Source: Marchantia polymorpha subsp. ruderalis
Taxonomy: Eukaryota > Streptophyta > Marchantiopsida > Marchantiales > Marchantiaceae
Direction: 5' to 3'
NCBI GenBank assembly: GCA_037833965.1
Contig: AP031358.1
Span: 8,502,001-8,566,000 of the forward strand
DNA: 64,000 nucleotides
Shown: one piece after another, positions 1 to 64,000 of the stretch
How the letters are laid out: every line of letters starts with the position of its first letter
How positions within the stretch are numbered: the stretch's first letter is position 1
Program-made: the position numbers and the translations under genes
The notes under the pieces: model-generated
The model's database searches: none
What the model saw: the letters and a program-made list of their open reading frames with translations, nothing else
Told to the model about the DNA's origin: nothing

Positions 1-1599
1 GGATAGGGAGTTGCAGAGGGGATGTTGGATTTCAACGGGAGTAGAGGGATGCAGGTTTTGAACTCTCATGTCAGGAGGGGCTCGCGGAAGGTAGAGCAGG
101 ATTTTACGGCATGTCTTCTGTATAGCATCTTTTACTGCTTCATTCAGATCACATCGTTGTGATTCGAAAGGGTTTGGAAATCTGGTCGGCCGGTATCAGG
201 GTTGGTCTGAGGCGTGGAAGAATTTATCGGAAACGAATCACTGAGGAGACTGTTCTACGTTTAACGTCTGTACCGTGGAGAGCGGTCGGAAGAGGCTATC
301 TCAGGTCATGGAGGGATACGAATATCATGGGCGTGGAACTGTAAGTGAAGGAAGATGCAGGCGTTTGTAAGGTTTGGCATGGTCGGAAAAGCCGCGAGTG
401 TCGCTAAGACCTTCGAAAGCCTGTAATTGATGTTTATTTAGATGGTCTGTGAGGATGAGGGAATGCTAACATCGTAATTACCCATTAATCCAGAGGTGTT
501 CTCCACTTCCTGAACGACACGCAATGGTGAATGTCACGTGGTTCGAATGCTAAGAAATTTACTCGTACTCTGCCACTTGACGTGTTGACACCTAAACGAA
601 TAGTCACACCCGGAGCCGAAGAAAGTTGGAAATGAAAAACCACATTTTCGGTCAATGCCAAATATTAGGCCGTGAAACGTAGAGAACCAAAACCATAAAT
701 AAGTACACTAGTTCAGAGGAAGATATTCCATTTGACTCCCACACATAGTCGACACCAACAATATCCAACGTGATATTTTCTTTCCTAGATCATGACATCA
801 ATTAGATGTGTAGCAGGCACCTCCTTCCTCAATCTAGTCCGTTCAAAGAGGAGCAGACAATCTGTATTCGTAAGCCGCGAGTGTGGAATTGTTCGTAAAT
901 TTTCGAGATTTTCCTTGACCTAACTATTGCTCAGTGCGAGATAATTTCCCCACCTGAATAATGGAGGCACATCGAGATGGTCGTTTCCATTTTGGTGTTA
1001 TGCAAAATATCGCCGCTTAAGCAGAGGAGGTTTTACAGTAAGTGAAAACGAAATTATGGCCAGCAGTCGATGACTACCGCCAACATGTGAACCACCATGT
1101 GAACCGCGACTATTGAGGTGTTCCCAATCTATCGGAACAAACAGACCATGCACACTGTGAAAACTTTCAAGAGCGCTTTCATGTTCCCGCAAGAAGCCTC
1201 GTTCCTTTGTAAGCTGGAGTCAACAGTGAAGACTCCTATGTACAAAGGAAAGGAGAGTAGACTCTACACTTCCTCTGAAGCTTACAAGAAGATGTGTGAA
1301 AGGTCATAACTTGCACTCAGTACAAATGGTACATCTCGATCATGTGTTGCTTTGACCGTCGGTACAACCATCGTAGTCAAGGCCGACTAAATGCAGAGCT
1401 GTGTACGATTCGGAGGGAAACTGCTCATCGAATCAATCGCAATGTTTTAGTACACTTTGTGATAGGGAAAGAATCATGGAGCCGAGCGACGGAGGGATGG
1501 TGGGAATCTGTCCTCGTCACAAGAGCTGGTCCTGGAAACTAAACCCTCTCTCGGCCTCCAATCCTGGGACTCGACGGCGGAGGACGAACAATCGATCGA
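1..1599. other. No recognisable gene; 3' flank of DUF1218 gene
   Basis: Only short ORFs (up to about 115 codons) occur on either strand and none shows a recognisable motif. The last few hundred bases before 1600 are probably 3' UTR and downstream flank of the DUF1218 gene on the minus strand. No RNA gene, inverted repeat or transposon motif was seen. Confidence 0.5.
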
Positions 1600-4127
1600 C
1601 TATAATGCGTAGGGAGATTGTTGCGGGGGCATGGCTGAACCCGATCCCACGCTGCCAACGCCATGGGCCTGCCAGTTGGGATTCGTCCCGCTGCCAGCGT
1701 TTGTGGGAGGATTCTTGGTCATCAAAATGTAGTAGACCTCGGAAAAAATGATGTCGAAAAAGGCGAACGCGGCAGCAGCTCCGAAAGTGCCCTTACGCAT
1801 CATCTCGCAAGTGATGGGAATGTTCTTGATATCGATGGACTGAGTTTTGGTGTGCACCGAGTTGCGATTCGCCCCCGCCAGCAGGCACACGCTCGATATG
1901 AACCACGAAAGCCTGCTCCACCCAGCCCCCGACAACAAATCATCATCCATTCCGATTTGCCATCTGCTCCCATCCCCTCTCAGAAGCTCTTTTGGCCTAA
2001 CAATCATCATACGCGTCGAGTTCATTCCAGTTTTGTTTCAGCCAGCCCCATTTTGATTTCTGCTTTTAGCATTAGGATATACAACTGGGAAAATATATCT
2101 TTCTCTCTCAAATGCTTCAATTCTTCAATTTTCTAGGTTATTTCAGAAGGTTTTTTAGTCCATAGGAGGCTTTTTTTGGTTTAGGAAGTGTCGACCAGCT
2201 CATCACTTCCATGAAATTTGTTAGTAGGTGGTATAAACCTAGAGTTTTAGTTTGACATAGAATTATGGCTCAAAAGAAGTGTCTCAGATTTGGCGTGTCA
2301 GAGACAGGGAACGGTTGAGAACATGTGATTACATTTGGCAATCAAACGTGACACTAGGGTCGTGAAGAAGGCTCGACTCGTTGAGGAGAGAGAGACTCTC
2401 ACCACACCATGAGGAAGCAAACAACGGCGCAGGCTTTAGGTCCACCGTGCAGAGCACTGAGCTCGGCTTTAGCGCAGCACATACACTTGGTCACCCCCAT
2501 GACGATCAAATGACCGACGAGGAGGGCTACGAATCCTCCAGCTCCCATTGCAGACGACATGTCTGTCGTGTAGTCGCAGTAGTAATATGCCCCGACAGTG
2601 TTGTATTCGACAGTAGCCTGAACATCAATAGATTATGCGCGTCAGTCGGTCAGCTGATGAAAGGTAGTCCATTGAGTGTGTACTCACACAAGCATCATGT
2701 CTTCAAATGTGACTGACTGGTTTTTGAGCTCTAAGACAGAAAACGTTTCACTGGTCGTAAGATCCGGATAGACATCATGCCCGGTGTGGAATGGTCACAG
2801 GCTAAGAACTTCTGGGGCACATGATCGATTCAGAAGCGGAGTCAGATTCTGGGAAAGATTTGCGGGTCCTCGTAAGGGTATGGGGCACACTCTGCTTCTG
2901 ACCATGAATGGATCGAGAGATGCTGTCCATCTGGGGGCATGATGCTGAGAGATGTGACCTAGACTGCCCGTCTTCTCAAGCAACAGTTGACAAGAGAGAG
3001 GGAGAGTATGTACAGCACAGGGCAGCAACAACAGTTTATGGAGCAACAATTAATGGAAAGTACGTAATAGTGCTACGCATTGTGTGGAGTGGTGTAGCTC
3101 TGTATCCAGGAATATTGGTCGGTTTGCTTCACTGGCGCTTGGGCCAGAGTCTATACAGCAGAGGCTGTTTGTAGGAGCAAAGTTTTCAGGAGAGCTCTGG
3201 AGACAAGATTCAGCTGTTCGAGATGTCTGCAGCAGCAGACCCTTGAACCTTGCCTTCGGTCGTCAATGAAGTATATAACGGAACTTTCAGAAGACATTCA
3301 GATGGATAATACTTGTATATTTGCTTTCTGGCCTCTGTTCTCTTATTCGGTTTTGTAATTGGTAGGCCTCGCTTGCCATGACCTCCCTCCCACCATCTTG
3401 CTGTAGGGCGTTGTGGATATCCGAGACATGTACAGACACATCCATCCTGTAACTCGGACGCCTGGCATGGATTCAGCCCGAATTGCATCTATCACTCGGA
3501 GAGCTGCCAATGTCTTATACTAAAATCTCATTCCCCCTGATGCAAATTTGAGGTGAATGGCTCGGGTTCGAATCTGAATGAAACAGAGGATTGTGTACAT
3601 CTCCACCAACCAAAATGGAGACATACTCCTACCAACATCCCTCCTAGGTTTCTATCTGTTTGCCTTCACCCTTCGCGCTCCCTCTAACCTGCTCCTGAAC
3701 GCCTGGATGGTTTAAATTCAAGGCTTTGCTCATTTTTTTAACCAGAATCGATAAAGAAATTCTGGATAAAGAAAGCGCGATTCTGGATGTGGTTCTGATG
3801 CCGGTCGTGGATGACATCAGACAAGTGTCTTGGCCTCCTAAACTCGGGTGATTCTGCTGTCAGGAACTTCGTGTTCGTCGATCGGGCTGGAAGAAAGTCT
3901 TGGTACATTCATGACGCGCGTTGAATGAAGGATGGACACGACTCGTTTCAGAAGTGTGCAAAGTGCACGCTCCGGGAAACGAGTCGTTTTTAAGGAGGAA
4001 GGGGGTAAAGGCAAGAATTGGAACTCACCGTGCTTCTGTGTTGTTCAGCTCCGATGGCCAGACCAAACGCCACCGAATCACAAATTAAAATCAGGAGAAC
4101 GACCGCCCAATTGCAACCCATGGCCAT
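1600..4127 (-). CDS. DUF1218 four-helix membrane protein (MWL/VCC-like)
   Basis: Three exons on the minus strand: 4127-4029 (phase 0 end, donor GTGAGT), 2617-2403 and 1912-1600, giving 208 aa; lengths 99+215+313 are a whole number of codons. Exon 1 encodes a membrane helix ending in AFGLAIGAEQHRST, the usual DUF1218 N-terminus. Exon 2 has the Cys-bearing extracellular loop (YYYCDY), a second helix (GGFVALLVGHLIVMGV) and a KCMCC pair. Exon 3 completes helix 3 (LSWFISSVCLLAGANRN-HTK) and has the conserved TCEMMRKGTFGAAAAF plus a fourth helix, then a Gly/Pro/Ser-rich tail. The family includes Arabidopsis MWL1/MWL2 (lignin content) and VCC (vein patterning); the exact role here is unknown. Two ATGs lie two codons apart at the start. 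The 1.4 kb first intron could hide a further exon, but none is needed. Confidence 0.85.
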
Positions 4128-6419
4128 GACGGCCAGCCACGCGGGTCAATGAACTGCAGGTCGTCTACGTGCTCAATTGGTCTCATTCCTCGTAGCCCGT
4201 AGGTCGTACTCTCTATCATGATAGCGGTGCATCAAAACGTACATGTTTTCTTCCATCCTCCCTCTCTCTTTCTCTCGTCCAATCGAATCCGCTGACCACT
4301 TCCAATCCGACCCGATGGATATTTCGCAAGTCCCCCAAGATGATTCGATGCTTTACTCGCAATGTCGACGTTCCTTGCCTCCTTGTACTTGTGTCCAGAA
4401 AGTGAAAGCAAGAGGAACTCCGTGCGCAGCCACTACCGGAGTGCCGATCAGCTCTGGAAGAATGGCTTGGGCGTGAATTGATTGAGTGAGCAGGTGCATC
4501 GATCGAAAACTCGCCAGAAAACGAGCAGCAGCAGCAGCAACAGAGAGATCGAGACGAGGCGCGAATGAGAGTGTAGGGATTTACGAGAAACAGGACCTAG
4601 GTCCAGTTCGGTCGGAGAAGGAAGCAAGAAAGGGAAGGGCGGGCCTTCGAGTCGAATGGTCGGCATCCGATGATAACCGTACCCTTCCATAAAGCTCGGA
4701 AGCAGGAGCAGCACTCGAATTTGAAGCGAAAGCGATGGTCCGAATTGTCAGATGCGCCGTCTCCCACATCACAAAACATCCGAACAATTTGGAGCATGTT
4801 CCGAACGAACCCGTTCATTCCCCGTCTGCCGAATTCCTTCTCTTGTGTTCGCCGCCGTCTCCCACGCTCCAGCAAACCTGAAAGTCTGCCATGCCAGTCG
4901 CTATTGAGAGGATCGCCTTTACGATTAGTATTTCTGAAGATTGCCATTGGATATTTTCACACATTTCAGTGAACATTTCACAACTTGTAGTATATTTGCA
5001 TGTAAGCTATTACAAAGTCGAACCCCTGAGAATGTTAAAAAGATATTATAACGAGTGGAATGTGCCGGAACATTTTTTAGAGAGTTATTTTAGTATCAAT
5101 TTGCATTTAACTTACAAGTTATGTTTTATCTAGAATTAATTCTCATGTTCGCGGTGATCTTGCAAATGCAAATACTTGGTCTAAGCAAGTTACATTGTAC
5201 GATGTTGACCAAAAGTACCTATGATAATGTCTAATATAATTAATTTAATGAATATTCAATATAACATGTCAAATTTTATATTCATAACAGAAAATGGAAT
5301 TAATTCTAAAACAAAGCACGTGATGATTACATACTATTATTTTGGAATTTTTTTTATGTCACTAGAGAATATAAATAATCAATCTTTCATAAGTCAATTA
5401 CAAGTGAATCACCGATGCAACCTAAATTTGATATAATCAGATTATTTCTTCCATTACTATACATGAAAATGATATATATGTCATTCAACATAATAAATAC
5501 CATATGTATGATTTTATGTTATTTATAATGATGCATTATTTATTGTACTACTATACTAAACATTTCATGTTTAGTATCATAACGCATAACTATAATCATT
5601 TTCTAAATGAAAAACAATTTAGTAATTTGACATTGGAATTAGTATAATATCACATTCCAATTTGACAAGTTAATTCTAAAACATATCTAATCGCAACTTT
5701 AATACGGTAAATAAAGTACATGATGCAAGTAAGAAAAAACTTAATAGTTGTTAAACCAAGAGATTTCAACCTTGCCAAAGCAATTATAGAAGCCAATTCT
5801 GATAATGCTTAGATTGTAGAAAAATTATACCTAAAAATTTAACAAACCTAAAAATTATATCTAGATCAAAAACATACATTTAAAACATATAATACTTTTT
5901 TAAGATATACAAAATAAGTTACTCCTTTATATATAGGATTATAATTATAAATAATTATATATAAGATTACAATACTTCAAAAGATTATAAATTTTTTTTA
6001 AACATTTAGGTTTTAATTAGTTGAAACTAAAAGAAAGTGTATTTAAGATGGAAACACATTTATATTCTAATGATCTACAGTATACACTTGGTTAAGTCTG
6101 CGCCTATACAAGTACTCATCATGACTAAGTCCGCAGTTTTCAGACAAAATTTCAAGTATCAAAATTCTTGAGGTTGATTGTTGATAATAAATTTTATTAT
6201 CAACAAAATTCAAACATGATCAATTGACGGCTATTCTCTACTTGTTCACGGGCAATGACGTACCTATGTGATGTAAAACACAACGTTAAGAGAGATACTT
6301 AGCTCCATTAATCTGCTCCGATGACAATTAAGGTAAACATATCAACTCCCTCATTTCAACATAAAGCTTGATAATATTCATCATTGTGTGAAAAATCACA
6401 TCACGTGAATCAATCATTA
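4128..6419. other. Gene-free: DUF1218 upstream region, then AT-rich block
   Basis: 4128-4970 is mixed-composition DNA just upstream of the DUF1218 start and should contain its promoter and 5' UTR; it has CT-rich and AGC-rich microsatellite stretches, but no TATA box could be assigned. From about 4970 composition shifts abruptly to very AT-rich DNA with no coding motif. A perfect 11-bp stem with a 3-nt loop (ATACTAAACAT arms) lies at about 5553-5577. The block may be decayed transposon DNA flanking the Tigger relic that follows. Confidence 0.5.
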
Positions 6420-7556
6420 TAACCATGATCGTTGTGGCCAGGTTCAGCTTTGGCCCCTTCAGATTCGGCAATCCGATCCAAAACAATGACATTCATAGCG
6501 TTTTTGATTTCCTCAAGTAAATTTTGTTGATGCATCTGCAAATCCTTGTGATCATCATTGATACAATTCTCAATCTCGCTCCCAATATCGGTTTTACTAA
6601 ACCCACCGAGAGGCTACAGTTGTTTAACATTTCAATAATGTCAATGAAAGTGGCATCATCGTTGCAGCCGATATTATTACCGCTGTGAAATCCAAGAATA
6701 ATATCAGCTTTTTTACAGCAGAATTTCAGACTTTGAATGGAAGTGTCGTTCCAAGCAACATTTGCAAAGTTTGCAGCTTCAAATAAATGTTGAAATCTTC
6801 CGTAAGCAATCTCAAGGGCGTACCGTTTGAGTTTCAAAGCTATTAATTCAAGTTGATCTTTAATTGGTTCTAGATTATCATAACATGGAACATTATACTT
6901 TAGCATAAGAACTTGTATACTCTTTTTAGGTCTGTGATGATATTCATATGCATGAGTTGCTCCAAAGATATAACATTAGTCAGAAAAAAGTCAACACGAA
7001 TACCATTGTTGTAAAGTAGCAACAACACTTTGTGTCTTTTTTGTCGCGAATAATATGCTAAAAGATATCATCAACTCATTTATTGAATGCCAGATTATTG
7101 ATACAAGCATTCTTTTGATAAAAATAAGGAATGGATAAAATGTTTTTGGCAAGCATATTATTTTGCCATTCTAATCATTGTGATCAAAATTTGTTATGTT
7201 TCATCAACGTTGCAACACATCACCAATGTAACCTTGTCTTTTGTTCGTTTTTTGCTCCAGACAGTGATCAAGTCTTCACGAGGCATCAACACAGTATATT
7301 GTGGAACCATTTGAAAAACTAACTCTGTTTTGTCCATGTCGTAAATGCATTTAGTATCATACTGGTCAATGAGGGAAGACAAGTCTTCCAAAGCTTTCAA
7401 ATTCTTTGGATTGTTTTTGTTTACCTTGCCAACTTATTCAAACGAATTTCCGTTGTTTAAACTGTCAATGTCAAAATCTCACGAACCAACCCCACGGTGT
7501 CTTGATTTATCATCCGCATGGTCCATTGCGATCGCAATATGCTTTGCTTTGTGACA
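6420..7556 (-). pseudogene. Decayed pogo/Tigger-type transposase, DDE part (split by LINE)
   Basis: Minus-strand reading frames give a broken DDE_1 domain. At 7400-7190 IYDMDKTELVFQMVPQYTVL keeps the first catalytic Asp region (normally NMDETGLFFRM.P.YTLL), followed by KKRTKDKVTLVMCCN. Around 7010-6900, GIRVDFFLTNVISLEQLMHM corresponds to the third-Asp block (NVTS..QPMDMG), with the catalytic Asp position reading His. At 6800-6700 come AYGRFQHLFEAANFANVAW and a C-terminal KFCCKKADII segment. Several stops and frameshifts separate these blocks, so the gene is dead. The third-Asp block type differs from that of the 15.5-20.1 kb element (QPLDQG), so this is another lineage. The N-terminal part continues at 12181 beyond an inserted LINE. 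No terminal inverted repeats were found. Confidence 0.75.
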
Positions 7557-7668
7557 AATATGGTAAATGGTAATAGATCAAGCCCGGGGGACCCGAAGGG
7601 TCAAAAGGCTGAAAAACACAATACAAGCGACAGCCACAAACAAGGGAAAAGACCCCAAAGGCCAAACC

Positions 7669-10600
7669 CTAGCTAGTGCCAAGAGCACTAGAACGATAAC
7701 TAATAATATCCCTAATATAACAACCTAAATCAAAAGAAACTAACTGTAACAAAGAATAAAAATTCTCTACATCTATATTATGTGTCACTCTAATCTCTGC
7801 ATATCTAGTACAAGTAAGAAATACATGCTCTTCATCCTCAACTTCTCTTCCATCACATAGCTTACAAATACGTTCACTCTTATCAATATTAAGCCAACGT
7901 CCTTCCTCAATTCCAAGCCTATGAGATCCAGTTCTTTGCCTAGCAATAATATGACGTAAGGACGTAAAGATTCCTGCAAGTAGGTAATCCTGTTCACAAT
8001 AAACAAGCATAGGATTCACATGAAGTTGATAAAACTGCATCTTGATGCCGCGCTTGCTCCAAATAATGTTCAAAAACTCCTCCTTTAGACGTTCACGTAG
8101 TGCTATAGGTTGTAGGTCCCAATCGCGTTCCGTCACATTCCACCTCAAAGACCAAGTTATCACATCCGCTAACCATCCTTTGGCACGTGTGGCACTCAAA
8201 GCCTGAGGAGGAAGGCGAGAAGCATCAAGAGATCTCACCCTTGTGATGTAAGTGATGGTCAAGTATAGAGCTTCAGCCTCTAGAGGTAAACAACATGTTT
8301 CCGCAAGAACAATAGCATATGAGGTTTGGTTTCTCACACCCAATTCTTCTTGTAGAAATATCTTCTGCATCCTGTCTTCTTACAACCAGGACCCCACACT
8401 TGGGTTCCATACAATACTACCGGCAACACTAAGCTTCTGAATAAAAATTTCCTAAGACTCCAAGACACAAGATGAGCCCTTCTACACCGATTTAGCAATG
8501 AATATAGAGCTTTGTAACCACCTTCTACTCTCTTTTGCACACAAAGTGCCCAACTATAATCGTTAGAAAAATCAATGCCTAGATATTTATAACTTTTCAC
8601 CTCTTCTAATTGTAGATCCTGGTAATAGAAGGAAAACTTGGATCTAGTGCCCACTATCATGACTTTGGACTTCTCTATATTTACCTCCATCTGATTCTGG
8701 GTACAAAAGCTAGCCAAAGTGTATAGGTGTTTCTGTAAACTAATTGCATCACGTGCTAGTAATATGATATCATCTGCATACAAGAGAGCTTTGCTAACAA
8801 AGTTTCCAAGCTTGACACCTTTACTATCACATGCCTCCAACCACTCTTCGATATCATCTATAAAAACTCCAAATAGAGTAGGAGAGAGAGTACAACCTTG
8901 AATCACTCCAATGGTACTCAAAACCTCTTCAGTTTGAGAAGTGTTGATCTTGGCTCGAACAGATTGATAAAGCGTGGCCACAACTGTTAGAAGATGTGAT
9001 GGTACTTCAATGACTTGCAGCCTTTCCCATAATAGCTCACGAGGTACGGTGTCAAAAGCTTTCTTAAAATCAATGAAGGCGCAAAACAAAGCTTTGCCGT
9101 TGCCCTTCGACTTCTCACATAAAACACGCAAAGCCAAGATATGGTCAATGGTGTTGTATGTGGGGCGAAAGCCTGCTTGAAACCGCGCTCTCTTTCCATG
9201 AGATTCAATCCATGTGCTCAACTTTGACTCCACCAATTTGCCAAACAACTTGGCAAAAACATTACCCACCATGATAGTGTGATAGTTTGTCACCAAGTCC
9301 TTCCTTTCTGACTTGTGAATAGGCACAATCTTCCGTAATGACCAAGCTGAAGGAAAACCATACATAGCTGCATTTTCTAACGCTTTGGTGAGTCTTGGTC
9401 CAATAACATCTCCTCCCCACTTCAAAAGTTCAATAGAGAGACCATCCAAATCCTCCGATTTACCATTTGCTAATTTTCTAACTTGAGTCATCACCTCTGA
9501 TTCAGAAAATAAGCCTGATGTTCCTTCACAACATGGCATTGATGCAGCATTGGGAAAGAAATAAAGCTTTTCAGCAAAGTCAATCAAACTCTTGGGATCA
9601 AGAGTAGGTTTTGAAGACCTTACAGCTAACCGTCTCCAAAAGGATTTGGGATTCTCCATCAACTCCTTTGTCAAGGATTCCTGCTTCGTCCTCAAAAAAG
9701 CTCTTTTTTTAGACTTCACCAAGTCTTTGTAAAGCCTTGTGAAGGTAAGCCGACTAGGAAATCCAAAGACTTGTCAACTGATCTCATCCTCGCTTGCTTA
9801 CAATCCAAGTCAAACCATCCATTGCAAGGAAGCCCCCTAGCTCTTCGATCCTTGTGCCGCAAAAAGAACTTAGAAGCAGTGTCTTTGAGCACCTCTATTA
9901 ATTGCCCACTTGCTGTATGTGGATCAAGGCTCCATGAAGTGTGAGTCAAGAGATTTTGAAAATGTAACATGCACTGCTCTTTCTTACTAGGATCTAAACG
10001 AAACTTGGGAGAAGCTAAAACAGAATGGCATGGAGAGAGAGGGATTGTTTTTGATAACAAGAGAGTAAATAAGAGAGGTGCATGATCTGACTCTGGCTGA
10101 GGTTCTAGAATATCAAATTTCGAAATAAGAGAGCTATGAGTGGCTGAGGATAGAAGATAATCAATGGTGCTAACACCTATAGGAGAAAAACACGCATTGG
10201 AAAGGGAGTTGGGAAAGAGATAGATACCGTTGAGAACTTTCAAATTACATGTGGCTCCAAAGGTTAGAAAGTGTTCTGTCAAAGGATTTGTACAAATATC
10301 AGAAGAGTTTCTACACCACATACTATCTTCGAGTTCTTCAAAGGAGGGAGAACTCAAGAGATCACCAACTTAGGTAAATTGTGCACAACCTATTCGAGCA
10401 TTGAAATCTCCAACCAAAAAAACTTCACCTTTGCTCTGATAATTGAGAACATCTCCTATAAGTCGATGGAATGGTTGACTCCGATTGCAAGTGCGTGTGG
10501 AGTAGATAGGCATGGACAATGGTGCAAAGTAACAAACAGCCAAATAACTATAAGATCCTCCAACCAAACCAAGACGAAGCCAATGATATTGACCTCCAAT

Positions 10601-10848
10601 ATCCTGACCTTTTAAATGTATCAAAGGTAGAAATTGAGATCTGATGAAAGTAGCAATACCGCCATAGCCTCTTTCAGCTCGTTGACTTCTCTGATTCCAA
10701 GTGGATCCCACCAAAGTAAACCCTGGTATCTCTCCAATAGTGTTGCTTTCATGTTCTCACGTCTCCACAATGTTGATGATGTCCGCCATTTCCAAATCGG
10801 ATTAGCACTCACATACTTCGTTGTAGAAAGACCTCTAATATTCCACAT
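7669..10848 (-). pseudogene. LINE ORF2: endonuclease-reverse transcriptase, broken
   Basis: Endonuclease: MWNIRGL at the start, the Glu of IVET, GDFNARIG near 10400 and SDHAPLLF near 10090. Reverse transcriptase: FIDFKKAFDTVPRELLWERL (first catalytic Asp), QGCTLSPTLFGVFIDD, LLYADDIILLA (catalytic YADD), VNIEKSKVM and YKYLGIDF. C-terminus: CKLCDGREVEDEEHVFLTC, a Cys-Cys-His-Cys motif near 7860-7800. No RNase H domain follows. Damage: a frameshift near 10800, a stop just after IVET near 10760 (probably TGG to TGA), a stop near 10370, and frameshifts near 9720 and 8360. The protein would cut target DNA and copy LINE RNA in place by target-primed reverse transcription. Catalytic motifs are all still readable, so inactivation is fairly recent. 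Confidence 0.85.
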
Positions 10849-10872
10849 TAACACCCTCAAGCTCTTGGATTG

Positions 10873-11613
10873 CTATGTGGATGATTGTCTCTTCCGTTGA
10901 GTGACAATTGCTTGTCCATCACGGAGAAAAGCAAAAAATTCAGCATCTTGAGCTTCTTTGACTTTTGCAAGCTCTTTTCTCCTTGCCTCTGCTTGTAGAG
11001 GTGTGAGGTCGGGATCTAACCAAATCCTATGTCCTTTGAGTACAGCTTTGTTGGCTAAAGCTGTATCACGTTGAGTTTGGTCATTGAACTTAACTATGAT
11101 GGCTCGAGGTTGGGTTCCCATGGTTCTAATGCGCAAAGCTTGAGCCACATCCGCATTAGGAACATCAAGTGTTTCAACTAAAAACTTGGTGACAACACTC
11201 TTCACCTCTTCCTTATCAGATTCAGGTTGACCAGAAATTCTCACATTATTTCTACGAGCAAATTGATTAGTATTTTCAATCTCTTGCTCTTGACAGAAAG
11301 AGATATGAGCAGACTTGATGGCTTCTGCATAAGATTTCATCTTCACCTCTAGACTTTCAACCACTTCATGCAATCTAGGAGTAGCAGCAGTGGAAGCTTG
11401 AGAACCAACTTTCTCTTGAATATCATCTACATGTTCTGAAATATCAACCATAATCTTCTCGAAACTCTTTTGGGAGAGCTTCAACTCTCTAATTTCATAT
11501 TGAGCTGCAATTAAAGTAGAGCTCTGTACCTTGAATTCGGCACGTAGTAATTTCAACTCTTCCAAAACCGTTTGCAACATATTGAGTATGAAATTCTCTT
11601 GAGACGCCATCAT
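10873..11613 (-). CDS. LINE ORF1: coiled coil plus RRM-like RNA-binding protein
   Basis: An uninterrupted 246-aa ORF beginning MMASQEN. Residues about 10-90 are rich in heptad-like Leu/Ile/Val (MLQTVLEELKLLRAEF, IRELKLSQKSFEKIMVDI) and predict a coiled coil. The second half has the ARRNNVRISGQPE segment and a likely RRM-like fold, then a basic C-terminal domain (LTPLQAEARRKELAKVK). This resembles L1 ORF1p as seen in animals (coiled coil, RRM, C-terminal domain; Pfam Transposase_22) more than the usual plant L1 ORF1, which has an RRM and CCHC zinc knuckle; no CCHC knuckle is visible. ORF1p would coat LINE RNA and act as chaperone. ORF2 starts about 25 bases after its stop. It is open, unlike ORF2, so its loss of selection is recent or chance. 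Confidence 0.75.
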   Translation of the reverse strand: MMASQENFILNMLQTVLEELKLLRAEFKVQSSTLIAAQYEIRELKLSQKSFEKIMVDISEHVDDIQEKVGSQASTAATPRLHEVVESLEVKMKSYAEAIKSAHISFCQEQEIENTNQFARRNNVRISGQPESDKEEVKSVVTKFLVETLDVPNADVAQALRIRTMGTQPRAIIVKFNDQTQRDTALANKAVLKGHRIWLDPDLTPLQAEARRKELAKVKEAQDAEFFAFLRDGQAIVTQRKRQSST

Positions 11614-11622
11614 GTGAATGCT

Positions 11623-12180
11623 CTCTCAAAAAGCTCAGACCTCCAAGACACGTTAACTTCTTGCTCCGAATGGTGTTCGGCCTGAAATTTTGCAGGCTCG
11701 TGCGGCCTGCCCTACTTCAGCGTTCCACCAAATTTCAGCTCCAGATCACTCCCAACGTAGAAGATACAGCTCCCGTAAGAATCTCTTGCCCTCAAATCTT
11801 GAAACTTAAAGCTCGAAACTCAAAATTGGACGCACTCTGACTCTGAAACTCCGTTCGATCTGAAAATTAACAGTCTTGAGCGGTGTACCCAACGCCACAA
11901 CGCCACAAAATTTCAGCTGCCGTTCACACTCGAGCCCAAAGTTACGGCCCTTGCAAGATTCGGCCCTCCCCTCTCAAAAAGCTCAGACCTCCAAGACACG
12001 TCAACTTCTCGCTCCGAATGGCGTTCGGCCTGAAATTTTGCAGGCTCGTGCGTCCTGCCCTACTCCAGCGTTCCACTAAATTTCAGCTCCAGATCACTCT
12101 TAACGTAGAAATACAGCTCCCGTAAGAATCTCTTGCTCTCAAATCTTGAAACTCAAAGCTCAAAACTCGAGCCGTCAAAG
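11623..12180 (-). repeat. Tandem 5' monomers of the LINE (348-bp period)
   Basis: The stretch beginning CTCAAAAAGCTCAGACCTCC at 11625 recurs at 11973, a period of 348 bp. Similarity covers about 200 bases in both copies, including GCCTGAAATTTTGCAGGCTC and CAAATCTTGAAAC. In LINE orientation there is a 5'-truncated monomer (about 12180-11971) followed by one full monomer (11970-11623) that ends ten bases before the ORF1 ATG. This architecture matches promoter monomers known from mouse L1 5' UTRs, where the outermost unit is usually truncated. Promoter activity here is inference. Confidence 0.85.
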
Positions 12181-12480
12181 TCGAGAAGCAATAGTATTGG
12201 GAGTCAAAACAAGCAAACCTCTGCAGCTTGCATCAATCCATTCAAGATGCTTACTTCTCAACATGAACAAATACTAATCGAGAAGCATAGAATGTTGAGT
12301 CTTGAGTGCCTTCATCAACATTTTGTGCTCATTCACAAACTTCATCTCTGCTAGATGTTATCTTTTGAATAATTATCGAGCAATGCTCCGCATGAATGCC
12401 AGCTTTGATACTTGTAATAAATTGATGACTTTCATGACAATTAATCTAACGGTGACATTCGTTTTTAAGCTTAAAAGTTT
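12181..12480 (-). pseudogene. N-terminal piece of the LINE-split pogo/Tigger transposase
   Basis: On the minus strand 12240-12181 reads WIDASCRGLLVLTPNTIASR without a stop. This matches the second half of the CENP-B-type HTH of pogo/Tigger transposases (hydrophobic-x-x-WI...RG..LT...I...A). It stops exactly where the LINE sequence starts. On the other side of the LINE, at 7553 downward, the frame resumes with HKAKHIAIAMDHADDK. Upstream to about 12480 weak coding traces with stops are visible. The transposase therefore pre-dates the LINE insertion. Confidence 0.6.
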
Positions 12481-15400
12481 GTTGTGCATTCATTGTATGA
12501 AATGAACTAACTATAATCTCCTTCACGTCTTAAATCTTCTTTAGTATAAGACAAAGACTCTAATATTACTAAAGTTGTCATCCCGAATAATTCCTCACCA
12601 ACCTTACTAGATCAAAATGTGGACTTAAGCGAATGTATAATGTATATATAGTTGTTATATCATCAATGCATGTGTTTGATAGAGAATAAATGTAATTGTT
12701 TGAAGTTATTTTTTAACAATCAGGATGTTTATTAGAGTTATTTACCATGTTATCAATGCATTATGAATGGATGATAATAATGAAATCATATCTTGTTGTA
12801 CTTCTTAAAAATACTTATATAAATGAAAGTAGAATCATTCTAGATATCTATCAATTTAGAAAATTATATTTCATCTTTGAGTGAATTTTTAAAAAATTCT
12901 ATCGTTATAGTACGATAATAAAAACAAAACTTTTTAAATTGGCTACAATAAACCGATGATATTTTTCATGTCAATAAGGTGAAAGATTTTCAACCACTTT
13001 GAGTAAGATAATTTAACTTTTGACATATCTTTATATATTGAATACCTTGATGATATTTGTTTTACTCCTTGCATATGTGATGCATCATGAAAAACATTTA
13101 TCTATTTTAACATGAATAATTCATTAAATTTTTATTCATAACATGTTCAATGATAGTTTAATTTTCCAAATCAAATATAGATATCCCGTAATATTAAACC
13201 AGTATCAACACAACAATCACAAGCTCATGTCAAATATTTTACACACACATTTTCGTTAATGTTAAATATATCATCATGTATCACTAAGTTATCATCTGAA
13301 ACATAAATGATACAAATACATGGATAAAGCAAAATCAAAATACATCATTGCTATGACATCAAAAAAACTATTGCAATCAAAGTTTACTGTGATTTATGAT
13401 TGAACCAAAGTCCATAAGATGTATTGCTACACTTATAATAACAAAACCTTCACCACAGTACTTATTTTTTGAAAGCAAGGGCATATATGGTTGCAATTTA
13501 GACACGAGAATTGATTACTCTTAAGCTGAAGCACAAGTCAATGGAGAAAGAAGAGTGTTGGATTTTGTTGTGTTCACATACAGAGTGAGTGTTCTAGAAA
13601 ACAAAGATATCCATAAAAGTGCTCAATGCATTGTGAGGCTAACGGATTCAGGATTCTGAGACGGACTGTGGTGCGTTAGACCATGAAATTCAATAAGCAG
13701 GATACCAACCAATGTGTCAAGGATTTTGCGACGGCGAATCTATGAGGGGGCATGAGGATGCTCACTCACCTTCAAAATCCCCAAAAGTGCGACAAGATCA
13801 TTCTTGGCGCACCTCTATTCGGCGCCACGAGAGCCGTGGCTGTGCGTGCCATGGGCCTACATGGCGCACAAATCGTTCAGCAGTCCAATCTGGAAGTGGC
13901 AAATCCGTCCGAAAGAGTTCACAAATCATGCTCGACGGGACTTGGTTCGCAGCCCCGAGGGTGCAAATGATGCCGGAAATTAAGAGGGTTTGCGACTTCC
14001 TGCACCAGTATCTAGGAAGGGTGTTCGTGCCGTTTGTGGTGCTTTTTGAAATTGTAATTTACATCGCTGACTCCAAAGCTAGCCAGAAGCTTCATGAGAC
14101 GGCATCGAGCACAGATTGCTATCAGGGTGCTTTTCATTCTCTTCTCCAGGGTGAGCTCGACCAAGTCTGACTCAAGTCAAGTGCTGGATGATAAATCACG
14201 TGCTCCATGCGAGAAGCAGCTAGCGGACCTGAGTTTTAGTACTCACTCCTCTTGCCTGGGGCTGCACATGAATTGTGAGCTCTACAGGCGGGCAAACGTT
14301 TGCACGTTTGCAAACGCTGCAAGAGTAGTGAATGCTCTAGACATTGCTGAGTCGTGGGGCAAAGGGGCAATTAAGGATCGATTGAACCTGCGTTGTGTAA
14401 TGTGGCAAGACTTTTGAGATATACTGAGATTCTCTCTCTGTCCACTTCGTGATCTAGTCTAAGGAGTTACCATATCTCATGTCGAATCAGAAAATTATCC
14501 ATCCGATAACCTGTACATATGGAGTGCATGCCGAACTCGTGATAGCATCAGAACTATAGTTGCTGTTTTTTAAAAACTCTTCAATCTAGCAAATCAAATC
14601 AGAAAGGCAAGAGGAGTTTGGTGGCTGGACGAAAAGATGCCACAAGTGGAATGCACCCTCCGATTCAAGCAGTCAGGATGTCAAATAGGGAGAAGTCTAC
14701 TTCTTCAAAGATAGTGGTGGCAATACACGCGAAGGGGAACAATCCAAATGGCGGCCCATCGGCTTTGACTGCAGGGATTTAGAGGGAGTGGATCCTACAG
14801 AGTTATCAGTCGCAAAGGGAGTAGAAGACGTTGGCACATTACAACGATAGAGGTGAATTGTAAATCAATCGCGAGGGCAGTAGAAGGGGTTGAAACGAAT
14901 GATAAAGATTAAAACATCCAAGGAGTACTTGTGATCGATGATGGTGATTAAGAAAATGTTTTCTGCTTAAAAGCATGAATATCACCTTGACAGACAGTGA
15001 AAGTAGAAGAAGTATGACGGTAAGTGTTTGCAACTATCTGCATATCAACTTCTTAAAGAGGGAGTTTTTGAAACCCTGTTAACACCCTGAGCACAATATT
15101 AACGAAACGAAATATATATTTGTTAAGCTTTTATTCATATGAAAGTTCAAGTAACATTTTTAGTCATTTAAAACATATGTGTTGATTTAATAAGTTTAAA
15201 ACGTTTTGAATTGATCCTTTCATATGATAGAGGTCCTTAAAACATATGAGCACAATTTAAAAATTTAAAAAAAATATTTTTTTTCTAATTTTAAAAATCA
15301 TTAGTAAATATTTTTCTTTGTAAAGTAATGTCAGATCCCAGATTATTCAAGACTTGAAAAATAAAATTTTTTTTATTGAATCTGAGGCAGAAACTATATT

Positions 15401-15490
15401 AAGTATTTTTGCAGCATAGATCATTTTTTTATTTTTCAAGCAGGAAATTTTTATAATTTTATTAAGATAAAACAATAAAAATAAATTGGG
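12481..15490. other. Gene-free stretch between transposon relics
   Basis: 12.5-13.5 kb is AT-rich and without coding signal, plausibly the outer part of the split Tigger relic. 13.5-14.5 kb is more balanced and has ORFs of up to 152 codons on the plus strand (13712-14170), but no motif, splice pattern or family was recognised. 14.5-15.49 kb becomes AT-rich again. An AAAGAGGGAGTTTT string near 15056 is also found near 20014 inside the right end of the neighbouring element; its meaning is unclear. Confidence 0.5.
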
Positions 15491-15492
15491 TA

Positions 15493-18400
15493 CACCCTAA
15501 CCTTGATAATATCACACCCTCCTTTTCACATATAAACAAGGTGTGACATTTTCGATAATGTCACATTTTGTGCATAATGTGATATTATAAAAAAATAGGT
15601 AAAAACTCAAAATAAAATTACAGTATAAAAAAGAAAATAACAAATGAAAATATTCAAACAACCACAGATAGTGAGTGCGCAAGACTGTTATCTGGATTGT
15701 CTACATATCTAATCAGACCAAGAAATGGACATGCAAATCCTACGTATTTTTGGTCAGCCGTTGCTTGTCGATTTTTATGCAATATTGTCATTGAACCAGT
15801 TTAATGGTCGAATCTATCTAAGGCAACAAGTCTTCGAGGATTACAAAAAATTGTTATAGTGACAAACCTATCAAGAATGTCAATACTGGCCAGCGAGAAT
15901 CGACAACCGACAACCCGAAGCTTACAAGAAAAAAAGGAAGAAATGCCATTAGGCGGGCTGAATATTTAAATCTTCTAAACCGGAGCCACCACAAGATAGT
16001 GTAATGACTTCTGCTCTCTCAAAACGTTCTAGCTTTGGCAACCCAGCCGTTCCCCCATTGAAACTTGCTGCTTCCGAGTAGGCCATATTACTATGGCGCC
16101 TTTGCAAGTTGAGACTCTTCTGAGAACCAATAACAAGTAAACCATGTAAAACTAAAGCAAATCAATATCCAAAAAACACAAACTATGCAAACCATGATTC
16201 AAACGAGGTTGTAAATACTATACATACCATGAACGACTATACATGGATATGGGATTGCAGGGGTATTTTGGCCCTACCGCACTTGAATTCCATCTCTTTG
16301 GAGTAACGAACAGGTTACATCTCTATTGTTCTATTATCGACTCGGAAAAAACTAACACCAACGCCAACTAGTTAAGACGAGAGAGCGCGCAAAATAAATG
16401 TAAATGTAAATGAATGTAAAATGTAATTCAAAACTGTGATTGACAACAATAACACATCATAATGTGTCATTGAGATCCAGTAGAGATCTCTCACTAGAAA
16501 CAAAGAAGTTTCTAATATCACATTGTTTTAGTGATGTTAAATGTCCAACACCAATTCTAATGAGTTTGTCATGGATTTTTTCCATTCCTAACAACTCCTG
16601 AGTGTTGAAAATCTGAGAACCTTGGCTAGTCATAAAATTCAAAAGATCCTTAGCATATATATGTGCCTCACTTAGCTTCATTACTTTAAACTCATCATCA
16701 TTGCTATCAACAATCATTGAGTATTCTTCCATGGAATCAATTACCTCTTCGCCATCTTGCACTAATTGCACAAGCTTCTCAGTAGAATATTCCACCTCAA
16801 CATCATCTTCACCTTCCATGTTTATGTACTTCAAAGGACTGAGCTTTTCTATAAGCTTGTCTTCAACATCCAAACCCAAATTCAATGCGCCGATGAGTTT
16901 GCCCAATTCCAAGGCTGCTTCCTCCATTTTGAACTTCATTCGTTCATCAGAATTGTTGATATCTGCAATCCACTTTGCAGGCAATATGACAGACTTTCTC
17001 CAACAATTTCTGATAGTTTGATCATCTAATTCATGACATGCCACCACACCATAACATTGCTTGAAAGCTATTAACATTCAGTTTCCTCAAATTTTCATCT
17101 GAGTTGTCCATTTGTTGGATAGTCCAGGCAACAAGCTTGCGCTTATAGCACATTTTGAATGATGCAATAACTCCTTGATCCAAAGGCTGAACAATTGAAG
17201 TCACATTTGATGGAAGGAACAAGATAGTGATATGGGAGAGTAAAAAAGCATTAAACCCATCTATAACTCTCTTGACCTCACCATGAATATTACGGCTTCT
17301 TGCATTATCCATAATAATGCAAATATTTTTATCTTTCAATGCCATTCTTCGGTTTTCACTCTTCATCCAATGTGTAAAAACATCACTATCCATCCAGGTT
17401 GAATTGTTAGAATAATAATGTACTATATTATTTGGATCAAAATTTTGTAGAAAGCATCTGGGACGCACCGATTTGTGAATGAAAACAAGCTTCAATCTCT
17501 TTATCCCTGAGATGTTAGTGCAAAGCTCCAATGTCACACGGTACTTCTTCTTTTTATTTCCTTTTGACTTCCCAATATTCAAAGTCTTGCTAAGAGAGGC
17601 TCTGTAATACAAACCTGTCTCATCAAAATTGAAGATGTGTCTGGATCATATTTCTTCAATATGAATGGGATCTTTGACATGGCCAAAGCAACTCTAACCT
17701 CATCTGCATCTTCACTTTCTCCATGCAAGTAATAAGACTTAATTCCATGTCGATTTTTGAAATTATGCAACCACCCATGAGAAAGCTTGAACTCAGTGTC
17801 GCATATGCCAAATGAATCCCTCAATTCTATGGCTTTGTGCATAATGACGTCATCAGTTACAACTTCCCTTTGTGCCCTAACTTGTTCAAACCATAAAACC
17901 AAAGCTTTTTCAAGCTGAGGTCATTTTCCATCTCGAGCACGTCGCACATTGCTTTCACGCACAGATGTATCCACACTCAGCCACTTCTCTTTTCCACGAA
18001 GAATCTTAGAAACAGTGCTCCAATCCACAAGCCTGATTTTTTGTTGGTCCACCATATACTGTGCAAGTTATTCTTGTTTCAAATTAGAATGAGCTTTGTG
18101 AACTTCACAAATTTTCTTATTATCAGAGGTTGATAAATCCACTCTTTTGCACATGATTTTACTTGTCATTGAAAGAACCTATAACTAGCCAAATCTTTCA
18201 AAAAAAAACAACTCCACTGATACTTCAAGTTACTCTTCAACTATCTTCAGCGTATACTGCGTAGAAAATGGAGCAATTTGATCTTGCAGTAGCGCAAGCT
18301 CGTCAAGATAATCATGTGATATCACATCCTGCCAACCGCTTCAGTATAAAGTTCTCCATCTCGTTTCTATGGTTGCAAGAGGCGTGAGTTAGAAAAGCTT

Positions 18401-20069
18401 CCAATAAAGACATATAACTGTATGCATTGTGCTCGTACAGCTGAAATTTTTTTGACACACCACATCCACAGTAAACCAGCAACTGTGCGAGTCAAGTTGG
18501 AAGAAGACTGTGTTTACTTGGAAATTATTCTCTTATCTTTGTACCTAAAGGATGAGATAATCTCGCATGTACTATTTTCACTCAGCAGTGATCTGACAAG
18601 CTCAAACAAATGTGCATTGTGTACCATTGAAGACATCCGATAGAACATTACACATTTGCATCCTTGTCATGAAAGAAAGTGTTGCTATTTGAATTCACTT
18701 CGTAGAAAGGCGAAAACCAAGGGACTGCAACCTTATGAAAGAATGCGTGGAAGGCTTGCTTGTTCTTGGTTGCTTTACTTATCAATAATCAGTTTGGAAT
18801 CCACGTCCTCTTCTAATTCTGGCTGTCAATAGTTTTGACTAGAGCTCCACTAGTGAACAAAATTGCTATAGAAGAATGTTGTTACAGCAGATAGCCATAA
18901 CTTATCAAAATAGAGGATATGTAGTAGGAATACCTCGTAGTATGTGTAGTAAGAATTAATCCTGAACTCAAATGCGTGCATACGACTACTTAAAAATATG
19001 TTCCACAACTGAAAATTGCTAAACAGAAATACTGGCCAGCAAGTTGAAGATGTACTCTACAACGCACGTCGTCCAATCAGGCAGGCTGTACCTGACGTTG
19101 CAAAAAAGACCTACACAACATTCAAAACTCCGGAGGGATGTTTACTTCCTTATGATTCCCCTAATAGGATATGATGTCACGGTCCGGGTCAAATATCCTA
19201 ACTTACGCGCGTGTTAGCAAGTCTAAGGTAAGAAAGATTCAGACAGTAAGTGGAAGCCTCTACACGACTCGCTCTGTCTTACTCTGCAATATGATTAACA
19301 AAATCTGGAACTACAAAAATCCATCAGTTGCACCAACTTCACCACCATCTAGCACCGGGAAATCATCACGTTTGCTGATGGAGACTTAAGACACTTTCCC
19401 TTCGCCCAAAACTGCAAACTAGGTGAATAAACTTCGTCTCTCACCAAGGAAGTTATACCAACAATATAGCTATCAAACAGCTCATTTGATTGTTACATCC
19501 GCATCTACCCAGCTGGAATTCTCTCCTCATAATGTAAAACTGCAGTTTAGGAGAAGTGCGTAGAAAATCGTAGAACATTTGTAGTGACTAGCCAATCGCA
19601 TAAGTAGGCAACAACTTTGGTCACTTCAGAACGTGGGCATCCGAGCCACGAAAGCTCTACAGCAAGAACGATACTAATGACTGCAAGTCTAGCTACACAA
19701 TGAACATCACAACATAAAAGATTTACGTACCTAAATTGCTTTTCTGATTGCAGGCTGCATAGACTCAGCGCTTCCGAGCTCTGCCGTGGGATGCGCTCCC
19801 TCATCGCAAATTCATCTTCCTGTCAGCTCAAACCTCTCGTCCACATACAAGCAAGTAGCATTTCATTTACTGTATCACAAGGGAGGTTCATGATACTACA
19901 CGTTCAACTGTCACATATAATCCATTCATATTTGATATTATCACACTTACATTAGAAATTTTGGAAAAAAATAGTGACATTATCAAGGGTGATAATGATA
20001 TTAAAGAGGGAGTTTTACACTAGGAAAATCGGTTTCAAACTTTTATGTGACATTATCAAGGTTAGGGTG
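15493..20069 (-). mobile_element. Pogo/Tigger-like DNA transposon with intact TIRs and TA duplication
   Basis: Left end starts CACCCTAACCTTGATAAT (15493-15516 is the 24-bp repeat); the right end at 20046-20069 is its reverse complement with a single mismatch at position 19. Both are flanked outside by TA (15491-15492 and 20070-20071), the target duplication expected for Tc1/mariner/pogo elements. GATAATRTCAC-type motifs recur inside both ends (about 15556, 19990), as possible subterminal transposase-binding sites. The element is 4577 bp and encodes a broken transposase on the minus strand (18169-16457). The 18.2-19.9 kb part has no recognisable coding sequence. The ends look intact, so the element could be moved by a transposase supplied in trans. 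Confidence 0.9.
16457..18169 (-). pseudogene. Pogo/Tigger-like transposase (CENP-B HTH + DDE_1), broken
   Basis: Translation from ATG 18169 gives a Psq-type HTH (LSTSDNKKICEVHKAHSNL), then a CENP-B-type HTH (LEKALVLWFEQVRAQ, LSHGWLHNFKNRHGI). The DDE_1 domain follows: NFDETGLYYRA (first Asp), ICIIMDNARSRN (second Asp) and NVTSIVQPLDQGVIASFK (third Asp). A C-terminal part has TIRNCWRKSVILP and an acidic region. Damage: TAA after NLKQE near 18070, TGA after ARDGK near 17925, a frameshift near 17635 just before the first catalytic Asp, and another near 17055. All three catalytic Asp are preserved, so decay looks recent. It would cut and reinsert the element at TA sites. It lies in the left half of the TIR-bounded element. 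Confidence 0.85.
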
Positions 20070-20071
20070 TA

Positions 20072-23000
20072 GTATTATAATGCCTTTATTTTAAAACCAA
20101 TTATTTTTATACATATGATTGATAATAAGATTATATATATCATATAATTCATATTTAATAACGTAATCAAATATTTTTTGTGAAATTATATCTAATACAT
20201 ATTATAAATTAATCATATGTTAATTTTATCATATGATAGCATATGATAAAATTCTTGGTTCATGTGCTTATATAAGCACATATAATTCTGATTTTCTAGA
20301 CATGATTTTAGTTTAGACAAAGAAGATTACATGATCATCTTTTCATGTATTTATATCTATTTTGTTATATTAAGATAAAATAACTGATTTTGATTTTTTT
20401 CCTTTCATGTGCAATGAGATGCATCATTATCAATAAATTTGATCAAGTTTTTAACTTGAACAATAAACTAGTTGTATTGAAAAACAATCAGTTATTTTTC
20501 ATGAAATAAATCGTAATATGTTCACAGAATTTATTTATTTTCCTAGTTATCTTCTGATGAGTTCAAATGATAATTAACTTTCAAATTGAAATTTGATATG
20601 ATTCAGGTAATGATGCTTTTGCAAAAATTTTGAAGTAATTTTTCATGAGATTAAACTTGATAAGTTGGAGATTGAAAAAGATAATCATAACCTAAATTAC
20701 ATAACGATCAATATGTAATATTGATCAAAAGAGATTGAAATTAGAAATCATTTAAAGTAATATTAAACTGTGAACATTTTAATGAACTACGTCTCCCTCA
20801 CAATTCTCTATTTATTGATACATCATAAATCAATATATACATATCTACTGTAAAAGTACCAAACCAATTCATGCATTAAAAGTTATTGTAACATTTTTCA
20901 AAAAATAAGTGAATTTCAGTTGACTATAAAAACTTATCAAAAATTCCACTCTAGATATCACGTTTTAACATGAAACTAACCTTTATTTATGATTCACGTT
21001 AAGAGTACAAATCATATATCCTTTCATTTATCCTAGAAAATTAACGCTTAAATTTTTATTGTACTGTACTTCGTTATAGATGCACTCAAAGAATTTGATT
21101 GTATGAACATGCATCCTTAAAAAAAATTTCAAACATACCAAGTTTCAAGTATGTTCGTTGGTTTAAAGCTTGTACGATCGGTACCTGACCGAGTTGTTTG
21201 CCTCCAGTACAGGCTAGAGTGTAGAATATTGTACGCATATAATATACAGATACAGTACCGTCTTCTATGGTACTCCATTCGCCGCCCTTTATAATATACA
21301 GCAGCGACCATCCAATCCCTGCAGACAATTTTCCGCTCCTCTCAGGAAGCAATTCAAATTGAAAATATCGAGGTTCAATTTCAAGCGCTCATGGAAAGAA
21401 GCGTACGGTTGCATGATTCTTCAAAACTTCATCAAACGCATAGAGGAAAATAGCGAAATTGAACACATTCTACTCAAATCTATATATTGATAAAATATAC
21501 AGAAAATCCTTTATTATCATAAGTGAAGGTTACTTGCATATTTACACTGCATTAGTCTTACATTACACTTGCATATTTTCACTGCACGCTGCACTCAAAG
21601 ATTCGAACTGGTAATAGATAAAGTGTGATCTTTACGCATGTCTTCCCACTAAATGTTTCTTTGACTGTGAGGATTGAATGGTGGGTAGAGATGTAACTTT
21701 TGCCAATGTGACATATTCATCGCAGCGTCCAAGCAAGCGGAGTGTTGGCGACATACATGGGAACCAAATCTGCTACAATCATAATTTCACGGATACTCAT
21801 GAAGCAGATGCTTTTCTTGTCCCAAGTTTAAAACCGAACACAATACTACAAACTTCTTGGGGTTGGATATATATCTGTCGTATGGCGGAGATAATAAACG
21901 GTTCATGGCCTTTTATTTTGGAGTACGTAGGTCAGTTTGAAAGACAGTCATGAGATCATTCATCTTGTCCTTGTCCTTGCACATTGTAATAGCTCTTCCT
22001 CTCTTTGTCGTACGTTTTTTTGAAACTTAACACATCGATCAATCATATCGTCCCACTCTTGTCGACAAAATTTTTGGTTTTACAACATTCCGATATTCAA
22101 GTCCATGGGATCATCCACCCAACATCAACATCATGAAGTAATATCTGGAACATCGAATAGCGAATTTTCATGTCCCACATTGAAGCAAGTACCAGCTTGA
22201 CGATTGACCACTATGAGTGGGTATCTCCAAATATCTGGATTCAGGACAACCAACACAGAATTACAACTTTTCCAACAGATCGCCAATTTACTCCAGCTTT
22301 TGAGGTACGGTAACTAAAAAGCAGAGTCAATGAAGGGAGTGGTTGGAGCACAATGCTATATACACACTTGCAGAACTTCTACAGTAGGTTCAAGTCCTGG
22401 AGATGCTCAAGAGGTGATCGTCTCTACGAAGATTGTGAAGGGGAAGGCAATGGATGCTCTAGTACACTGCAGTACGTGTTGTGCCGGTACGTACATCATC
22501 AGTATGAAGACGGTCATGTCTTTCGACTAGAATGCATTCGATGCATTCTTCGGCTTGTGATAAATTGGTTCCATCCTCAACATCATGAAAAGAGAAAGGC
22601 AGGTCAAGGATGCCCGTGTGTAAATGTGATCTTTTGGTTCCTTTCTCCTTTCTGATTCGAGAAAGTGTGCTACTGGAATCCAGAAGTTTTTCTTGTTGCG
22701 CTTAGTCGATGAATCTTTTATTATTTCTGACCGATTAAAAGCTACTAATCACTCATGAGTTTAGCTAACCAAAATTCCACTAATCACTCATGAGTTTAGC
22801 TAACCAAAGTTCCACTATCTATGGCACTAGCTTCTGAACAGCTAGAAAGAAATCACCATTTTGCACTTAATCCATATTATATATCTGGATCGGGGAGTAT
22901 CATGTTAATGTTGCAGACCTTCAGGCAAAAGATCTTACATGTAAAATACCCTTACTTTGGATGGGTAGTAGAAGGAACAAAAGTAGACAAGGACTTCAAG

Positions 23001-26000
23001 TATATTCATACGACTAGACATCAAAATCTTTACTAATTTAGAGTTGCATTGAGCTTTGAACAGTGATTTCTCTATTTTTTTCAAGTACGCCTAGATTACG
23101 TTATGATAGCAAGCATCAATTTTTGGTCCTTTTTTTAACCTATTTTAGATCATACGTTTTTATATTTCAACACAACAATAGCTATGGTATTCACAATATG
23201 ATTAAATCCTCAAGAAGAAGAAAAGAACATAGAGAAAAGAGATGTATGAAAAAATTCCATATAATCAAGGTGTAAAACTGAGGTTAGATCACATGTAATC
23301 CTTGATAGTATAAAGTTGAAACATATGTCTACAAAATCCATCATATTCAAACTATAAAAATCAAATGATACCAACCAAAAAAAAACACGTGACGCCGCAT
23401 CACATAATATGATGGTACTCTTGTATACATAGATGGTCAATGCTCATTGTAGAATATATATATATATCTATCACGCTGTCTAAAATTAAGCTACAAAAAA
23501 GTAAAAATATTCTACATATCTCTTCTCATGATATAACAAACTTTTGCTCATTCTTTTACAAACATCAAAATTTGTATTTGTATTTATATCCATAATTCCA
23601 TTTCTTTGGATTAAAGAGGTGACATGTTTGCCAACTCTTATATTTGGAAACCTTGCCTGCGTCTGTTATACTTGACTCTTATCTAGAAATTTAAGAAATC
23701 ATCCTCTGATAAACTTTGTCACGTGTTGGATAGTTAACCATCACATCTGCAACCATAACTTGGCACTCTTGAACCAACTCATGAACTAGGGTGAAATATT
23801 ATACATCTTTTCTTCACCCTGGTTGCCTGCAACACAATCTAAAGTTCTCTTCATCTGATATATACCTGTTCACACGACGTCAAAAACAACACAAGAATAT
23901 CGTCAAAACTCTCAGCCGAGAATGCCTTTGCGTTGTCGGTAGCTATCCTCTGTATTCCAAATGCATATCGAGTCAAGTGAATAGATGTTGAATCTAGGAC
24001 ACTATGTCAGTCACACCTGAGAAATAGATGAATATGTGAAGGGTTGGAGCAAAGTTAGGCGTATCCTCATCGCTGTTGTAAACGTAACTGTTGCTAGTTG
24101 AAAAGTCATAGTTCAATGTGAATCCCGTGTCCATGTTAGTGCATCTTTGCAATTAAAACCAGTTCAGATACAGTAAAAGTAAATGTTAAGCTGGCTCAAA
24201 CTTCCAAAGGAGATTAGAAATCTCTTTTAATCAATTACGAGAATTCTAGTCTCATAACTGTCATGTACTACATTGGTGGCTAAAGTGTATCTCGATGAGA
24301 AACAATTAAAATTTTGGTTTTTTAATGCTCTTATTATAATCAGCTTATTCTATCAACATAACACTGAGAATATCCCACCTAGATTACACGTAGGTGCAGA
24401 ATGACAATATCCGCTCGGTTTTAGTTATCCTTCGCGCAGGGTTGAAAGTGCTTTAGATTACTAGACATCGTGTTGCACTCCTTCGACTTGTTTGCTCTTG
24501 GAGCTCAAAGATAGCTGAGCAGCCAGACACGCTAAGGAAATACTTTGTACAACATTCCGAGAGGGGACAGTTTGTTGAACATGTTTGTAAGAGACAACAT
24601 CCATCGGTTCGACGTTTCGACCGGAGTTTAGAAATCCCCCCTAGTTACATCATTCACTTGTTCAAATTTTTTTGCTGAACTGCTCACACATCTGTCTTTC
24701 AATCTAGAATGACTGACTTCGATCGAAGCCCTTCCTTGCTCTGACAACGCACTTCAAAAGATGTCGAGAAATGTTGGTGTGCGAAACGTCGGGACCTCAT
24801 CCAACGGGAAAAGAAAAATAAGAAGTGTTCCGAATCCAAATCTATCCAAAGTTGCAGCACAGGTCTGGAATCTACACGTGAACATGCTTTAGACTGTGGT
24901 GCAGTTTGACCCGAGGTAGATTCGGCTCTCGAGCTCTCCCTCCTCCAAGAAGATCTTGAGGAGGACAATTTTCCGAGGGCACCAGAGACTCGGCTTCGAG
25001 TCAAACATCCGAGCGATATGAGATCCCAGCATGAATCTATCACACGGCGGTGAAGGACCTCGGTTCTTGGATTGCGTTGGATGCTCACAACGTAGATTCA
25101 CTCATTCACTCACACATGAAGCGCCTGAGGAAGACTCCGTCCGCATGCATGCTCAGGCCAGGCCCCCTGCCAGCTCCGTCTCTTAAGGGGCCCTGTGTCT
25201 CTGTGTGTCTCTCTCTCATGAAAGTACAGCGCAAGTGGAGCCCCAATGCGATGAAAGGCCGAGCTGGGATGGCGGGAAGCCCGATCCGATGATGGCTATC
25301 TATGGCTGCACGCACGAGTGGGCCAGGCGAAACGTGGGAGCTAGGCCAGTAGGGGGACTGGATGGCGCAACGAAACATACCATGAGCAGTGGTGGGCTCT
25401 GGGAGAGAGGAACGAGCAGCAAGTGAACAAGCCTGTGTGGTGGGCTGGGCTGGGCCGGGCCGGAGTGGGCTGATGCAGCAGAGCTCAGTGGTAGCATGTA
25501 CAGTAAGCTGAAGCCCGAGCTCGAGCTCGATTGACAATCAACAGGGCTTGTAGATCGTTTCTGCGGACTAGCGAGGAGATTAGCAAAGCGAAATGGCATG
25601 CTAACTTCGAGATGGGGCCGAAGCTTGTCGGTAAAAGTCAAACCAGGATTCGGAAGGTCAGGTAGGTGGGTGTGTACATGCGCACAATGTGAAAGCCCCT
25701 GCTCTCCGGCCCCCTGAAAGATTGTCATCCGACCTTGATGACAGAGCCGATAACGGTCAAGAATCTACAAAAAGCTGACGCTAGGATCTCGAATTCCAAC
25801 ACCACCATTCACCTCCGAGAGAGAGAGAGGGAGAGCGGAGGGGCATCACGAAACAAGCCTTCCTGTCGTTATCTCGTCGACTCGGATCTTGTCCGGGGCA
25901 GCCCATGGCCGTGGGCGACTGAAGAACGACAGACACATCGACTGCGTGCCTTGTTGGATCCAGATAACAGTCACATCACAAGTGAGCTGAATAACGAGCT

Positions 26001-27882
26001 GCTGCGCGGGCATTATCACTGCGGGGCTGTGCGTTTGGGAATCTGCGATGGTGGCATTTGTGGATTAAAATAGTCACTGGCATTTAGAATGATACACGAG
26101 AAACGTGAGACTCATGGTGAGAAAATATTATTGGAGTGACGACAATGTAATAATAACTGATATCTCGCTGGGTTCCCAAATGCGCTGCAATAAGTGAAGA
26201 GCGTAAATTATTCATTCCCTTTGGTGGTACACCATGTCATACAATTTCTCAACCCCAGACCATATTTGGGAGAGGCTCGAATGACAGCAGATCGGCCAAT
26301 ATCGGCTAATTTAAAAGCCGATAGTCCGACCCGATCATAACTCCAGCGTTCTCGAGAAACATGCACTGTAGTGTAACCGTCAGGTTCAGACTTGAGGTCG
26401 ACAGGGAATGGCCGATAATGCTTCGAGAAGTGGAATCTCGCTGTATCCTCCCGGTACGACACATGATCGGCCTTCCGATGTTCGTTGGCTTGATCGATGA
26501 TATCGACAGGCTCTGTACAGAATTGTGCATGGATTACAGCAAGCTGAGACCAGACCGGACTTCCTGTCTATAGAAGGTCTCAGTGATTTATTCGAAGTCT
26601 TTCTTTCTGATCGTCTCAAGGGGAGAAAATTAACATGTCGTGGAGCAGAGGAAATGTGCAAGCAATCTACTAATCCCTCCTCTGCTAGGCAGCAGCCACT
26701 TCCTTCTGAATTATATGTCGCAAGACATTCATGACAGAGCCCAGAGACCGGATCGGAAGAGACTTCATTTTCTTCTGTATAAAAGCTAAGAGCTAAGCGA
26801 AAACGTTCATAGCGCCTGTCTGTCTGTGTATCTAGCTAGCGCTCTCGGAACCTACTTGGAAGAGCTCCGGGTTCAGTGCTGCGAGATCCAAGAGGTGCGA
26901 GACTCGGGCCGTCAGTTGAGACGGCCCTCAATGTACAAGGAGCTGGTACACACTACTACTTGTCAAAGAATGAGAACCCCTGAAAGGGTCTTCTTCAATA
27001 TCTGGAACTGTCACTCTAAAAATCTAATCTCCAACGAGGCGGAAGCTTCTAAGAATTGCCATGGGCGCATGCATCGCTGCCGCTTCTTTCTTCCTCCCTG
27101 ATGGATGAAGTCCACCATCACCATCGCCAGCAGGCCCAGCAGAGAGCAGAGCAGCTGGTGAGTGAGAGCTCCGGAGAGCCAGGCGAGGCTGGCTGGCTGG
27201 CTGGCTGGCGATGCGGAGGAGGAGACGAGTGACCACGAAAGCTACCACAACAACAACCTCGAGCTATGATTCCCTGCCAGAGCTTTGACAAACCCGTAAC
27301 ACAGAACGTATCCAGCGTTCTCAAAACCGTCCCACCCACCCACTCACTCGAACAGAGGTTGGATTTATTTTCGCGAGCTCGCAGGTTCGAAGTGGTGATG
27401 GTGGTGGTGGTAGTGGCGGTGGCGAGCCATGAGAACTGAACTGAGAGAAAGCCATCGAATTGGATGGCCCATATAAATGTACAGCAAGCTGATGCAAACC
27501 TACTTGTCAAAGAAAGAAAGGCCCTGAAAGGACGAAGAAGATAAGATGGTGGCTTCTCCTTTCTGCCAGGCTTCAAGGCCTTTGTTTCTTTGCCCAATCT
27601 GCAGCTTGAAACCGTCCAAGGGTTTGTGTATGACATGTTGTACAATTACAAGATGGTGGTAGTGGTAGTGGTGGCTGCTGTGATGATCATAAGGCTCATC
27701 CACGCCGTAAACGGAGCCCAAAAAAATGGAGAGCGCCATTGCATTGCACTGCACTGCAAGCTCGTCTTCCTGTTCTCCGTATAGAACTTTATCAGAATCT
27801 CCTGACCGAAAACCATCCGTGGCTTCGATGACTTCGATGGAGATGAAGAAGAAGAAGAAGAGGGAGCGGATGCTCGGAGCAG
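20072..27882. other. Long stretch without a supportable gene
   Basis: 20.07-21.1 kb is AT-rich. 21.1-24.6 kb is mixed, with ORFs under about 100 codons and no family motif; a 35-bp tandem duplication (ACTAATCACTCATGAGTTTA) lies at 22744-22813. 24.6-27.0 kb is more GC-rich with overlapping short ORFs on both strands, none recognised. 27.0-27.88 kb is directly downstream of the LRR kinase stop and probably holds its 3' UTR; it has GGCT (about 27188) and GGT/GGC microsatellites. Unrecognised exons or noncoding transcripts cannot be excluded. Confidence 0.45.
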
Positions 27883-30800
27883 CTACGGGGAGGAGGCAGC
27901 CTCCGAGGAAGTGCTGGAGGTCTTGATCGACTCCAGCACCTGCACGACCTCGGCCATGGTGGGGCGCTTGGAGGGCGTCTGGGAGGTGCAGATGAGGCCG
28001 AGCTTGAGCGCCTGCATGATCTCGCTCTCGGGCACGGCGTCGAGCCGGGGATCGACGCAGCTGCTCACGTTGCCCTGCTCGAGCGAGCTGCGGACGAACT
28101 CGCCCAGCACAATCACGCTGTTCTCGAAGCTCTCGACGGGCTGCCGGCCCGTCACCAGCTCCAGCAGCACCATGCCGAAGCTGTACACGTCGCACTTCTC
28201 GGTGAGCCGCAGGCTCTGGCAGGCGAGCTCGGGCGCAACGTAGCCCAGCGTCGTGTGGAACTTGCGGCTCGAGATGTACGTGTCCAGCATCGGCAGCAGC
28301 TTGACGAAGCCATAGTCCGAGACGCGCGGCTCGAATTCGGCGTCGAGCAAAATGTTGGACACCTTGAGGTCGAAGTGGAACACGGGCGGCCGGCAGTCGT
28401 GGTGCAGGTACGCCAGCCCCTTGGCCGTGCCCAGCGCAATGTTGAAGCGCAGCGCCCAGCTGAGGCTCGTGACGGCGCCGCTGCTCTGGTGCAGGTGGCT
28501 GTACAAGCTCCCGTTGGCCACGAAATCCGACAGGAGCAGCTGCATGGCCGACGACCAGTAGTAGCCTTGCAGCGGCACCAGGTTCGGGTGCTTGAGATTG
28601 CCCAGCAGCCCCATCTCCTGCTCGAAGTCGTCCTGATTCTTGATGCGCCCGAGCGTCTCGAGCTTCTTCACGGCGATCGACAGCCCACCCTCGAATGTGG
28701 CCTTGTACACCGAGCCCAGCGTGCCGCGCCCGATCATGCACTCGCGGTCCAGCAGCGCTTTGGTGCCCGTCTTCCAATCCTCGTAGCGCGACGGCAGGTC
28801 CTTGCTGAAGAGCACGAGCTTGCCCACAATCGGGCTCACGTCGGGCGACGGCGGCGAGCTCTCGTACACCAGCACGTCGCCCTCGCGCCGCTTGCGGATG
28901 GCCCGCACATTCATGATGGTCACCGCCACCACTCCCAGCGCGATGAAGGCCGCCGCGGCGATGGCGATGATCGACGACGAGCTCAGCAGCCGCGTCCCGC
29001 GGCTCCCCGCGCTGCCCGTGGCGCCCGAGCCAGCGCCAGCGCCATCGCCATCGCCCTCCGGCGCCAGCGCCCGGCAGGGCGCGCCCAGCGGCGCCCCGCA
29101 GAGCAGCGGATTGCCCAGGAACGAGCTCATGTTGAAGCGCCCCAGCGCTCCGTTGCGCGGAATCGGCCCCGACAGGTGGTTGAACGAGGCGTTCAGGAAG
29201 CGCAGCGCCTCCAATGCGCCCAGCGTCGCGGGGATGGCGCCCTCGAGCGAATTGTTGGACAGGTCCAGGCTGCGCAGCTTGGTCAGGTTGCCGAGCTCCG
29301 CCGCGATGCTGCCGCCCAAATCGTTCACCGCCAGGTTCAGCACCTCGAGGTCGGCCAGCGCGCTCATGCGCTCCGGGATCTGCCCCGTCAGCTCGTTGTC
29401 GGATACGTCCCTGCGCAGCAGCCACAGCCAGCCAGCCAGCACTCTTAGAATAGAAATGTGGGTCGGGGGATATGGCGGGACGAGGGGATCGCGGACTCTG
29501 CCCCGAGCCCGCCACAGCAGCAGCAGCATTTCCATCAAGATGCAGAGTCGCTACGAGAGGAGGAGAGTGGCGAGAGTGCTTACAGCAGCGAGAGCGAGGT
29601 GCAATCCGTGACCGCATCCGGCAACGATCCCTCGAGGTGCATGCTGTGAAGATCGAGCACCTGCAGGTGCGAGAGCAACCCAATCTCCGGGGGGATGGGG
29701 CCCGAGATGGCGTTGCCTTGGAGATGCAGGGCCGTGAGCGCTGCGAGCAGCCCGAGCTCCGGGGGCATGGCGCCGGTCAGAGCGTTGAAGCTGAGGTCCA
29801 GAGTTTGCATTCCCGCCAGAGCGCTCAGGGATGCGGGTATGGCGGACACCAGGGCGTTGGACGAGAGATTCAGAGCGCGCAGCTGCGAGCATTGGCTGAG
29901 ATCCGGGGGGATCACGCCCGTGAAATTGTTGTCGGACAGGTCCAGGGCTCGGAGCGCGGTGCAATTTCGGCCACCAGGAGCCGGCATCGATCCGGAGAAG
30001 CTGTTGCTCGACAGATTCACCGCCTGCGCGACGGGCAGGAACACCAAATCTGAGCCGACGCTCCCCGACAGGAAATTGTCGTGCAATGACAGAGTGACGA
30101 GGTTGGTCAATGCGGACAGCTGCGGAGGCAGATCCTCCGAGAGCGAGTTGGCCCCGAGATTCAGGTACGTCAGGGCCGTGCAGTTGCCCAGCGCTGCGGG
30201 AATTCTCCCGGACAGGAAATTCTGCTCCAGGTTCAAGATGAACAAAGTCGGCAGCTGGCCGAGCTCGGCGGGAATGGAGCCCTGCAAGTTGTTGTGCGAG
30301 AAATCGATGCCCTCCAGGTTGGCGCAATTGGCCAGGCTCGAGGGGATGGCGCCGGTGAAGCGGTTCTGGGCCAGCGAGATGTAGCGCAGCCTCTGGCAGT
30401 TGGAGAAGAGCTCGGCCGGAAGCGAGCCCGAGAGCGCATTGCCCGACAGATCAAACAGGCGCATGCCGCCAATTCGCCCGAGCTGGCCGGGAATGGGGCC
30501 CGACAGGGCGTTGCCGCTGAGGTTGAGCTTGTAGAGCGTGCTGATCTCGGCGAACTGCGGCGGAATGGTGCCCTGCAGATTGTTGTGCGTGAGCGAGATG
30601 GTCCTCAGGCGGGCCAGGTGCTGCAAGCTCGTGGCGAGCGAGCCCGCCAGCCCCGCGTCGTTCAGAATGAGCCTCGACACTCGGCCGTCCGCATCGCAGG
30701 TCACTCCCGTCCAATTGCACGGCGTCGAGTCCATGGTGTTCCAGTCGTCAAAAATGCCCTTCGGATCCTCGGTGATCGCATACCTGAAGCCGTAGAGCGC

Positions 30801-30929
30801 AATCCCCTCAGCATTGACGAACGCCTCGACCCGTGCGCTCTGCAATGCCACCACGCCCAGCAGAAGTATTGTGATCCTCCCCCACTGGCTGCCCCAAATC
30901 TGTCTCCTATGTCGTAGCCCACCTGTCAT
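27883..30929 (-). CDS. LRR receptor-like kinase, At1g12460/At1g62950 type
   Basis: Two exons, 30929-29584 and 29410-27883, joined across a 173-bp GT-AG intron. The junction restores an LRR ([16 protein letters not shown]) and gives 957 aa. Order: signal peptide (1-36), LRR N-cap with CNWTGVTCD, about 17-19 LRRs (to about residue 535), linker, membrane helix (about 593-616, [20 protein letters not shown]), basic stop-transfer, kinase domain (about 660-950). Kinase motifs: [12 protein letters not shown] (676-681 loop), Lys in IAVKKLE (697), HFD instead of HRD (794-796), DYG instead of DFG (814-816), [20 protein letters not shown] and GYYWSS are typical of this subfamily. It acts at the plasma membrane; ligand unknown. 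Arabidopsis members read HLN at the catalytic loop from memory, so this copy, with Asp retained, may be more active. No RD arginine, so activation-loop control should be non-RD. Confidence 0.92.
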
Positions 30930-33900
30930 GTTCTTTCACCGACCTCCTCCGTCCACGCGAGGGAGGGGCTCTGAGAATTTTATTCGCCCTGTCCTCGTCC
31001 TCTGCTGCTGCTTCCGCGTCCTCGTTGATGCAGGATTGAACCGGCGCTCTTCAGACCCATATCTTCATGAAATCCCCACGAGAGCCACTTCCTCTGCTAC
31101 ATTGCTATTCTTCGTACGACGCACGGAGACGACGAGAGCTGCACAGACGACGACGATAAGGCAGCGACATGGTCATAATCAGATCACATCGTTTCTGGCC
31201 AAGCAATGATCAGACTGTACTCGACGGCAGCAACAACAACAGGCGAGTGCCAGCAGGGGAAGGACTGAATCTCAGAGGGATGGCGGAGCTGACGAGGACA
31301 GACGGATTCGTACGGGGGAGGAGATTTCAGAACAAGCGCAGACGAGAAGAACTCGCTAATTTCATCCTACCCCAGGTGCGGAAATGCATGAGGCCCCGAG
31401 TAGTTCTTACGAGCGAAAGGAGATTGTGTCGACCTGAGGAGCCAAAGTGCTTATTCCGTTGCTGGCGAGCGAGCGGGCTATGTCCTCGCATTTCTCTTGC
31501 TCAAAGTGGGAACTAATCCGCGCGGATAAAAATTACACATCCAGGCCCCCGCTCCTGTGCAGCAGCAGCAGCAGCAGAACATGGCGATAGCAACGGTGTT
31601 CTCATTAAGACGACGAGATGCCGGGACGACGGCCACAACATTGTCCCGCGCATGCGTGGCAAATGCAGCTCGAGCTTGCCGCAACCTCTCAATGCACCGG
31701 GACGCACGACTATCACAGATTGACCGCTTACGGAAGCAGATCACGGCACCGACTAACTAATCTAATCCACACTGGCCCCCCTCCCCTGCCCGGCCGCCCC
31801 CGCCCGTCCGTCCCGAGGCTCGCATGCTCGTCCGTCCTTTTCCCACCCAATTCCTGCGTCCCCAGACTCTCTCTGCCTGCCTCCCTCCCTCTCTGCGTGC
31901 CTGCCTCGTGGTCCGGGTGACAGTCTGCCCTGCGTTCTGCGTTCGGGTGTGCGCGAGCGAGCGAGCGAGCGAGTTAGTGAGTGAGTGTGTCAGTCAGTCA
32001 ATCCTCCCCTCCCTCACTTCTGCTGCTGCTGCTCCTCCTCCTCCTCCTGCTCCTGCTCACCAGATGCTGCCTGCAGGGCCGCGCGCGCTGACCTTCAAAC
32101 GGCGTTGTTGTCGGCACCAGGCGCGTGCATAATACGACAATGCAATCCTCGCGCCGCCCGCGCCAGCATCGATCGATCGACCAGCGAGCGCAACGATCAT
32201 CTCGCCCTCGCCCTCGCTTTCTCTCGCAGCGTGCTCTTGGTCGTCGGCGGCATCGGGCGGATGGACAGATGCCGATGCCTCGACTGAACGCTGCACGAGA
32301 CAATGCCCACCGAACTGCGCCAATCCCACGAGGTTCAACCACACCACAACTCAACGACCGCAAGGCACACAGTGAATGCGGCAGCAGCTGCTCTAGCTCT
32401 AGCTCTAGCTCTTGTCCTGCTAATCGATCTCACTCACTCACTCCCCAGAAAACAGCGACGGGCCAGGAAGCAAGGGAGCAATTGCAAGGAGGAGGAGCAG
32501 CAGCTGGCTGCTGGGCTGCTGCTGCTGCTGCATCTGCCTGTAGCAATTTAAAACTGGAAATCGGGGCAATAATGAATCATGACTATATCTCAACTTTGGA
32601 AGGCGCAAGAGGAGGGGGACATGGCTCCACCATTCTGCAGTTCATTTCTTCATAAACTCCATTTGGCACCGCAAACGCCTCCCCACCCCACCACCGCAAT
32701 ATTTTACTACTTGTGGGCCTCGGGTCTGGTGAAAAGGCTCGCGGCTCTTGCGCATGTGGGGGGTCTGCAGGATTCGATCACTCGCGCCGGGACTCTCCGA
32801 ATGTTTTCGCCTATTCAATGTGCCCATTTGAATGTCAGCCTCGGAATCGCATTCCCCTTTCGCTTTCTCATTTCGTTACGAGTTGGATAAAGTCCGCCAG
32901 GTCGTGGAGATGGAGCCGCAGCTTCTGGCGGGTGAATGAATGAATGTTCAGATGTTACGCATGGATGCATCATGCATGCTTGTCTGCTCCTCCTGCTCCT
33001 CCTGCTCGAGTAGAAGTAGTCAGGAGTTCACTTCACTCCACTGGCATCTCTTTATCTTCCGCCTTCACTTCCTTATCCCCTTTGGCCTGGCGACCATGGC
33101 CCCCTTCATAACTCTCTTGTGAGTGATCAGATTAGAAAAGAAACTTTTGGAAAACCCTCGCCCCTCCAGCTCACCTCTGGGCTTGTACATCCTACATGAT
33201 TGATTATCTTCAGTGCATGCATGAGCTCCGAGGAGGATGGCAGGGCAGGGCATGGAATGGCATGGTATGGCATGCGATCGGATTGGACTGGGAACGTCGG
33301 AGATTGCCACTCTTACAAGCTGCAGAAATCTGGTGCACCAAAGAGGCGTGACAAAGAATTCGAAATTCAATAGCCATCCCGGTGTCACTCGTAATCATTG
33401 AGGTGTAATGATGACTTGCTGGTGATGCACCAGGAGAATTTGGAAAGCATTATTATGAGCTTACTCTCATCATTATGCATACCTGGATCATGCTTAGGAC
33501 CTAAGACGAGAGCAGGTTCTGGGTAATTGTTAATTTAAGCTCGAGCATCGCGCATGATCACGCGACTAACCTCATTCAGCTCGCCCGGTCACCACACTTA
33601 CCGGCATGAAAACATGCTTTTCCACCATTAATTCATCGATCTTCTGCTAAGTACGCAGATTAGACGCTGGATTGTAATTTATCTCCATTCATCGTTTTGC
33701 CTGTTCCATGGCTATGAAATGTTGGCCCCTAGTCGGACAGTGTAGTGTAGCTTTCCATGCAGGGCAAATTTTGGCCTTCATGTGTAGCATCAAAGCCCGA
33801 ACGAAGCACCTCCATAGGCTTCGGCCAATAGGTTAAATAACAATCTAGTCGAAGCTCCTGCGCATGCATAGGCTTCTAGTCGTTGAGAAAATTCTCTTGG

Positions 33901-34700
33901 CAGGAAAATTTGATTGACTTGTCATATATGGATGGCTCCTTTCAGAACCATATCCATCTGGGCCAGTCCAGTGTGCGCCTGAAAGGCAAGACAACAACAA
34001 CAGTAGTAGTAGCAGCAGCAGCAGCAAGGCCTTCAAATGTGTCGAATCAGAAGAGGCTAGTCTACCGAGCCTTCTGAAGCGTTTTGTTTTCATTATATAA
34101 GGAGCTCGAGCAATTCTTTTCCCTCGCCTGCATCGGATTCTAAAATAGCAATTTTAATCGATGTGTTCAAAACGAGCAACACATCGATTGAATCCCTCTC
34201 CGCCGCTGTAGTATCATTTGTCCGCATGATTGGGGTATCAATAGTAATCTGTGTCGCGTGTAGTAGATGACTTTGATGGCTCGTGTACACGCTCACGGTA
34301 CCTACCCAAATCTGAAAAGCATCATGTAGATCATGTAGCGAGGTACCAAAGAGCTCGCGCTCTTTCTAAAAGCAGGCTCGATTATTTTAAGCTCCAGTCT
34401 TCCAATATTGGCATATTTGTGTGACATCCCCTCGGAAACTCTGCAGTGTTAACCCTCGTGTTCGCCTGTTGACTTTGTACCGTCCTCTCTGTAAGTCTCT
34501 GTAAGCATCCTCGGCTCATTCCAAGCTCCTGAAAAGCTTTTCCTCCCGCTGCTCGCAGCCGAGTCAATTAGGTCGGCCTCCAACACCCCCCTCTCCGGCC
34601 TTCTCTCGCCTCAGATTCTCTTCCCATTTCTGGAATTGACATCTGTTGCCTGCGAGTGTTGTGGCATGGCGACACTATGAATGATGACATGTCATCTTCG
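30930..34700. promoter_or_regulatory. Upstream region of the LRR kinase gene, microsatellite-rich
   Basis: No convincing CDS. The first 1.7 kb upstream of the kinase ATG should contain its 5' UTR and promoter. Striking simple repeats: CAG repeat at about 31559, GAGC/GAGT runs near 31955, CTG then CTC repeats near 32020-32050, AGCTCT repeats near 32390-32410, CTG near 32515, GTA/AGC repeats near 34000-34025. Stretches with such CT/GA content are frequent in plant 5' leaders and core promoters. From about 32.6 to 34.7 kb no motif is seen. The exact transcription start could not be assigned. Confidence 0.4.
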
Positions 34701-37700
34701 TAGTAGTCTAGTCGGCCATGGCTATAAAATAGTTTGCTATGCTATGCTATGCTTCATAATAGTTTTGCAAATTATGTTAGGCATGTTGAGAGCCCCCAGC
34801 TCAAACTTACTCTCGAGAGTATACTTGTTGATAATATCATATACGATATTTTCATAGACGTTGTTTTGCTTCAAAACACCTTGCGCATGCATTGTTTTCT
34901 GATTGAGAGAATTCGCCTTCTCTACCTGGAGCACAATGAAGAAAAAGACAAAGTACAAAGTGATAATGTTTTTGTTGCAATGACTTATCGGTTAATTGAT
35001 AGAGCACCGTCTCCAAACTTTTTAACCCTCCTAGATCAAAGCCAGGTGAAGGCTCTACACGTCGAAACCTACAACTTAAATCAAATTTATCACATGCATC
35101 CTAAATATTACAAACACTGCTTCTTCACAATGTTCATGATGTTTTAATGTACGAAATGATTACTTCAATACACTCTTTTATTTCCAGATATTGCATCACA
35201 TAACATTGTCAATGAATTTAATGAATTTTATCTTTTCAAACAATTCTAATTCTAATTTGTAACTAGCATGCAATGAATTCTGAGTATATTAAATTTTTGT
35301 AGTGAGCTTCTATAGCATTTTACATACACATCCCTCTGAGTTACAACATTGTTAAATTTCTAATCAGTTATCGACCATATATTAAAAATAAATCATTTGT
35401 TACATTATGAGTAGTGATTTGTCTTTCGTTCTCTATGAAATAAACAATTAGTCATTATTTTTGAACCAGTTTCTCTATGTTGGATAACTTACTTCCGGTA
35501 TTACGGTTTTCAATCTTCAAACTAAAAAATAACTTTCTTATAATTTAAGTATCATGATATGTTTTTTAAGATAAATATAACGTCAACAAATGGTTTTTAC
35601 ATCAAAACGTTGAAGCAATGCTAACCATTAATATTTTGATATAAACAAGTAGTACATCATTAAAGGGCCAATGCACAAATATAACATCATATGTAAACAT
35701 TTTATTTTTATTTGTTAACAAATGTATGAAAAATACAAGTAACTAACAAAAATCTGAAAATATTTATATCATATATATATACATATAAATATATATATTT
35801 TAACAAGTGGAATTATTTTAATCAGAAGATGATAAATCACAAAACATAGCAAGAATACAATGTTTGTAAATTATTTTCAATGATAAAACCAAATAAAAAA
35901 ATTAAATAGTATACATAGATTCTTGTTCATGAAATATTTTTTTAATAGCAGAATTTCAGAAAATTTCATTTGAATTTAAGGACACATATTTATTATTATA
36001 TATAATGCAAAACGAACTATGTCTTCACTATTGCAATACTCGGAATGAAGAGCAAAGCTCAGTTAAAGATGAAATATTCATTTGAAGATGAATAATACCT
36101 ATAATTGTTCTTCTTTACTTTGTAAATATCTTATTAGCAAGTATGATAATATAACTTTTCATCTCTAATATCCATTCTTCTTTTAGTGTTCTTATGATTT
36201 GGCGTACAACAAGAATATATATTATTGATGTGTAGTTTTTTATTATCACACTAAATATTTATCAAACAAGCACAAGGATTGTTAATGTCAGCTTATATAT
36301 TTATTTTTCATCTACACAACACGTTGATTTGCATATGACGATTATGTACAGTCTACTATAATGAAACATATCTTCATTCTAAATAATGTATAGCTTAAAT
36401 TTAATACACTACAGAATTTTATATGTAGAAATCATATTTAAGAATTTAAAAATCAAAATCGAGAAACTAATTACTACAAATTCAATATAAAAACTTTAAG
36501 AGCTTAATGATAAAATAACTATAAACTTGAAATAAAAATAAAAATAATTGATATAAAAAATTGTGATTTGATGACATTTATTCATTAATATATTTAGATT
36601 TCAAAATAATTTTATCAATCATAATTTATTATTTGTCCAAATATCTTATGCAATCATAATGTGAAGTATGAATTGGATTATTCAACGTGTCAGAATAATG
36701 AAAATGACATGATAATATAAATATTATTCAATTTGAACCCTAAAAATCGTTCAATTTCTTACCTGAATCTTAAAAAAACATTTGTATGCATGTAGTGTTT
36801 GCTAGTATTTTTTTCCTCAACTTATCACTTAAAAAAAATTTGTAATTTTCATATCAGTATTCACATACAATCATATATTTTCTTTTGTTATATATTTCAG
36901 GGTTCTGATAATCATATATTATGTATGTGCTCATTTTAAATTTCCAACAAGCAAAGATTACAAGATAATGATAATTAAAACTATAATTAGTCTACATTTT
37001 GTATGAAATATTTTTTATTTCATTAAAAACTTGTTTATTGTTCATGTTTAACTTGCTTGTTATTTTGACATAATTCAAAATGACAAATGAGCTACTTAGT
37101 TTTAGTATTAGTTAGTTAGTTAGCTAGCTAGTTAGTTAGCTGTAATATTATTGTGAAGAAATATGAATAGATGATAAGTGTCCAATACTGGTAATCTTTA
37201 TTTTCTGAATAATAAATAATAAATATAAATCGATAAATGAGTTTTTTTTTCAAATACTGTATTTTCAATGCAGAATTCATTCATTATATTTAAGTCATAT
37301 ATTGAAAGCAATATAGAAATATTTTTAACTCTTATGAAAAAATAAAAGATGTTAACAAATTGAATTAAAATAAATAATATGATCTACATAATTAAAAAAT
37401 GAAATAAAATCTCTTAAATTCAATTTTTAATTTATTATAAACATTGAATAACTTCTTATGAGTCTTGATTTTTTTGAATAAAAGTTGAATATATTTTGAC
37501 CGCTTAACATTTAATTTCTTGACTATTTACTACTACTTGTTCTAAATTGCATTATAATAAATTTTATTTCAAAAAATTTAAAATTGATTCGTAATATGAT
37601 AAAGTTAACTTTACAAAAAGACTATTTTTTGATATTCATTACATTTCCTTGGTGCAAAAAAAATCATAAACATCTAGTTCTGATTGAAATATAATCATAA

Positions 37701-39660
37701 TGTTTTTGCACACTAATAAATACAGATTACGATTTTTTAGGTGGCAATGATAACAATAATAAAATTCCATAATTACTCAATTTTACCGTATGAGATTGCA
37801 GACAATACTAATTTTTATTTGAATATACTATATTGACATTAAGGTTGATTATAATTTTTCAGATAACATTATATATTATGTAATGTGTGTATAGTATTTT
37901 CTTAAGTTGAATAATATTTTAATTATTTACAATTGATTAAAATTACATTCTATCTGACTTACATTTTTTCATAAATTCATGTTTTTTTAATAATTAAGAT
38001 TTCATCAAAAATATATTTATTGGATAAGTAATTAAAGTTATCATTGCATCAACATGAATCAAATATTGCCTCCATCAAAGATAATAATGTGGTCATTGTA
38101 CAAAAGATTAAAATCAGCAAATATGTTGTATTTTTAATATATAGAGTTGTATAAAACACATTATTGTTACTTATCAATTGTACAAAATTGTTGGCGCATT
38201 CAATGCAAGTGATAAGTCGCATAATAGATTAAAAAGTAAAACAAAAGATGAAGGATTTTGCCCCAAAGATGTAATTATTTGGATAAGATTGAATAATTAT
38301 AAATATTTTTTATGTTGGTAAACATATATTGAAATAGATCAAGTTTTTAATATCATTTTTATATAGCAGATAAAAGAAATCTTAAATTGTAAATTATTGT
38401 AAATAAATAAATTATGAAGACAAATATGAAGTTTGACTATGACTTTTCTCTCTTATATTCAATGTATAAAATCATATAATTGTAAGGATAAATTACAATC
38501 TTATCAAAGTTGACATTTGTTAGCATCATAGTTGAAACAGGTAAAAGTGAAAGACTGAGGAATGGGACCCGTTACAAGCATCTCCCTTTTAATAAGGTCG
38601 CCTTGTCTAGATGTGTATCTTACGTATGAAAGATTGGATCTGCATGCGGATGTTCGTGTTTGACAAAGTACAAAGCAACTCGCTACAAATTATTGATCTT
38701 GACAAAAATCATTTTATCTTATACGTATCCGAGACGCTTCAGATTGAGAAAGAATCATATGAATTTATCTAGCTCCTCGTCATGATTGTACCCCCTCTCA
38801 CTGTTTGGAGCGTGAAGACAGTAAACAATTTGTAGTGACATTCGATATATCTCCATCTTTCCTACATGAATCACGTAGCTTGTCGTCGTGACGGCTCCCA
38901 CTCTCAAGTTGTAAATTATCATTGTTGTTGTCACAAGAGGTAGAATATTGAACACTCGATAGCATCGATCATGCAAGTTTCTTTCCAAGGATGTTTGGGC
39001 ATGATACACAAGCAAAGGAGGATTGGATTGCTGTACTCTACCAACAACTCTCACAACATGCACCGCTTCCACACTCTCGCATTTTGTCCCTTCACTTTCG
39101 CACGAGTCATAATAATTCAAACTCATTGACATGGGTGGCAAGCCCGTCATGGGTCATCGATTGACGCCCTCACCAAAGCTCGCAAGGGCACCCCGAAGCA
39201 TGGCTTCATAAAAAGAACTGCTAAAAAGAAATTCTTATTTGACGAGAAAAGGTGACATCTTTCTATCAGTCATTTGTAAGAAGATAGGCAAAATAATTAC
39301 ACGAAATACAACAAGATAACTTCGGCCTCTTTCTAGATGGAAGCGATTAGAAAAAGTTGCAGGTCTGATGAATGTGCATGTGAAGCTAATGAGATTTATC
39401 ACTTGACGAAATTCAGCCAAACTTAATTTGATCATAAGTGCTACATGAGTCAAATTAAATTTCACTATAAACGAAACATGATTTTTGTTTGAACGAGTCA
39501 ACTATGATGAGACTTTAGTTGAAATACAGTTGATTATGAATGATACATGACGCTAATTTTTGTTGTTGATGAACAAGTCAAATGTGATATGATTTTAATT
39601 AAAATACAATGTGATGACGGATGAACATGAATCGATGAACATGTTATGTATAAAAAGAAC
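34701..39660. other. Gene-empty AT-rich block
   Basis: About 35.1-38.5 kb is extremely AT-rich, with no ORF over 60 codons; an ATAT tract lies near 35770 and a GTTAGTTAGCTAG-type simple repeat at about 37105-37140. The ORF of 137 codons at 34734-35147 shows no family motif. 38.5-39.66 kb is mixed; the minus-strand ORF at 39150-38755 is not recognised. 39400-39640 has diverged direct repeats around GAACGAGTCAA/GAACAAGTCAA. The block may be old transposon or organelle-like debris, but no diagnostic sequence is left. Confidence 0.5.
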
Positions 39661-39674
39661 GAAACTAGTAAAAT

Positions 39675-42121
39675 ATGATTTTCAATAGAGCCAAGAACAG
39701 CGGGAGGCCAGAAACCGGGAAAGAGGACCGGCAAAACCCACGGCGACCGACAGAAGGCAGACAGGGAATTACGGAGAGGAATGGGCGGATGCGACGGCCG
39801 TTGACTAGGCTACGGGCGCGTGTGGCTGCGCAAGAGCAGCCGGGGCGCGCATGCAAACTGCGAGCGGGATGGGATGATGGATCGTCGGGACCCATCGATC
39901 GGATTCCGTTCCCTGTTTTCGCTTCGTCTTCGGTGAGCAGGACGTGCCGCCGGCGAGCCTTTCTCGTCCATAGCTCCTGCCGTATTCTCCCTTTTGTGGA
40001 CAGCACGGCGGCAGCAGCAGGCGCTCCTTTCGCTCCTTCTTGCCTTCAGGTGCGCGATCTGACGGGCCCTTGCATTGCGTCGAGCAGCAGTTTTTGGGAT
40101 TTGGGGAGTCAGAGTGGAGACAGTCTGCCATTCTGTGGGCGAGAGGTTTCCGTGGGCTTATCTCCATAAACCCCAGCTTTTGCCGCCGGTCCTCCTCCCG
40201 TCGGGTGACGCGCAGGAATTTCTTGCTCAGGGTTTTTGGAATAATTTCGGTCCCGCTGGATTCTTCACGTCGTGGAAAAGATTCTTAGAGCTGCGATCTC
40301 CTTTCTCCATGCCCATCGATCCTTTCGAGCTCGAGCGTCATGGTTACAGGTATGTGCTCATTCTTGCCCTGATATAATTTTGGATTATCTTCGCAACTGC
40401 TCTGGAAGCTCTCCGAAGATTCGGATGACAGACGAGCTCTGTGCGTCTATCATCTAACTCCGAGAAAGCACGAAATGCTGATTTTGAGTTCGCAGTTCTC
40501 TAAAAGAACATACTCGAGTCATGTAAATTCGCCAATGTGAACATTTAGTTCGAGGTCCAATATCATATAGTTGCCTTTTTCCAAAGACCATCATATCCTC
40601 CTACTCTACGCTCTCTGTTCTTTGCATTTTTTTTCAACGTTATCAAGGTATTCCTTTTTTCTTTCTCTTTGAGTATTCAGAGATTCCAAGCTGTTAGACC
40701 CAGTTTACTAGGGCCTGAGATAAGTACCAATGGAAATAATAAATAAAAGGAAATAAAAGGGACGTGTTATCCTCATGTATCTCAAAATTCTCAATTGTGC
40801 AAATGGTCATTGCCATACAAGTGTATTCTCGAAGACGAAGTGGTTCAGTTGAAATGAACTTTATTCTCTGTAAGTGCTGAGCCTGACTGGCGCAAGGTGT
40901 GGATGATGCACCTTGGATTAGATGCCTTGCCTCATAGGGTTGTGCATATTGTCAACTACTTAGTCCGTTGGGTGTTAACAGTTTTCCTCTCCCTTTTCAA
41001 AAGGGATTCAGGAGAGACGCAGACAGCCTGGAGTCCTTCCGCATGTTTTACACGAGGCCTGGTATTCTTCTTACTTTCCGCTGGAGATAGAGCTTGATTC
41101 ATTAGAGTGTTTTTTCAATCTTTGATTCAAATGTTTCAGATGAGGCAGCTGGGCTTTGCTTTTGAGTATTCTGTTCACTTAATCTTCTCTTTTCTTTCTC
41201 TGCATCATACGAAGGGCAGAAAGATGCAAGCACAAGTGCATGGAGACGGCTCAAAGCGTGAATAAGGAGAGTGGTGAATAACACTAATTTCCTGGAGGTA
41301 AGCAGGCTTCTTGTAGAGTTGTTGAGTAATAACACGTTTGTTTTTTGTGTAACATATTGAAAGTCTCGTACCGGAACTGGTGCCTTGGAAATTATAATTC
41401 GAGATGAAGGTGACGACCTTCATCTTCACCCATCCACTATTCAAGGGAAGTCTATAAAATTTTGCAGCTTGTAACGGCCATCCTTTCTTCCCGGCATCGA
41501 TATAATAAAAAAATGCACTTTCTATCCATCATCTCCTTTTTTGTTTCAGACGTATGCATTGTGCTCTGATAGAAGGATCATTGGCCTTATGCCACTCTTA
41601 CTGAAGGCTCTTGTTGATCTCACTTGTGACCCTTGTTCCTGTAATTCGCGTTGGCATTCTCCTTTTCTGTGTATGATGCTAAGCTTTGCAGTGTTGGGTG
41701 AAGATTTAATTCAGGATCCGGTCCGTGCTGGATAAAGTTTTGAAAAATCGTTATTTCGTGCATTTTAGCTGTTTGACAGGAAGGCGAATTAGCATACTCT
41801 GCTGAGGTCCACTTTCCAGTTATCCCTGTTTCCTTTTCAAGATGACCGGTATGGAACTGCTTGGTGGCTCTTTTTGTGTGGGCTATTATCTCCTCGACGC
41901 CTGTTTTGCATCCTGTCTCAATTGTATTACCATGAGCTTTCGAATTACGAGATGGGGTGGGTATAGGTCAGTAGTGGCGGGGTTCTTGTTCTCGAAGAAG
42001 ACGGGATAAAGGTGCCTAAACTTGTGAGCGGAATCTATGGAAGTTTGAGCTCGTTTCGATTACATGCCACATTGCAGGCTTCGAATGTTGCGAAGGGCAA
42101 TCTCCTCCAGATTCTTCTGTT
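39675..42121 (+). promoter_or_regulatory. Candidate promoter and spliced 5' leader of the Myb/SANT gene
   Basis: Composition jumps from AT-rich to GC-rich at about 39.7 kb. A candidate leader exon ends at ACAG/GTATGT (40349/40350). A good acceptor (ACATTGCAG) at 42077 lies 44 bases before the Myb/SANT ATG. This predicts a 1.73 kb leader intron. A 14-codon open stretch starting ATGCCCATCGATCC at 40308 runs into the donor and may form an upstream ORF. The splice model is by eye; other acceptors (about 41550) are possible. Confidence 0.4.
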
Positions 42122-43036
42122 ATGGCTTTAGTGCCGGCCCAATCGAATGCAAACAAGGGAAAGGAGAAAAGAATAAGGGCGGAAAATTGGACCTGGGAGG
42201 AAACGGTGCGTCTAGTTGAAGCCAAAAAGCGAGAATGGGAGGAGAAAGAAAACGGCAGTTTGCTCAAATTTACCAGCACTACGGATAAGTGGACTAAGGT
42301 GCAGGAATATATGAAAGAGAGCTCCTTATTCCGAGCAAGGTCTGTGGAACAAATAAGACAGAAGTGGGAGGCTCTTTATAACAGTTGGAAGAAGATCAAG
42401 GTCAGCAATAGTGAAGCTGGGTCGGGTGAGTATTGGATGATGTCCAAAGAAGAGAAGAATGAAAAAAGGTTGCCAACTTCATTCGATAGAAGGCTGTGGG
42501 ACATGCTAAACTCTTTTCTGGGTCAGAAAAATGTGAACCGCAATAGTAAGTGCTTCGATACCATGTGTGAGGGAGCACCTTCAGCTAATCCTCACGACGT
42601 CCACAAATCGTACGTCGACCCCTTAGTTGAGGAGTTGATTGATGCAAACGGAACAGCAGTTAGTGATGATGTCAGTACGAATCCAGCAGAGAGAGGAGAT
42701 TATGGTCTGAGGCCTGGGAGAAGACCCTTTGGAGAAGGAGATCTTCTGAGAGGAAATATGGGCAAAAGGAGGAAGAGTAGAGGACCTGATGCTTTTTTAG
42801 AGCTATTAAAGGAGTCAAATAAGTCGATTGTAGAAGCACTGACTGTACAAAGAGACGACAAAAGGGAAGAGCTTAAACTTGTGCTTGCCCTGGAGGAACG
42901 GAAATTACAAATAGAAGAGCGAAAGCTTGAGTTGGAGACTAGGGATAGGGAGAGCATGTGTAGAGATAGAGAGAAAATTGCGAACGCGATGTGTTCAATT
43001 ATAGAGGTTCTTGATAAGCTAGCCAACAAGATTTAA
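42122..43036 (+). CDS. Trihelix/Myb-SANT-like DNA-binding protein (Harbinger ORF1 / ALP2-like)
   Basis: Intact single-exon ORF of 304 aa. Residues about 22-110 form a trihelix (MADF/Myb-SANT-like) domain with spaced Trp: NWTWEETVRLVEAKKREW, DKWTKVQEYM and QIRQKWEALYNSWKKIK. The middle is low-complexity with a basic KRRKSRG patch, a possible nuclear signal. Residues about 230-300 are a charged coiled coil (LALEERKLQIEERKLEL, ending IIEVLDKLANKI). PIF/Harbinger elements encode such a protein beside the transposase, and it carries the transposase to DNA. In Arabidopsis the domesticated version, ALP2, links ALP1 to the Polycomb complex PRC2. A transposase-like ORF lies 1.5 kb downstream on the same strand. 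Whether this is a live element gene, a domesticated gene or an ordinary trihelix factor cannot be settled from the sequence. Confidence 0.75.
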   Translation: MALVPAQSNANKGKEKRIRAENWTWEETVRLVEAKKREWEEKENGSLLKFTSTTDKWTKVQEYMKESSLFRARSVEQIRQKWEALYNSWKKIKVSNSEAGSGEYWMMSKEEKNEKRLPTSFDRRLWDMLNSFLGQKNVNRNSKCFDTMCEGAPSANPHDVHKSYVDPLVEELIDANGTAVSDDVSTNPAERGDYGLRPGRRPFGEGDLLRGNMGKRRKSRGPDAFLELLKESNKSIVEALTVQRDDKREELKLVLALEERKLQIEERKLELETRDRESMCRDREKIANAMCSIIEVLDKLANKI

Positions 43037-44513
43037 TTTGTCAGGCTATAACAATTTTGATGCAAAGTAACGTTGTGAATCAATGTCACCACTTTTTGGA
43101 GCGCAATACGGCCTTGGGGAGTGAACGCTGTACCTTCACGTTTTTTGGCCGAAAGACTTGAATCGATTACAGGAATGAGTTTTACTTTTGTTTACTGTTT
43201 TCCCTGTAAAAGTTGGATCTTTGGTTTTCAGTCTCTAGTATGGGGTTTTTTCTGCTCATTCCTTCCTTGTAGTTGGTGTACTTGCCGATTCTAGTTATTT
43301 ACGCTCTTACAAGTTCGTATTTTTGACCTTGTAAACCTCTATTGGACTTCATGGTTTTGAGGGTTCGAGCAACCGTTTGTTTTAGAGGTAAAGGTTTTGT
43401 TTTGGTCCGTTTATTCCCATCTCCATAAATGCAGCCTGTTATGCTCAATGTTCTAGCAGTTCGTAGGGTAATGACATGTGTTAACCCGTAGCTAAGCTCT
43501 TCATAGCTACAGGTCGAATTCGCTTTGTTAAGTAGACGAATTTATGCATAGGAAGTCCCGTGCAGGGACGGCTGTTCTGTCCACAGAGCGGTGGAGTCTA
43601 CACAGTGCTTATCAGCCACCATAGTAAGTTGTGCAACTTTTATTAGTCTTTGGACTTCTCAGCTCAAAGACACCTTGCTTTATTATGTAAACCGAATGCT
43701 GTTGAAAATATAACATCCTTACTTTCAAGGTTTTCAGAGATGACGCTTGTGATATCTAATCATTTATCATTTGTTGTTCCCATTTCGTGCATCAGTACTT
43801 GTTTCGTGAGAGGTTTCTTGAAGATATTGGTGAATTCACATTCAAGTTGTCCTACTTTCGAAGAGGAAGCGGATAAATATATGTATTTTGAATCGGTGTT
43901 TCAGATCGCTATGCTTTTGCTTCAGTAACCAAGGTAGTGTAGTTTCTTCATTCTGGAACTCGAATTCTGCTGATGTCAGTCTGAACTGGATCCTTAACGT
44001 ATGGTTTGTTGATTTCTATGTTTTATGTTCTGCGCTCTGGACCAGAACGCACGTAGTTAGTCCAAGATTGCTTTACTTTGTGTTTACGGACCTTGTCCTC
44101 TTCATTCATTTTTGTCACTTCTTCGTCACGCTTCTTAATAATAACTTACCCGTGTTTTCCTTATCAATCTGCTTCAAGTTTGTGTCCGCTATCACATCGC
44201 TTTTTGAGCTGCATCTCTTCGGCCATTTTTTGATTTCTGTGTGTCTGTTAAATATATATAGTTGCACAAAAGCATGTATACTTGCTCTCTGTCTCAGTCA
44301 TGTTTTCATTTGCTTGGTCATTACCGGATGAAGCGTAACATAATTTGTGCTTGTAAAATCCCATCCTGAGTCGGACAATTATGGAGAATTTACAGTTACT
44401 TCGCACTTACTTGCACTTTCTGAACTGTACAACCCTATAAACAACGTAATAAACAGCTAGAGAAGATACCTGATCAGGCTGTGCATTCTGTTGACAAGAC
44501 TGATTGGTGAGAG
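43037..44513. other. Spacer between the Myb/SANT and transposase-like ORFs
   Basis: T-rich DNA, probably 3' UTR of the upstream gene and promoter or intron of the next. The ORFs at 43650-43928 and 43888-44331 are T-rich, Phe/Leu-rich and unrecognised. It ends in TTGTGCAG/GTTATGGCAG (acceptor at 44528), which suggests that the following coding exon is entered by splicing. Confidence 0.45.
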
Positions 44514-46109
44514 ATGCTGCTTGTGCAGGTTATGGCAGAACCCGACCTAGAGATGCGGGATCTAGAATGCAGTCCAGATTCCATGGCTGAGCCCTATGAC
44601 GAAAGTCAAGTGCAGCAGCTGCTCCGTCTAACCGATTCTCTTATAGAACAAGGGCAAGCGCTGGATGGTGAGATTGATGCAATTTATCCTGCTGATGTAG
44701 ATGTACGGCCGGCATCCGATGACCTGAAGAGAAGGTTCATGGTCCTTGTGCTTCAAGTCGTTTTCATTTTGCAACAAGCACTCCAATTATTTCCAGAATT
44801 ATTTGAGGGCAACAGAATGCAGCATAGCAGAAGCACCCCACTTTCTTTGCAATCGCTGCGCGATTTTGAACTTCGCATCGATGATTACATGCTCAAGTTT
44901 TTCCAGATGAACAGACAAACCTGTCTAGCCTATGCCAAGTTCATGCAACTTGAAGAGGGAACCTGGGTGAGACCTAAAAGTCGATATTATTTCTACAGGT
45001 TTTTCCTAGAACTCTATGACAATGGCAAATGGCAGGAAATTATGAAGATGTCGCAGCAGACATTCTTTTGGCTATGTGGCAAGATGGCTCCTCATATCAG
45101 GAAGAATGACACAAACTACAGAGAAGCGATTCCCGTTCCTTGTAGACTGGCAGCGTGCGTGTACAAGTTAGTCACGGGTTGTCGATCAGCGGAGATTATG
45201 GGCAAGTTTGGGATCGGGAGGAGTACTCTATACAGTATTTTGAGGCAGGTCATACCTGGAATCATTGAGGTTTTGGCACAGTACATTGAATGGCCGAGAG
45301 GGCAAGCTTTTCGTGCAACGACCATGGGGATACAGGAGGTTTGTGGATTTCCAAACTGTGCCGGTGTGGTTGGAGGATGCGACATTCCTATTGTGGCACC
45401 TTCGGAGGATCCGTGGGCTTACATGAATGCCAACCAGGAGTACAGCGTTGTCTTGCAGGTAGTTTGTAATCACGAAAGGAAATTCACATCTGTGTATGTA
45501 GGACAGGCAGGTTCTATGGATTTCTCTGGAGTGCTGAGATCGTCCAGTCTGTTCGAAAAGATCAGCCGTGGTGCGTTACTCACTGAGGATCCGACCACGC
45601 CATCCCCCTGCTCCATAGAGGTGAAGCCTTATCTCCTGGGAGACGCAGGATATCCCTGTCTGAACTGGCTTATGACACCTTACAAGCTTAGTTCAGGAGG
45701 GGGAGAAAGTCTCGGGCCGATGCAGTCCAGGTACAACGAGATGTTACTTAAAGGGAAAGAATTGGTTGACCAGAGCTTTGCAGTCTTGAAGAGTACATTT
45801 CGAGAGCTGGCTACCCCATGCCTTTTAGATATCGAACTAGTCCCACAGGTGATCGGGGCTTGCTGTGTGCTTCATAACATTCTCGTAACGAGGAAAGATG
45901 TTCAGCTCGATAGCCATAGCCATGCGGAATTTAAAACTCAGCAGAGTGCGCACAGATTACAAGGAGTTGGGGACCTGGAAGCCGAGTTTCCGGAAGGCTT
46001 CCAAGACTCAGAAGAAGCACTAGCAAAACGAGATACTTTGGCTCTCTACCTTGCAAACCTTCCAGATGGATCAGGCAGAGTTGATTCTTCTACGACGAAT
46101 GACTCGTGA
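44514..46109 (+). CDS. PIF/Harbinger transposase-derived protein, HARBI1/ALP1-like
   Basis: Intact ORF of 531 aa; a splice acceptor at 44528 favours the second ATG at 44532 (525 aa). The N-terminal 150 residues are acidic and unassigned. An HTH-like block (CRSAEIMGKFGIGRSTLYSI, about 223-245) precedes the DDE_4 nuclease fold: GGCDIPIVAPSEDPW (Asp 290), VGQAGSMDFSGVLRSS (Asp 336), YLLGDAGYPCLNWLMTPY, and ELVDQSFAVLKSTFRELATP, where the usual catalytic Glu is Asp 419; then VIGACCVLHNIL. In active Harbinger transposases the triad is D-D-E; ALP1 of Arabidopsis has lost it and works as an accessory PRC2 subunit. D-D-D here makes transposase activity doubtful. Undamaged despite its length, next to an intact Myb/SANT partner. 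Terminal inverted repeats were not found. Best guess: domesticated or recently active. Confidence 0.8.
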   Translation: MLLVQVMAEPDLEMRDLECSPDSMAEPYDESQVQQLLRLTDSLIEQGQALDGEIDAIYPADVDVRPASDDLKRRFMVLVLQVVFILQQALQLFPELFEGNRMQHSRSTPLSLQSLRDFELRIDDYMLKFFQMNRQTCLAYAKFMQLEEGTWVRPKSRYYFYRFFLELYDNGKWQEIMKMSQQTFFWLCGKMAPHIRKNDTNYREAIPVPCRLAACVYKLVTGCRSAEIMGKFGIGRSTLYSILRQVIPGIIEVLAQYIEWPRGQAFRATTMGIQEVCGFPNCAGVVGGCDIPIVAPSEDPWAYMNANQEYSVVLQVVCNHERKFTSVYVGQAGSMDFSGVLRSSSLFEKISRGALLTEDPTTPSPCSIEVKPYLLGDAGYPCLNWLMTPYKLSSGGGESLGPMQSRYNEMLLKGKELVDQSFAVLKSTFRELATPCLLDIELVPQVIGACCVLHNILVTRKDVQLDSHSHAEFKTQQSAHRLQGVGDLEAEFPEGFQDSEEALAKRDTLALYLANLPDGSGRVDSSTTNDS

Positions 46110-48656
46110 AGAGGTTTCTCGATGATTTAACCCATTTGACGTCTTCGACGCAAATTCAAATGTATCAAATCAACTTCAACGTGGTTGGATGGATGTAACC
46201 CGATTTCAGCAGAGGACCTCACTTTCATTGATCTTGCGAGGTAATTGTCTCGTCTCGTCTCCTCGTATTGCTGTTTGCCGATTGCCGATGGATCTGTACA
46301 ACCACTTATCTTGTGCGTGGCGCAGTGAAGGACCCACCACTGTAAGAAGCCAAGCCGGAGCGAGACTACATAGCATCACTCTTGGCTCAAGTGTATGGAT
46401 GAAGATTTTGTCCGAGTTGTGGCGTTTTCACTTGGAATTCTTCTTCTGATTAGAGCATTCCGACAAGACTGCAATCAGACAAAAGAAACGGAGACTTGTA
46501 TGGCGCAGGGTGGTGGAGAACAACTGGCTCTTGCGAAATCTTGTCTCAACGCCCCGTCACTCCTTCGGAAATAGGAGTCTGTCTCGGCTCGGACTCGGAG
46601 GTAACACGAAAATGAGCCACGCAAATAATGTTTAAACCCTCGATAGGCCTTTCAGTCTAAAGCTCGCCTTTGGAATTTTAGAAAGCTGAGTGTCTATCAT
46701 TCTAATCAGTAATCGAAAGGTTTGCATCAGGTACGCCTTTTACTTCACTCGTAGGCTTCGAATTTTCAGATCACAAGTTCATCCGAGTCCCAGGTGGACC
46801 TCTGACACGAGAATTAGCGTGCACCGATCGGCCAAAGGCGAAGCGTGGGAAAAAAATCTAGAATTAACTTCTTAAGTATGCAGCGTGGAGAATGGAAGTT
46901 TATTTAGATGCACGTGGAGATACATCTGAACACATGCCTCGAATTTTCTTCACATCTCCGATACGCCTCCGTCTGCTAAGGAAATCCATGGTGCTCGAAG
47001 CACTTCCTTCGTTAGAGTCTTAGACTTTTGTCAGGCATGTGCTCCCATCTACAGGCTTGACGTTGACGCATTTGTGGGACTGTAGGTTATATTCGAATGC
47101 GTATTGTACAGTAGCTCTGATGATATGTCGTTCAATTTCTCTGTAATTCATTTTTCACGGGAATTTGGGCCCGGAGAAGTGGCTACAGATAGTGGCTATA
47201 TGGATCTGTATTGATCGTCACCGTGTGAAATCACTTAACTTTGCTTCTTCTCCAACTAGTCGTGGCTTAGATCATACATAAGGGACTGCTTAGATCATAC
47301 ATAAGGGATTGCAGCTTACTCATTTGAATCATGAAATTCGATCTCACGCTAGTATATTATCTAATTCATCCAGCTGAGCTCACAGTCTTCAGATCTGTTG
47401 TAGGGCAAGATGGGCAGCGGGAAGTCCACCACATGGCTTCTGATAGCGATCGTAGGCATCACAGATGTGCAGCTCCGTCGAAGCCTCTTCCGCATACGAT
47501 GACCCGTAAGTGCTACGAATACAACGATGCGCACACCAAAAAGAACAACCCAGACGTCCATGACAAGGACGAGGAACATGATCACGAAGACGACCGCAGA
47601 GAAAAAGACGGCATGCCGATAGAGATGCTAGCGACCGTGACGAAGATAGTCAACATGCTGATGACAAAGGTGGAAAGAGGAAGGAAAATAAAGGTCTTTA
47701 CTGTCAGCGGAAGTGGTACAAAGGACGCAAACTAAGCTTAATACACTTGGGAAATAAGCTTTGGTAAGGACATAACATTGTACTGAGTTATCAATTATAT
47801 AAAAAAATGCTTCGTGATTAATCATATCTCATTTTCTTGCTCAGAGTTCTGTGGCAAAGATTACTGTCGAGTGCTTTGTGTTGTTCACACCATAGCTGAA
47901 ATCCATTCTCCCATAAAACCAAATTTTCCTGAATATTTGTTCAATATCGTCTCGATTCCTGGACATCAACACCCGTGTAGGTAACTTTTACACACAACTT
48001 GGAATTCTTATCTGCAAATATAGTCGCTAAAGCTATATCGATATGGTCTAATTGGTCTAATCATGCCATGCTGCTTTGAAATGGGTGTATAGTGGAGTAG
48101 CAGAGAGTGAGTTACCAACAGCAGTACATATGTACAATTCTTTAGCTCCAAGTGATGTCATGCAACACCTGATAGATGTCCCTAGAGGCAATCAGGTCTG
48201 AATTTGAAATCTGGATCCTTTAACCTTTTGACATTCACCTTTTCTTTAAAATAATTATTATTCCTTGCAGGTTTCCAATCGTTCAGAATCGTTCAGACTG
48301 ATGACGATATTGCGTTATGGAAAGTCACACCTACCTTCAAACTACCACCTAAAGCTGATTCCGGTGTAACCTCAGCAAAAGTTCAGGTTACACCATCTTT
48401 CGGACGCATGATGATAGTGAGCCGGGCGTTTCAGGAATCAATCTCCAAGTAACGGGGCGAGGGAGTCGAAGGCGTAACGATCTGGGCACTGTCTCGGAGA
48501 GAGACTCGGTGAAATAGACATGTCTGTGAAGATGCGGACTACCTGCACCTGGACAGAAAGAAAACTTTCCATTACAGTTTGTCTAACTTTAAATTTTTGT
48601 TTTTAATCAATCATATGTATATACTAAAAGCAGCTGAGCTACATCAGTATTCGAGG
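46110..48656. other. Gene-free stretch upstream of the plastid DNA insert
   Basis: The first few hundred bases are probably the 3' UTR of the transposase-like gene. ORFs up to 134 codons (47331-47735, Lys/Asp/His-rich) show no recognisable family. A 23-bp tandem duplication (GCTTAGATCATACATAAGGG) lies at 47265-47310. No inverted repeat matching the 39-42 kb side was recognised. Confidence 0.45.
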
Positions 48657-48928
48657 TTCAAACGAAAAAGGGCTTACGGTGGATACCTAGGCACCCAGAG
48701 ACGAGGAAGGGCGTAGCAAGCGACGAAATGCTTCGGGGAGCTGAAAATAAGTATAGATCCGGAGATTCCCGAATAGGTTAACCTTTGAAACTGCTGCTGA
48801 ATTCATAGGCAGACAAGAGACAACCTGGCGAACTGAAACATCTTAGTAGCCAGAGGAAAAGAAAGCAAAAGCGATTCTCGTAGTAGCGGCAAGCGAAATG
48901 GGAACAGCCTAAACCGTGAAAACGGGGT
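48657..48928 (+). pseudogene. Truncated plastid 23S rRNA gene, 5' end (NUPT)
   Basis: Starts TTCAAACGAAAAAGGGCTTA and continues with GGTGGATACCTAGGCACCCA, GAGACGAGGAAGGGCGTAGC, CGAAATGCTTCGGGGAGCTG, CAACCTGGCGAACTGAAACA and AGTAGCCAGAGGAAAAGAAA. These are landmarks of the first 270 bases of plastid 23S rRNA, in order and almost unchanged. The match stops abruptly after AACGGGGT, where the mature gene would go on for about 2.5 kb. It is a nuclear insertion of plastid DNA, not a functional gene. A few differences from the usual plastid sequence (for example GAAAAAGGG near the start) suggest some age. Confidence 0.9.
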
Positions 48929-49980
48929 GACTTTCTAAACACCCTAAAATATTTATTTTTGCATGAATAGCTAATGCATTTTTCAATTCCATTTTTATCA
49001 CTTTTTAAAAATTTGGAATTGAGTTCTTTAGAAAAAGCATATAAAGCTAGTAAACGTATACAAAAAATAAAGAAAGATTATTTTTTATATAAAAATATGC
49101 TTTTTTCGTCAATCTTGAACCTTTAATTCGTCATCTCGAGTACGCAAAAGACTCTCCCGCCGGTCTCGACCTTCGGACCTCGAAAATATCTTCAACCATG
49201 CAAAAAGCTTGGTGTTCTAGAAGCCTTTTCCAAAAGCAATCTTTTCTCTTTAGCCATTCAAGACTAACAAGATGCGCGGAAATTTCAGAATTGTGGTTCG
49301 GAGAAAACAGCAATCAATATTTTTTTTAGGCATCGTCTCTTAGACTTTATTGATTTATTTTACCATAGAGGCCTTGATAGACAATAACTCCCCCCCAAAC
49401 ACAGGTTACAACTTTCATCGTTCTGTGCTCTCCAAAGACCTACTTAACTCAAAAGGCGTCGAATTGAAGAATGATAGAACTTTTGTAATTTGAAAATATC
49501 TAACTACACAAGAATTAAAATTTTTTTTTTTTTTCCACCTGACTAAAACCTCAAAAAAATTTCTTAATTTTTTTTTAATCCGCGAATTCCTAAGTGAACA
49601 ATTAAATTTTTGTAACTAACAAAATTCGTTTTAAATAAATAAGCCAATAATTTAATTTTTTCTTTTTAACTAAATCATTAGAATTTTCTTTACTTTTTAC
49701 TAAAATTGGATCATCATAATTTAAATCCAATTTTTCATTTTTTTTATTAGCTAAATAATTTTTATTTTGAATATTATGCCAAGTTGCTCTGGCGGGTAAT
49801 TCAAGTTGATCAATAAATATATGGTTTAAAAGCAACATCTTTAGTCATTTTTTCAATATCCAATGATACAGATTGAAAAGTAAAATATGACATATTTGAT
49901 TCATTTGTTTTTTCTATTCCAAATTTTTTTTCTTTTTTTTCTTAATTAATTAAAGAGCGTTGATTTCACATATAGTTTAC
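48929..49980. other. AT-rich segment, possibly further organellar DNA
   Basis: Immediately after the 23S fragment the DNA is AT-rich and unlike the flanks. The plus strand at about 48985-49110 has a Lys-rich open frame ([20 protein letters not shown]) and the minus strand at 49838-49602 an ORF with LELPARATWHNIQNKNYLAN. Codon use of both is plastid-like, and large plastid ORFs such as ycf1 are a possible source, but no diagnostic motif could be confirmed. Mixed strands suggest more than one joined fragment. A minus-strand 60-codon ORF at 49313-49131 is unassigned. Confidence 0.35.
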
Positions 49981-49981
49981 A

Positions 49982-50360
49982 ATGTCACAATATACCTCAG
50001 ATTGTCGACCCGCACGCGAGGTATCGCCAGTTCACACGATGTCCCACATTAGCGGAGGGAGCTCTTCGAGCGCAGCATGTAAATTTCTACGATGGAAATG
50101 CACGGCCGAATGCGTATTCGCACCTTACTTACTTTCCTGCAGATCAGCCTTTGATGTTTGCGTATGTGCATAGAATTTTCGGGGCCAGCAATGTCACCAA
50201 GATATTGCACGATTTGCCAGAATCGAGCCGAGCAGATGGCTTTCGAGGCCGAGGCGAGAATGAATGAAGGATCTGGTTTACGGATGTTGGGGCGCCATCT
50301 CGTTGACGTAGAACTGATGGAGCAAATAAACTATTTCGAGGATAAGAAGCGCATGAGACT
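49982..50360 (+). pseudogene. LOB-domain (LBD) transcription factor pseudogene
   Basis: Three frames pieced together give the class I LOB domain. Frame 1 has AACKFLRWKCTAECVFAPY, the CX2CX6CX3C zinc block with its first Cys replaced by Ser (SSSSAACK). Frame 2 has FPADQPLMFAYVHRIFGASN and VTKILHDLPESSRAD, the GAS block. Frame 3 has MAFEAEARMNE, then after another shift DLVYGCWGAIS (normally DPVYGCVGAIS). The first frameshift is visible as a 4-bp tandem duplication (CCTTACTTAC) at about 50126-50135. The Leu-zipper-like segment is degraded. LBD proteins are plant-specific regulators of organ boundaries and lateral organs. This copy cannot be functional. It lies next to the plastid DNA insert. 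Confidence 0.85.
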
Positions 50361-51112
50361 GACTCAGGGCAACATCAACCGTCGATAACGATCTTCGTTA
50401 GTAATCTGTGGGCGGATGGATGTGAAGATGAGGTCTTCGCTTGCGTTCGAGACTTGCACAGTGCACCTTGGGACGCATCATCATCACGGGGTTCCAAAAT
50501 TCTTCCGGATATTAGATCATTCTCATACAATCGCCCTCAATCAAATGCAGAACTTCCCTGTCAGTAGCAATCGTACTCGTTTGCTTCCGCGAGCAAGACC
50601 TTCGTAGTCAGTAAACTCAGTTCACTCTCAGACGATGCTACTTTGGCCGAACCCTTACTGTACTTGCACAACTGTCGCCTGGATTTCGAGGGCTTTTCTT
50701 ATTGACATGAAGCATGAGACGAAGCCGCTTCAGCAACAAGCTTCTCTTGTAATAAGCAGCATTTACAACAAATTTTGAGAGTAGATTGATCTCAAAATGA
50801 TAAAGAGTGTGGGTCCAATGTTAACGTTAACCCAACCGTGCGTATGGATCACGAAACCCCGGTTACAACGACTGAAATTCTAAAGTCTCGAATCCGTATC
50901 CAATCTGGACAGTCCCAAGCAATGGTCGTCACCTCCCAACAACTCCGAAGTGACAGACATGGCTCTCACAAACGAAGGGAACAACTTGACTTTCGACTCA
51001 AGGTGGGGCAAAATCTCCGTCCCTGCATCGAGCCACCGATGATCACGGTCGCCCATCGATGACCGGACCGGCGATCATCGGTCATCTGGATTCTTTCTCG
51101 TGGCTTGCTTCA
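50361..51112. other. No recognisable gene
   Basis: Mixed-composition DNA. Short ORFs only (under 75 codons) with no family motif. Could be downstream flank of the small minus-strand gene that ends at 51113. Confidence 0.4.
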
Positions 51113-51554
51113 TCAGAACTTGGGCTTGGCGCCCTCGCTCTGCGCGGCGGCGACGCCTCCGTGCGGACTGGGGACTTTGGGGCCCGTCTGCAGCCTCGGA
51201 CCCTCCGTAGCCTCGGAAGACGGCCCGGTGGGAAGTTTGCCTCCTCTGCTCAGATCCGCAGCTTTCGAAGTCACCGGGTCCAATTTGGAGGAGATCGGTT
51301 GCCACGACGTAAAAAACCAGGCCAATCCTGTTGCAGTCACATTTCGACCGTGCCAGGAGCTGGATTTAGCAGCGAATTTGGCGGGTAATTTGGCGGGACT
51401 GCGAGAGCTGGGTACTGTACTTACCGAGAGCGGCCATTCCTCCGACGTAGTAGACGCGCACATTGGAGCGACTGAGGAACTGTCCCGTCTTCTTCACTCC
51501 TCCCGCTCCGTCGACTCCGAGCCTCGACTGGTTTATGCTTTTGTCCTCCGGCAT
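51113..51554 (-). CDS. Possible small single-pass membrane protein, two exons
   Basis: Exons 51554-51425 and 51327-51113 (130+215 = 115 codons) join at a strong donor (CTCG/GTAAGTAC) and an acceptor (CTGCAACAG) over a 97-bp intron, giving 114 aa starting MPEDKSINQSRLG. Splicing creates a hydrophobic stretch, VYYVGGMAALGLAWFFTSW, around residues 35-53, a likely membrane helix, followed by a Pro/Gly/Ser-rich, weakly basic tail ending KPKF. An acceptor-like GATGCAG just before the ATG suggests a leader intron. I do not recognise the family. The plus strand has a longer ORF here (51105-51737, 210 codons), so the coding strand is uncertain. The splice fit and helix are the only support. Confidence 0.4.
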
Positions 51555-53667
51555 CTTTCCTGCATCGGACCGACGGACACACTGTTGGACTCCGGCATCG
51601 TGTTCTGGCTTCTTAGACGAGAAATGTTGCCTCGAATCGTCGCTATTTCTACGAGCCAAGGTGCGAGTTTACTTATAATCACGCACACATTCACAACTGC
51701 ATCCAGTCTCATGCTCAAACGACGCTCAATTGCCTGAGTGGACGAAGAGTTTCTCGATAACAAACGACGCTCAATTTCCTGAGTGGACGAAGAGTTCGAC
51801 ATTCCAGCAGCACACAGAGAGTACAGACTTGCACAGCCACATCGAGATAGAGGGAGGAGATTCGCGCACCTCACGTGTTCTCACAGAGCTTCTGTCAGTG
51901 CACGTCGGCCTTGGCGTTCCCGTCCAGTCGGTTCGATCGTGTCCAAGCTCGTAATCACGCCCACACTGCTGCTGCGGCTGCTGCTGCTGGTGGCTGACTC
52001 TGTCTGTGTGTTCAAGAGGCAGATGGGGCACTCTCTGTTCTGGGTCCGAGGCATGGCATGGGATTATACACGCCGGGACAACGAGCAGCAGGATGCTGGC
52101 GGCGGCGGCTGCCACGTTCGACGTGCATGCTTCGACGCTAGTCTCGGCGTGTCCGGATCTCGTTCCATCGGAGGACAGGTGTGCCCGAACTCGATCGCTC
52201 CATTCACACATGCTCGCAAGGCTCATGGACTTCGTTGTTCCTTTTATTATAATTGGCAAATTGGATGAGCTCCGTTCTGCCCAGCAGCTGAAATGGCCGC
52301 CGGCTCCTCGCGAGACTCGGCTTTCGATTTTCATCGTTCCAGCCAGCTCACGCCGTCGTCATTGGCTCGTCCCCTTCGTAGTCGATCTGGATTGTGTCCA
52401 TCGCTGACGCTTGTCGATCGATTCGTAAAGCCTTTGGGGTCCTCTGTCTCTGTCTCTCTCTTTTTCTGCATTTCGTGTTTCCGACTTCCATTTCAGACGA
52501 AGAATCAGCGGCGCTCAGAAGCACTGCCGAGTCAAGCAGCTCCGTGTACAAACACACGTGGCAGGGTATTACATTACATGGAGGTCTGGTGAAGATGTTG
52601 TGAAGGATGGAAGAAGGATGCACACGAACCTCTCGAGCTTCCACGACACATTTCCTTAAACCCATCGGGTGTGCAAACACACGTACATTCACTGGCAGCC
52701 ATGGTGCGGAGACAACATCGACCACAAACGTAAGCTCGCCGAGATTTCAAGTACGCCTCGTGGCAGAGAAGATCGAAGTGAGGAAGATGCACACGTGCAA
52801 CTCCGAATCGGACCCTGAATTTCTTTTCGGATTCAGGGCCGCATTTGGACCATACTCCTATGTAAAAAAAGGTTTCGGAAGAAACCTTGCACAGATCTCA
52901 TGGTGGGGAGATTGCAATGTTCGCATCTAATCACTTTATCAATCCCTACCCTCATTGGGTTGCATAATTTTTCCGAAATTCCATAAAAGTGAAAAACCCA
53001 ACTGCACTTTAGGTAACAATATATAAACTAACCAAGAAAGACTTCCTCCAGCTATATCACATAAACCCATGAGTTTATTGTTCCTTATTCTTTCCAGGAA
53101 ACCTTTGAGGGATTCGTTTGGGACACTTGTTTAGAAGGAAGCGCAGGAAGTCCAATCAATTAGTACAAGACATAGAAACATGTGCAATCGATGTGTCACC
53201 ATTTGAATGTGTCAAAAAATGACTGGAAGTTTCAAATTAACTACAAACAATTAAAATATCTGGTGTTGCATATAGTGTGGAGTAATGTACACAAATTGCC
53301 TAACTTATCCACCCTGTACCAAAGGTAAAGTGATAGTATTATCTTTAAAATAAACTACATTCTCATGCATTATCTCAATAGCATACATGAGTCAACATAT
53401 ATTTCCGCACATATTAACTCTGAGGATATTCACATAATTAAACAGACAAACGTCTGGAAAGTCAACATAAGAAAAGATCAATAACCACGGCGAAAAAAAA
53501 TGAGTCCATTTCATAATATTATACACCTTCAATATCAATGGTAAATCAAGATCACAATGGATGACTATTCAACAAGTGAAATTTTGATGGATTTTGAATG
53601 ACGACCAAAGTCGAACTTGCTGAATGATTCGATGGATGATGCATGAGCTCCAGGTGCATCTGGCTTG
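51555..53667. other. No recognisable gene; local tandem duplication
   Basis: 51.5-52.9 kb is GC-richer with many overlapping short ORFs on both strands, none recognised; part may be the promoter or leader of the minus-strand gene at 51.1-51.55 kb. A 45-46-bp tandem duplication (CCTGAGTGGACGAAGAGTT) lies at about 51719-51800. 52.9-53.6 kb is AT-rich and should include the 3' UTR of the GDSL gene. Confidence 0.4.
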
Positions 53668-56364
53668 CTATCGAGAATAGAGAGCCGCATGGGGCTGATT
53701 GAAGGGCGTGAAGTCGAGGTTGCACGTTTTGAGGAAGTCGACGGGAGGGTCCAGGAATCGGCCCGTCAGCAGCTGCGTGGCAACGTGCTTGTAAAACGCT
53801 TCGGTGAAGTGGACGCCGTCCCAGCTGACGTGGTCGGAAGGTCGGGAGCAAGCCTTGCTCTCGTCGACCCACTGCCCGTTCACCATCCCTCGAGTGCCGC
53901 ATCTCCTCGGCGGGTCGTACTTGTACTCGCCGCCAATTCCGCAGCACGCCACCAAAGTCTTATCCGGCGCAAATCCTGCATCCGATATCCGGCATCAGAA
54001 ATCTCGTAACCGTGACCCTCTCGTAATGGCAGACTGGCTTTAGTTTCTCTGGCAGCACAAGTATGAAGGTCTATCCCATGACAGCAGATGCAGTTTTCGC
54101 GCAGCTGGGGTAAAATAATGTCATCGACTCGTGCATTTGCCACGGGGTTGCATGGCCATGGAAGCTCGCTCATCTTCTACCCTTGATTGGAAACTCATCG
54201 AATCAAGGATGAGGGCACATGGAAATAAAAAGAAACGATTGGGTGACCCGATCAAAGCCGGACAGGGTACAAATCCAAGAGGAGAACACGAGCTCGCCCT
54301 AGTAGTATAGTGAGGAACCCATCGATTCGGCCGAAGAGATTGCACGATGTAGCGTGTTCGTTGTTCGACTGGACAAGTCTTGCATCTTTCTTTGACCAAG
54401 GTGCCAACGACGGGGTTTTGGGTTTGACAACCGATTAACCGACAAATCGTCCATCTAGGATTATGACATCGATTGTTCAAACTGCACCGAATTTCAATTC
54501 AGCTCTCGACAAATTACATGACCAAAGTTGGTTATGACAGATTGGTGCAGTATGTCTTGCCCAAACCCTCTCTGAACCTAATCTGATTCAGCCTCTCTCA
54601 CCCTCACGACAGATTGGATCATGAAAGGTGCAAGAGTATCGTGAAGTCGGGAGAGGATTATTTTTTAGGGAAAAGAGTGGAAATTTGTGCGAGAGCCGAG
54701 GGAGGGCTTACCGTATTCTTTAGGGTGGTCCAAGACTTGCTTGGTGACGCCGTAGAAGTCTGCGTAGAAGATCATGGAGTCGGGCAGAGTTTTGCGCAGA
54801 TTTTGCACGGCTTTCCACAGACGCGAGTTGAAGATTCGGATCACGCGATTGTACGCTGCCAGACATCCGTTGGAATCGCGCTCGGAGTGCCTGTCCGCGA
54901 ACAAAGTCAGGTACTGGGGCTGACATCCTTGAGGGTTGACGTTGAACACCATGAAGGTTCTAGCCCCATCGTCGTAAAGCTCCTGCAAAGTCCACTCCGA
55001 TATCAACGCTGACATCTCGGAATTCCGGGGCATGTGCCTCGGATGAGCATCTGGCCTATGGACGGACGGTTCATGAACGAGGTTGCGCTTGCATCGTCGT
55101 TCGTACCTGGACGTGATCGACGATCACTCGGACCAGCAAGGGCACAATTCTTTTGAGGACCTCACTCGTCGTCAAATTTTGCATCCCGTATGCATCTGTA
55201 AAATCGTTTCTTCCGAAAAAGACCATGTACATGCCCTGATCGAACTTGTCCAAACCCGGATAGTCGGATGTAAATGTATGCGATGCTGTAGGCAGCGGCA
55301 CCCCACGACAACAGCAATTCGCTGTCAGTTTCACCTGGTGTCAGGAAGTTGAAGGCCTCAAAAAAGATAGCTAGCAAAGCTAATTAATTCATCCGGCATT
55401 TGGTCAGACGGTGCAATTCGTCAATCTGCAATTTTCGTCCTGACGTCAGCAACAGATTTCAGGTCGAGCATCTCGGCTTCAATGTCCAAAAGAGCAAATC
55501 TCAGACGGACTGTACAGATAAACAAATAAACTGTACTGAATGACAAATTCAATAGTACGAGAAGCGGAGTATGGTTTTGATGAACCAAATCCGTCATGCG
55601 TTTCTCTGCCTCGAAAGCCGCTCAAAACGTCACTAGCTGAACATCATCTCCCGTCAGGCTAGAGAAGCTTGTACTCACACAAAGCTCGGGCCTTGAAGGT
55701 GGCAAACTGGCTCACTTGTACCTCGAAGTAGTAGGGAACACCATAAGGTAATGCCAATGCACCGGAGAACGCGAAGTTCACACCGCGGGTGTAGTCAGGA
55801 GCATCGTCTGTCAGGAAGGGCTCGATGAAGGGAAACCCGAATGCGCTTGCTGCAGGGATGAACGACATCATGAGGTCAATCAAATGTGGCGGTTCTGGAG
55901 GCTCTGCTCGAAACATACTCACTGGTAGAAAACTGTAGCCATCCACGGCATTACAGCCCATGCACGCTGAAGCATTTTCAAATTGGGAAGAGGATGGAGT
56001 TTCGGAGTGGATCCGAGGGGTGCACATTGCGAAACGGGTGATCCTTTGAGACAGAACGGAGTGATTGTTACGGACCGAAGAAGTCTAGAATGAGGCGTCC
56101 ATCGGAAAATCGATTGCTGGGGACGCCGAAGTATGGCACTCCGTAGGGAGGGAGCTGAGAGAAATCTTTTACGGGTAAATCGACGTGAGCTCGATTTCCT
56201 GTATCACTCAAAGAAGTGCCGAAACTGAAGAACGCGGGAGGACATGTGATATCCATCGCCGTCGTCACCCCGATTGCAAGTACCAACGCCACAGCCAAAA
56301 GCCACATCGTTGCTGCGGTCGACACAGCAACCTTTGTTCCTCGACTTGCAACTCCTTTCCGCAT
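53668..56364 (-). CDS. GDSL-type esterase/lipase, five exons
   Basis: Exons 56364-56076, 55849-55679, 55285-55107, 54982-54712 and 53975-53668 (289+171+179+271+308 = 406 codons) encode 405 aa with matching phases 1-1-0-1. ATG 56364 is the first that gives a basic n-region and hydrophobic signal peptide (MWLLAVALVLAIGVTT), so it is probably secreted. Block I reads FFSFGTSLSDTGN (Ser kept, but Asp of GDS is Thr). Block II is GVNFAFSGA, block III FFGRND, block V WDGVHFTEA with the catalytic Asp and His. NVNPQGCQPQYL and LVACCGIGGEYKYD are family landmarks. The length is typical (350-400). Plant GDSL enzymes hydrolyse cell-wall acetyl/feruloyl esters, cutin precursors or lipids; the substrate here is unknown. 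The fourth intron (736 bp) is the longest. Confidence 0.9.
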
Positions 56365-58387
56365 TTCGTCACGTCTTACTTCTCCTGCACGCCTCGAGAT
56401 TTGCCGTTGCAAATGATTCCGAAACCTTCACCGACTTCCCCGAAAGGCCTCAAAATCCCATCAATCTTTGACAATCGTAGAGGAGAGAAGGTGGTTCTCC
56501 TTCGGAATTCTCGAAGATTTGGCATTCCGCTTGATCTAAAGTTCGATCATGTCTGACATGTCTGACATGTCCGTCACACATGACGCAGCGCAACATATTC
56601 GAGGCCGGGGTTGGGTCGGTATGGGGCCCCCCGAGATTCGGTCTCTTTCAGATGCACCAAATCGGCCGCGGGCTCTGGAGAAAAGCTCACTGAACTCGAA
56701 GGGCTTGGAAGAATCCCCACACAACAGTGTGCATTTTGCAGTATCTTTGTTCCGGCCGCCATGGTCAGTTCTAAAGGTTGGTCCTACCCTCAACAAGAAA
56801 CAATGGCGGACGGGTCTGTCGAACACTGGTAGAGAACAAGAGGCCGCTGTGGGGCCCCATCTTCGGGAGGATTGAAGAGTTCTGCTCGTACTCTCGTAAG
56901 ATTCGGCGGAGAGCACGAGCAAAACTGCGTTCTCGTCTTGAGAGCGTTCAGGTCCGAACGCGTTGTCTTGATTCGCCGTTAGCAATTCTTGAAACTCAGA
57001 GTCCTCTAGTTTTTCGTGGCATGTCGATTGGAGAAGAAAGCCAAAGACCGTGATAAAACGCGCGACTCAAAACGCTCGACAGTCGCCACAATTGTAGGGA
57101 GTCAAAACTGATTTTGTCTTCTTTCTTTAGAATGCGCCGGTGCAATTGCCGAGCACTGCCATCGCTTCACAATCCGCAGTGTTTACCAGGAACAGATGGA
57201 GCTCACAATGTCCTGGCCATCGTCGAAAGCAAAACTGTGCACGGTCTTACTTCTCTGTACAATGTCAACATCACGTCCGCTTCGGGGAGCCAGTACGGGA
57301 AGCAGATGACGCGATGGGACGACATGCAGCTGATCCCATCACACTTGTACGAAGTTCTTACAGAGGTCGATATCTTGTTGGGTATGCTGCTTTTAAGGCA
57401 CACGTGAGGTGCAGCTTGCTGATAATATGCGGCGACAAGCAATTTTGATGAGAATAGAGATGAGAGGGACTGCGGAAATCCTCACGTAGATGGCCCTTCA
57501 ATCTTTTCGTTTTTCGACAGAAAGTGAGAATACCTCCCATGAAGAAAAACTGTTGAATTCTAATTAGTGACTTGCTTATCTAACCTTGTTCAAATGGGTA
57601 AAGAGGATGCCACTCCTCTAGGAAAGTGAAGTAAATCACTCATCACGCAAACCTCCATTGTAGATCTACAACCTCCATTGTAAGAATCTACAACATTTCA
57701 TACCAAATGTAGTAGTTTTTTTGAGTATGAAAAGAGTGAAGGGAAGGTGAGGGGAGGAGCTCCTCCTTCACCTTCGTTTCCGTCTTGCATATACTCATAT
57801 TACATTTCTCGCGCAGCTTACTTGATTACAACTTCTGTATCCAGGACTGCATTTTGGCCAAGAAGGCATTTGCAGCCTAGGGCAACACAAATGAAGAAGT
57901 CGGAATATCCATGCACGACGGTAGCCTACGAAGAAGTCAAAATTCATGACGTGGGATCCGCTTCTGACATAGCCGCAAGCAGCCAACTTCCTTAGGGGCA
58001 TCAGAAGTTGACGTGTAGGACAGATCTGGACTGTTGTGGCAGAGACAAGGAGCTGCGTCCATGTGCAGGCAGCTGCTGGAGCTTCGTGTGATGGTAATCG
58101 GGGGTGTACGCAGTCTCGGAGGGCTCCGGTGGCCAACAATGTGGTTGGTTGCACGCCACGAGCTGGAACGTCGTTGAAAGAGCTTGCGCAGATTTTCTCT
58201 CATCTGCGTCTGTTTGATTGGATTATAGAGAATGAACGAACAATCATCGAGGCTCGCTGTGGTTCAGTAATTGAAACACTTTGTTGGTCGATCGCTTGAA
58301 CATCTAATTTGGGGGGAAGTGTGGTGTTCGCGAGGAAAGCGAGGTTGGGCTTTGACGAGCTCGGCTTTGCATCTTGACCTCGAGAAA
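56365..58387. promoter_or_regulatory. Divergent intergenic region between GDSL and Mpv17 genes
   Basis: The two genes point away from each other, so this 2.0 kb should carry both promoters. ORFs up to 149 codons on both strands show no family motif. A short palindromic minisatellite of GTCTGACAT units lies at 56548-56575, close to the GDSL leader. A CTCCATTGTA-type direct repeat lies at 57650-57695. No TATA box could be assigned with confidence. Confidence 0.35.
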
Positions 58388-61300
58388 ATGGCCGGCGCTT
58401 TGGGAGGACTGCGAGGGTTTTGGAGCTGGTATCAAGGGAGCTTGGCGAGGCAACCGGTCCGAACGCAGGTTGTTACTTCAGGGCTTCTGTGGGCAGTGGG
58501 CGATGTCATGGCTCAAACTATCGAGATTAAAACACAGCGGAGTCGACGGGAAAAATCCCCCGCAGTGCCGCATGCCGCCGCAACGCCCCCGCCGGTAGGT
58601 CATTTGTTCCTGTGGCATTCAAGCTCGTCACCATGTGGAATTTTCTTGATTTGCTGTCCTCCTCCTCGACTTTCCGTGCAGGGAGTTTTCTCGTCGTCAC
58701 TGACGTCGAGCGTAGGGTGATTCACGCCTAACAATTTGCTTGACCCGACCAATGAATGCATAGTCGTGTGAAGAGCATGTTTGAACACAATCATCTACCC
58801 AGATATCTATTTTTTCTCTGAAACTTTAGATTGTCAACAAGTACATGAATCTACGCACATTTCATCTAATTCCTGGCCGCAAACTGAGATGAAAGGCGGA
58901 GGGGGTCAGGAACCATCAAAACTTAAGAATACCTCACTCTACTCTTCGAATCCCGCTTGTATCGAATCGCCGGTGCTTGCAGGGGTTTCGGGTGCTGGAA
59001 CGACAGAATTGTGAAAGCTCTTTAGAACTCATGGCTTGAAGGAGCAATTGCAAGTATCGAATCTTCAGGGGTGGTCAGCAATAAACGCATGAGGTTCTGG
59101 TGGATAAAATCTGGAGCACCAGCAGCCAGCCAGCACTGCAAGCAATGAAGTCGTCATAGATCCACGGATTGTGCCCGAGGAAAGGCATCGACCGAATTTC
59201 TGTCTGCCTGCCATTCATTCTCAATGGCAGAGCACCATCATCGACCATTCCAATCTCCTGCTCGGCGGAGCAGACTCTCTCCGGTCTCACGGCCGAAGGA
59301 CGCTCCTCCGAACCCAACCTTTATCTCGGAGGCACGCTGCTAAGTAGCAGCGTGCGTGGCCGAGCGCGAGCTTTTAAATTTCAAACGATCGTGCGTGGCA
59401 GGATTTTTCTTGGAGCCTCCAACCTCCCGTCCTCGCACAATGGCGCGCCAACGTCTCTGGCTCGTCCGTTGGCTGGCGCCTCGGTCGAGTATTCGGCTGG
59501 GGGACTCCCTTGAGCCCGTGCCCTGTCTTCCCAGTTTGCTGCTGCCCGTCTGTATCTTCGTCGTTCTTTGTCAGGGGAGGGATGAGTCCTCGTCGGTCTG
59601 GAGTCCAGAGGTCGAGTTCGTTGCTGCTTGCCAGTGAAAGAATGCGTTTCTGAAGGAGATAACTTGTTTTTTCTGTTGGTCGAGATTTTACTTGATGGAG
59701 ATATTTTGTTTCTTCGTTGGAGGATGTTGGTTTGTACTTTGAGGAGTGGCGTCGGGGAAACTCTTTCGAAACCATGTCTTTGGTCAGAATGTTGCCCTCT
59801 TGAGAGCTGCTCAAAACGGAGTGCACGTGCAAGATCAGGGATGGTCATGGTTGCTCATGAATTATAGAGTTAAAGATGAGGTGCAACTGTTGGGTGTGAC
59901 TTTCAAGAATTGCACTATGTGCCATCATATCCCACTCAAGTTTGGTCCAAGTCATATATCTGCATGCTTGTGTGCAGGGTTGTGATTGCATTCTTGTGTG
60001 TGCCGATTACTCAGACCCTTATTGGTTCACTACGTCCCTGAACAATCCCTGTAGAGCATCTAAGCAGCTCTGTGCGTCGTTTATTTCGTCCAGACTTCAA
60101 AGCTCACGTTTAAATGAGACTTTCCTTTTTAACTAAATGGAGAGCAAGTTGGGGATCCAGATTGCAACTTGCATATTGTATGGTTTAGGGAACTAATTTC
60201 CTGTCAGTCATCTGGTCAATTGCAGCACCTGATTACTGATTTTGATCTTCACAGGCGTAGTCCGTAGCCCACAGACCCGCCAGATCTGCCAGGGGTTTAG
60301 GTCGAAAAAAATGGCCCACCTAGTGAAGAATGTAGTATTTCACATCAGCAAGTGTAGAACCCACCGTTCTCTTTCTCCGATTTTTCTCTATCTTCTTGTT
60401 CTCATTTTGTTTTTGTTTTTGGTTTATTTTTCAACCTTTACCCGAAGGATAATTCACATGTAGAGTCTCAAAGCTCAAACAAGCTTACTTACTAATCGCT
60501 GACTGGAAGTGTTGTGTGAGTAGATAGATTCAAAGATTTGAGAAAGAGGCCCTCTTTTGTTTCACATAATTGGATAATTATTCATGAGTATGTTCCTGTA
60601 TCGTGCAAGATTCATTTGGCGAACTCAAATGAACAGAACAAATCATGCTTCTCGAAGAGATCCTAATTTAATCTGATTATTCAGGAGGGAGATCTAGGAA
60701 CTATTACTACAAATCAAACCCTGAACCTCAGAAGGGTAGCCACCACCAGTCTCTTTGGATTTGGCTTCGTCGGACCGGTAGGGCATTTCTGGTAAGTCCA
60801 ATCTTCTGAATTCATGCATCAATTGAGTTCTCTTCCATAGAGTATAAGGAGCTTGCAGCTCCTTATATTATAATCGAATTATAATGGAGCTTGCAGCTCC
60901 TTATATTATAATCGAATTATAATGGAGCTTGCAGCTCCATTATAATTCGACATTCAGAAAAAAGTTTCGGAAAATATGCAGTGGAAGAGATCAAATTGTA
61001 CTGTCAGGTCTATTTCTTCTTTCGATTCCCGGACTTTTTTGAATTTGGTCCCCTGGCACCTCATAGTCATGTTCAGTACAATAATGGACTTGCTCCTCTA
61101 CATTCTAACACATGCAGTTGTTTCACAGGTATGAGGCCTTGGAGCACATCGTCAAAAGCAAGATGAGACTTGTTCCCAACTCTTTAGCATTTGTAGCTAC
61201 AAAAGTAGTTGTCGACACGCTGTTGTTTGGGCCTATACACCTGGTGACGTTTTTCACATACGCTGGGTTGGCTAGTGGTAAACCCTTCGAGCAGGTTAAG

Positions 61301-61531
61301 AAAGACCTGAAAAGAGACTTTGTACCCACATTCATGATTGAGGGTTCGACTTGGTTCTTTGTGCAGATAGCAAACTTCCGTTTTGTCCCTGTACAACATC
61401 AACTTTTGTTTGTAAACTTCTTTTGTATTCTAGACAGTGCATTCTTGTCGTGGGTTAAGCACCAAGAAGATGCTCCATGGAAACGTTATTTGACAGCACT
61501 TGGATCTTCAAAAAATGTAAAAGAGCAATGA
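58388..61531 (+). CDS. Mpv17/PMP22 family membrane protein (At3g24570-like)
   Basis: Exons 58388-58594, 60685-60791 and 61129-61531 (207+107+403 = 239 codons) encode 238 aa. Exon 1 has FWSWYQGSLARQPVRTQVVT and LLWAVGDVMAQ, the usual N-terminus. Exon 2 encodes RRVATTSLFGFGFVGPVGHF. A Trp codon is split across intron 2 (TG/G), giving GHFWYEALEHIV. Exon 3 has VDTLLFGPIHL, KPFEQVKKDLKRDFVPTFMI, then the signature region FVQIANFRFVPVQHQLLFVN and DSAFLSWVKHQ. Four membrane helices are expected. Family members sit in inner mitochondrial or peroxisomal membranes (yeast Sym1, mammalian Mpv17, PMP22) and may form channels; the substrate in plants is not known. Length is typical. Intron 1 is 2090 bp, intron 2 is 337 bp and holds a palindromic repeat. 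Confidence 0.92.
58595..60684 (+). other. Intron 1 of the Mpv17-like gene
   Basis: Bounded by CCG/GTAGGT and TTATTCAG/GAG, both in phase 0. Unusually long beside the other introns here. It contains GC-richer stretches (about 59.1-59.8 kb) with short ORFs on both strands, none recognised. No transposon ends were seen. Confidence 0.6.
60848..60955. repeat. Palindromic 38-bp tandem repeat inside Mpv17 intron 2
   Basis: Units start at 60848, 60886 and 60924. Each has a GC-richer palindrome GGAGCTTGCAGCTCC and an AT-rich palindromic spacer (TTATAATCGAATTATAA); the third unit is partial. Every unit is close to self-complementary, so the transcript could fold into several alternative hairpins. Confidence 0.9.
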
Positions 61532-64000
61532 TCTGTAGAACAAGAGAGGGCCCTCTGTGACCACAGCTTTTTAGAATCTCGTTTGTTCCAAACATTATTG
61601 AGGTTGGTATGCTCATCCACCGGAAGCGTGGGCTCCAGGAGCCTATTCTTTAGCCTCAACTGATATGAAAGGACGAAACTTGAAGCAATTGTAATCTTTT
61701 GTAGTGCACAGGGCTAATGGCACGGCGATCATGAATCAAGAATCGGGCAATCTTTTGAATTCTTTCCCAATTATCTGAATTCTATTCCCGGACATTGTCA
61801 AACTCGAGTGTAACAGTTAACCCGTATACGAGCAAAGCACTTCGGGGGTGTTGGAGGGCAAGACATGTACGCGTGTATTTTGTACACAGGGATGGGTACG
61901 GCCATCATGAATCAAGGCTCTTCGGGACTGTTTGGACGGCAAGACGTGTGTGTGTTTGCCTGCCTTCTCACTGTCTCTTTTTAGATGACATGTTCGTACT
62001 GTCTTCCATTAATTGCTTCATTCAGTGTCAAAAACGTGCTACAGCAAACACACTCTGAAGGAAAGAAATTTGTTTTCGTCGTGAGACCAGAATGTGAGTG
62101 GCCACGTTCAATGAACAGAGACTAAATTTATATCCTAAACGAAACAATGATAACCCTCTTCTAATCAGATCCGAACTTTCTAAGCTGAGAGCCCAAACTG
62201 ACATTGGTTATTATAAACACGAAAACATCGTCATGTCTGATGCGTGTGGTACTCTCTGAGAACGCCGAGATGCAGCAGAAACGCGTGTAAGTAGATGCTC
62301 ACGAAACTCAATACTTTCGCTCTATTGCGATCAAGTTCGCGTGAATGTAGTTCTTACTGTCCAATCACGGCATATGTCAAAAGTACGACATCACGTACAA
62401 ATTGGAAGTCAAAGAACAGTGTTCAAAATATGAATACACCTTTATACTTCCAAAAAACAACATCATGAAATTTTTAATTAGGCACTTGTTTAGCATTGAA
62501 TGAAACGTAATTCATGTATCGCAAATTCCCTTGCTATAACGGCGCATGAAGGCTTATCCAAAGGCCGTGGGGCCAAATCAAATAAACCAATAGCAAGCAG
62601 TATCAACGCAACTCAAAACACAACCTGTGACTTTGACTCCTTTCCGAGTTACTTAAAGTTTGTCAAAGTTCACTAGCAAACAAGCTCCAATCAAGAAATC
62701 CTGCTACATGTCACGAGTATGCAATTTCAACTTAGCAATACTCGCGAAAAGTGTAATACGTGCGCTAAAGGACAAACTCTGGACACCAACATTAAAAAAT
62801 TTGAAAAAGACATTCTTGCAAACTGATTGTGACACTGCAATTTATGAGGAATGTACTTATCACACGACATCCTTCTCAGCAAGAAGCGTGAGCAAGGTAT
62901 GACTTCACTGTGATCAACATACTTGAGTTTTTTACACATTAAAATTTGAACGATTGTAGCAAATGATGCTCAAAGCTAGATAAACGGATAAGGATTTCAT
63001 ACAAGATTCAACTAAAAAAAATGCAGGACGCGGGGTCTCCTGAAAGTAGCGAGTTGACTGAATCTGAGCGTAAACGCGCTCATTCTGAATCCGCTTCAGC
63101 CCCTGTCCGGGATGTACCGCATCTCAACGGAGAAGGGCTACCAAGCCCCTGGCTTAGACAAGGGGCCAACGATAACAGGGTCGTTCCAGCCTCATTCCAT
63201 TGTATTCCCCTCTGTGAAACTTCCTATGACAGTTACGACAGACCGGGAGTTGTTTACGATTCAATTATACCATCAACCTAGTGAAACCGCGTTATCGCGG
63301 CTTAGTTTTTTTATGTGGTGCATGTCCTATAGGCAGGCATGGTTGTTTTAAATTGCAGCCAAAAGCTATATCAGACGATCGTATATAAGATTATCTAAAT
63401 TACCTAAACTTTATAGTGATTAGGCGATTAAATTAATTTGGCGATTTGACACCTACATGTTATAACCAATGGAAAGTGGACAAATATGTAGAATTGATGG
63501 ATTTTTTAAAAACTAATATAAATTGTTTTAAAAAAAATTATTAAATTTTTTTTAGACTAAATTAAATTTTTAGAAGTTAAATTAATTTCAATTATTTTTG
63601 TAGTAAAATAAATTAACCTTTGAAGGAGACTAAATTCGTTTAAATTAATATTTTTGAGTAAACTAAAGTAATTTTTTCGATTAGATTAAATTATACGTAT
63701 TTAGGAATTTAGACGAGTGACTACAGATCTGTATTATATCCATTCCTGCCTATAGGTATCAGTAAAGTACCAGGTGGATAGATATCCTTCGTAGGTGAAG
63801 ATCAGATTAACCTCATTAACCTCTGTCTGCATGCAGATGGACCCTAATACAACTCAGAATCCAGTGATACGTCGACAGCAAGACATAACATGCGGTCTTG
63901 GGTTCGAGAATCTTCACGGAACGTGCGTACATATGAAATTAATATGCGGGATTGGGTTCGAGAATCTTCACGGAACATGCGTACATTATGAAAATCAATC
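61532..64000. other. No recognisable gene; terminal 53-bp direct repeat
   Basis: The first part is 3' UTR and flank of the Mpv17 gene. ORFs at 62660 and 63021-63351 (up to 86 codons) show no family motif. About 63.35-63.72 kb is AT-rich. Near the window end TGCGGTCTTGGGTTCGAGAA (63891) recurs as TGCGGGATTGGGTTCGAGAA (63944), a 53-bp direct repeat that may continue beyond the window. Confidence 0.45.

Follow-up and report, generated by a model that had tools for sequence, protein, structure and literature searches.

Locus and surroundings

The window, a 64-kb stretch of the Marchantia polymorpha genome, carries two complete open reading frames (ORFs) on the forward strand with 1.5 kb between them: P1 (42122-43036), encoding a trihelix/Myb-SANT-like protein of 304 aa, and P2 (44514-46109), encoding a catalytically broken protein of 531 aa derived from a PIF/Harbinger transposase (DDE_Tnp_4). 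The sequence-only reading had described two complete ORFs in the same orientation, free of stops and frameshifts, and this was borne out. An ATG at 44538 on the same strand, preceded by an acceptor-like TGTGCAG, may be the true start of P2. A promoter and first exon of P1 possibly lie upstream of it: the forward strand is rich in G+C at 39751-40350 (0.598 over 39751-40250), and a donor-like CAG/GTATGT comes next, near 40351.

Between the two ORFs, positions 43167-44007 are shared with a dispersed repeat family: at 95-97% with its long copies (L010, L011 and L012+L013) and, shortened, with 35 other places among the matches listed. This repeat-sharing was absent from the earlier description of the locus. 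Judging from the alignments, the segment was most likely, though short of proof, captured from the P1/P2 locus by the repeat rather than inserted there, because the repeat copies extend on both sides where the window sequence does not.

Terminal inverted repeats had not been recognised before, and the flanks gave the same answer. Eight imperfect inverted repeats at least 14 bases long lie in 39000-48500; a single pair among them (41123-41142 / 47312-47331, 20 bases, 80%) flanks both ORFs, and it lacks a duplication. Exact inverted matches between the left (39000-42121) and right (46110-48500) flanks amounted to nine of length 10, compared with 9.64 expected from shuffles, and none of length 12; none of the nine was bordered at its outer edges by a 3-base duplication. 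Hence, the flanks of P1 and P2 show neither the terminal inverted repeats nor the 3-bp target duplication of an active transposon, in a test that strongly decayed ends could escape. The statement that all other transposon genes of the window are broken was checked in part, on two frames of the reverse strand: one for a reverse transcriptase at 8334-9770 and one of DDE_1 type at 17034-17645, both apparently pieces. An Rfam scan of the whole window yielded an rRNA piece and nothing else.

P2, a Harbinger-derived gene with a broken triad

P2 matches the DDE_Tnp_4 profile (PF13359) with 82.6 bits (E 3e-23), exceeding the curated cut-off of 24.8. Taking the aligned Asp columns to be those of the catalytic triad, which is our assumption, the first Asp is replaced by Gly287 (GGA, 45372-45374, forward strand; context CAGVVGGCDIP), the second is retained as Asp377 (GAC, 45642-45644, forward strand; LLGDAGYP), and the Glu column is occupied by Asp419 (GAC, 45768-45770, forward strand; ELVDQSF). 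The last of these substitutions had been noticed from the sequence alone and is confirmed. The loss of the first Asp had been overlooked, and the triad is more degraded than was claimed. P2 thus reads G/D/D, with two of three positions lost, in place of the intact DDE of an active PIF/Harbinger transposon, and because the first Asp and the Glu are absent, it should not cut DNA by normal DDE chemistry. The RNase-H-like transposase fold is nevertheless predicted to be retained. A sequence search turned up no solved relative of P2, Foldseek yielded no match at E ≤ 0.001, and a nine-row profile had two matches to solved structures, at E 0.57 and 0.95.

Many near-identical copies, which, if flanked by inverted repeats and target duplications, had been named beforehand as the sign of an active Harbinger family, were not seen: with 40 of 46 candidates scored, no other DNA-level match to either ORF was found in the genome. 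In the tree, P2 clusters with three further open, triad-broken genes (support 98/98), and is a member of a small set of such Harbinger-derived genes in M. polymorpha. Synonymous divergence (dS) was saturated in the attempted dN/dS analysis, both for the pair L023A/L023B and for P2 against either of them. Several further Harbinger-type frames are still open elsewhere in the genome.

Domestication of P2 is well supported by these computed features, because only a single DNA-level copy was found, inverted repeats do not exceed chance, two triad positions are lost, the frame is open, and its clade consists of triad-broken open genes. Of the proposal that selection had kept P2 in a non-transposase role, domestication is the part supported; selection on P2 itself is what we infer. 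Could P2 instead be a recently dead Harbinger copy, its frame open by luck? The other open Harbinger-type frames would fit such a history; however, no close DNA-level copy of P2 was found, inverted repeats are not above chance, the sister genes are likewise triad-broken yet open, and under a rough model the joint chance is at most 1.4e-3, so that we judge a recent death improbable. We rather consider, with a probability of about 0.65, that P2 descends from a PIF/Harbinger transposase that became a host gene long ago, and that the adjoining P1 is most likely a gene for a trihelix/GT-type DNA-binding protein.

P1 and the question of a linked pair

The assignment of P1 as most likely trihelix/GT-type comes from comparing its sequence with profiles. 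Its match to Myb_DNA-bind_4 (PF13837; 24.4 bits, E 3.9e-5) lies below the curated cut-off of 27, and a sequence search for solved relatives gave a single hit at E 0.72. Against a profile of 20 trihelix-type proteins from its own genome, P1 scored 105.4 bits, versus 12.6 bits against a profile of the Myb ORF from the genome's multicopy Harbinger family. At Trp23, Trp57 and Trp82, P1 agrees with the majority of these 20 proteins, which carry Trp in the same alignment columns, and in three of six relatives examined over longer stretches (L064, L065 and L068) the match comprised the domain as well as the C-terminal region. In the tree, P1 sits on a long branch that pairs with no particular sister, and its grouping with the transposon-encoded Mybs was not rejected (p-AU 0.41). 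Of the intact PIF/Harbinger pair seen in the sequence-only reading, the transposase-like part is thus upheld in P2, while the identity of P1 as a Harbinger Myb is not demonstrated. The suggestion that the pair preserves the ancestral element layout is likewise unsupported: two members of the multicopy family, L020 and L028, have their Myb and transposase ORFs on opposite strands, facing each other.

An alternative is that P1 and P2 are both genes of a single ancient Harbinger insertion, domesticated jointly and still adjacent, independently of ALP1/ALP2 and HDP1/HDP2, with P1 binding DNA and bringing the non-cutting P2 to its targets. The same strand, the short distance and the intactness of both frames agree with this, as do the p-AU value and the three tryptophans, which, according to the available part of PMC7282668, are present in DNA-binding Harbinger Mybs and in HDP2. 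Furthermore, the best hit of P1 in its own genome (C4:21323364; 34%, 6.6e-19) lies about 6 kb from a triad-broken Harbinger gene, L025. The rotation chance that any of 23 P1-like places falls within 10 kb of six other triad-broken places was 0.0067, in a test chosen post hoc, and a Myb_4 place was present within 10 kb of 4 of the 50 Harbinger-type places listed, where rotation would predict 0.22. Trihelix-type genes near Harbinger-type places are thus commoner than the rotation expectation, a control that takes no account of gene clustering. Linked co-domestication also has precedents in insects, as far as PMC9710019 could be consulted.

However, the large difference between the two profile scores of P1 speaks against a joint origin, and adjacency alone has a chance of 0.0985 at 5 kb. 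L064, L065 and L068 have no Harbinger-type place, of the 50 listed, within 60 kb, and none of eight other loci (L019 and L021-L027, 8.5-9.9 kb examined in each) contained a Myb-type frame at E ≤ 0.01. A segmental duplication linking the P1/P2 pair with the C4 locus was rejected as unlikely, the grouping of P2 with L025 having a p-AU of 0.040. Altogether, a joint origin of P1 and P2 with a shared mode of action appears unlikely. Likewise unlikely is a reading in which plants domesticated the two Harbinger proteins together a third time, apart from ALP1/ALP2 and HDP1/HDP2, with the pair still physically linked in a liverwort; a Myb partner that keeps its DNA-binding tryptophans and a nuclease without active site would then constitute a site-specific, non-cutting chromatin recruiter.

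Proposed function and comparison with known systems

Under our preferred reading of P2 as an old host gene, its product would most likely be a non-cutting nuclear protein like the Harbinger domesticates HDP1, ALP1 and HARBI1. By binding a Myb/SANT-like partner through its N-terminal region, it would recruit chromatin or transcription factors to DNA. Position and domain type alone make P1 a candidate for that partner. Host genes have arisen from Harbinger transposases repeatedly; chromatin roles of such genes were demonstrated in flowering plants (parts of PMC4671723 and PMC7282668), and Harbinger-type co-domestications are known in insects (excerpts of PMC9710019). In a partial look at the literature, which makes no claim of absence from print, no Harbinger-derived host gene of Marchantia was found beyond an ALP1 homologue of M. 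paleacea (PMC4671723, in part), and no mention of Harbinger was counted in the accessible text of PMC9985172 on liverwort genomes. Because this liverwort is haploid and easily edited, its set of triad-broken Harbinger genes would make it possible to ask whether such recruitment also occurred in bryophytes, and whether Polycomb or acetylation machinery is a target of these proteins there.

The sequence-only reading had likened the pair to an ALP2/ALP1 module; in favour of P1 and P2 being liverwort orthologues of Arabidopsis ALP2 and ALP1 that work with PRC2, both domain types are shared. Bryophyte ALP1 homologues were indeed reported, with a M. paleacea sequence in the tree; yet, in the consulted sections of that paper, their DDE triad is intact, versus two positions lost in P2, and ALP1 genes lack a Myb neighbour where genomic sequence existed, whereas P1 lies directly upstream of P2 (PMC4671723). 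Likewise, land-plant ALP2 lacks the three tryptophans and does not adjoin a nuclease gene in the part of PMC7282668 at hand, whereas P1 adjoins P2 and has Trp23/57/82, presumably in the same columns as in the figure of that paper. What is described for bryophyte ALP1 would be matched better by L021, L022 and L024, genes with an intact triad that do not belong to the multicopy L020 family. The likeness fails on the published features, and we reject the orthology as hardly tenable. What P2 shares with Arabidopsis ALP1 is a Harbinger-transposase-type protein with a broken triad, but this reads DGA there and G/D/D in P2 (PMC4671723, partial text). P1 resembles ALP2 in being Myb-type, about 300 aa long (334 in Arabidopsis ALP2) and predicted to form a coiled coil in its C-terminal part; however, the consulted pages of PMC7282668 report ALP2 from angiosperms, one conifer and one fern, and P1 is from a liverwort.

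With plant trihelix (GT) factors, P1 has in common the domain and Trp columns of 20 other proteins of its genome, from which it differs by its long branch. The insect PIF co-domesticates APLG1/APM1 and LPLG2/LPM2 are likewise adjacent transposase-derived and MADF/Myb-type genes without terminal inverted repeats, but cross-species synteny and purifying selection were demonstrated there (PMC9710019, selected passages). Finally, HDP1/HDP2 also combine a triad-broken transposase derivative with a Trp-bearing Myb-type protein, reminiscent of P2 and P1 by description, but belong to the Arabidopsis IDM complex (PMC7282668, as far as available).

A Harbinger-derived gene with a degenerate active site

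The two complete ORFs claimed by the sequence-only reading were found at their coordinates: P1 (42122-43036, + strand) encodes a 304-aa protein that matched Myb_DNA-bind_4 weakly in the domain search, and P2 (44514-46109, + strand) a 531-aa protein whose match to DDE_Tnp_4 is clear. P2 is probably an old domesticated Harbinger transposase gene, belonging to a set of them in the genome. Twelve Harbinger-type proteins encoded there were aligned, comprising P2 and 11 ORFs picked by eye from 10 of 18 loci (two from L023; L029-L036 were left out, their frames being mostly interrupted or fragmentary). In this alignment, the catalytic columns of P2 hold Gly287, Asp377, and Asp419, and the Asp column of the GSMHD motif near the active site is occupied by Phe. 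Whichever Asp column is taken as part of the catalytic DDE triad, P2 has lost at least two triad positions. Overall, the triad is broken in 7 and intact in 5 of the aligned proteins. Besides P2, six Harbinger-type genes with broken triads, open in those frames or exon-like pieces that were read, lie at L023 (C3:15753000-15762500), L026, L019, L027, and L025; L023 is a tandem pair in which L023A lost all three triad positions and L023B two. The set of probable domesticates is thus larger than P2 alone.

Copy number, surroundings, and the stretch between the ORFs

The genome searched comprises 241,466,482 bases in 9 contigs (window, C9:8502001-8566000). A DNA-level search with 41500-46700, in which 40 of 46 candidates were scored and very common words skipped, returned 75 matches, namely itself and 74 others, all inside query positions 1668-2508 (43167-44007); within this scope, neither ORF had a further DNA-level match. 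At the protein level, P2 matched 40 places including itself (best others by E-value 34%, 31%, and 35% identical) and P1 24 including itself (best other 34%). Furthermore, a PF13359 scan found 48 places, several of them open frames of 471 aa that belong to a single multicopy family, whose triad is intact in the copies read (L020, L028).

Three long repeat copies, L010, L011, and L012+L013 (the two parts treated as a single interrupted copy), are 95-97% identical to the stretch 43167-44007, which recurs in shortened form at 35 more places; five of these were inspected (L014-L018). Since similarity among the repeats extends past the shared segment on either side and in the window ends there, most likely a repeat captured this intergenic stretch, so that no insertion separating P1 from P2 needs to be invoked. 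Within the dispersed repeat, the stretch was apparently shortened by loss of an internal part, with a TTG micro-repeat at the deletion, and then amplified.

Between 39000 and 48500, eight imperfect inverted repeats of at least 14 were found, one flanking both ORFs. Exact inverted matches between the flanks numbered 37, 9, 3, and 0 at lengths 9, 10, 11, and 12 (shuffle expectation, n=100: 37.1, 9.6, 2.4, and 0.7), and a 3-base duplication lay outside none of the nine matches of length 10.

The window further contains reverse-transcriptase (RVT_1) and DDE_1 transposase frames in pieces (7672-11625 and 16460-17645, - strand), LRR receptor kinase pieces (27886-30935, - strand), and an Mpv17/PMP22 exon (61109-61528, + strand); given the latter two, P1 and P2 sit among ordinary plant genes. 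A bacterial/plastid-type 23S rRNA piece (48700-48942, 159.5 bits), presumably plastid-derived by its look, has 14 genome matches including itself, one 99% identical (C9:22646766-22647042) and the others shorter or more diverged.

The nature of P1 and its linkage to P2

P1 is probably a trihelix-type gene, as its similarities suggest. It scored 105.4 bits against a profile of 20 P1-like genome proteins (P1 and the Myb ORFs of the multicopy Harbinger family, TE Mybs, excluded) and 12.6 bits against one built from two TE Mybs, and phmmer gave E-values of 6.8e-23 to 5.7e-9 for the former and 2.6e-4 and 3.8e-4 for the latter, a partly circular comparison because the 20 were selected by similarity to P1. 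Both the domain and the C-terminal region of P1 are matched by L064, L065, and L068. In the tree, P1 has no supported sister, and grouping with the TE Mybs is compatible with the tree test.

In a search of frames of at least 40 aa within 8.5-9.9 kb stretches, a TE Myb frame occurred at E <= 1.2e-8 in 8 of the 10 loci L020 and L028-L036, with weak matches only at L035 (0.0012) and L034 (0.0073); neither profile detected a Myb-type frame at E <= 0.01 in any of the eight loci L019 and L021-L027. We then compared, by rotation, 50 Harbinger-type places (48 from the PF13359 scan, minus 5 second pieces, plus 7 from the P2 protein search) with 54 Myb places (53 plus P1). One neighbouring case lay within 5 kb (chance 0.0985) and four within 10 kb vs 0.22 expected, a count reached in 0 of 2000 rotations (three without P1/P2, P 0.004), at distances chosen after the data were seen and with a control that ignores gene clustering. 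Two of the cases within 10 kb carry internal stops (C2:10.95 and C5:24.25 Mb), and that on C4 is the triad-broken L025, ~6 kb from the best P1 relative. By rotation, and with the same caveats, the chance that any of 23 P1-like places falls no more than 10 kb from one of the six triad-broken places besides P2 was 0.0067. At L045/L025 (C4:21321000-21335000), two trihelix-type genes in tandem share a strand with the triad-broken Harbinger gene, ~6 kb away.

We take these counts as hinting at, though not proving, an ancestral linkage, and a P1-P2 partnership is possible. The proposed identity of P1/P2 with ALP2/ALP1, the Myb-type partner and domesticated Harbinger transposase of Arabidopsis, is unsupported by the published ALP1/ALP2 features. 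The same-strand layout of P1 and P2 differs from that in L020 and L028 of the multicopy Harbinger family, where the Myb and transposase ORFs lie on opposite strands, facing each other.
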